NCBI GenBank assembly: GCA_035620395.1
Contig: DASPGW010000189.1
Span: 1-37,921, forward strand
Direction: 5' to 3'
DNA length: 37,921 nt
From: Desulfuromonadales bacterium
GTDB lineage: Bacteria; Desulfobacterota; Desulfuromonadia; Desulfuromonadales; DASPGW01
Under the pieces are notes generated by a model. The model did no database searches. It was not told where the DNA came from and saw nothing but the letters and a program-made list of their open reading frames with translations. Below, in pieces: positions 1 to 37,921 of the stretch. The position numbers were made by a program, and so were the translations under genes. Numbering within the stretch: the first letter of the stretch is position 1; each line of letters opens with the position of its first letter.

Positions 1-102
1 TTGGAGGCCGAATATCCGGCAGGGATCGACGCCGAGTTCGTCGCCCAGGTGAACGAGTTCATCGACCGGTATCGCCCCGCCCTCAAGAAGCTCGCCGAGT
101 GA
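1..102 (+). CDS. Antitoxin C-terminus (partial, cut by window edge)
   Basis: An open frame runs from the first base to a TGA at 100-102 and encodes about 33 residues. It is rich in acidic and hydrophobic residues and ends in RYRPALKKLAE. The stop overlaps the ATG of the Doc toxin by one base (TGATG), the usual arrangement of an antitoxin translated just ahead of its toxin. By position it is the C-terminal tail of the antitoxin, the part that normally wraps the toxin. Too little is present to tell whether the missing N-terminal DNA-binding domain is AbrB-like, Phd-like or ribbon-helix-helix. The TTG at position 1 is probably not the true start. Confidence 0.6.
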   Translation: MEAEYPAGIDAEFVAQVNEFIDRYRPALKKLAE

Positions 103-485
103 TGGAGTATCTCACGGCCCAGCAGGTCCTCTTCATCCACCACCGTCTGGTCACCGCTACCGGCGGCTCCCACGGCGTGCGCGACCTCGGCGCCCTGCCG
201 GCGGCCGTGGCCCGCCCGCAGGCGACCTTCGAGGGGGTCGACCTCTATCCGGACCTCTTCGCCAAGGCCGCCACCCTGTTCGAATCCCTCATCCGCAACC
301 ACCCCTTCGTCGACGGCAACAAGCGCACCGCCGTCTCCGCCGCGGGCCTCCTCTTGCGCCGCAACGGCTTCGCGCTCGCCGCCTCACCGGAGGAGCTGTA
401 CGCCTTCACCATGGCCATGGCCACGGGCGAAGCCAGCCAGGCCGAGGCCCGGGTGTGGCTGGCCACCCATGCCCGCAGGACGTAA
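102..485 (+). CDS. doc: Doc (death-on-curing) family toxin, Fic fold
   Basis: A 127-residue protein with the Fic/Doc signature HPFVDGNKR at about residues 67-75, where the His and the NKR segment form the active site. Doc toxins of the P1 type phosphorylate elongation factor EF-Tu and stop translation; that activity is known for the family and not shown here. The length matches stand-alone Doc proteins (about 125-135 residues). The ATG at 102 overlaps the stop of the upstream antitoxin, so translation is probably coupled; a GTG at 99 is an alternative start three bases earlier. The protein is cytoplasmic, with no signal peptide. Confidence 0.88.
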   Translation: MEYLTAQQVLFIHHRLVTATGGSHGVRDLGALPAAVARPQATFEGVDLYPDLFAKAATLFESLIRNHPFVDGNKRTAVSAAGLLLRRNGFALAASPEELYAFTMAMATGEASQAEARVWLATHARRT

Positions 486-562
486 TTGGATGCTCTGGTG
501 GCGCTGGAAACGCTCACCGGGCAGGTTTGAACCTGCAGCCGGCCGTTTTATCCTGTCTTCTG

Positions 563-568
563 TATAAT
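563..568 (+). promoter_or_regulatory. -10 element for the ECF sigma gene
   Basis: A perfect TATAAT lies about 50 bases before the chosen ATG of the sigma factor gene. No good -35 hexamer sits at 16-18 bases; a TTGAAC at 527-532 is too far away. Transcription from this box would begin near 575, after the alternative TTG start at 570, which supports the ATG at 621. Confidence 0.45.
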
Positions 569-620
569 ATTGGCAGATAAGCGGGTCTGTGCCGCCGCCG
601 AAAAGGAAGCGAATTCCATC

Positions 621-1229
621 ATGACGGACAAGGAACCGGGTTTCCAGGAAATTTACTCGACCTTTCAGCCGCGGATACTGGGCTATCTCTCGCGCATGCT
701 CGACAGGGACGAGGCCGAGGAGCTGACCCAGGAAGTTTTCGTCAAGGTCGACAAGGCGCTGAAGGAATTCAGGGGCGAGGCACAGCTCTCCACCTGGATC
801 TATCGGATTGCGACCAACGCCGCCCTGGACCGGCTGCGCAACCCTTCTTTCCGGCAACGCGGGAGGGAATGCGTTCCGGTCGATTCATCTGCCGAGAGCA
901 CGGCCGAGCTCCAGGACAAGAATGTCTGGACCGGCGAAGCCCGGCAGGATGTCGACCAGCAGTTGATTCGCCGTGAGATGAACAGCTGCATCCGGGAATA
1001 TGTCGATCAACTCCCCGAAGATTATCGGACGGCCCTGGTCCTCAGCGAGGTCGAAGATCTGAAGAACCGTGAGATCGCCGAGATCCTCGGAGTCAGTCTC
1101 GATACGGTGAAGATCAGGCTGCACCGGGCCAGGGCCAGGCTGAAGGAGAGTCTGGGCAGCCACTGCAATTTTTACCTGGATGAGCGAAGCGAACTGGCCT
1201 GCGATCGCAAAAAGCCTGAAGAGCGCTGA
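621..1229 (+). CDS. ECF-family RNA polymerase sigma factor
   Basis: A 202-residue sigma-70 family protein of group 4 (ECF). Region 2 spans about residues 8-75, with the core-binding/-10-recognition helices (AEELTQEVF, STWIYRIATNAALDRLR). Region 4 spans about 130-178, with a helix-turn-helix (NREIAEILGVSLDTVKIRL). There is no region 1 or 3, as expected for ECF factors. The 24-residue tail after region 4 contains two cysteines. The ATG at 621 is preferred to a TTG at 570 because a TATAAT box overlaps the TTG. A membrane anti-sigma or zf-HC2 gene usually follows such a factor, but none is recognisable here; the next genes are a tiny Cys-rich protein and a carboxymuconolactone-decarboxylase-like protein, so the signal sensed is unknown. 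Confidence 0.9.
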   Translation: MTDKEPGFQEIYSTFQPRILGYLSRMLDRDEAEELTQEVFVKVDKALKEFRGEAQLSTWIYRIATNAALDRLRNPSFRQRGRECVPVDSSAESTAELQDKNVWTGEARQDVDQQLIRREMNSCIREYVDQLPEDYRTALVLSEVEDLKNREIAEILGVSLDTVKIRLHRARARLKESLGSHCNFYLDERSELACDRKKPEER

Positions 1230-1589
1230 CGGCCGGCGCGATATCCCGATTTTCCCCTCCCACAATCTTGAGACCTCATACTCACTGCCTCCCCTGATCT
1301 AATCCCCTAAAAAACCAAGAAAGCCGGTATCGCGCCAAGCCCGCAGAGAACACCAAGGAAAACCGGGCGGTTTTTGGACTCATGCCATGGGACTTGATCT
1401 GCAACAGCACCTGGATTTCTTTGCGGCCTTTGCGCCTTTACGCGAGCAAGTGTCAAAAATGCCGGCGCCTGTATCCCTTTGCGTTCAGGTCCCGTCTAAA
1501 GGGTTGAAGGCAGCTTATGCCCCTCAGACCCTGCTTCGCGGGGAATTCGAGGAGCAGCCAATTACCCCGACCAGGAAAGGAGATGCGAG
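1230..1589. other. Intergenic stretch holding a degenerate dyad repeat
   Basis: About 360 bases between the sigma factor and the tiny Cys-rich gene. Short open frames exist but none has a convincing ribosome site or a recognisable product. The middle carries a diverged inverted repeat, listed separately. Confidence 0.5.
1329..1447. repeat. Degenerate CGCAAAG-type dyad repeat
   Basis: The left arm (1329-1362, TCGCGCCAAG...CACCAAGG) and right arm (1416-1447, CTTTGCGGCCTTTGCGCC...) are imperfect inverted copies. They resemble, in a diverged CGCAAAG form, the CGCGAAG dyad elements at 10637 and 18020. The element is probably old and decayed. Confidence 0.45.
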
Positions 1590-1769
1590 ATGGCTACGGA
1601 AAAAACAGGCCACAATGGACAGGAAGAGCAACGGACGGCAACGTCCTGCTGTTCGCCGAGGAAATTCGTGAAAATGATGGCCAGGTGCCGCAAGGAGATG
1701 AAAGGGGGTTGTAGCGCCACGATGCAGGAGATGATGCAGCGCGGATGCTGCCGGCCCGAGGAGAAGTGA
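1590..1769 (+). CDS. Small Cys/Met-rich protein (59 aa), unknown function
   Basis: A 59-residue frame with a strong ribosome site (GGAAAGGAG, about 8 bases before the ATG). It contains six cysteines, four of them as two CC pairs (residues 20-21 and 53-54) plus C33 and C41, and seven methionines clustered in the second half. There is no signal peptide or membrane segment. It lies between an ECF sigma factor and a carboxymuconolactone-decarboxylase-like protein, reading in the same direction, about 70 bases ahead of the latter. The Cys and Met content suggests metal or thiol chemistry, which is an inference. I do not recognise a named family. Confidence 0.7.
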   Translation: MATEKTGHNGQEEQRTATSCCSPRKFVKMMARCRKEMKGGCSATMQEMMQRGCCRPEEK

Positions 1770-1840
1770 TCCCTTCAGCCGGCCAGCCGGGCCATGGCAT
1801 TCGGCCCGCGGTCCAACTCTTTTTAACCCGGGAGAGCAGG

Positions 1841-2245
1841 ATGACTCAGGAGAAGAATGATTACGCGAGAGGTATTGGGACACTCACAAGACTCGTCGGT
1901 GAAAAGCAGGCTGAGGCGATCATCGCCCGTTTCAGACTGCTGAGCCCGGCGTTCGAGAACGAAGCCATATCCGTGGTCTTCGGCCGGACATGGTCCAGAG
2001 AGGCGATCGACCCCAGGACGCGGTCCCTTTGCAGCGTAGGTATCCTTGCGGCACTGGGCCGCCATGGCGCGTTGCGCATTGTATTCGGCATCGCTCTTGA
2101 AAATGGCGCATCCGTTGAGGAGATAACAGAGGCGTTGCTGCAGGTCGCAATTTATGCAGGATACCCGGCCGCGCTCGATGCGCTTCCCGTCCTGGCGGCG
2201 GTGCTTGAGGGGTCCGGCCGGGAGCCGATGGTGGCAGGCAGCTGA
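1841..2245 (+). CDS. Carboxymuconolactone decarboxylase (CMD) family protein
   Basis: A 134-residue alpha-helical protein of the CMD/AhpD-like superfamily. The typical core is visible: DPRTRSL, then a helix ending near the ENGAS turn, then the EEITEALLQVAIYAGYPAA segment, usually the best conserved part. It lacks the CXXC pair of AhpD peroxidase-reductases, so it resembles gamma-carboxymuconolactone decarboxylase rather than the redox subgroup. No protocatechuate pathway genes are nearby, so the substrate is open. The ATG at 1841 follows a GGAGAGCAGG ribosome site; a longer reading from 1745 overlaps the upstream tiny gene and is unlikely. It is probably co-transcribed with the small Cys-rich protein. 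Confidence 0.85.
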   Translation: MTQEKNDYARGIGTLTRLVGEKQAEAIIARFRLLSPAFENEAISVVFGRTWSREAIDPRTRSLCSVGILAALGRHGALRIVFGIALENGASVEEITEALLQVAIYAGYPAALDALPVLAAVLEGSGREPMVAGS

Positions 2246-2480
2246 ACTGCCCGAAAAGCCGATTGCCACGACAGACGAATACGGCGGCCGCTACCGCAGC
2301 ACTTGCCTTCTCGCCTGGCCCCGGAGGGCCGACGGTGAGCCCAAAGAGGATGAAGTGCTGGAGTTGGACCAAGTCAGGGGCAGTTGATGTACACTGTTTA
2401 GAAAGGCACAGGGCTGTCTGCGTTTGCAGTATCCGAAATTGGGCAGCCTGCCCATTTGATTCCAGGTCACTGGAGGCCGC

Positions 2481-3053
2481 ATGTACCTGTTTTTTGACAC
2501 AGAGACAACCGGAGTTCCCCGGAACTACAAGGCCCCGGCATCGGACCTGAAGAACTGGCCGAGGCTGGTCCAGATTGCCTGGCTGCTCGCCGATGAAGAA
2601 GCGCACGAAGTCTCGAGCGCCGAATACATAGTAAAGCCCGAAGGCTTCAGCATCCCCAAAGATGCCGCTGTGATCCACGGCATCACTACCGAGTTCGCGC
2701 TGCGAAATGGAGTCGACCTGCAGTCCGTCCTCGCTGCCGTCGCAGCGGCTGTCGACAAGGCGTCCGTACTGGTTGCGCACAACATGCAGTTCGACGAGAA
2801 AATCCTCGGTGCCGAGCTCTTGCGCGCCGGTTACCCGAATGTCGTTGAAGCAAAGAACCGAAGGTGCACGATGCAGGCGGCAACAGACTACTGCCGCTTG
2901 CCAGGCCCCTATGGGTTCAAATGGCCGACGCTGCAGGAGCTGCACCTGAAGCTCTTCAAGGAATCCTTCGAAGGCGCGCATCGGGCGCTCGCCGACGTCC
3001 GGGCTTGCGCGAGGTGCTATTTTGAGCTGAAGCGCCTCAAGGTCATGGCCTGA
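2481..3053 (+). CDS. DnaQ-like 3'-5' exonuclease (DEDDh)
   Basis: A 190-residue exonuclease of the DEDDh superfamily (DNA polymerase III epsilon fold). Catalytic residues are visible: D6 and E8 in FDTETT, D105 in HNMQFDEK, and H167 and D172 in AHRALADV. These bind two metal ions and hydrolyse the 3'-terminal phosphodiester of DNA or RNA. It is shorter than E. coli DnaQ (about 243) and has no polymerase-binding tail, so it is more likely a stand-alone repair or RNA-processing exonuclease than the replicative proofreader. The start is ATG 2481, preceded by a GGAGG ribosome site. It stands alone, with 235 bases without a gene upstream. Confidence 0.85.
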   Translation: MYLFFDTETTGVPRNYKAPASDLKNWPRLVQIAWLLADEEAHEVSSAEYIVKPEGFSIPKDAAVIHGITTEFALRNGVDLQSVLAAVAAAVDKASVLVAHNMQFDEKILGAELLRAGYPNVVEAKNRRCTMQAATDYCRLPGPYGFKWPTLQELHLKLFKESFEGAHRALADVRACARCYFELKRLKVMA

Positions 3054-3205
3054 CCCGGACGCTGCCCCTGACCGGCGGAGCCGTGTTCGCTCCCGGGGAG
3101 GCACAGGCTACCCAGGAGAGCACGGGAGAGCCGGGGACCGTGGTTCGGCCAACAAGCTTCCAAAGTTACAGCGTCCCCGGCACGCATGTAGAAGGGAATG
3201 TTCGT

Positions 3206-4528
3206 ATGCGCGACGTGATCCTCCATGCCTTCAACTGGCCCTGTTCGGCCGTGGCCGCCCGGGCGCGGGCCATCGCCGCAAGCGGCTACGGCGCGGTGCT
3301 GCTCCCCCCGCCGCTCTACAGCGACGAGCACGGCGCCGACTGGTGGCAGCGCTACCAGCCGAAGGACTACCGGGTCGTCCGGTCGTTTCTCGGGGACAAG
3401 GCCGAGCTTATGCAGGCCATCGAGGCCCTGCACGACGAAGGCGTGCGGGTCTACACCGATCTCGTCTTCAACCACATGGCCAATGAAAAGGGGCGGCGGG
3501 ACGATCCCTTCAACTTCCCGGGGGAGGCGGAATTGGCGCGCTACCGCCGCGAACGCACCTCCTTCGAGCGCGACCGGCTCTACGGCGACCTGGACGTCGG
3601 CCTGTTCAGCCCCTGGGACTTCAACCCGGATGGGGACATCCACAACTGGAACGACCTCCACGAATCCCAGGAACACCGCCTCTCCGGCCTCCCGGATCTG
3701 GACCTCAGCGACTGGGTGATCGAGCAGCAGCGCAGCTGCCTGCTCGCCCTGAACGATCTCGGGTTCGACGGCTACCGCATCGATGCCATCAAGCATCTTC
3801 CCCGCGAGCACATCCTGCGCGTCTTCCAGATACCCGAGATGGCAGGGGAATTCGTCTTCGGCGAGGCACTCACCGCCAACGACGGGGAAGAGAACCTCTT
3901 CCTCTGGCCGCTGGTCGACAGTACCGCCATCTCCTTCTACGACTTCCCTCTGCACGAAACCCTGCGGCGCGTCTTTTCCCCTGCGGGAAGCATGCGGGAG
4001 CTGGTCGACCCGGCGGCCTGCCGCCAGGCGCTCCCCTGGCATCGGGGGGTCACCTTCAGCATCACCCACGACATCCCTTACAATGACGGCTTCCGCTGGC
4101 AGATGCTCGACCCCCGGGACGAGTTTCTCGCCAACGCCTACATCCTCGGCCGCGACGGCGGCGTCCCCCTGGTCTTCTCCGACCACAACGAGAGCGCGGA
4201 CAGGCACGGCTCTGATCGCGACCGCTGGAACGAGGCGTGGCGTCGCGCCGACACCGTCGCGATGATCGCCTTCCACAACGCGGTGCACGGAACCAGGCAG
4301 CGCTCCCTCTTCGAGCATGACGGGTTCATCGTTTTCGCCCGGGGCGAGGGCGGCATCGTCGCCATCAACAAGACCGCCGAGTGGCAGCACCCGCGCCTCT
4401 GGACCTTCGGCCTGCACCACGGCCGCTACCGCTGCCTGCTGCACGGCTACGACATGCAGGTCGCAGACGACCACCTCGAGCTCGCCATTCCACCCCGGCA
4501 GGCGCAGATGTGGCTGCACCAGGGGTAA
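3206..4528 (+). CDS. Alpha-amylase family glycoside hydrolase (GH13)
   Basis: A 440-residue cytoplasmic GH13 enzyme with all four classical conserved regions: DLVFNH (region I), GYRIDAIKH with the nucleophile D193, FGEAL with the acid/base E220, and THD with the transition-state Asp D289. A TIM barrel occupies most of the chain and a short beta domain closes it near residue 370 onward. It acts on alpha-1,4-glucans; the exact substrate cannot be read. The ATG at 3206 has an AGAAGGGA ribosome site; the frame opens earlier at a GTG (3083), but that 41-residue extension has no amylase-like features. No glycogen synthase, branching enzyme or sugar transporter lies nearby. Confidence 0.85.
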   Translation: MRDVILHAFNWPCSAVAARARAIAASGYGAVLLPPPLYSDEHGADWWQRYQPKDYRVVRSFLGDKAELMQAIEALHDEGVRVYTDLVFNHMANEKGRRDDPFNFPGEAELARYRRERTSFERDRLYGDLDVGLFSPWDFNPDGDIHNWNDLHESQEHRLSGLPDLDLSDWVIEQQRSCLLALNDLGFDGYRIDAIKHLPREHILRVFQIPEMAGEFVFGEALTANDGEENLFLWPLVDSTAISFYDFPLHETLRRVFSPAGSMRELVDPAACRQALPWHRGVTFSITHDIPYNDGFRWQMLDPRDEFLANAYILGRDGGVPLVFSDHNESADRHGSDRDRWNEAWRRADTVAMIAFHNAVHGTRQRSLFEHDGFIVFARGEGGIVAINKTAEWQHPRLWTFGLHHGRYRCLLHGYDMQVADDHLELAIPPRQAQMWLHQG

Positions 4529-4718
4529 AGGGCCTGACGCCGGCCAGCAGTTCCGGGGCTGTTCGGCGTATTCCGCATGCGAAACGACCCTGCCGGTTCA
4601 CCCGTAACGAGAGACGACCCTGAGCTCCCGTGAAAAAACTTACTTTCTCTCCCGGTTTGCTGGTAAGGTGATAGGTGTTACGCTCGGGCTTGCCAATCAC
4701 CGACGGGGAGACAGAAGA

Positions 4719-4931
4719 ATGGACATTTGCAGTCTTTGCCAGGAACAATCCAGGAAATCCCATAGCGGAAAACCCCACCAGCATCTGCAGAAAATGGAAG
4801 AAGAACGAAATTTTACCGGGTCACGACCGGGTGGGTTCACGGAGCAGGATTACCAATGCCTGCAATGCGCAGCCAAATTTACCCACAGCAAGGATAAAAA
4901 TAATTTTGGTTGGACCCTCTGGCGGGGTTAG
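4719..4931 (+). CDS. Small putative zinc-binding protein (70 aa)
   Basis: A 70-residue soluble protein with two CXXC pairs, C4-C7 (CSLC) and C47-C50 (CLQC), separated by a His-containing linker (H15, H20, H22), a layout typical of a zinc-ribbon or knuckle fold. The ATG at 4719 follows a GGGGAG ribosome site about 10 bases upstream. Codon use is more AT-rich than the flanking genes (AAA, AAT, TTT codons). It is not part of an obvious operon: GH13 ends 190 bases before and the next gene converges from the other strand. I do not recognise a named family; DNA, RNA or protein binding are all possible. Confidence 0.65.
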   Translation: MDICSLCQEQSRKSHSGKPHQHLQKMEEERNFTGSRPGGFTEQDYQCLQCAAKFTHSKDKNNFGWTLWRG

Positions 4932-5111
4932 GCTGAAGCAGGGAACCATGAGCGCTCAGCAGGTGCTGCAGCCCGGTTTTCGGGGCTGAACTTGCCCGCA
5001 TGGGGTTCCCGCGCTTCAAAAAGTACAAAGGAATCGCCCCCAACGACCACGCCACGACCTCGTCCGCTCACCCCGAAAATCCCCCGCTTCTCCTCATAAA
5101 CTCCGCACAAG

Positions 5112-5828
5112 TCAGAACCCCCCGAAGAGCGGCCCCGCCTCGAACCGGCGCTTCCACTCGTCGTAGCCGATGACGTAGTTGTAGCCGCAGACGGTGGCGA
5201 GCTTGCGGCCGGCAAGGATTTCCCCGATGCGGCGGCCGCCCGCCATGGTGCGGTCGGCCGGGCCGTAGGGGTTGTACTTCATGCCGTCGCCCGCCAGAAA
5301 GACGTAGTCGCAGATGAAGAGGGTCTCCTCGAAGAGGTAGAGGGTGAAGCCGGGGGTGTGGCCGTCGACGTGGAAGGCCTCGATACCGTGCTGGACGAAG
5401 TCCTCCGCGAAGGTGCCGTCGAAGGTGAAGGGGCGGCAGATCGCGTGGACCGAGTCGTCCCGGTGGATGCGCACCTCGGCGCCGAAGAGTTCCCGGTAGA
5501 GGTTGCAGGCGCCGAGGAAGTGGTGGTGGGTGAAAAGAACCGTCTCCACCGGCGCCAGCGAGGCGTCGAAGGAGGACGGACAGTCGATCCAGCAGGCGCC
5601 GCGGCCCGTCTCGATGCGGTAGGCGGCGTGCTCATAGCCGAGGGCCGGCTGTGAATTGAGCCGTGTCACCTTTTCGTTCACCGGCGTGGCCGCCACCCGG
5701 TAGCGGGCCGAGCACTCCTCGGCGGTGATGAAGCGCTCCTTCGGCGCCCCGCAGAAGGGGCAGCGATCAGGATGAAAGCCGACCATGTTGAAACCGCAGG
5801 CGAGGCAGACGTACTGCTCCTTTTTCAT
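5112..5828 (-). CDS. Zinc-ribbon/rubredoxin-like plus metallo-beta-lactamase-fold protein
   Basis: A 238-residue protein. Residues 1-30 form a rubredoxin-like or zinc-ribbon knuckle (C8, C11, C23, C26). The remainder resembles a metallo-beta-lactamase fold: THHH at 100-103, DGHTPG at 155-160 and ICD ending at D174. The usual HxHxDH motif is only partly kept, because after HHH the residues are FLG rather than an Asp-His pair, and no clear final His is visible. It may therefore bind one metal or none and act by electron transfer or regulation rather than hydrolysis; that is inference. The ATG at 5828 follows a GAGAGGAGG ribosome site. It is monocistronic and divergent from the gene at 6029. Confidence 0.75.
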   Translation of the reverse strand: MKKEQYVCLACGFNMVGFHPDRCPFCGAPKERFITAEECSARYRVAATPVNEKVTRLNSQPALGYEHAAYRIETGRGACWIDCPSSFDASLAPVETVLFTHHHFLGACNLYRELFGAEVRIHRDDSVHAICRPFTFDGTFAEDFVQHGIEAFHVDGHTPGFTLYLFEETLFICDYVFLAGDGMKYNPYGPADRTMAGGRRIGEILAGRKLATVCGYNYVIGYDEWKRRFEAGPLFGGF

Positions 5829-5955
5829 GGGACCTCCTCTCCAGGTTGTCAGGAAATTCCATTATTGCACCCCCGGCGGAAACCGCAACCGGCCGGCGCC
5901 GGGGAAGAGAAAAGACAGGGGGGCAGGCCACCCGGTCAAAACAATCGCCGGGTGG

Positions 5956-5961
5956 TACAAT
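5956..5961 (+). promoter_or_regulatory. Possible -10 box ahead of the PhoU-like/PPDK-like pair
   Basis: TACAAT, five of six matches to TATAAT, lies about 68 bases before the ATG at 6029. No strong -35 is visible at the right spacing, so this is weak support for a promoter in the divergent gap. Confidence 0.25.
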
Positions 5962-6028
5962 GGTTTCGAGGCCGCTTCACAGGAAAATTCCGGTGAAGGT
6001 GTGAACACTACATCCTGAGGGTCACAGA

Positions 6029-7975
6029 ATGAGCGAAAAGGCCCGCATAGTTGCTGCTCTCGGCGAGCGCCGCCTGCTCCTGCCGTTTCTGCTGAATGAA
6101 GCGCTGGCGGCGAATGACCGCGCCAAGTATCGCCTCACCCTCCTGCAGACGGCCAAGGCCCGCGCCGATGCCCCGGAGGGGGCGTTCTCCGATCTGCGCA
6201 CGGAACGTCTCGCCTGCGGCGTCACCGAGACCTGCTTCGACGAGGTCGTGGCCGGAGCGGCCCGGAGCGGGGCCGACACCTATGCGCTGCTCCATGCCGG
6301 CGAGGTCTGCTCGGCGCTGCGGGATGACCTGACGGCGATGCTCGCCCCCTTTGCCGCCTTGCAGAAACCGGAGGCCACTGCCTTTCAGGAGCGGCTGCAG
6401 CAGCTGTCAGGGACACCCTGGTGCGCCGGGGACGGCACGATCACGGCAGGAACCATTGCCTCCCTGACGTCAGGAGATCCCGCCCGCGGCGACAGCCTGC
6501 ATCTGCTCATCATGGAGATGCACAAGGGCCTGAACCGGCTGCAGGCCGAGATCGCTACCGAAAGCGTTGACGGCGCTCTCGCTTACGGCCTGCGGGGTGA
6601 GGACCGCTCCCTAGTCGCCGCCTTCATGAAGGGGGTCAACCGGACGCGGGCGCTCAAGTTCGACCATCCGGGTCTCGGCACCACCGCCACCCGCTCCGGC
6701 GGCAAGCTGATCCTGCAGAACGATATCGGCACCACCGACGCGCACGTGCTGGTGGTGCATGTCGAAGCCAGGCGCGTGACGGTGACCTGCAGCGACAATC
6801 ATCTGCCCCGCCTCCTCTTTTTCCAGGGGCTGTTCGCCGCCCGGGGTATGGCCTGGGAGGATGTCCACTCCCGTACCGACCAGGCCTTCGCGGGAGGGGT
6901 CTACCACCTCTGCGTCGGGACGTACGAGGCGCCGGGCAAGAAAGAGCTCAGGGCTTTTCTGACGCACCTCGGTTCGCGCCTGGTCTTCCTGATCGACTGG
7001 AACCGGGCCCGCAAGCGGTTGCAGCGTCTGGTCCCCAAGGCGGATGCTCTTTCCCTGCTCGCCTGGGCGGCGGGGGAAGACGTCGGTCACATGGCCTTTC
7101 TCAAGGCCGGCGGCGAACGGATGGTCTTCGACGCCCTGCAGTTCGTGGCCGGGGGTACCCTGACCTACGGTGTCACCCTCGCCGAACTGCTCGGCCGGGA
7201 AGCGGCCGTCTCCTACCTGCGCTTCATCCTCAAGGCTTGCGCCCTGGGCCTGATTCAAAACCGGCCGCTGGCCCTTATCCGCGACGAGGCGCGGGTGGAG
7301 CTGTACAAGTATTACCACAGCGCCCAGCAGAACCTCCTCGACCTCGCTGGCAACCATGCGGCGCTGGCGGTCGAGATCGCCACCGCCATCCGCGACGGGC
7401 TGCTCACCGTCTCCCGGCCCGAGACTGTTGCCGGCTTCGAGCGGATCGGCCAGCGTGCCAAGGATTGGGAGCGCAAGGCCGATGAACTCGTCATCCGGGG
7501 CCGCGAGCTGGCCCGGCAATCGGAGCAGGCCGATGCCATCCGGCAACTGCTCGAGGCCGCCGACGACATCACGGACGAACTGGAGGAGGCAGCCTTCCAT
7601 CTCACCCTCCTGAAGCCGGAGAGCCTGGCGGCAGAGATCCGCCGGTCGCTGGCCGCCCTGGCCCGGCTGCTGGTCGAAGGGACGCAGGAATACCTGAAGG
7701 CGATCGAGAACGTACGGGGCATCCACCGTAGCGGCTCGCCGGACGACATGCGCGACTTCCTCGAGTCGATTCACCGCATCATGGCCATCGAGCAGCAGAG
7801 CGATACCACGGAGCGGGCGGTGCGCAAGGCGCTGGTCGGCGCCGCGGAAGATTTCCGGCAGGCCTTCGTCATCGCCGAAAGCGCCAGGAAGCTGGAATCG
7901 GCCGCCGATGCCCTGATGCATGCCGGCATGCTCCTGCGCGACCAGATTCTCGGCCGGGTCATGGTGAGGCGATGA
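6029..7975 (+). CDS. PhoU/DUF47-like domain protein with a large unrecognised N-terminus
   Basis: A 648-residue soluble protein with no signal peptide or membrane segment. The C-terminal part (about residues 430-640) is a long helical region with the repeated acidic/heptad pattern of PhoU and DUF47 (TIGR00153-type) proteins, for example KDWERKADELV and AADDITDELEEAA. PhoU-like proteins regulate phosphate transport and usually bind metal clusters. The first 430 residues match no family I can name; they include a segment around residues 210-330 that looks like mixed alpha/beta. The stop overlaps the start of the PPDK-like gene (ATGA), so the two products are probably made together and may form a complex. 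How far the fold follows PhoU is an inference from pattern only. Confidence 0.7.
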   Translation: MSEKARIVAALGERRLLLPFLLNEALAANDRAKYRLTLLQTAKARADAPEGAFSDLRTERLACGVTETCFDEVVAGAARSGADTYALLHAGEVCSALRDDLTAMLAPFAALQKPEATAFQERLQQLSGTPWCAGDGTITAGTIASLTSGDPARGDSLHLLIMEMHKGLNRLQAEIATESVDGALAYGLRGEDRSLVAAFMKGVNRTRALKFDHPGLGTTATRSGGKLILQNDIGTTDAHVLVVHVEARRVTVTCSDNHLPRLLFFQGLFAARGMAWEDVHSRTDQAFAGGVYHLCVGTYEAPGKKELRAFLTHLGSRLVFLIDWNRARKRLQRLVPKADALSLLAWAAGEDVGHMAFLKAGGERMVFDALQFVAGGTLTYGVTLAELLGREAAVSYLRFILKACALGLIQNRPLALIRDEARVELYKYYHSAQQNLLDLAGNHAALAVEIATAIRDGLLTVSRPETVAGFERIGQRAKDWERKADELVIRGRELARQSEQADAIRQLLEAADDITDELEEAAFHLTLLKPESLAAEIRRSLAALARLLVEGTQEYLKAIENVRGIHRSGSPDDMRDFLESIHRIMAIEQQSDTTERAVRKALVGAAEDFRQAFVIAESARKLESAADALMHAGMLLRDQILGRVMVRR

Positions 7976-9573
7976 CGCACGACGGCATTTTCAGGATCGC
8001 CCCCCGCCGCATCGGCGTCTCCCGCGGGAGCGCGGATGAAATGGGGGTCAAGGCCTTCGATCTGGCGCGCCTGGCGCGTCTCGGGCTTCCCGTGCCGCCG
8101 GCCTTCGTCCTGGGAACCCTCCACTGCCGCCGCTGCTACCGGGCTCCGGAACGCTGCCGCAAGAACCTGACCCGCCTGCTGGAAGAGCAGACGCGCTGGC
8201 TCCAGTCGGTGACGGGGCTGGGGTTCGGCGATCCCCGCCGGCCGCTGCTGGTTTCCGTCCGCTCCGGGGCGCCGGCGTCGATGCCCGGCATGATGGATAC
8301 GCTGCTCAACATCGGCCTCTGCGATGCGACGGCCCGCGGCCTGCTGCGGATGACCGGCAATCCCCGGCTGGTCTGGGATTCGTACCGCCGTCTCATCGTG
8401 AATTTTGCCGAGGTGGCCTTCGGCGCCAGCCCGCAGCCGTTCGCCGCGGCGCTGGCGGTGGTGCTCGGCCGGGAGCAGGCGGAGCGGCCGCAGGACCTGG
8501 ACTACCTGAGCCTGGCCGAGCTCACCCGGACCTACCTCCAGCTCTTCCAGGAACTGACGGGAAAGCCGTTTCCCCAGAACCCTCCGGAGCAGCTCGAGCT
8601 TGCCGTGCAGGCCGTGATCGCCTCCTGGAACGCTCCCCGCGCCGTCGAATACCGCCGCCTCTATGAACTGCCCGACGAGCTCTGTACCGCGGTCACCATC
8701 CAGCAGATGGTCTTCGGCAATGCGGGAGGAACCTCGGGTGCGGGGGTGGGGTTCACCCGGGATCCGGATACGGGCGAGAAGAGGCTCTACCTCGATTTCC
8801 TGTTCAACAGCCAGGGGGAAGACGTCGTCTCCGGGCGCGCCACCGGTTCCGACGCCGAGCGGCTCTTTCCGGCCCTCCCCGAAACCGAACAGACCCTTCT
8901 CGGCATCGGGGCCGCCCTCGAGCAGGCATACGGCGACGCCCAGGAATTCGAATTCACCATTCAGGACGGGGTTCTCTACCTGTTGCAGACGCGAACGGCC
9001 AAGCGGACGCCGTGGGCGGCGCTGCGGATGGCGGTCGAACAGGTCGCAGAAGGGCTCATCGGGCCCGGCGAAGCGCTGGCCCGTCTGCATGGCCTCGCTC
9101 TTGACGACATCGGGCGCCAGCGGCTCGCCACCGGGGAGCAGGAGCCGCTCTGCCAGGGGCAGCCGGCGGGCATCGGCGTGGCCATCGGCCCACTCGCCCT
9201 CGACCTTGAGGCCGCCCGCCGGTTTGCCGCCGAAGGGCGGCCGGCGGTGCTCGTCCGCTTTGAGATGACCACCGCCGACATTGCCGGCATCGCCCTCGCG
9301 GCCGGCGTGCTGACGGCGCGGGGGAACCGCACCTCCCATGCGGCGGTGGTGGCGCGGCAACTCGGCAAGGCGTGCGTGGCGGGTTGCCGCCCCCTGCGGA
9401 TCGAGCCGGAGCGGCGGCGCGTCGCCTTCGGCGAACGGACCCTGGCCGAAGGGGAGCCGGTCACCCTCGATTCCAACACGGGACGGGTTTTTGCCGGCGA
9501 AGCGCAGCTCGCCATCGATTATCCGACGGTCTGGCTTGCGGAAATCCGGAAATGGCAGCAAGCCGGTCGATGA
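7972..9573 (+). CDS. Truncated pyruvate phosphate dikinase-like protein (ATP-grasp plus phosphohistidine domain)
   Basis: A 533-residue relative of PPDK. Residues 91-117 hold the nucleotide-binding signature of the PPDK ATP-grasp domain (VSVRSGA, SMPGMMDTLLNIGL), and QTR ends that domain near residue 343. The swivelling phosphohistidine domain carries the catalytic H456 in RTSHAAVVAR. True PPDK is about 870-900 residues and continues into a PEP/pyruvate-binding TIM barrel; here the chain ends about 78 residues after the His, so no PEP-binding domain exists. The protein could phosphorylate its own His from ATP, but the acceptor is unknown. It is translationally coupled (ATGA) to the PhoU-like gene and converges on sixA, which encodes a phosphohistidine phosphatase. 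Confidence 0.85.
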   Translation: MTHDGIFRIAPRRIGVSRGSADEMGVKAFDLARLARLGLPVPPAFVLGTLHCRRCYRAPERCRKNLTRLLEEQTRWLQSVTGLGFGDPRRPLLVSVRSGAPASMPGMMDTLLNIGLCDATARGLLRMTGNPRLVWDSYRRLIVNFAEVAFGASPQPFAAALAVVLGREQAERPQDLDYLSLAELTRTYLQLFQELTGKPFPQNPPEQLELAVQAVIASWNAPRAVEYRRLYELPDELCTAVTIQQMVFGNAGGTSGAGVGFTRDPDTGEKRLYLDFLFNSQGEDVVSGRATGSDAERLFPALPETEQTLLGIGAALEQAYGDAQEFEFTIQDGVLYLLQTRTAKRTPWAALRMAVEQVAEGLIGPGEALARLHGLALDDIGRQRLATGEQEPLCQGQPAGIGVAIGPLALDLEAARRFAAEGRPAVLVRFEMTTADIAGIALAAGVLTARGNRTSHAAVVARQLGKACVAGCRPLRIEPERRRVAFGERTLAEGEPVTLDSNTGRVFAGEAQLAIDYPTVWLAEIRKWQQAGR

Positions 9574-9638
9574 GCAGGGAGACCAGGTCGGGGCGAAGGG
9601 CGAGCTGCAAGAATGGTGGAAATAAGCCTTCCGGAGAG

Positions 9639-10136
9639 CTACTTCTGCGGGTTTTTCGGATAATCGAAAAAGACCTGGGTGCCTTGCCCTGCCGCCAATT
9701 CGGACCAGGCTGCGATGTCGAGATCGATGCAGACCACCCCGCAAGTTGGGATGTTGTCGATTTTAGTGCGGTTCACCACGTTGTTCAGGTCGGTGAAGCC
9801 CGGGTTGTGGCCGACCATCATGACGTGCTGGCATTCGTCGGTGAGGCCGCGCAGGATCCCGAGCAGGGTTTCCGGTGAAGCCTCGTAGATGGCGTCGACT
9901 TTTTCGACCTTGTCCTTGGCGAAGCCGATCTTGCCGGCGATTATCCTGGCCGTCTTGGCGGCGCGCCTGGCGGGGCTCGTCAGCAACAGGTCCGGCATCA
10001 TCTCTTTTTTGGCCAGGCGTTTTCCCATCAGGGGCGCGTTCTCTTCCCCTCGCTTGCTCAAGGGGCGGTCGATATCCTCCAGCAGGGGATCCTCGCGGCT
10101 CGATTTGGCGTGCCGGACCAGGGTCAATCGTTTCAT
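9639..10136 (-). CDS. sixA: Phosphohistidine phosphatase SixA
   Basis: A 165-residue histidine-phosphatase-superfamily protein. The catalytic motif is LVRHAKS (residues 6-12, with the nucleophilic His9), and a second catalytic His is in MVGHNPG. SixA removes phosphate from phosphohistidine: in E. coli it acts on ArcB and on the nitrogen phosphotransferase protein NPr. The length fits the family (about 160). The ATG at 10136 has a GGAG site. It is last in a minus-strand operon behind CHAD and CYTH, 16 bases after CYTH, and converges with the PPDK-like gene, whose swivelling His would be a plausible target; this link is inferred from position. Confidence 0.9.
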   Translation of the reverse strand: MKRLTLVRHAKSSREDPLLEDIDRPLSKRGEENAPLMGKRLAKKEMMPDLLLTSPARRAAKTARIIAGKIGFAKDKVEKVDAIYEASPETLLGILRGLTDECQHVMMVGHNPGFTDLNNVVNRTKIDNIPTCGVVCIDLDIAAWSELAAGQGTQVFFDYPKNPQK

Positions 10137-10152
10137 GACGGCTTATTCTCCT

Positions 10153-10617
10153 TTACCATTTTGAGAAAGGGTGACGGACGAGATTGGCGTTGTAGTAGCG
10201 CGGATCATGGGAGACGTCTTCGCCGGCCCAGTCGGGAAGGGAAAAGGCCTGATCTTCGTCGGCCAACTCCACCTCGGCCAGGGTCAGTCCCTGGTTCTCC
10301 CCCAGAAACTCATCCACCTCCCAGACCAGGCCGGCATGCTCGATACGGTAGCGGTATTTTTCGATCAGCGGCTGCAGGCAGAGGGTGTCGAGCATTTCAG
10401 CGGCCTCCCGGGGGGGGATCCGGTATTCGTACTCGGCCCGCGCGATCCCCTTCGAGGGGCCCTTGATGGTCAAAAAGCTCTCCTCCCCCACGACCCGCAC
10501 CCGCACGGTGCGCTCCTTTTCGGCCACCAGGTAGCCCTGCCGGTAAAGCTTTCCGGTGGCTCCCCTTTTCCAGGCGGTCCCGTTCACCAGAAATTTGCGT
10601 TCGATCTCGGTCGGCAT
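10153..10617 (-). CDS. CYTH domain protein (triphosphate tunnel metalloenzyme)
   Basis: A 154-residue CYTH-domain protein. The N-terminal signature EIERKFLV (residues 4-11, ExExK) and alternating charged residues along the strands (TVRVRVV, AEYEYRI, YRYRIEH, LAEVELA) line the tunnel that binds triphosphate with metal. Family members hydrolyse inorganic triphosphate or make cAMP or thiamine triphosphate products; the short single-domain form usually fits a triphosphatase. In this operon, beside CHAD and SixA and opposite Ppx, tripolyphosphate hydrolysis is the most likely role. The ATG at 10617 follows a GAGCAGGA site. Confidence 0.88.
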   Translation of the reverse strand: MPTEIERKFLVNGTAWKRGATGKLYRQGYLVAEKERTVRVRVVGEESFLTIKGPSKGIARAEYEYRIPPREAAEMLDTLCLQPLIEKYRYRIEHAGLVWEVDEFLGENQGLTLAEVELADEDQAFSLPDWAGEDVSHDPRYYNANLVRHPFSKW

Positions 10618-10636
10618 GTTCCTGCTCTTTTCTTTC

Positions 10637-10689
10637 TGGATTTTACTTCGTGTTCTTCCCGTCTTCGCGTGAGACTGCTTTTCCAGGTT
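10637..10689 (-). repeat. Half copy of a CGCGAAG dyad element, abutting the CHAD stop codon
   Basis: Read on the minus strand, the sequence from the CHAD stop codon onward (ACCTGGAAAAGCAG, then TCTCACGCGAAGACG, ending GAAGTAAAATCCA) nearly matches the left arm of the element at 18020-18147. Only one arm is present. It fills most of the 71-base gap between CHAD and CYTH. Confidence 0.75.
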
Positions 10690-11714
10690 TATTCGGGCAC
10701 AGATGGGTCCGTCGGCGGCGGAAACAATTCCTCGAAGAGCCTGCGGTTCCTGCCCCGGCAGAACCCTGCGAAGTGCGTCTTGAATTCCTTGCGCACCCGC
10801 TGCTGCTGTTCAGCCAGGCTGGCCACCAGCATCCCCATGGCGATGAGGGTCGCGGCCGGGGTTTCTCCTTCGTCGACCATTTGTTGACTGAATTGCCGCA
10901 AGGCGGCCCCCTGCACCTCCAGGTCCTGAAAGGCGCCGAGGTTCTCTTGCAGAAGCTTCAGGGCAGCGATGAGCTTATTGACCTTTTTGACCGGATAGAG
11001 CGGCTGGAAAAACTCCAGGAGGTAGCGCAGTTTCTTGCAGCTTCTGCGCAGTTGGTGCAGGTCCGTGGCCGGCGACGCCTTGGTGATCGCCTTCCCCTGC
11101 CTGACGACCCGCCGGTAGACCCGCGCGATCTGCTCCCCCGCAACCTCACTGACCGGCCGCCTGGCATTGGCCAGGGATGTTTTCGCCGGGACGTCCGCCT
11201 CCAGAAAAGCTCGCCAGCCATGCATCAACTGCCGGTAACGGTTGGAATCGAGGGCCTTGACCAGCGCTGCCTGCTCCTTTTTCTGATGGCTCTTCAGGAA
11301 ATCATGCAACGGCTGCAAGTCGTTCTGCACTGCCTGCGGCAGTCTGGCCCGGTAATCCGGCAAGTGCAGCAGGTAGACGTCGAGGTCGCGGGTCGGGCCG
11401 GTGACCTCCCCCAGCCAGGCAAACCCGGTGCGGAACCGCTCCAGCGCCTTTTTGGGGAAAACGTCCCGGATCTGCCCCAAGGCAGTGCGCGTGCGGCGCA
11501 CGGCAACCCGGAAATCGTGCAGATATTCAGGGCCGAGGTCGGCCATGGCCCCGGCTTCGTTGGCCGTCAGGGCGCCGAACTGCTGCAGCAGAACGGCTTT
11601 GGCGGCGGCATCGGTCCGCATGGCCGCATCGAGCGGTCGACCTGTAAGCCTTGCCGGTGGTGGTGCCGGGCCTGTATCCCGGGGGATGAGAAGCTCCCCC
11701 TCCTGCACAGCCAT
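10689..11714 (-). CDS. CHAD domain protein
   Basis: A 341-residue helical protein of the CHAD family (conserved histidine alpha-helical domain). The two characteristic repeats are visible: LHDFRVAVRRTR near residue 65 and LHQLRRSCKKLRYLL near residue 220, each rich in His, Arg and Lys on one face. CHAD domains bind polyphosphate and localise to polyphosphate granules; they are often fused or adjacent to CYTH, as here. The ATG at 11714 is used; a GTG two codons earlier (11720) is an alternative. The start lies within 10 bases of the stop of the small Lys-rich gene, so the two are probably co-translated. No export signal. Confidence 0.88.
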   Translation of the reverse strand: MAVQEGELLIPRDTGPAPPPARLTGRPLDAAMRTDAAAKAVLLQQFGALTANEAGAMADLGPEYLHDFRVAVRRTRTALGQIRDVFPKKALERFRTGFAWLGEVTGPTRDLDVYLLHLPDYRARLPQAVQNDLQPLHDFLKSHQKKEQAALVKALDSNRYRQLMHGWRAFLEADVPAKTSLANARRPVSEVAGEQIARVYRRVVRQGKAITKASPATDLHQLRRSCKKLRYLLEFFQPLYPVKKVNKLIAALKLLQENLGAFQDLEVQGAALRQFSQQMVDEGETPAATLIAMGMLVASLAEQQQRVRKEFKTHFAGFCRGRNRRLFEELFPPPTDPSVPE

Positions 11715-11721
11715 GCTCACG

Positions 11722-11886
11722 TTACTTTTTCCCTTTCTTCCCTTTCTTGTCCTTATCCCCTTTTCCCTTGATCTTAGCGGGTTTGCAAAGATGTTTCTTC
11801 TTCTCGCTGACGGCCTCGCACTTCTCGCACCGGAACGCTCCCGCTTGCGGTTTGGCTTCGGATTTCCCTTTCAGGCAGGACCCCAT
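11722..11886 (-). CDS. Small Lys-rich Cys protein (54 aa), first gene of the CHAD-CYTH-SixA operon
   Basis: A 54-residue frame with four cysteines (C4, the CEKC pair C20/C23, and C34) followed by a tail made almost only of Lys, Gly and Asp; 18 of 54 residues are lysine. A ribosome site (AGAGAGG) precedes the ATG at 11886, and a good -10 box lies about 50 bases upstream, so it is the first gene of the operon. The Cys spacing suggests a small zinc knuckle. The basic tail could bind nucleic acid or polyphosphate, an idea supported only by the adjacent CHAD gene. I do not recognise a named family. Confidence 0.75.
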   Translation of the reverse strand: MGSCLKGKSEAKPQAGAFRCEKCEAVSEKKKHLCKPAKIKGKGDKDKKGKKGKK

Positions 11887-11931
11887 GGTGAAAACCTCTC
11901 TTCGGCATGTTCATCCTCGCTTCTGTCGGCT

Positions 11932-11960
11932 ATTATAACAGTGGCAGTATTTGCTTGCAG
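11932..11960 (-). promoter_or_regulatory. Sigma-70-type promoter for the CHAD-CYTH-SixA operon
   Basis: On the minus strand a perfect TATAAT (11932-11937) is preceded at 17 bases by CTGCAA (11955-11960), a weak -35. Transcription would begin near 11925, about 40 bases before the ATG of the Lys-rich gene. It lies in the divergent gap shared with the Ppx/GppA gene. Confidence 0.5.
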
Positions 11961-12051
11961 GGAATCTGCTGTGGGTGCCCCTTTTTAACAAGGCGCTAAC
12001 CGAACGGTGATATGCTCCTCTCCAGATGGTTTTCATGCTACGGAGTTCCCG

Positions 12052-13587
12052 GTGACCGGAGAGAAAAAGCGTCTGGCCGCGATCGACATCGGCACCAATT
12101 CCATCCGCTGCATCGTCGTGGAAGCCGATGCCGGCGGCAAATTCAATGTGCTGGATGACGAAAAGGCGACGGTCCGTCTCGGCGAAGGTCTGGCCGGCAG
12201 CGGCGAGATCTCCCCCGAGGCCTGGCGGCGGGCCGAGGCGGCCCTGCTGCGGATGAAGAAGATCGCCGAAGGCTATGGGGTGCAGTCCATCGAGGCCGTG
12301 GCCACCAGCGCCGTGCGCAAGGCCCGCAACGGCGAGGCGTTCGTCGAGGCCATGGCACGGGCTACGGGCGTGCAAATCGCCGTCATTTCCGGCGACGAGG
12401 AAGCGGAACTGGTGGCCCTGAGCGCCCGCAGCAGCCTCGACCTGGAGAACCTGCGCTGCGCCCTGGTCGACATCGGCGGCGGGAGCCTGGAGATCGTCGT
12501 CACCGCCGGGGAACTGATCGAGGAGATCTTTTCCCTGGAGCTGGGGGCAGTGGTGCTGACGGAGGAGTTTCTCCCCAAAGACCCCGTGCTGGCCAAAGAC
12601 CTCAATGCCTTGCGCAAGCATGTGCGCTCGACTCTGAAGAAGCACCTCGCCGGGGAGTCCTTCGACGTCCAGTGCCTGGTCGGCTCGGGGGGGACCATGA
12701 CTACCATCGCCGGCATGGTCATGGCGATGCGCAAGGAGCAGTTCAGCTCGGTCCACGGCTACGACGTGCTGCGCTCCGAGGTGGTGCACCTGCTGGCGAT
12801 GCTGGAACGAAAAACCCTCAGGGAGCGCAAAGCCCTGCCCGGCCTCAGCCCCGACCGGGCGGATATCATCCTCGCCGGAGTGGCCGCTGTCGATGAGGTG
12901 ATGCGGTACTTCGGCGTCAATATTCTCAGGGTCAACGAGCGCGGGGTTCGTCAGGGGCTGATCCTGAAGAGCCTGGAAAAGCACGGGCTGGCACCACTGC
13001 CCGAAGCGGCGAAAAACCGGATCGCTTCGGTCTGGGATTTTGCCCGCCAATGCCATGTCAACGAAAGCCACGCCGGGCAGGTCGCGAAACTGGCCCTGGA
13101 TATCTTCGACGCCGTCGGCCCGGCATTCGGCCTGGAGAGCCGCAACCGGCAGATCCTCGAAGCGGCGGCGATTCTCCATGACGTCGGCTATCTCATCAAT
13201 TACGAGAAACACCACCAGCACTCCTACCACCTCATTCGCCACGCCAACCTTTTCGGTTTCTCCCCCCGCGAGAAGGAAGTCGTCGCCAACCTCGCCCGCT
13301 ACCATCGCAAGAAGCTGCCGCGGAAAAAGCACGAGAACTTCGCGCTTCTCCCTCCCGAGGACCGGCGGCTGGTCAAACAGCTGGGTGGCATTCTGCGCCT
13401 GGCCGACGGCCTCGACCGGCGGCGCAATCAGGCCGTCGAGGCGCTCGACTGCCAGCTCACCGACTCAGGGCTCTGCATCACCCTGCACGGCCAGGAGGAT
13501 CTCTCCGTGGAAATTTACGGTGGCGAGACCAAGAGCGATCTGTTCGAGGAGGCGTTCCACTGTAAAGTATCCCTGCAGAGTGACTAG
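12052..13587 (+). CDS. ppx: Ppx/GppA family phosphatase (exopolyphosphatase) with HD-type C-terminus
   Basis: A 511-residue member of the ASKHA-fold Ppx/GppA family. The N-terminal phosphate-binding loop AAIDIGTNSIRC and the second loop VDIGGGSLEI (about residue 140) are intact. The C-terminal third is an HD-like helical domain with ILHDVGYLI near residue 375 and RYHRKK further on. The family removes terminal phosphate from polyphosphate or converts pppGpp to ppGpp; sequence alone does not separate the two. The GTG at 12052 with CGGAG six bases upstream is preferred; another in-frame GTG at 12007 would add 15 atypical residues. It is divergent from the CHAD-CYTH-SixA operon, which argues for a polyphosphate role. 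Confidence 0.88.
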   Translation: MTGEKKRLAAIDIGTNSIRCIVVEADAGGKFNVLDDEKATVRLGEGLAGSGEISPEAWRRAEAALLRMKKIAEGYGVQSIEAVATSAVRKARNGEAFVEAMARATGVQIAVISGDEEAELVALSARSSLDLENLRCALVDIGGGSLEIVVTAGELIEEIFSLELGAVVLTEEFLPKDPVLAKDLNALRKHVRSTLKKHLAGESFDVQCLVGSGGTMTTIAGMVMAMRKEQFSSVHGYDVLRSEVVHLLAMLERKTLRERKALPGLSPDRADIILAGVAAVDEVMRYFGVNILRVNERGVRQGLILKSLEKHGLAPLPEAAKNRIASVWDFARQCHVNESHAGQVAKLALDIFDAVGPAFGLESRNRQILEAAAILHDVGYLINYEKHHQHSYHLIRHANLFGFSPREKEVVANLARYHRKKLPRKKHENFALLPPEDRRLVKQLGGILRLADGLDRRRNQAVEALDCQLTDSGLCITLHGQEDLSVEIYGGETKSDLFEEAFHCKVSLQSD

Positions 13588-13674
13588 CCGGTACAAACCT
13601 AGAAAGAACCGACCCTGTCCGAATACCCCCCTTGTGCCACCCCCACGAAACGCTGGAAACGCCGCACTCCCCGA

Positions 13675-13703
13675 TAAAACAAGGGCGGCCCATCGGCCGC
13701 CCT
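13675..13703 (-). terminator. Rho-independent terminator after the cupredoxin gene
   Basis: A perfect 9-base-pair stem (AGGGCGGCC / GGCCGCCCT, 13682-13703) with a 4-base loop. Read on the minus strand it is followed by TTGTTTTA. It lies about 87 bases past the stop of the cupredoxin gene and also sits between convergent transcripts, ahead of the end of ppx. Confidence 0.7.
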
Positions 13704-13789
13704 CTGCGTTCCTGCGCTTTCACTTGTGTTCTCGCCCCTTACGGCGTCCTTCCCCCGCGCTTTCGAACAGGAGCGGTTTAAGGGAAATG

Positions 13790-14200
13790 TCAGGGCGTGC
13801 CGACCCTGATCTCTCCCTTCATCCCGAAAGACGGATGGAGCGGCTTGTCGCAGTGGAAGGGGTAGGTCCCTGCTCCGAGGGGGGGCAGCGGGATCTCGGT
13901 GGTTTGGCCAGCGGGCAGATCGACGCTGGCCAGACTCTTCCCTTGCGGGTCGAGGACCGTCAGGTTGTGCCCCATTCCCGCCACGTTTTTCACCTTGAGC
14001 ACCAGGGCATCTCCCGCCCGGGCCTGGATGAGATTCGGTTTGAATTCGAAATTGCTGGCTTCGATGGCCACCCCGACTTCCCCCGGAGGAACCAGGTAGG
14101 CGGCCGGTCTCACGGCGCAGCCCGCCGCCAGGGCAGCCAGGCAAACTGCCGCCAGGACGAGAGCGAGGCTGTTCCGAACCAGAGAATCGACGATCTTCAT
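13790..14200 (-). CDS. Cupredoxin-domain lipoprotein (blue copper type)
   Basis: A 136-residue exported protein. A hydrophobic leader ends in a lipobox (LAAGC, acylated C28), so the protein is predicted to be anchored in a membrane. The mature part is a single cupredoxin beta sandwich with type 1 copper ligands H78 (GMGHN), C117, H122 and M127 (HCDKPLHPSFGM). It would carry one electron in the periplasm. It is adjacent to and in the same direction as a small cytochrome c, 32 bases downstream of it, a likely electron-transfer pair. Relatives include the plastocyanin/azurin superfamily and the copper domains of nitrous oxide and cytochrome oxidases. Confidence 0.85.
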   Translation of the reverse strand: MKIVDSLVRNSLALVLAAVCLAALAAGCAVRPAAYLVPPGEVGVAIEASNFEFKPNLIQARAGDALVLKVKNVAGMGHNLTVLDPQGKSLASVDLPAGQTTEIPLPPLGAGTYPFHCDKPLHPSFGMKGEIRVGTP

Positions 14201-14232
14201 GGTGCAACCTCCTGTTTAGTTGCCGTGGCGGC

Positions 14233-14556
14233 CTATTTCAGGCTCTTGAGATAATCCACCAGAACCTTGAGATCCTTCTCGGGCAGGTGGGCGAAGGTGG
14301 GCATCATGGTCTTGGGGTTTTTCCCCTTGGGGTTGACCAACTGCTCGCGGATGTCCTTTTCTTTCAGCCGCGTGCCCATGCCTTCGAAGGCGGGAGCGAG
14401 GGTGCCGCCTTCACCGGCGAGCTGGTGGCAACCCTTGCACCCCAGGGAATTGATCAGTTCCCGGGCGCGTGCATCGTCGGCCGCCAGGGCAGGTGCCGCC
14501 AGGGTGAGGCTCAGGGCGGCTGTCGCCGCCAACTTCATCGTTCTGGTCATGTTCAT
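14233..14556 (-). CDS. Small periplasmic class I cytochrome c
   Basis: A 107-residue precursor with a cleavable signal peptide (residues 1-26, ending ALAAD) and one haem site, CKGCH at 40-44. The distal axial ligand is M84 or M85 in KTMMPTF. The mature size of about 81 residues matches small cytochromes of the c5/c553 kind. The start ATG 14556 is chosen because it leaves a normal signal peptide; the frame continues upstream without typical features. The cupredoxin lipoprotein gene follows, and the pair could shuttle electrons to a terminal reductase or oxidase not found in the window. Confidence 0.88.
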   Translation of the reverse strand: MNMTRTMKLAATAALSLTLAAPALAADDARARELINSLGCKGCHQLAGEGGTLAPAFEGMGTRLKEKDIREQLVNPKGKNPKTMMPTFAHLPEKDLKVLVDYLKSLK

Positions 14557-14670
14557 GGCTGGTCCGGATTCCTTTCTGCAGTTGATGTCTGAGGTCTGGC
14601 ACTCTGGAAGGATACCCGAAGCCATCGGATTTGCAACGTCTTTTCTTTTTTCCGGCCAGCTGAAAAAGGG

Positions 14671-14699
14671 TTGAAATCCGGGCCGCCCCCGGCTACTCT
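14671..14699 (+). promoter_or_regulatory. Possible promoter for DAHP synthase
   Basis: TTGAAA (14671-14676) and TACTCT (14694-14699) are separated by 17 bases, 36 bases before the ATG. The -35 is good and the -10 is weak. Confidence 0.3.
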
Positions 14700-14734
14700 A
14701 CAGAATCCTCCAGCCTCGTAAAGGAGAACCGGTC

Positions 14735-15743
<1,009 letters not shown>

Positions 15744-15745
<2 letters not shown>

Positions 15746-15769
15746 GCTCGAGGCTCGAGGCCCGAGGCC
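15744..15769. repeat. Short heptamer tandem repeat
   Basis: The heptamer AGGCTCG occurs twice in tandem from 15744, then once as AGGCCCG, then a partial copy. It begins inside the TAG stop of the DAHP synthase gene and lies in the convergent gap before the metallophosphoesterase. Confidence 0.5.
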
Positions 15770-15801
15770 AAAGTCTTTGACCCGGGATCTTGGACTGTCT
15801 T

Positions 15802-16653
15802 TCAGGCTGCGTGCAGCCTGAACAGGGTGATTTCGGGGCGGCAGAGAAAGCGCACCGGCAAAACGCTGGTGCCGATTCCCCGGGTGACGTAGAGAGGGGT
15901 GCGCGCTGTCCCCACCCGGAAGAGACCGGAATAAAAGGTTCCGGAGAAACGCGGCAGAATCGGCGGCGGCAGAAAGGGGAAGCGGACCTGGCCGCCGTGC
16001 GTGTGGCCGCTGAGAATCAGGTCGGTTCCGGGCGGCAGCAGGCTGTGGTCGAAGGCCGGCACGTGGGACAGGAGGATGTTCAATCGTGTCGGATCGCTCT
16101 GCTGCTGGAGGTGGACGAGACTGTCGGCCGACGACGGATAGTCGAGGCCGAGCACCGAAGTCGGGATCCCCTGCAGATCGAGGTCGCGGCGCTCGTTGAT
16201 GAGCAGGCTGACGCCGGCGCCGGCAAAATGGCGCCGCAGATTTTCCCCTTCGACCCTGGCCCAGTACTCCCAGTTTCCCTGGACGGCGAAGACGCCGTTG
16301 GGCGCCCGCAGCAGTTCAAGAAAATCCAGAGCGCCGCGGACGTTGCGGCTGCGCTCCAGGTAATCGCCGGTGAGCAGGATGAGGTCGGGGGCCAGGGCGT
16401 TTGCCGCCGCCGCCACCTCCCGAAAGTAGTCGTTGAAGGTGCGGATGTGCATATCCGAGAGGTGAGCGATGCGCAGCTCCCGGCCGGGGGCAACCTTCGC
16501 TACCGTCAAATTGACTTCCTGCACCTGAAAAAGGCGCGGTTCCAGTAATAAGGCGTCGGTGAGGACGGCGCCGCCGACGGTCGCTGCCCCGCCGAGGAGG
16601 AAAGTCCGCCGCGAAATTCCGCCTCTCTTGGTCTGTTCCGCCTGTTCCGTCAT
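15802..16653 (-). CDS. Tat-exported metallophosphoesterase
   Basis: A 283-residue calcineurin-like phosphoesterase of the YkuE/YaeI type. A twin-arginine signal (SRRTFLL, residues 14-20) and hydrophobic stretch predict export through Tat. The dimetal motifs are all present: D67 and H69 in LSDMHI, G96-D97 in LTGDY, G126-N127 in QGNWE, a His in LLSHVP, and SGHTHGGQ. YkuE relatives act on membrane phospholipids or UDP-sugar lipids; the substrate here is unknown. The gene converges with DAHP synthase and diverges from the flavodiiron gene. Confidence 0.88.
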   Translation of the reverse strand: MTEQAEQTKRGGISRRTFLLGGAATVGGAVLTDALLLEPRLFQVQEVNLTVAKVAPGRELRIAHLSDMHIRTFNDYFREVAAAANALAPDLILLTGDYLERSRNVRGALDFLELLRAPNGVFAVQGNWEYWARVEGENLRRHFAGAGVSLLINERRDLDLQGIPTSVLGLDYPSSADSLVHLQQQSDPTRLNILLSHVPAFDHSLLPPGTDLILSGHTHGGQVRFPFLPPPILPRFSGTFYSGLFRVGTARTPLYVTRGIGTSVLPVRFLCRPEITLFRLHAA

Positions 16654-16739
16654 CCTTCTTCCCGCGCTTTCGCCACTCTAAACGCTGCCGCTTCGACCGG
16701 CTTGTCCGAACCCTATTTATAGCACGGATGCACGGAGAC

Positions 16740-16768
16740 TTGTAACGAATTGGCCGATGGGGTATCTT
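16740..16768 (+). promoter_or_regulatory. Sigma-70-type promoter for the flavodiiron gene
   Basis: TTGTAA (16740-16745) and TATCTT (16763-16768) are separated by exactly 17 bases, each matching four of six consensus bases. Transcription would begin near 16775, about 50 bases before the ATG at 16825. Confidence 0.45.
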
Positions 16769-16824
16769 TCCCTCATCCGCAAAACTGTTTTGCGCCGTCA
16801 TCCGCAGAAAGGATAGCAAAGCCC

Positions 16825-18021
16825 ATGTCCGAAATTGTTGAAATTGCATCCGGCATCCATTGGGTCGGGGCCAAGCACCCTGAACTGGAAGTGTTCGACG
16901 ACCTTTTCCCGACCCACAACGGCACTACCTACAATTCCTATCTGGTCCGCGGCAGCGTCAAGACCGCCCTCATCGACACGGTAAAAGCCCCTTTCACCGA
17001 GGCGTTTCTGGCGAAACTCGAGAAGCTCCTTCCGCTGGAGCAGATCGATGCCGTCGTCATCAACCACACCGAGCCGGACCACTCCGGAGCGCTGACGGCG
17101 CTGCTGCAGAGGAATCCAAACATCACCGTCTATATCAGCAAGGCGGGAGAAAACTTCCTCAAGCAGCTGATCAATGCTCCCTTCAAGGCGCACGTGGTGG
17201 CGGACGGCGAGGAACTCGACCTGGGGGGGCGCACCCTGCGCTTCGTTCTCGCCCCCTACCTGCACTGGCCAGACACCATGTTCACCTACCTGGTCGAGGA
17301 CCAGATTCTCTTCCCTTGTGACGCCTTCGGCGCCCACTATTGCGCGACCAAGCTCTTCGATGACGAGATCGCCGACTTTTCGGCCGACTTTCACCTCTAC
17401 TTCGACTGCATCATGCGTCCCTTCAAGGACAAGATCCGCGATGCGCTGGCCAAGATCAAGGACCTGCCGCTGCGCATGGTCTGCCCCTCGCACGGACCGA
17501 TTCTCCGTTCCACCTTCGGCCACGCGATCAACGCCTATCGGCAGTGGTCCGCGCCGCCGCCGCGGGGGGACAAACCGAGAGCCCTGATGGCGGTCCTCTC
17601 CTCCCATGGCAACACCCGGACGATGGCGGCGGTGATCCGCCAGGAGCTCGAAAAACAGGGGGTCGAGGTGACCGAGATGGCCCTGTGCGGCATGCGCGAC
17701 GATGATTACCGCAATGCTCTGGAGCAGGCTGACGTGCTGTTGATCGGCACTCCGACGATCCAGCGCGACGCGCCGCCGCAGGTCTGGCACGCCCTGTCGA
17801 TGATCTCCTCGGTGACGCCCAAAACACGGCTGGCTGCGGTCTTCGGCTCCTTCGGCTGGAGCGGCGAGGCGGTCAAGATGGTCGAGCAGCGCCTGGAGGG
17901 ACTCAAATACAAGCTGGCCGCCGAGAGCACCTCCTTCCGTTTCACCCCGACGCCGGAAAACCTGGAGAGCTGCCGGCAGTTCGCCGACCAGGTGGCGAAT
18001 GCGGTGCTCTGCGAAGAATAA
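16825..18021 (+). CDS. fprA: Flavodiiron protein (A-type flavoprotein, oxygen/NO reductase)
   Basis: A 398-residue two-domain enzyme. The beta-lactamase-like domain holds a diiron site with ligands H81, E83, D85 and H86 (HTEPDH), H147, D166 and H223. A flavodoxin domain starts near residue 250, with the FMN phosphate loop SSHGNTRT (259-266). Flavodiiron proteins reduce oxygen to water or nitric oxide to nitrous oxide using electrons from rubredoxin, protecting anaerobes. There is no C-terminal rubredoxin fusion. The ATG at 16825 follows AAAGGA; an upstream start at 16750 would overlap the promoter. The stop codon is the first element of the palindromic repeat at 18020. Confidence 0.93.
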   Translation: MSEIVEIASGIHWVGAKHPELEVFDDLFPTHNGTTYNSYLVRGSVKTALIDTVKAPFTEAFLAKLEKLLPLEQIDAVVINHTEPDHSGALTALLQRNPNITVYISKAGENFLKQLINAPFKAHVVADGEELDLGGRTLRFVLAPYLHWPDTMFTYLVEDQILFPCDAFGAHYCATKLFDDEIADFSADFHLYFDCIMRPFKDKIRDALAKIKDLPLRMVCPSHGPILRSTFGHAINAYRQWSAPPPRGDKPRALMAVLSSHGNTRTMAAVIRQELEKQGVEVTEMALCGMRDDDYRNALEQADVLLIGTPTIQRDAPPQVWHALSMISSVTPKTRLAAVFGSFGWSGEAVKMVEQRLEGLKYKLAAESTSFRFTPTPENLESCRQFADQVANAVLCEE

Positions 18022-18147
18022 CCTGGAAAAAGCAGTCTCACGCGAAGACGCGAAGGGCGCGAAGTAAAATCCAATTTTGTGCAATATTCTTTGAATTTCT
18101 CCGCGTTCTTCGCGGCTTCGCGTGAGTAAGTGCCGTTTTTCAGGTTT
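18020..18147. repeat. Long CGCGAAG dyad element (both arms)
   Basis: The left arm (18021-18072) and right arm (18097-18146) are imperfect inverted repeats of about 50 bases: ACCTGGAAAAAGCAG with CTCACGCGAAGACGCGAAG on the left, and the complementary CTTCGCGGCTTCGCGTGAG with GTTTTTCAGGT on the right. The centre (about 18073-18096) is AT-rich. It fills most of the gap between the flavodiiron gene and priA and would form a large hairpin. It could be a small non-autonomous mobile element or an intergenic REP-like sequence. Confidence 0.75.
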
Positions 18148-18194
18148 AATCGTTCCAGCAATACCTCCATCTTGCCCCGTCCAGGACTGCACCC

Positions 18195-20396
18195 GTGTCC
18201 ACATCTCTGATCGCCACCGTCGCCGTCGCCGCCCCCCTCGACAAGGCCCTCTCCTACCTCGTCCCCGAAGCATTGCGGGAGCCGGCCCGGATCGGGGTGC
18301 GCCTGCGGGTGCCGCTGGGACGGCGCAGCGCGGTCGGTTACCTGCTCGGGCTGACCGAGGGGAAACCGGCGGGACTCAAGGCGGTGCAGGCGGTGCTGGA
18401 CGAGGTGCCGCTCTTCCCACCGGAGATGGTCCCCTTTTTCACCCGTGCCGCCGACTATTACGCACATCCAATTGGTGAGGTCATTCGCACCGCCCTGCCT
18501 GCCGGCCTCTCCGGCCGGGGGGGGGAGGTCTCGATCCGCCGCGAACCGTACTACACCCCGGCGGCTGTGGCGGGGGAGCCAGGCGGTGCCCGTCAGCGCG
18601 AACTTTTCGCCTTCCTCCGCGAGCGGAACGGCGCCCCCCTCTCCGAGCTGCGCCGGGTGTTCTCCGCCCCGCATGCCTCTTTGCATCGTCTGGTGACGCA
18701 GGGTTACCTGATCGAGGCGGAGGTGGAAGTGCATCGTGACCCCTTTCTCGACGCCCCGGTTCCCGCGGACTGTCCGGTGACGCCCTCTGCCGAACAGGCG
18801 GCGGCGCTGGCGGCCATTGGGGCGGCTCTTGATTCCGGCTCCTTCTCCCCTCTGCTGCTGCACGGTGTCACCGGCAGCGGCAAGACCGAGGTCTACCTGC
18901 GCGCCATCGAAAATGCCCTGGAGAGGGGACGCACCGCCCTCGTGCTGGTTCCCGAGATCGCTCTGACGCCGCAGCTGGTCGGGCGCTTTCGGGCCCGCTT
19001 CGCCGGGCGCGGGGGGCAGATTGCCGTCCTGCACTCCGGGCTCTCCGAAGGGGAGCGCTACGACGCCTGGCGGGCCATCGCCCGGGGCGAGGCCGCCATC
19101 GTCATCGGTGCCCGCTCGGCGCTCTTCGCTCCGCTGCCGGCTCCCGGCATCATCGTTGTCGACGAAGAACATGAGTCAAGCTACAAGCAGGCCGAAGGAT
19201 TCCGCTACCACGCCCGCGACCTCGCCCTGCTGCGCGGCCAGATGGCCGGTGGGGTGGTCCTGCTGGGGAGCGCCACGCCGGCGGTGACCACCTATCACCG
19301 TGCCCGCAGCGGTCAGCTTCGTTACCTGCCGCTCGCCGGCCGGGTCGAGGGGCGGCCGCTTCCCGCGGTAGAACTGGTCGACCTGCGCGAAGCGCGCCCG
19401 GAGGGGGACGGCAGTCTTTCGCCGCCGCTGGCCGCGGCGCTCGAAGAAACCCTGGCGCGGGGGGAACAGGCGCTGCTGCTGCTCAATCGCCGCGGCTTCG
19501 CCCCGTTTCTCCTCTGCGCCGACTGCGGCGCCACCTTTCGCTGCCCCAACTGCGCCATCACCCTGACCTTCCACCGGGGGCGCCGCCAGTTGCGCTGCCA
19601 CTACTGCGACCATATCGAGACGCCGCCCGAGTTCTGCCCCGTCTGCCGGGGGAGCGCCGTCGAGCCACAGGGGGCGGGCACCGAGCGCCTCGAGGAAGAA
19701 CTGGCCACCCGGTTCCCCGCCGCCCGAATCGCCCGCATGGACCGCGACACCACCGCTCGCAAGGGAGCCCACCAGGGTCTGGTCGAGCGCATGCTGCGCG
19801 AGGAGATCGACGTCCTGGTCGGCACCCAGATGGTCGCCAAGGGGCACGACTTCCCCCGGGTGACCCTGGTCGGCGTGGTCGGTGCCGACAGCAGTCTCAA
19901 CCTCCCCGATTTCCGCAGCGCCGAGCGTACCTTCGCCCTCCTCTCCCAGGTGGCGGGGCGGGCCGGGCGCGGCGAGCGCCCCGGACGGGTGCTGATCCAG
20001 ACCTGGTCCCCCGACCACTATGCCCTGATCTGCGCCGCCGGTCACGACTACGAGGGGTTCTACGAGCAGGAGATCACCGGTCGCCAGGCGCTCGGCTACC
20101 CTCCCTTCGGCTATCTGGTCAACCTGGTTCTCGCCGGCAACGAAGAGCCAAAGGTGCAGCGGGCTGCGGCGGCCCTGGCCGACGGGCTGCAGCGTGCCGC
20201 CGGGACGGTCGAAGTGCTCGGCCCCGCTCCCTGCCCGCTGGCCCGCCTGCGCGGCAAGAGCAGGGTGCAGATCCTGCTCAAGGCACCCGAGCGTCTGCCG
20301 TTGAGGCGGCTGCTCGCCCGGCTGCCGGAGCTGCGGAAGAAAATCCCCTCCGGGGTCTCTCTGGTGGTCGATGTCGATCCGGTGGACATGCTGTAG
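18195..20396 (+). CDS. priA: Primosomal replication restart helicase PriA
   Basis: A 733-residue SF2 helicase that reloads the replisome at stalled forks. An N-terminal 3'-end-binding domain and winged helix (about 1-190) precede the helicase core: Walker A GVTGSGKTE with K230, Walker B DEEH, and GSATP. An eight-Cys zinc module with paired CxxC motifs follows (CADC, CPNC, CHYC, CPVC), then the second RecA-like lobe with GTQMVAKGHDFP and a C-terminal domain. The length is normal for PriA. It starts with GTG at 18195; an AGGA lies eight bases upstream. It converges with the end of the tad operon. Confidence 0.95.
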   Translation: MSTSLIATVAVAAPLDKALSYLVPEALREPARIGVRLRVPLGRRSAVGYLLGLTEGKPAGLKAVQAVLDEVPLFPPEMVPFFTRAADYYAHPIGEVIRTALPAGLSGRGGEVSIRREPYYTPAAVAGEPGGARQRELFAFLRERNGAPLSELRRVFSAPHASLHRLVTQGYLIEAEVEVHRDPFLDAPVPADCPVTPSAEQAAALAAIGAALDSGSFSPLLLHGVTGSGKTEVYLRAIENALERGRTALVLVPEIALTPQLVGRFRARFAGRGGQIAVLHSGLSEGERYDAWRAIARGEAAIVIGARSALFAPLPAPGIIVVDEEHESSYKQAEGFRYHARDLALLRGQMAGGVVLLGSATPAVTTYHRARSGQLRYLPLAGRVEGRPLPAVELVDLREARPEGDGSLSPPLAAALEETLARGEQALLLLNRRGFAPFLLCADCGATFRCPNCAITLTFHRGRRQLRCHYCDHIETPPEFCPVCRGSAVEPQGAGTERLEEELATRFPAARIARMDRDTTARKGAHQGLVERMLREEIDVLVGTQMVAKGHDFPRVTLVGVVGADSSLNLPDFRSAERTFALLSQVAGRAGRGERPGRVLIQTWSPDHYALICAAGHDYEGFYEQEITGRQALGYPPFGYLVNLVLAGNEEPKVQRAAAALADGLQRAAGTVEVLGPAPCPLARLRGKSRVQILLKAPERLPLRRLLARLPELRKKIPSGVSLVVDVDPVDML

Positions 20397-20446
20397 GGGC
20401 GCGCCGCGAAGGGCGGGGGGGCGGGTCCAGCGCGTGCGACGGAAGC

Positions 20447-20890
20447 CTATCGGCCCCAGGTGAGGGATTTGTAAACCCAGCCGCCCTGGCCGCTTTCGTG
20501 GACGACTTGCAGCCAACTGCCTCGCTCATCCAGAACCTTGAAGGTCACTCCCTGGCGGGCGAGGAAAACGACCGGCTGGTCAGGTCCAGGGGCCTGGCGA
20601 ACGGGAGCCTGTTCGACTTCCACCACTACGGACATGTTGTGGTTGACCTGATCCTTGTGGATCCAGCCGGTTATTCCCTGATAGTCCCTGACCTGGTAGT
20701 AGTTGCCATGGCTGCCCTGAACCGACAAGGGATAGTATGTCGGCAGCTCAAGCACGATGTACGATTGGGTTTCCGAGGGCGTATTGCGCAATTCGGCGCT
20801 ATAGCCCGCGACCATTACGATCTCGGCCACGGCCATCCCCGCGCAACTGATGATCAGCAACAAGGTCAGCAGGTATCGCATCAACGCCAC
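20447..20890 (-). CDS. Exported protein with two bacterial SH3 domains
   Basis: A 147-residue protein with a signal peptide (about residues 1-22, ending MAVAE). Two SH3-type repeats follow, about 25-82 (ending GITGWIHKDQV) and 92-146 (ending GGWVYKSL); each has the closing GW(I/V) strand typical of bacterial SH3 domains that bind peptidoglycan or peptide ligands. It is the last gene of the tad operon, 45 bases after tadD, in the same direction. It may anchor or guide the pilus machine through the cell wall, which is inferred from position. The start is probably GTG 20890, with AGGGGAAG about seven bases before; ATG 20881 is the alternative. Confidence 0.8.
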   Translation of the reverse strand: MALMRYLLTLLLIISCAGMAVAEIVMVAGYSAELRNTPSETQSYIVLELPTYYPLSVQGSHGNYYQVRDYQGITGWIHKDQVNHNMSVVVEVEQAPVRQAPGPDQPVVFLARQGVTFKVLDERGSWLQVVHESGQGGWVYKSLTWGR

Positions 20891-20935
20891 TTTTCTTCCC
20901 CTCTTTATTTTCAGTTTTCCCGTTCTCCGCGCGAT

Positions 20936-21853
20936 TTAGCGGCCTGCCTTTTCCCTCAGGTCGGCAAGCCGTGCCAGGTTCTCCCTGGCCCGCATGTAGA
21001 GTTGCGGGTTCAGGTCAACCGCCTTCTTCAACGCCTGCTCGCTTTTCTCCCATTTTCCTTGCGTCATGTACAGATAGCCCAAATTGTTCCAGGCGGCAGC
21101 TTCACCCAAGGTCTTGATAAAAATTTCCTTGGCCCGTGTTTCCTCGCCGTTCAGGAAGTAAGCGGTTGCCAGGTTGTTCTGAAGCATGCGGTTGCGCGGT
21201 TCGATGGCCAAGGCCCGGCTGAAGGACTCGATCGCTTTGTCGTGCTTGCCCTGCAGCAGGTAGTTGAAGCCGAGATTGTTGTGACTTGACGCCTGTTCCG
21301 GTTTCAACTCTGCTACTTGGCGGAACATCGGCTCAGCCATCGGGTCGCGGCCCATGTGACTGGAGGTGACGGCCATCTCGGTCAGGATCTCGGGTGCATC
21401 AGGGGCCTTGAAGAGGGCCTTGCCGGCCCATTCTAGGGAGAGGTCGTAGTTTCCCTGGCTGCGGTAGATTCTTGCCAGGGCGAGCATGGCGCCGACATGA
21501 TCGGGGTCGTTTTTCACCACCAAGGTGAAGATCTGGACAGCCCCTTGCGTCTCAGTCTCGCGCCGCAGACATTCACCCAAACCGAACAGGGCCTCGGTCG
21601 ACGAGGGCTCCCTCTCCAGGGCGACGGCGAAATGCAACCGAGCTACGCCTGTCCGGCCAGCCGCCAGATGATCCTGGCCGAGTCGGACAAGTTCTGCCGT
21701 AGGCAGCTTCTGCAGCGAATCGTTGCCTTGCTCCTTCCTGAGTTCTGCCACCTTGCCGTCCATTTGCCTAGTGGGAACCAAGGTGGTACAGGCGCTCGAT
21801 AGCAGGCAAAGCAACAAACCAGTGACGTACACCAAATAATTATCCTGCCGCAT
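20936..21853 (-). CDS. tadD: TadD-like TPR lipoprotein
   Basis: A 305-residue protein whose leader ends in a lipobox-like LSSAC (C22), so it is probably a lipoprotein. The rest is a run of tetratricopeptide repeats, with clear units such as NNLGFNYLLQGKHDKAIESF and NNLGYLYMTQGKWEKSEQAL, ending in a short helix. In the tad system TadD is a lipoprotein needed for pilus assembly and for the stability of the outer-membrane secretin. It is preceded by tadC with 24 bases between. Acidic and polar surface residues suggest a scaffold. Confidence 0.85.
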   Translation of the reverse strand: MRQDNYLVYVTGLLLCLLSSACTTLVPTRQMDGKVAELRKEQGNDSLQKLPTAELVRLGQDHLAAGRTGVARLHFAVALEREPSSTEALFGLGECLRRETETQGAVQIFTLVVKNDPDHVGAMLALARIYRSQGNYDLSLEWAGKALFKAPDAPEILTEMAVTSSHMGRDPMAEPMFRQVAELKPEQASSHNNLGFNYLLQGKHDKAIESFSRALAIEPRNRMLQNNLATAYFLNGEETRAKEIFIKTLGEAAAWNNLGYLYMTQGKWEKSEQALKKAVDLNPQLYMRARENLARLADLREKAGR

Positions 21854-21877
21854 GTTCGAAAACCTTTCGATTTAATT

Positions 21878-22870
21878 TTACTCCCCGCCCAAGGTGGGCA
21901 GAAGAATTCTTATGATCTGGATAACGCCGGGACCCAGGATAACGACAAACAATGCCGGAAAAATGAAGAACACCAAAGGGAACAGCAGTTTGACTGCCGC
22001 TTTGGCTGCCGTTTCTTCGGCTGTCTGGCGTCTTTTGGTCCGCATGGAGTCTGAATGAACCCGTAGGGCCTTCCCGATGCTGGTGCCAAAGCGGTTGGTC
22101 TGGATAATCATGGTCATCAGTTGGCCGATCTCCGGCACGCCGGTGCGGACCGACATGTTTTTGAAGCTTTCGTCACGGGGCCGGCCGGAGCGTATTTCCA
22201 GGTTGGTGAGCAGGAATTCGTCGCTCAGATCTTTGCTGATCGACCGGATTTCTTCGCCGACCCGCTTGAAGGTCATGTCCAACCCAAGGCCGGCCTCGAC
22301 ACAGACGACCATTAGATCGAGGGCGTCGGGGAAGGCTCTGGCCAAGGCCGTTTTGCGTTTCTGGATTTTGAGAAACAGAACGATGTCGGGAAGAAAGAAG
22401 CCGAAGACGGCGAGCAGGATCATGATGCCAACCCGCTCCACGGTGATCTTCAGAACCAGCGAACTCAGCAGGAAGAACAGGGATAAAAGCAGTGCGCCGC
22501 CGATCTTGAGGCAAAGAAAATTGGCGAAAGCCTGCTTCGACCTCATCCCGGCCTGCATCAGCCTGAGGCGGATTGAGGAAGTTTCGCCGGCCGGGGTGGC
22601 CAGCACGAGTTTGTGTAATGACCTGGAAATGCTGGCAGCGAGCCCGTCCGGATCTTTTTCGACCAGCCTGGCTTTTTTTGGCTGCAGCAGCTGATCGGAT
22701 TTTGGCTGCGCCAGCAGCTTGGAGAGCCGCTCGCCGACCCGGTCGCGGTTTATGAGGAGGTAGGCAAGGCCGCCGACCAGCAGGACCACCGCGAGAAAGG
22801 TCAGGACGAGGATCAGGATGTACTCCAGGTCCCCTGAAAAAAGATAGAGATAGTTTTTTATCGTACCCAT
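21878..22870 (-). CDS. tadC: TadC, type II secretion F-domain membrane protein
   Basis: A 330-residue inner-membrane protein of the T2SF (GspF/PilC) family. A hydrophobic segment near residues 15-38 is followed by a basic linker, a pair of membrane helices near 120-165, the F domain with DALDLMVVCVEAGLGLDMTF, and two helices at the C-terminus. With TadB it forms the platform on which the TadA ATPase drives Flp pilus assembly. The ATG at 22870 is chosen; the frame continues upstream into tadB but that part is only a shadow of tadB. Nine bases separate it from tadB. Confidence 0.92.
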   Translation of the reverse strand: MGTIKNYLYLFSGDLEYILILVLTFLAVVLLVGGLAYLLINRDRVGERLSKLLAQPKSDQLLQPKKARLVEKDPDGLAASISRSLHKLVLATPAGETSSIRLRLMQAGMRSKQAFANFLCLKIGGALLLSLFFLLSSLVLKITVERVGIMILLAVFGFFLPDIVLFLKIQKRKTALARAFPDALDLMVVCVEAGLGLDMTFKRVGEEIRSISKDLSDEFLLTNLEIRSGRPRDESFKNMSVRTGVPEIGQLMTMIIQTNRFGTSIGKALRVHSDSMRTKRRQTAEETAAKAAVKLLFPLVFFIFPALFVVILGPGVIQIIRILLPTLGGE

Positions 22871-22878
22871 GCCGCCCC

Positions 22879-23853
22879 CTAAATCTCTATTTTCACGAGC
22901 CTCTTGATGAAATATACGCCGAGGATCTGCAGCACGATGGCACCGGAGATAAAGTAGGTTCCGATCGGGTCGGTCCAGAGCAGGGCGATGTAATCGTTGT
23001 TGATGAAGTAGAGGTAGACAAAGAGGATAATCGGGATGGAGATCAGGATGTTTCCGGAAAGCCTGCCTTCGGCAGTGAGGGTTTTGACATTCCGCCTGAA
23101 TTGGGTCCGTTCCCGGATCAGGGCGCCGATCCGGTCCAGGATTTCGGCGATGTTCCCTCCCGTTTCCTTCTGGATGATGACCGAGACCGCAAAGAACCGA
23201 AGATCCATGCTGGGGACCCGATTGCACAGGTTTTCAAGGGCTTCGCTAAAGGTCAGGCCGAGTTTCATCTCGTCGACGGCGGCCCGGAACTGGGACTTGA
23301 TCGGCTCGTCCATCTCCTGGCTTACCATCTCTAGGGCGGAAGAAAAGGCATGGCCGGCCCGCAAGGCCCGGGCCATCAGATCCGTTGCCGCGGGAAGCTG
23401 TTCCTCGAACCTGGCGTCGGAGGCTTTTTCTGCCCACCTCAGGATCAGGAAGGGGATGAAGAAAAACAGAGCGCCCAGCACTATTGCCGTAAACTTGATG
23501 GGCAGCAGCCAGAGGCCGAGCAACGTACCGATTCCGCCCAGCGTCAGGCTGAGGAGGATGAAGGCGGTGGCGTTCAGAGGAACCCTCGCCTTGACCAGCA
23601 TCCGGTCAAGCTTTTGGATGCGCGGGAGGGAGAAGGCGAAGCGTTCAACGGGATTGGCATTTTTCAGCAGACCGTTGCGGTAGCCAGTGAGCCGCTCCAA
23701 GCCGAGTCCGCCGCCGGCGGAAAGGTAGAGAAGGCGATTTTTGATGGTCCTCTTCTCGCCAAACCGGCCGACCCACAGCAGGTAGGCCAGGGCGACGAGC
23801 GAAGCGGAGAAGAGAAAGACAGTAATCGAGATGGTTAAGATCAGCAGGTCCAT
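22879..23853 (-). CDS. tadB: TadB, type II secretion F-domain membrane protein
   Basis: A 324-residue inner-membrane protein. An N-terminal helix (about residues 5-27), two helices around 95-140, the F domain (AATDLMARALRAGHAFSSAL; QKETGGNIAEILDRIGALIR) and two C-terminal helices can be seen. It pairs with TadC to make the Flp pilus platform. It lies eight bases after tadA and eight before tadC, so these three are one tightly spaced translational unit. Confidence 0.92.
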   Translation of the reverse strand: MDLLILTISITVFLFSASLVALAYLLWVGRFGEKRTIKNRLLYLSAGGGLGLERLTGYRNGLLKNANPVERFAFSLPRIQKLDRMLVKARVPLNATAFILLSLTLGGIGTLLGLWLLPIKFTAIVLGALFFFIPFLILRWAEKASDARFEEQLPAATDLMARALRAGHAFSSALEMVSQEMDEPIKSQFRAAVDEMKLGLTFSEALENLCNRVPSMDLRFFAVSVIIQKETGGNIAEILDRIGALIRERTQFRRNVKTLTAEGRLSGNILISIPIILFVYLYFINNDYIALLWTDPIGTYFISGAIVLQILGVYFIKRLVKIEI

Positions 23854-23861
23854 GATGGCCT

Positions 23862-25214
23862 CTATTCGTAATACTTGTCAGGGTCGAAGAGCGATTCGGG
23901 GAGTTCGATGCCCGCGGCCTGAAGTTTTTCGGAAAAATGGGGGCGGATGCCGGTAGCGCGGAAGCGCCCGAGAAGGTTGCCGTTTTTGTCGATGCCGCGG
24001 CGCTCGAAGACGAAGATATCCTGCAAGGTGATGACGTCGCCTTCCATACCGGCGACTTCGCTGATGGCGGTCACCTTGCGGGTGCCGTCTGAGAAGCGAA
24101 CGATCTGCAGAATCAGGTCGAGGGCCGAAGAGACCATGAAGCGCATGGCGCTTTCGGGCAGGTCGACTCCGGTCATAAAGATCATCGACTCTAGACGGGT
24201 CAGCGAATCCCGCGGCGAGTTGGAGTGGATGGTGGTCAGCGAGCCCTCGTGACCGGTGTTCATGGCCTGCAACATGTCGAAGGCCTCGGGTCCGCGCACC
24301 TCCCCAATGATGATGCGGTCGGGGCGCATGCGCAGGCTGTTGCGCACAAGGTCGCGCTGGGTGACCATGCCGGTCCCCTCGATGCTCGGCGGCCGGGTTT
24401 CCAAGCGGATCACATGCTCTTGCTGCAGTTGAAGCTCGGCGGCATCCTCGATGGTGACTATGCGCTCGCGGTTGGGAATGAAGCCAGAGAGGATGTTGAG
24501 CATAGTTGTCTTGCCGGTGCCGGTGCCGCCCGAGATCATGATGTTCAACTTGGCTTTTACGCAGCCTTCCAGAAACTGGGCGAACGCTGGTGTGAGGCTG
24601 CCGAAGCCGATCAGGTCCTGCACCTTCAAAGGGTCTTTGGAGAAGCGCCGGATGGAGAGCATCGGGCCGTCGATGGCCAGCGGGGGGATGATGGCATTAA
24701 CGCGGGAGCCGTCGGGGAGTCGGGCATCGACCATTGGTGATGACTCGTCGATGCGGCGGCCCACCCTCGAAATGATGCGGTCGATGATGGTCATCATGTG
24801 GGCATCGTTGACAAAGCGGTGGCGGGTCTTCTCCAGCATGCCGCGGCGCTCGACGTAGATGTTGCGGTAGGTGTTGCAGAGGATGTCGGAAATGGTCGGG
24901 TCCTTCATCAGCGGTTCGAGCGGGCCAAGTCCAACGAGTTCGTCGATGATTTCATGGATGATGGCGCGTTTTTCCGGCTCATTGAGCAGTACCTTCTCAT
25001 CGCCCAGGAATTTCTCCACCAATTCGGAGATTTCGGGACGGATGGCCGCGGCGGGCAGAGAGTGCAGCACCTCGAGGTTGGCCTCCTCGATGATGCGCAG
25101 GTGGACCTTCTGCTTGATGGCGTAGAAGGAGTCGTCCTGGTTGTAGAGGGAATCGACGGGACTGACCTGCTGGGGAGGTTGGGATTCCCTGGCGAAAAGG
25201 TTCTTGAGCATCAC
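23862..25214 (-). CDS. tadA: TadA/CpaF secretion ATPase
   Basis: A 450-residue type II/IV secretion ATPase that powers Flp pilus extension (and, in Caulobacter CpaF, retraction). The N-terminal domain (1-180) is followed by the RecA-like core: Walker [10 protein letters not shown] with K235, Walker B IIIGEVRG with E305, and the His box [10 protein letters not shown] (321-330). The length is typical. It is cytoplasmic, with no membrane segment. It follows tadZ by nine bases and is followed by tadB. Confidence 0.95.
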
Positions 25215-25223
25215 GGCGTCCTC

Positions 25224-26402
25224 CTAGACGGCTTTGCCGAAGGTCCCCCGCACACCCCGGTAGTTCAGATGGGCGGCTGGATGCTGGAGTTTCTGGATGA
25301 ATTCGACAATGTTGCGGGTGAGCGGACTCCTGGGGTTGAGCTTGATCAGGGGGATGCCCCGGTTGATCGACGAGATGACGTTCTCGAAGTCGTTGGGAAA
25401 GAGCCAGAAGATCTTCTTGCCGAGGGTCTTTTCCGCTGAATCGAGAGACAGGGGAGTTTCCTTGATGTAGCGATTGACGACGATTTCGATTTTCTGGGTA
25501 GAAATGCCGAGTTTGCGAATGTGCTGAAAGAGCCGGGCGGCGTTGCGGATCGCCGGCACCGACAGGTCGCTGACGATGAAGACCTTGTCCGAAGCCAGCA
25601 AAGCCTGGAAGTTGCTTTCGCTGACCGACATGGACGGGCAGTCGATGATTACGCAGCGGTGGGCTTCCCGAGTCAGGGCGCAGATTCGCTCGATTTTCTC
25701 TGCGGTGATTTCCTCGCAGTCATCCGGGTTAACCGGAGCTGCCAGGTAGTTCAAGCCGGTCGCGTGGCGGATCATCGCCCCCTTGAGAAAAGAGGCGTCA
25801 AGGCGGTGGAAGTTGCGGCAGACGTCGGCAATGGAGGTTTCGGGAACGAGGTCAAGCAGCACCGAGCAATCCCCAGACTGGAAACTCATGTCGCACAGGG
25901 CCGTCGCCGCTCCGCGCCCCTCTGCCAGGGCGGTCGCCACGTTGACGGCGATGACGGTGGCGCCCAACCCCCCCTTGCTGCTGATGAAACTGTAGCACGG
26001 GCCGGCGGCGGCTGATTCCTGTCGTCCGCGCTGCTCACGCACCTTTTCGATAGCTCCGCGCAGGGTCTGGGGGTCGAGGGGGGTGGCGAAGTATTCGGCC
26101 GCCCCGGCTTTCATGATCTCGACGATGTGTTCAGGCCGCCGGTCGGCCGAGATGACGAAGATCGACGCCAGCGGGAAACTCTTGCGCAGGCCGGCCAACT
26201 TGCGGAAGATGTCGCTTGCTTCGGGCAGATCCTCCACCAGGATGATCTCGGGAGGCGCCTTGAAGGCGGTCGTCCCACGGTCGCCCTGCTCGCTGACCCT
26301 GTGGGTAAGGGTGATGCTCGTGAGATTCTTGAGATCCTCGGAGAGTTCCTTCGCCAGGCTCAGGTCGTGAATTTCGAAAACGATGTTGAGGTTTTGTCCC
26401 AT
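25224..26402 (-). CDS. tadZ: TadZ/CpaE, MinD/ParA-like pilus localisation protein
   Basis: A 392-residue protein. Residues 1-125 form a receiver-like alpha/beta domain (EIILVEDLP, VISADRR) and residues 130-392 a MinD/ParA-like ATPase domain. The P-loop is SSKGGLGATV (141-150), where the usual Lys of GKT/GKS is Ala; an atypical Walker A is known for TadZ proteins. TadZ localises the pilus machine at the cell pole. The ATG at 26402 has GGGG just upstream; a TTG at 26426 would overlap the tadG stop. It is followed by tadA. Confidence 0.9.
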   Translation of the reverse strand: MGQNLNIVFEIHDLSLAKELSEDLKNLTSITLTHRVSEQGDRGTTAFKAPPEIILVEDLPEASDIFRKLAGLRKSFPLASIFVISADRRPEHIVEIMKAGAAEYFATPLDPQTLRGAIEKVREQRGRQESAAAGPCYSFISSKGGLGATVIAVNVATALAEGRGAATALCDMSFQSGDCSVLLDLVPETSIADVCRNFHRLDASFLKGAMIRHATGLNYLAAPVNPDDCEEITAEKIERICALTREAHRCVIIDCPSMSVSESNFQALLASDKVFIVSDLSVPAIRNAARLFQHIRKLGISTQKIEIVVNRYIKETPLSLDSAEKTLGKKIFWLFPNDFENVISSINRGIPLIKLNPRSPLTRNIVEFIQKLQHPAAHLNYRGVRGTFGKAV

Positions 26403-26422
26403 TGGTTTGCCCCAATTATCCG

Positions 26423-27784
26423 TCAAGGGTAGTTGATGGAACCTTTCACTAGGACCGGGATGGAAGCCAGCACTCCGAAATTGCTGCCCCCCGTCCCGCC
26501 CAGAGGTTCCTTGAATTCGCAGGAAGGGAGTGCGTAGATGGTTTTGGCGTAATAGTGGTCATAGGCAGGGATCCCCGGAGAGATCTCCAGGTCGAAGTGG
26601 TCGACGAAACTGTCCCAGCGCGCTTTGCCGGTCAGGGAAGAGCCGTCCCAGTCCTGCATCCTGGTCGGAAGGTCTGTGTATTTCTGCTCTTCATTTTGCG
26701 GGAAATTGCGGGTGATCAGAATGATGTCGATAGTCACGGCGCCGATGATTTTTTTGCAACCGGTGATGTTGCCGGTCATGGTGTCTGAGCCCTCGACGCA
26801 GTCCACCACGGGAAGGGTAAGCCGCCAGGGCTGATCGCGGATCGGGCCGAGGTCCGGGTTGAATCCGCCGCAGTTTCTGATGTCGGAGAAGATGTTGTCG
26901 TTCTGCCCGCCGCCGACCGAAATGCCTACCCCGCCGGGGATTCTCATGGGGTTGGAGCCGTCGCAATCACTCGGATAATTGATGAGCCCCATTAGGTCGC
27001 TGTTGTTGACATTGTCCGTGCAGCCGACCGAGAAGTTCGTCCAGGCGCCGGTGTTGGAGTCTTCCTTGGAGGCGCTGTTGATCATGCGCCCCTTGCCGCA
27101 GGAATAGAGTCCGTTTTCGTCGAGGATGCTTTCTTCGCAAATGGCGATCGGCTGGTCGAACACGCTCTCCTCGAAGGATCCACCTGCAAAGCCGACATAT
27201 GCCACTGCCTCGGCCTGCATGGCGAAATTCTCGTAGCCGAGGAGCCGGGCGAAGAAAGAGGGGGCCGGTGTGCCCTCGCGGTGCGTGACGACTCGGACGG
27301 CGTTGATGAAAGCGGGCCTGCCGGCCTGGCCATCCATTCTGTCCAGTTGGTCTTCCGTATAACTGCCGATATCGATGGGCGCTGTCTCGTCGAGGGGGTA
27401 GAATTTTCTTTCCCAGAAACTCCAGTGCCCTCTCTGCACGTCGCCGGTATTGTCGCCCGTCAGGTTGTTCACCTCAACGGCGACCTTGACGCTGGTGTTC
27501 CTGATGGCGGCCTCGCGGGCGGACTGGTTGGCTCCCGGGTTGACCCAGCCAATCTCTGCTTCGGATTCGGCGACTGGTGGTTGGTCCGCGCGGAAGTAAA
27601 GCTGGCCGGCGCCGGCAAGCGCACCGGCATCGGCGGCATTCTGCAACTCGTTCTTCACCACAACCAGGTGGCCGATGTCGACGGCCAGCGCTGCTGCGCT
27701 CAGAAAAACAATGAGGAGCAGGGCGAACAGGACGACGACGGCTCCGCCTTCGTCCTTGAGTCGATCGATTCGAAACGGTGCCAT
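26423..27784 (-). CDS. tadG: TadG-like protein with large extracytoplasmic Cys-containing domain
   Basis: A 453-residue protein with one N-terminal membrane helix (about residues 12-36, after GGAVVVLFALLLIVFLSAAA). The Tad-type motif VDIGHLVVVKNELQNAADAGALAGA follows in the first 65 residues, as in TadE/TadG-like domains. The remaining 390 residues are predicted outside the cytoplasm and contain eight cysteines, which could form disulfides. This long domain has no family I can name. GGGGAG before ATG 27784 supports that start; ATG 27814 overlaps the tadE stop and is the alternative. The gene stands between tadE and tadZ. Confidence 0.82.
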   Translation of the reverse strand: MAPFRIDRLKDEGGAVVVLFALLLIVFLSAAALAVDIGHLVVVKNELQNAADAGALAGAGQLYFRADQPPVAESEAEIGWVNPGANQSAREAAIRNTSVKVAVEVNNLTGDNTGDVQRGHWSFWERKFYPLDETAPIDIGSYTEDQLDRMDGQAGRPAFINAVRVVTHREGTPAPSFFARLLGYENFAMQAEAVAYVGFAGGSFEESVFDQPIAICEESILDENGLYSCGKGRMINSASKEDSNTGAWTNFSVGCTDNVNNSDLMGLINYPSDCDGSNPMRIPGGVGISVGGGQNDNIFSDIRNCGGFNPDLGPIRDQPWRLTLPVVDCVEGSDTMTGNITGCKKIIGAVTIDIILITRNFPQNEEQKYTDLPTRMQDWDGSSLTGKARWDSFVDHFDLEISPGIPAYDHYYAKTIYALPSCEFKEPLGGTGGSNFGVLASIPVLVKGSINYP

Positions 27785-27810
27785 GGCGCACTCCCCTTGC
27801 TGCCGGTCGT

Positions 27811-28221
27811 TCATACTCCCGGGACCTCTCTGCGCATGATCGTGCTGGTGCTCAGGTTGATGACCGGCATGGGCAGGTAAAGGAAATCATAGCTGAAGTT
27901 CACTGTGGCCCGCACATAATCCGGGTCGGACCGGTCGATGGTGAGGTCGGACAGGGTCAAAGTATCACTGCCGAAGGTGATCGGCAGGCTGCCATAGGAA
28001 TCGAAAATCTTCTGCTTGACCCTGGTGTCCCGGGCATCGTTCGCATCCGTGGTGAAAACGATTCCTTCCCGTGCCATCTCGCGGCTGGCGTTGGTGATGA
28101 TCGCCTTGTCGTAGAGGATGATGCCGAACTCTATGATGCCCAGCAGAATGAGCAGCAGCACCGGCAGGATCAAGGCGAATTCGACCAGGGCAGCGCCGTT
28201 CTCTTCGCGAATCCTCATCAT
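27811..28221 (-). CDS. tadE: TadE-like pseudopilin
   Basis: A 136-residue pseudopilin. A short leader ends at G9, followed by AALVEFALILPVLLLILLG: cleavage G9|A10 gives Glu at mature position +5 (E14), the rule for substrates of the TadV peptidase. A single hydrophobic helix is followed by a periplasmic beta-rich tail. The start at ATG 28221 has GGAAGGG before it; the frame begins at a TTG further up. Its stop overlaps an alternative start of the TadG-like gene. Confidence 0.88.
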   Translation of the reverse strand: MMRIREENGAALVEFALILPVLLLILLGIIEFGIILYDKAIITNASREMAREGIVFTTDANDARDTRVKQKIFDSYGSLPITFGSDTLTLSDLTIDRSDPDYVRATVNFSYDFLYLPMPVINLSTSTIMRREVPGV

Positions 28222-28289
28222 GGTTTCCCTTCCATCAATCGTACTCAATCCCGGCGATTGGTCGGGTCCTCTTTAGTCGTTGGTGGTTG

Positions 28290-28571
28290 CTATCTGACCC
28301 CTTGGGAGGTCAGCCCCAGTTCAAAGATTTCCGTTTCTGCCGGCTTTTCGGCGAATGTCCTGTTATATATCCCCATGACCTCTTCGGCGTTGACCCCCTC
28401 CATCCCCGTCGGGGCCTGGCCGACGTATTTGTAGTTGGGGTTAGCCACCTGCTTGTCCCAGGAGGCGAGCTGCCCCTGGCCCCACTCGCGGTCGACGTAA
28501 TAGGCCTCTTCCAAGGTGGCGCAGCCAGCGAGGAGAGCAATCGCCATCAGGGCGAAAATCAGCTTGTTCAT
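28290..28571 (-). CDS. Small lipoprotein of the tad operon
   Basis: A 93-residue precursor with a lipobox at LLAGC (C17), so about 77 residues of mature lipoprotein. The mature part begins ATLEEAYYVDREWGQG and is otherwise uncharacterised. It sits between the RcpA secretin (15 bases away) and tadE, the place where other tad clusters hold a secretin-assisting pilotin-like lipoprotein (RcpB/CpaD); this role is inferred from position only. AAGGAG precedes ATG 28571. I do not recognise a named family. Confidence 0.75.
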   Translation of the reverse strand: MNKLIFALMAIALLAGCATLEEAYYVDREWGQGQLASWDKQVANPNYKYVGQAPTGMEGVNAEEVMGIYNRTFAEKPAETEIFELGLTSQGVR

Positions 28572-28586
28572 GGTTTCTTCTCCTTG

Positions 28587-30173
28587 TCAGTTGGTGGACG
28601 CCTGGAACCCCAGTTTGCCTTCGAGACCGCCTGATTTCCCGGCGGCATCCGGTGGTTGGGGGAAGCCGTGCCGGCTCAGGGCTGACGGGTTGTCGGCAGA
28701 GCGCCGGCCCTCGAGCCGTCCTTCAATATAGAACTCATACTGGCTCGGCAACTGCATGAACTCGCCCGGGAAGCGCAGTTCTCCCTCGGCCACCGGATTG
28801 ACCAGGTGCGGAGTGACGGCGATGAGCAGATCCGTCTTCTCCTGCAGATAGCCGCTGCTGCGGAAAAGGGGGCCGAGTATGGGCAGGTCTCCCAATCCTG
28901 GAATCTTGGACACTTCTTCCCGCAGGTTGTCCTTGAGCAGACCGGCCAGGGCCAGGGTCTGGCCGTCGTAGAGTTGGACCGTGGTTTCTAGCTTGCGGGT
29001 GTTGAGGTTGGGTACCGGGAAGGTCGAGCCCAGGACGCCGGTCGGAATGAGGCTGACATCGGAGATTTCGCTGACGCTCGGCGCCACGCGCAGGCTGATC
29101 TTGCCGTCGGCCATGATGACCGGGGTGAAGCGTAGGGCGACGCCGAATTCCTTGAACTCGATGCCGGGGGTGCCGTCTTCGTCGGGAACCGGATAAGGGA
29201 ATTCTCCGCCAGCCAGGAAGCTCGCCTCCTGTCCGCTCTGGGTGACCAGGCGCGGTTCGGCCAGCACCCGGGCCAGCCCCTCGTTTTCGAGCAGAGTCAT
29301 GGCGGTGGTGAGATTGTCGACGTTTACGAAGAGGTTGGCGGCGTTGCCGGCGAAGTTCAGCAGCAGAGAGCTGGGCTGCTGGATCAGGCCATCGATCGTT
29401 CCCTCGATCACTTGGCCGACCGTGCCGCCTGGGATGACGGCTGGGAAGGGTCCTTTTTCGGTGATCTTGAGTGGGCTGACGACGCGACCGCCAGCGCTGG
29501 CGGCGCCCGTGAAGTCATTGCCGAGCTTGCCGAGACCGATGGCTGCTTGCCAGTCCTTGCTCTTGTCGCGAGCCTCCTCGGCGAACTTGACCTCGAGCAT
29601 AACCTGTTGGTTGCCGGCGACCTGCAGCAGGTTGGTGATTCCATGCCCCGAGCGCCCCGTGCCCCCTGCGGTGGAACTTTTGCCTTCGGCTTCCCTGGGC
29701 AGGAAGGTCTGGGCCAGGCGCAGAACCTTCTCCATCACCTCGGGGCCGGAGACGGTACCTGCCAGGACGACGCCGGTCTCGGAGCCGTAGACTTCGATCT
29801 GCTGGTTAGGGAAGAGCTGGCGGATCTGCTCCTTGAGGCCGGTCAGGTCGAGGCTGACGGTGACGTCGATGACCGCCCGAACGTCCTTCTTGTCTTCGTC
29901 CCAGACGGTGATGGTGCAGTAGCCAAGCTTCTGGCCGCGCACGTAGACCTTGCGCTCGGTCAGTGCCCGAGCGTGCACGATCTCCTCATCCGAGGTCAAC
30001 ACCTTCATGTTGTAGCTCGGTTTCTGAATCTCGATGATTTCCGACCCCCCGAGCTTGAGGGGGAGTATCTTCCGCTCCGTCTCCTGCTGCGCCCAGGCGA
30101 CGCCGCACAACAGAACCAGCATGGCGGCCAGGCCAATCTTGCCGGCCAATGCCCCGAAAGCAAACCGTTTCAT
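28587..30173 (-). CDS. rcpA: RcpA/CpaC outer-membrane secretin
   Basis: A 528-residue secretin that makes the outer-membrane pore for the Flp pilus. A signal peptide ends near residue 28 (GVAWAQ). An N-terminal pilus-assembly domain (about 30-105) with a YNMKVLTSDE segment and a BON-like domain (VVLAGTVSG, about 135) follow. The secretin core lies in the C-terminal half, with VTQSGQEASFLAGGEFPYPV and VQLYDGQTLALAGLLKDN. The ATG at 30173 follows TGGAGG; the frame is open to 30254 but the extra 27 residues are unlike a signal peptide. It follows cpaB by 100 bases. Confidence 0.93.
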   Translation of the reverse strand: MKRFAFGALAGKIGLAAMLVLLCGVAWAQQETERKILPLKLGGSEIIEIQKPSYNMKVLTSDEEIVHARALTERKVYVRGQKLGYCTITVWDEDKKDVRAVIDVTVSLDLTGLKEQIRQLFPNQQIEVYGSETGVVLAGTVSGPEVMEKVLRLAQTFLPREAEGKSSTAGGTGRSGHGITNLLQVAGNQQVMLEVKFAEEARDKSKDWQAAIGLGKLGNDFTGAASAGGRVVSPLKITEKGPFPAVIPGGTVGQVIEGTIDGLIQQPSSLLLNFAGNAANLFVNVDNLTTAMTLLENEGLARVLAEPRLVTQSGQEASFLAGGEFPYPVPDEDGTPGIEFKEFGVALRFTPVIMADGKISLRVAPSVSEISDVSLIPTGVLGSTFPVPNLNTRKLETTVQLYDGQTLALAGLLKDNLREEVSKIPGLGDLPILGPLFRSSGYLQEKTDLLIAVTPHLVNPVAEGELRFPGEFMQLPSQYEFYIEGRLEGRRSADNPSALSRHGFPQPPDAAGKSGGLEGKLGFQASTN

Positions 30174-30273
30174 TTCAGCCTCCAGGTGAATGTGAATTAA
30201 ATGCCAATTGCCTGACGAATCTGAAACTTTTTTGGATCCCCTCTTGCACTTCATTCCGCGCGAACGAATGTTT

Positions 30274-31104
30274 TTATCTCATGGAGAACTCGTAAGCTTC
30301 GGGCTTCTTGTCCCCCTGGATCACTTCCACTTTGAATTTGGGCGTCGGCGGCGTCACCACCCGCGGAGCGACCACGCGTGCGGGCGCAGGCCGCTTCGCT
30401 GCCACTTTTGCGGGAGCCGGGACGGGTTCTTCATCTTCCAGCGGGTTGCGCAGCACCAGGTGGATGGGGCCGAGGTTAACCTGGAGTGCGAGTTTCTCGG
30501 CCTCCTTCGAAAGTAATTCCATGGTGACGGTGCGCACCAGTTTGGCCTTGCCGTCCTCGTTGTGGGTCTCCTGGGCGACGGCCAGCACCTTGATCTTTTT
30601 CAGCAGGGTTTCCGCCTTTTTGGCATTGGGATCGTTGCCGATCTGCTGGACGCCAATCACATCGACGAAGGTGTTGGGCAGGATGAAGCCGCCGACGCCG
30701 ATGACCTCGTCGACCCGGATGGTCATGGCCCGCATGCCGGGGGCGATGATCGCCACCAGACCGGCGCCGGAGCCGGGAGCGGCCAGTTCGGCGGCCAGCA
30801 GCGGCGAACCGGCCGGAACCCTGCTCACCGCGATGCGGTCCTTGAGGGCGTCGATGCTCTCGAAGGCCCCCTTGGGGACGGTCGCCTTGGGCCAGTCGGT
30901 CAGGGTCAGGTTGGCCTCGGTGAGGCGAGTGCCAGGCGTCATGTCGACTGCGGCGATGACGACTTTGGTCAACGGCATCGATTCCTGGACCAGAACGGCC
31001 GACTGCGAGGCGCGCGCGGCGAGCCACTTGTTGACCAGGAACACGGCGGCCATGCCGAGGCCCACAGCCAGAATCAGAACAATGAAAGTGGTGTATTTCT
31101 TCAT
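30274..31104 (-). CDS. cpaB: CpaB/RcpC pilus assembly protein with SAF domain
   Basis: A 276-residue protein with a single N-terminal membrane segment (about 7-28) and then a SAF domain (about 45-115, with VVIAAVDMTPGTRL and GSPLLAAEL). A RcpC-type beta domain follows and includes MRAMTIRVDEV, LPNTFVDVIGV and VTMELLSKEAEKLALQVNLG. The tail from about 220 is rich in Pro, Ala and Val, a typical flexible linker in CpaB. CpaB/RcpC works with the secretin in the periplasm. It lies 44 bases after tadV. Confidence 0.9.
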   Translation of the reverse strand: MKKYTTFIVLILAVGLGMAAVFLVNKWLAARASQSAVLVQESMPLTKVVIAAVDMTPGTRLTEANLTLTDWPKATVPKGAFESIDALKDRIAVSRVPAGSPLLAAELAAPGSGAGLVAIIAPGMRAMTIRVDEVIGVGGFILPNTFVDVIGVQQIGNDPNAKKAETLLKKIKVLAVAQETHNEDGKAKLVRTVTMELLSKEAEKLALQVNLGPIHLVLRNPLEDEEPVPAPAKVAAKRPAPARVVAPRVVTPPTPKFKVEVIQGDKKPEAYEFSMR

Positions 31105-31148
31105 AATGTCCTCCTTTGCGATAAGCGCCTTATCGCTTCAAGTCGATT

Positions 31149-31781
31149 TCAGGAGTGCGGCAGCAGGGAAACAATGGGGCCCCAATGGACGAAGGCGAAG
31201 AAACCCAGAGCAATGGCCGCCGCGTATGGGAACCTCTGTCGTTCACGTTGGGGGTCGGGTCTGAAAGCGTCAAAATCTCTGGTATAGATGAATGCCCGCA
31301 GGGAGTTGAACGCCGCGGCCAGTTTCTGCCGAAAGTCGTGGGTGAAGCAGTAATGGAGAATCGCCAGGAAACCGCCGAAAAGGGCGGTGTAGAGGAATAT
31401 CTGGAAGATGCCGGCTGGGCCGGCCAGCGCCCCAAGGGCGGCCAGGGCCTTGACGTCTCCGGCTCCCATGCCGCCAAGGGCATAGGGCAGAATGAAGAGC
31501 GCGAGGCCAACCAGGGTGCCGAGCAGAGACCAGAGCAGGCCCCGTCCACCGGCCGCGTAGAGGTTGTAGCCCAGGCCGGCCAGCAGCAGGCTGAGGTTGA
31601 ACAGGTTCGGGATTTTCGCGAAAAGCATGTCGGTCAGGCAGATGCAGAAGAAAAAAGCGGAGGCAATGAGGACGACTGGGGTGATTCGCACCGCGTACAT
31701 GAAGTACGCGGCAACGGCCACGGCCAACAGGCCGGCCAGCAGACCGATAAAGGAAACATTGTCGTTTGCTTGAAACTTCAC
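31149..31781 (-). CDS. tadV: TadV/CpaA prepilin peptidase (A24 family)
   Basis: A 210-residue inner-membrane aspartyl protease with about six hydrophobic segments. Catalytic aspartates are D51 (CLTDMLFAKIPN) and D109 in the GxGD-type motif GMGAGDVK. It removes the leader of Flp and of the TadE-like pseudopilin. Short A24 enzymes like this lack the N-terminal methylase domain of the PilD class. It follows flp by 46 bases. Confidence 0.92.
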   Translation of the reverse strand: MKFQANDNVSFIGLLAGLLAVAVAAYFMYAVRITPVVLIASAFFFCICLTDMLFAKIPNLFNLSLLLAGLGYNLYAAGGRGLLWSLLGTLVGLALFILPYALGGMGAGDVKALAALGALAGPAGIFQIFLYTALFGGFLAILHYCFTHDFRQKLAAAFNSLRAFIYTRDFDAFRPDPQRERQRFPYAAAIALGFFAFVHWGPIVSLLPHS

Positions 31782-31827
31782 CTCATTGCCTCCATGGCAG
31801 ACTTCTCATCAATTGTTGAGGGGCACA

Positions 31828-32028
31828 CTATTGGGGGGTGGTTCCGCCTCCTCCTCCATTGGCACTGGTGAGTTCCGTGTTCGCACGCTTAAACACGGTA
31901 TCTAGGCCTCCCTTGAGCAACGTGATCGTCCCGATCAGCGCGATGGCGATCAACGCCACCATCAGCCCGTACTCGACCATCGTCGCACCTTCTTCGTCCT
32001 TCAGGAACCGTTTGACCATCTCTTTCAT
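31828..32028 (-). CDS. flp: Flp major pilin subunit (prepilin)
   Basis: A 66-residue prepilin, the major subunit of the Flp/tad pilus. The 14-residue leader ends DEEG, then cleavage gives ATMVEYG with Glu and Tyr at mature +5 and +6, the signature of Flp pilins. A hydrophobic helix (about 17-42) follows, and the tail ends in a Gly-rich stretch (GGGGG). The first gene of the tad operon; a strong ribosome site (AAGGAGGAAG) precedes ATG 32028. The long AT-rich gap upstream presumably contains its promoter. Confidence 0.95.
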   Translation of the reverse strand: MKEMVKRFLKDEEGATMVEYGLMVALIAIALIGTITLLKGGLDTVFKRANTELTSANGGGGGTTPQ

Positions 32029-32423
32029 TTCTTCCTCCTTTGGATGTGCTTGCGGGAGACCTGCTTACCCGAACTTGGCCCGCCTCCCATGGGACGCAAG
32101 TGGGAACCCATCTCATCATTCTGTACCATTGGCCTTCCCCTGTTTTGCCTTTACCTGCCGGGGTTGCCTTGGCCAGGGCCGCCCGAAAAATCTTTTTTTT
32201 CCGCTTGCTGCATTTCGGGTTGCCTTCGGGTAGCCAGGGAAGGCAGCGCGGACCCCGTATCAATAATCCATCTTGAAGTTGAGGGCCGATTCAGTCCAAT
32301 TCGCATCGGTTATTAAAACAAGGATTCTCAATTGTCTGCCGCTTGGCATATATCTCTATGAAACTTAAACTTTAAAATATCTCCAACTCTTAGTTTGTTT
32401 GATGTTTTTGAAATGTCCATGTT

Positions 32424-32445
32424 TCTGATAAAAATCTGATAAAAA
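32424..32445. repeat. Two-copy 11-base direct repeat
   Basis: TCTGATAAAAA occurs twice without a gap (32424-32434 and 32435-32445). The period is close to one helical turn, which would place identical contacts on one face of the DNA. Confidence 0.55.
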
Positions 32446-32611
32446 TCCAGCCGTTGAATTCACTGTGTTCTTTCACGTTTATGGAGTGGCAATTATTGCG
32501 CCATCGTCAAAAAAAGAGAAAAAATACCGAATAACGAGGCGATTTCACCTACTAATATGATTTTAATAATTCTATCGTTGTTGTTATGGAATAATAGTTT
32601 GAAACAAAATA

Positions 32612-32645
32612 TGTCAAATGGCGCTGACAATAAATGTCATATGAC
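32612..32645. promoter_or_regulatory. Possible operator: TGTCA-N8-TGACA and GTCATATGAC
   Basis: An inverted pair TGTCA (32612-32616) and TGACA (32625-32629) spaced by eight bases, followed by the palindrome GTCATATGAC (32636-32645). More TGTCA copies occur at 32686, 32712 and 32752, and TGACA at 32836. No regulator is identified. Confidence 0.4.
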
Positions 32646-32864
32646 TATGTAATCTCATTTGTCCTTAGTTTAATTAAGGTTACGCTGTCATTAGAATTGT
32701 TCTGATTTTTTTGTCACAAACCATATCACAATAATCTTATTACAATTGTAGTGTCAGAATTCATAGTGCAGCGCTTACATGCTTTAGTTTTAGGGGTCAT
32801 CAGCTGAATCTATGTGTACAGAGATAGTTATCGCCTGACACTGCCGCCCCTGGCGGGGTGACGT

Positions 32865-32984
32865 TTACGCGGCTTCTTCGGTTACGGTTTTCGGCTTCGG
32901 CAGGTCATCATCAAAGGCCTGATACGGTACCCGGCCATTCATGTTGCGACCCTGATGGGTCCGCTCGTAAATGATCACCCATCC
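32865..32984 (-). pseudogene. Transposase (integrase-core) C-terminal remnant
   Basis: The last 37-40 residues of this minus-strand frame contain ERTHQGRNMNGRVPYQAF, the C-terminal signature of DDE integrase-core transposases (IS481-like), and stop at 32865. The upstream part of the frame (to about 33104) does not look like a transposase, and the DDE catalytic residues are absent. A DNA segment after the stop (TGTCAGGCGATAAC on the minus strand) may be the remaining end of the element. No second end is recognisable. Confidence 0.7.
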
Positions 32985-33292
32985 CATCCTCCGTCCAGCC
33001 CAAGACAGAACGACAGAAAAGCCCCTGCAGAGGCCAGGGTCAGCCCTTCCCTGAAATCCGCCGCACCCCTCTTCGATCCAGGGGCTCAGCCGGAGGAAGG
33101 GCATTCAAAATTAGCTGAGCCTAAACCATAGCAAGGCATATGCCATGCCTTTAAGTTATTGTTTTGAAAAAGTTATTCAGGCAGGGATCGCAGAAAAGCC
33201 GCGGCATTGTTTCCAATGGAACCATTAACAGGAGGGGGAGTGTTACCACTGGGGAACACAGGCTTTAAATAGTCAAAAATCCTTGATATGTT

Positions 33293-33309
33293 TGTATCCC
33301 TTGGATACA
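33293..33309. promoter_or_regulatory. Perfect palindromic operator-like site
   Basis: TGTATCC-CTT-GGATACA is a perfect 7-base inverted repeat with a 3-base centre. It lies about 135 bases upstream of the putative cytochrome promoter, within a gene-free region. Confidence 0.4.
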
Positions 33310-33443
33310 GGCAGGCAATGTCCTGCAGCGGACCGGTGGCGTTGAGCTGGATGATCGGTCAGAATTTTGCTCCGGATTCTGGGGAAGCTAGTTTTATGAT
33401 TGGAACGAAAACGCGTTACCTGTGACCTTGCCGATGAAAAAAA

Positions 33444-33473
33444 TTGACATCGAGCGTTTGGTCGGAGTACAAG
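33444..33473 (+). promoter_or_regulatory. Promoter for the multihaem cytochrome operon
   Basis: A perfect TTGACA (33444-33449) is followed at 18 bases by TACAAG (33468-33473), four of six matches. Transcription would begin near 33480, giving a leader of about 175 bases before the ATG at 33656. Confidence 0.5.
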
Positions 33474-33511
33474 CATGCTCATTTTTCTTTTGGATTAAGA
33501 GCATCCCGTGC

Positions 33512-33598
33512 AAACTCGGGCCGGGTTTAGCTAAAAATGAAGCACAGGTCTGTAACGAATCCCGCTCTCCGATGAATAATTGAGAGCTCATTTTTATT
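33512..33598 (+). other. Possibly structured 5' leader with terminator-like hairpin
   Basis: Two hairpins can be drawn: AAACTCG-GGC-CGGGTTT (33512-33528, including one G-U pair) and GCTCTC (33564-33569) with GAGAGC (33582-33587), followed by TTTTTATT (33591-33598). The second is shaped like a weak intrinsic terminator just ahead of the start codon. No known riboswitch consensus matches. Confidence 0.3.
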
Positions 33599-33655
33599 CC
33601 AGCGATGTGCTGATCCTTTTAGATCACGAATAAAAAGAAGTGTCGGGAGTGTGGT

Positions 33656-35002
33656 ATGCAGGAAACAGGGAGGTCATCCGGAGTGGTCATCGCGATGACC
33701 GTATTTCTGGGAGCAGTTTTATTGAACTCTCTAACGGGTTTTCATAGCTTGCTTTTTGCTGCCACGGCCGAATCCTGCATGGCCAGAAATTGCCACGCCA
33801 ATTTTGGCAAGGAGGCATTCGTCCACGGTCCGGTCGCCTCCGGCGACTGCATCTTGTGTCACATCCAGACGAGGAAGCACAAGTTCGAGCCGATCGCCGA
33901 CGCCGGAAAACTTTGTCTGGAGTGTCATGAGCGGCTCGACACGGAAAAAGTCGTGCATCAGCCGGTCAGGGAAGGCAAGTGCACCCAATGCCATGACCCG
34001 CACCAGTCCCCGAACAGGTTCATGCTGAGAGGGGCTGGGGCCGACCTCTGCTACCGTTGTCACGACAGGGCTCTCGCCGGCGGCAAGTACGTTCATGGAC
34101 CGGTGGCCGCGGGAAGTTGCAGCACCTGCCATGACGTTCATCAGAGCGAGTTTCCGCGAATGCTTCTGGCCGAGGGGAATGAGGTCTGTTTCGCCTGCCA
34201 TTCCGACAAGGCGGAGGCGATCAAGGCCCGGAAGTTCATCCATGCGCCGGTCGAGGAAGCCTGCGTCAACTGCCACAATCCCCACAGCAGCCCGTTCAGG
34301 TATAATTTGCCGGCGGATGGTTCGCGCGACCTCTGCTACACCTGCCATGCGGAGAAGGCTGCACAAATCGCCGGAGCAACGGTCAGACACGGTGCGCTGA
34401 ACACCGAACGGAAGTGCCTCAGGTGCCACGATCCCCATGCTTCCGATTACGTCAAGCAGCTTCCCCAGGCGCCGGCCGACCTCTGTCTGGGCTGCCACGA
34501 CCGGGAATACACCAAGTCGACCGGCAAGGTGGCCAACATGAAGGAATTGCTGAGCCTCAATGTCATCCACCATGGTCCGATCAAGCAGAAGGACTGCTCC
34601 GGCTGCCACAATGCCCACGGCTCGAAGAATTTCCGGATGCTGCGCGAGTATTTTCCGGAAGCCTTCTACGCCGGCTACAATCCGGACAACTACAAGCTCT
34701 GCTTCATGTGCCACGAACAGTCTCTGGCCAGCGAAGAGAAAACCATGACCCTGACCGGTTTCAGGGACGGTGACCGTAACCTGCATGCCGTCCACGTCAA
34801 TAAGCCGGACAAGGGGCGGACCTGCCGCGCCTGCCATGATGCCCATGCCACCAACAACCCCCGGCATATCCGGGACGCCGTCCCTTTCGGCGGCTGGCAG
34901 TTGCCGGTGGGCTTCACCAAGACCGAGACCGGCGGTCAGTGTCTGCCGGGATGTCACCAACTGCTGAAATATGACCGCAACAAACCGGTGGGCAAGCCCT
35001 AG
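33656..35002 (+). CDS. Periplasmic or outer-surface multihaem cytochrome c (13 CXXCH sites)
   Basis: A 448-residue precursor with an N-terminal signal/anchor segment (about residues 10-37). I count 13 CXXCH haem sites (such as CILCH, CLECH, CTQCH, CYRCH), one CX4CH near the N-terminus (CMARNCH) and one CX3CH near the C-terminus (CLPGCH). They come in doubled pairs with a recurring unit of about 45 residues: (V/I)H-x-P-V, then CxxCH(D/N)PH, matching the doubled-CXXCH family. Such proteins store and move electrons, often to extracellular acceptors. The partner genes downstream encode a TPR protein and a TlpA-like/TPR protein. Start ATG 33656, with GGGAG upstream. Confidence 0.92.
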   Translation: MQETGRSSGVVIAMTVFLGAVLLNSLTGFHSLLFAATAESCMARNCHANFGKEAFVHGPVASGDCILCHIQTRKHKFEPIADAGKLCLECHERLDTEKVVHQPVREGKCTQCHDPHQSPNRFMLRGAGADLCYRCHDRALAGGKYVHGPVAAGSCSTCHDVHQSEFPRMLLAEGNEVCFACHSDKAEAIKARKFIHAPVEEACVNCHNPHSSPFRYNLPADGSRDLCYTCHAEKAAQIAGATVRHGALNTERKCLRCHDPHASDYVKQLPQAPADLCLGCHDREYTKSTGKVANMKELLSLNVIHHGPIKQKDCSGCHNAHGSKNFRMLREYFPEAFYAGYNPDNYKLCFMCHEQSLASEEKTMTLTGFRDGDRNLHAVHVNKPDKGRTCRACHDAHATNNPRHIRDAVPFGGWQLPVGFTKTETGGQCLPGCHQLLKYDRNKPVGKP

Positions 35003-35037
35003 AGGCTTTCCCGGTTGCCAAAGGAGTCGTTCGGACG

Positions 35038-35556
35038 ATGCAATTACCTCGAATCATCCAGGCTCTGACGCCGGGGCTCCTGCTTATGCTGGCAGTCGCG
35101 TTTTTCGAGCCGGCGCGGGCGGCCGGAGCGGAGGCGGTCCGGCCGCCGGCCGCGCCGACAGGCAGCCCGGAACCCGCTGAAAAGGGACGGTCCGCCGAGA
35201 TCGAGGCCCTTCGGGCAGAACTGGCGCAGGCGGGCGGCGACGCCCCGGCCCATTCCCGCCTGGGCTGGCTATTGCTGGGAGAAGGGGACTGGGATGCGGC
35301 CATCACGGCCTTCGATCATGCCCTGCGGCTCAACCCCCGCTCCTCCGACGCCAGAACGGGGAAAGGGGCGGCTTTGGCCCGCAAGGGGGAGCTTGCTGCG
35401 GCGGAAGCTTTGCTGAAGGGCGCCCTTGAGCACAATCCCAACCCGGTTCGGGCCCATTATGAGCTCGGCCTGGTTTACGACCGCCTCGGGGCACCCGACA
35501 AGGCCATGGCAGAGTTCAAGGCAGCAATCGAGCATTATCGCCAGGGCCGCAGGTAG
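35038..35556 (+). CDS. Exported TPR protein
   Basis: A 172-residue protein with a signal peptide (residues 1-28, ending ARAAG) and a Pro/Ala-rich linker. Three tetratricopeptide repeats follow from about residue 60, for example AHSRLGWLLLGEGDWDAAI and AHYELGLVYDRLGAPDKAM. It would lie in the periplasm and serve as a protein-binding scaffold, perhaps for cytochrome maturation or assembly. It is 35 bases downstream of the multihaem cytochrome gene and 46 bases before the TlpA-like gene, in one operon. An AAGGAG site lies about 11 bases before the ATG. Confidence 0.85.
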   Translation: MQLPRIIQALTPGLLLMLAVAFFEPARAAGAEAVRPPAAPTGSPEPAEKGRSAEIEALRAELAQAGGDAPAHSRLGWLLLGEGDWDAAITAFDHALRLNPRSSDARTGKGAALARKGELAAAEALLKGALEHNPNPVRAHYELGLVYDRLGAPDKAMAEFKAAIEHYRQGRR

Positions 35557-35602
35557 CCGCCGTAGTGTGCCGTTTTTCCCCGGAATGTGAGCGAGGAACT
35601 CC

Positions 35603-36715
35603 ATGCGTATCCGGATCCATTATTTGGTGGTGCTGACCTTTTTGCTCTCGGGGCTCGGCTTGTGCATCATGGTCCCTTCCGGCGCCACCCTGCAGGGACT
35701 CCAGGTCGGAGCCGAGGCCCCAGACTTCCGTTTGCCAAGCGTGACCGGCGAGAGCTGGACCTACGCCGAGTTGAAGGGGGAAAAACTGACCCTGGTCGTC
35801 TTCTGGTCGACCTGGAGCAAAAAATCGGCGCAGGCGCTCAGCGACCTTCAGCAACTTTACGACAAGTACCGCGATCGCGGGCTGTCGGTCATTGCCATCA
35901 ACGCCGACGGGCAGACGGTGTCGGAGGAAGCCATGGCCGCCATCAAGACCACGATCGCCGAACTCAAGCTGGAATTCCCGGTCCTGGTCGACCGGCAACT
36001 GGCGACATTTCACGACTTCGGGGTGATCGCCCTGCCTTCCACCGTCCTGCTGGACGGGGAGAGGAACATCAGGTACGAGCTTTCGGGTTACCCGCTGGTC
36101 GGCGCCGGGGAATTGAAAGGCCTGGTGGCGTCGGCACTGGAGGGGGAACGCGCCGCCGTCGCCTTGCCGAAGCAGGACCGCCAGCCGACCAGAACGGCCC
36201 TGCGATACTACAATATGGGGAGAAATACCCTGAAATCGCGACGAATGGCGGAGGCGGCCGAGACCTGGTTCCGCAAGGCCATTGCCGAGGATCCGGGGTT
36301 TGTCCTGCCGCATCTCGGCCTGGCCAAGGTCTACGCCGGCCGGGGTGATCTTGCCCGGGCCAGAACCGAATACGAGCAGGCACTGGCCAAGGAGCCGGGC
36401 AACGCTGTCGCCCTCTGCGAGATGGGAATATTGCTGGTGCAGGAGGGCAGGCTGGTGGAAGGGCAGTCCTTGTTCGCTCGGAGTCTGGCCGTGGATGAGG
36501 CGTACGCCCCGTGCTACTATTACGCCGGATACGCTCATGGCAAGCAGGGGGACATGGGTGCCGCCTTGAAGATGTTCGAAGAAGCTGCCGCCATCAACCG
36601 GCTCGATTTCGAAATCTACACCTACAAGGGGCGCATGTACGAAGAGCTCGGCAGCGTACGGGAGGCGGCTGACGCCTACCGGCAAGCTGTCGAGGTGATC
36701 CTGTCGTTGAACTGA
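35603..36715 (+). CDS. TlpA-like thioredoxin-fold plus TPR protein lacking redox cysteines
   Basis: A 370-residue exported protein with a signal or anchor segment (about 7-24). A TlpA/AhpC-like thioredoxin domain covers about 35-190, ending with the cis-Pro region LPSTVLLD. TPR repeats occupy about 200-370 (for example PHLGLAKVYAGRGDLARARTEY). The redox motif WCxxC is replaced by WSKKS (residues 71-75), so both cysteines are serine and disulfide chemistry is not possible at this site. It may be a chaperone or scaffold rather than a reductase. It is the third gene of the cytochrome operon and is followed by a terminator. Confidence 0.85.
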   Translation: MRIRIHYLVVLTFLLSGLGLCIMVPSGATLQGLQVGAEAPDFRLPSVTGESWTYAELKGEKLTLVVFWSTWSKKSAQALSDLQQLYDKYRDRGLSVIAINADGQTVSEEAMAAIKTTIAELKLEFPVLVDRQLATFHDFGVIALPSTVLLDGERNIRYELSGYPLVGAGELKGLVASALEGERAAVALPKQDRQPTRTALRYYNMGRNTLKSRRMAEAAETWFRKAIAEDPGFVLPHLGLAKVYAGRGDLARARTEYEQALAKEPGNAVALCEMGILLVQEGRLVEGQSLFARSLAVDEAYAPCYYYAGYAHGKQGDMGAALKMFEEAAAINRLDFEIYTYKGRMYEELGSVREAADAYRQAVEVILSLN

Positions 36716-36825
36716 CGACAGGGGGCGGGTTCCGGTCGGGGCGGAGGGGCGTCGGTAAGGCAGCGGCAGAAGTGTGGAGATGGGCCTGAACCGGTATGGA
36801 CGACAGGGTGGAACGCAGAATGAAC

Positions 36826-36850
36826 GCCCGGCGCAAGCCGGGCTTTTTTT
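36826..36850 (+). terminator. Rho-independent terminator of the cytochrome operon
   Basis: A 7-base-pair stem GCCCGGC / GCCGGGC with a GCAA tetraloop is followed by seven Ts (36844-36850). It lies 110 bases past the stop of the TlpA-like gene and looks strong. Confidence 0.85.
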
Positions 36851-36989
36851 GTGTTAAAAGGGTAGGCTTGTGTGTAGTTAGGGAACACAAAAAATTCGGA
36901 TGCGGCAGCGCGGAGGCGGCCGGAGAGTTTTGCGTATAGGCAAAAAAACGAGCACTGTCCAAATGATGGGCAGTACTGATTAACATTTG

Positions 36990-37921
<932 letters not shown>

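Follow-up and report, generated by a model that had tools for sequence, protein, structure and literature searches.

The DNA analyzed here, a 37,921-nucleotide stretch from a Desulfuromonadales bacterium (the window), contains seven neighboring genes named in the initial annotation, all of which were confirmed by profile search and inspection of translations. On the forward strand, PhoUx (648 aa, 6029–7975) comprises a ~410-residue N-terminal domain followed by a PhoU/DUF47 half. The start of tPPDK (533 aa, 7972–9573, forward strand), a truncated pyruvate phosphate dikinase with PPDK_N and PEP-utilizers mobile domains, overlaps the end of PhoUx by 4 nt. These genes converge on a reverse-strand run headed by a Lys-rich protein with Cys motifs (54 aa, 11722–11886) and continuing through a stand-alone CHAD protein (a polyphosphate-binding domain; 10689–11720), a CYTH (triphosphate tunnel) protein (10153–10617), and a histidine phosphatase (9639–10136), the last two being accessories. 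A Ppx/GppA exopolyphosphatase with HD domain III (12007–13587, forward strand) is divergent from this run. The layout is as initially described, with the start of the stretch corrected from 5950 to 6029.

Profile scores exceeded the cut-offs for CHAD (204 versus 25.6 bits), CYTH (68.5 versus 23.2 bits; the ExExK motif is present as EIERK within TEIERKF), and the Ppx-GppA domain (205.9 versus 27 bits). The phosphatase, initially called SixA, has the expected His_Phos_1 domain with its RH motif (LVRHAKS and VGHNPG in the translation) but falls under the NCBIfam SixA equivalog cut-off (51.1 versus 74.5 bits) and is therefore named SixA-like. The 54-aa Lys-rich ORF is a real conserved gene, found across the order, kept in 52 of 244 genomes of the class, and often adjacent to CHAD. 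The sole CHAD protein and the sole Ppx/GppA of the 3.3-Mb source genome are those adjoining PhoUx and tPPDK, and a second, full-length PPDK is encoded elsewhere in that genome.

Using PhoUx alone, we retrieved 80 loci from public genomes. At every locus, tPPDK lies directly downstream on the same strand, and at 78 the two genes overlap or are at most 65 bp apart. In the class survey of 244 genomes, PhoUx was present in nine, each with an adjacent tPPDK, and tPPDK was present in ten; one genome (G041) has retained tPPDK without PhoUx. The distance matrices of the two proteins correlate (r = 0.92; 0/2000 permutations), apparent cross-phylum transfers involve both genes, and plasmids also carry both. 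Hosts include Desulfuromonadia and other Proteobacteria, Planctomycetota, Actinomycetota, methanogens, and Thaumarchaeota, as well as Candidatus Accumulibacter and Zoogloea, organisms studied for phosphorus removal. The real unit is an obligate two-gene pair, PhoUx–tPPDK, distributed across bacteria and archaea rather than adjacent in this genome only.

The initial annotation had suggested that the whole neighborhood may be one system. Part of this suggestion holds: the pair is invariant, and it repeatedly has Ppx, CHAD, PPK1, and Pst genes as neighbors. The seven-gene set as a single conserved system is rejected: the core consists of two genes, SixA lies close to 7 of the 80 PhoUx loci, and CYTH is near none of the other 80, occurring only in this window. 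CHAD was found near 14 of the 80 loci (about 0.4 expected) and Ppx near 17 (about 0.5 expected), where the expected counts rest on the 80 PhoUx-retrieved loci, a prior estimate having been dropped because its genomes were partly picked after their neighbors were known. This enrichment spans up to nine lineages. PstS occurred near seven loci and PPK1 near five. None of the phosphate or polyphosphate genes tested was nearby at 56 of the 80 loci, many of which are short contigs; among the 31 loci longer than 21 kb, nine carry CHAD, Ppx, or PPK1. At the genome level, CHAD is present in all 33 tPPDK-bearing genomes versus 145 of the 244 in the class. One planctomycete encodes an in-frame CHAD–PhoUx fusion, seen on a single MAG contig in which an internal PhoUx ATG may be used. 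A search of the planctomycete order returned no further CHAD–PhoUx fusions, and in one relative PhoUx is interrupted by a stop, with CHAD absent from the stretch that was read. Overall, CHAD and Ppx are frequent accessories of the pair and SixA is an occasional one. Clusters of CHAD, Ppx, and SixA without the pair have already been reported in biomining archaea (PMC10892726), and stand-alone CHAD proteins occur in polyP operons (PMC6537752). The published clusters resemble the set in the window but are described without PhoUx and tPPDK, and our literature search found no paper naming both DUF47 and a dikinase.

Protein tPPDK, currently annotated as a "PEP/pyruvate-binding protein", combines an ATP-grasp with a swivelling phosphohistidine domain. 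It aligns to residues 17–528 of the 874 in PPDK and is ~41–43% identical to full-length PPDKs of its class. The predicted catalytic residue, His456, corresponds to PPDK His455, and His occupies this site in all 76 tPPDK sequences that reach it. Equivalents of PPDK K22, R92, E323, Q335, and R337 are kept in nearly all 81 tPPDKs, the D321 equivalent is D or E, and an Arg (once Lys) precedes the T-[SA]-H motif. The ATP-site residues and the H455 equivalent are thus shared with PPDK (TIGR01828), whereas the pyruvate/PEP barrel (PEP-utilizers_C) was found by profile search in neither tPPDK nor PhoUx. In our tree, tPPDK forms a single clade (100/100), to which neither full-length PPDK nor the truncated VadK-like proteins belong. 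The missing C-terminal barrel and the full-length PPDK elsewhere in the genome might suggest a decaying PPDK within a chance grouping of phosphate genes, but the shortened proteins make up an old clade spanning both domains, their catalytic residues are intact, and their partner is invariant. This reading is extremely improbable, and we regard it as already refuted by the comparative data.

VadK (Rv1127c) of Mycobacterium tuberculosis, the nearest characterized truncated PPDK, autophosphorylates on its catalytic His with ATP and Mg and regulates the methylcitrate cycle (PMC13400623). Like tPPDK, it has the ATP-grasp and swivelling His domains of PPDK but lacks the barrel. With this precedent and the intact His and ATP-site residues, tPPDK can probably charge its His with phosphate from ATP, in agreement with what was initially proposed for the PPDK-like protein. 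The two are distinct in other respects: VadK has no reported PhoUx partner, and VadK-like actinobacterial sequences, represented by genomes from the order of Amycolatopsis rather than by Rv1127c itself, form a separate clade (99/96) and lack, where readable, the Arg before T-[SA]-H. The tree rejects membership of tPPDK in the VadK clade.

PhoUx is currently annotated as a "DUF47 / phosphate transport regulator", and Pfam PhoU_div matches it over residues 504–629 only (28.3 bits). Its AlphaFold2 model (pLDDT 89) is helical with a small sheet, and Foldseek matches in the PDB are confined to the helical PhoU half (residues ~411–648; 3l39, TM 0.82). This half shares its fold and metal motifs with PhoU/DUF47 (PhoU_div) proteins (PDB 3l39, 2olt, and 4q25), and both D/ExxxD motifs (D512–D516 and E588–D592) are kept among 78 PhoUx sequences. 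Unlike those proteins, PhoUx carries the extra N-terminal domain, and residues 1–410 gave no match to any Pfam family by profile search or to any PDB fold by Foldseek. The highest conservation within PhoUx falls in residues 151–410, above that of the PhoU half, and this region holds six His (158, 165, 213, 239, 258, and 354) that are invariant in the 78 sequences. A protein-kinase-like fold for the N-terminus was rejected (Foldseek E about 1, not significant), as was PhoUx serving as the missing PEP/pyruvate barrel, given that the model is not a barrel.

PhoU proteins are typically regulators, and an invariant PhoUx His could accept phosphate. The pair might operate as a VadK-like regulatory histidine kinase: tPPDK would autophosphorylate and act on PhoUx, and perhaps on other proteins, by modification or allosteric control, tuning phosphate uptake or central metabolism with no small-molecule product. 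We consider this rather unlikely, although VadK itself lends it substance: tPPDK belongs to a different clade and has a fixed, dedicated partner, and the N-terminal domain of PhoUx surpasses the PhoU half in conservation, as would be expected of an active site.

Dikinases with the same ATP-grasp/His core take varied acceptors, as exemplified by RPH (PMC4844700). Rifampin phosphotransferase and other non-canonical dikinases resemble the pair in joining this core to a replaced acceptor domain (PMC4844700); these enzymes, however, are single chains with the His domain last, whereas the presumed acceptor of the pair is a separate, unrelated subunit. By analogy with the rifampicin and glucan dikinases, the acceptor could be an organic metabolite unrelated to polyphosphate, the polyphosphate neighbors then reflecting general phosphate regulation only. 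Several hosts have the pair alone or beside carbon-metabolism genes, which would fit. The enrichment of CHAD and Ppx across lineages and the CHAD–PhoUx fusion argue against this proposal, which we judge improbable.

We favor, with a probability of roughly 0.55, a reading in which PhoUx–tPPDK is a phosphohistidine phosphotransferase of two subunits, charged by ATP and working in phosphate/polyphosphate metabolism; PhoUx would be its acceptor or regulatory subunit. The dikinase would be split over two genes, PhoUx taking the place of the missing pyruvate/PEP barrel. By homology and by the example of VadK, tPPDK would bind ATP, probably with Pi as in PPDK, and phosphorylate the swivelling His456, and the His domain would swing over to PhoUx in a presumed complex. 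There, the N-terminal domain, rich in invariant His, Asp, Arg, and Lys, may take the phosphoryl group or hand it on, and metal-phosphate or a phosphate polymer may be bound by the PhoU half. The most likely acceptor, with the direction of transfer likewise conjectural, would be either a polymer of inorganic phosphate or a residue of PhoUx that controls polyphosphate handling. Co-selected helpers would be CHAD and Ppx, joined in some cases by SixA, PPK1, and Pst; SixA might reset the phosphohistidine. The best reading of the pathway served is phosphate/polyphosphate homeostasis.

A more specific and tentative proposal, itself on the unlikely side, is that PhoUx–tPPDK is a two-subunit polyphosphate dikinase. 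The tPPDK phosphohistidine would exchange phosphate with PhoUx-held polyphosphate, either lengthening it or, in reverse, forming ATP from AMP, PPi, and polyphosphate. Of 30 genomes examined, which included four controls lacking the pair, 24 have PPK1. Since most genomes with the pair encode PPK1, a polyphosphate-synthase role would be superfluous there, and the pair is not a general, simple PPK replacement. PPK1 was not found in Thaumarchaeota and some other hosts, and neither PPK1 nor PPK2 was found in two genomes that may be incomplete (G206 and G248). If true, a polyphosphate dikinase would provide PPK function or complement it, also in those hosts in which PPK1 was not found.

PhoUx–tPPDK looks like an undescribed phosphate-transfer enzyme. 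Two plasmid hosts from the environment, Methylocella tundrae T4 and Aquabacterium olei, are culturable, and the pair is therefore directly testable. If the favored reading is right, the pair would represent a new reaction or control step in phosphate/polyphosphate metabolism, carried out by a two-gene enzyme of the dikinase type whose acceptor domain has no known fold and which is spread over both prokaryotic domains.

Gene calls and profile matches confirmed all genes named in the initial annotation, which had proposed that seven neighboring genes may form one system. PhoUx (6029-7975, + strand), a 648-aa protein with a ~410-aa N-terminal domain and a PhoU/DUF47 C-terminal half, overlaps by 4 nt with tPPDK (7972-9573, + strand), a 533-aa truncated PPDK. 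A minus-strand run encoding a 54-aa Lys-rich protein, CHAD, CYTH, and a SixA-like phosphatase converges on tPPDK, and Ppx/GppA (12007-13587) is divergent from this run. The host genome (3.3 Mb, 313 contigs, 96% complete), of which the window is contig C189, carries single copies of CHAD and Ppx/GppA, both within the window. PPK1 and a full-length PPDK are located on other contigs (C100 for the latter), and a search of the genome for PPK2 found none. The window additionally encodes Tad/Flp pilus assembly proteins (20936-31104, - strand; secretin, RcpC/CpaB, TadE/G-like, ATPase, two T2SSF proteins, and a TPR protein), an MtrC/MtrF-like multihaem c-type cytochrome whose CXXCH motifs are paired (33656-35002, + strand), and a metallo-beta-lactamase-like domain fused to a rubredoxin-like zinc ribbon, both weakly matched (5112-5828, - strand).

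PhoUx and tPPDK constitute a fixed, co-inherited gene pair. PhoUx is rare in Desulfuromonadia (9/244 genomes, including the window's own) and absent from 37 relatives of the same order, and tPPDK lies directly downstream in all nine. A tenth genome of the class, G041, encodes tPPDK without PhoUx, beside Ppx and PPK1; a small ORF at this locus (tPPDK at L040:9050-10645) appears PilZ-like by eye. Scanning GTDB species genomes with PhoUx alone retrieved 252 encoding stretches. Among the best 80 of these, tPPDK was 3' of PhoUx on the same strand in every case, with the genes overlapping or ≤65 bp apart in 78. Hosts among these 80 span Desulfuromonadia, Beta-, Gamma-, and Alphaproteobacteria, Planctomycetota, Gemmatimonadota, and Actinomycetota, as well as the archaeal Methanomicrobiales, Methanosarcinales, Methanoperedens, and Nitrososphaerota. 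The pair is also present on two plasmids examined closely, where its genes are labelled DUF47 (or phosphate transport regulator) and PEP/pyruvate-binding protein. Pairwise distances among PhoUx sequences track those among tPPDK sequences (r = 0.92), and both proteins show what look like cross-phylum transfers (Thermoleophilia with Euryarchaeota, Chromatiales with Pirellulaceae). In a planctomycete relative (L155, G269:C379), PhoUx is interrupted by a stop codon, with no tPPDK in the 2.7 kb read downstream; this locus is probably decaying.

tPPDK aligns with PPDK residues 17-528, ending before the barrel. Across 81 aligned sequences, its catalytic residues are intact: equivalents of PPDK K22, R92, E323, Q335, R337, and H455 are conserved, and the D321 position is Asp or Glu. 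The residue preceding T-[SA]-H is almost always Arg, in contrast to Met or Lys in PPDK and, where readable, Ser in proteins resembling VadK, the truncated PPDK of Mycobacterium tuberculosis (Rv1127c). VadK charges its histidine despite missing the barrel (PMC13400623). In a maximum-likelihood tree, tPPDK (36 sequences), full-length PPDK (22), and VadK-like proteins (8) form three separate groups, with 100/100 support for tPPDK; the truncation is therefore old and defines a distinct family rather than local decay of a PPDK.

Profiles recognize only the C-terminal half of PhoUx (PhoU_div), where both PhoU metal motifs (D512-D516 and E588-D592) are retained. An AlphaFold2 model built from 75 sequences (mean pLDDT 89) was searched against the PDB with Foldseek; the C-terminal half matched PhoU proteins, and nothing significant was returned outside it. 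The most conserved part is residues 151-410, with invariant H158, H165, H213, H239, H258, and H354, along with D192, D256, D323, R261, R328, K210, and K329 (78 sequences). This conservation pattern suggests that the N-terminal domain may be an active or acceptor site.

The gene context of the pair is polyphosphate-rich. Across the same 80 loci (best 80 of 252; 1.29 Mb), CHAD, which binds polyphosphate (PMC6537752), occurred in 14 and Ppx in 17, whereas genome-wide densities would predict ~0.4 and ~0.5, respectively; Poisson values for these enrichments are only indicative because related genomes are not independent. PPK1 was present in 5, PstS in 7, and PhoU in 8. SixA appeared in 7 loci and CYTH in none. 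Positive loci fall into nine lineage groups by our own sorting, and orientations vary from lineage to lineage, suggesting that these loci were assembled independently. CHAD was encoded in 33/33 tPPDK-bearing genomes checked versus 145/244 genomes of the class; within the class, the comparison is 10/10 with tPPDK versus 135/234 without it (Fisher p ~0.005). In a Planctomycetales contig (L092), CHAD is in frame with PhoUx via a Pro/Ala-rich linker without a stop; this fusion (L092:3676-6666) contains the only CHAD found in that MAG. A Thaumarchaeotal pair locus (L089) carries Pst genes, CHAD, Ppx, SixA, and a candidate PhaC-like polyhydroxybutyrate polymerase (L089:7948-9315). The 54-aa Lys-rich protein (11722-11886, - strand) contains Cys motifs (MGSCLKGK...CEKC...KKGKK). 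It is conserved in 52/244 class genomes, all of the same order, often within a few kb of CHAD (e.g., G092, G010, G019, G076), and is possibly polyphosphate-associated.

By homology, His456 of tPPDK (PPDK H455) would be charged by ATP. More tentatively, PhoUx may provide a second site in place of the PPDK barrel, analogous to rifampin phosphotransferase, where another domain replaces the barrel (PMC4844700); the acceptor might be a phosphate polymer or PhoUx itself. In the minority of loci having SixA, it could act as an eraser. CHAD-Ppx-SixA clustering is not new, having already been described for biomining archaea (PMC10892726). Our search of the open-access literature found nothing naming DUF47 together with a dikinase, and no title or abstract on PhoU and PPDK with CHAD or polyphosphate described the pair. 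We rate tPPDK-PhoUx as belonging among the non-canonical dikinases, with PhoUx as a hitherto undescribed partner.
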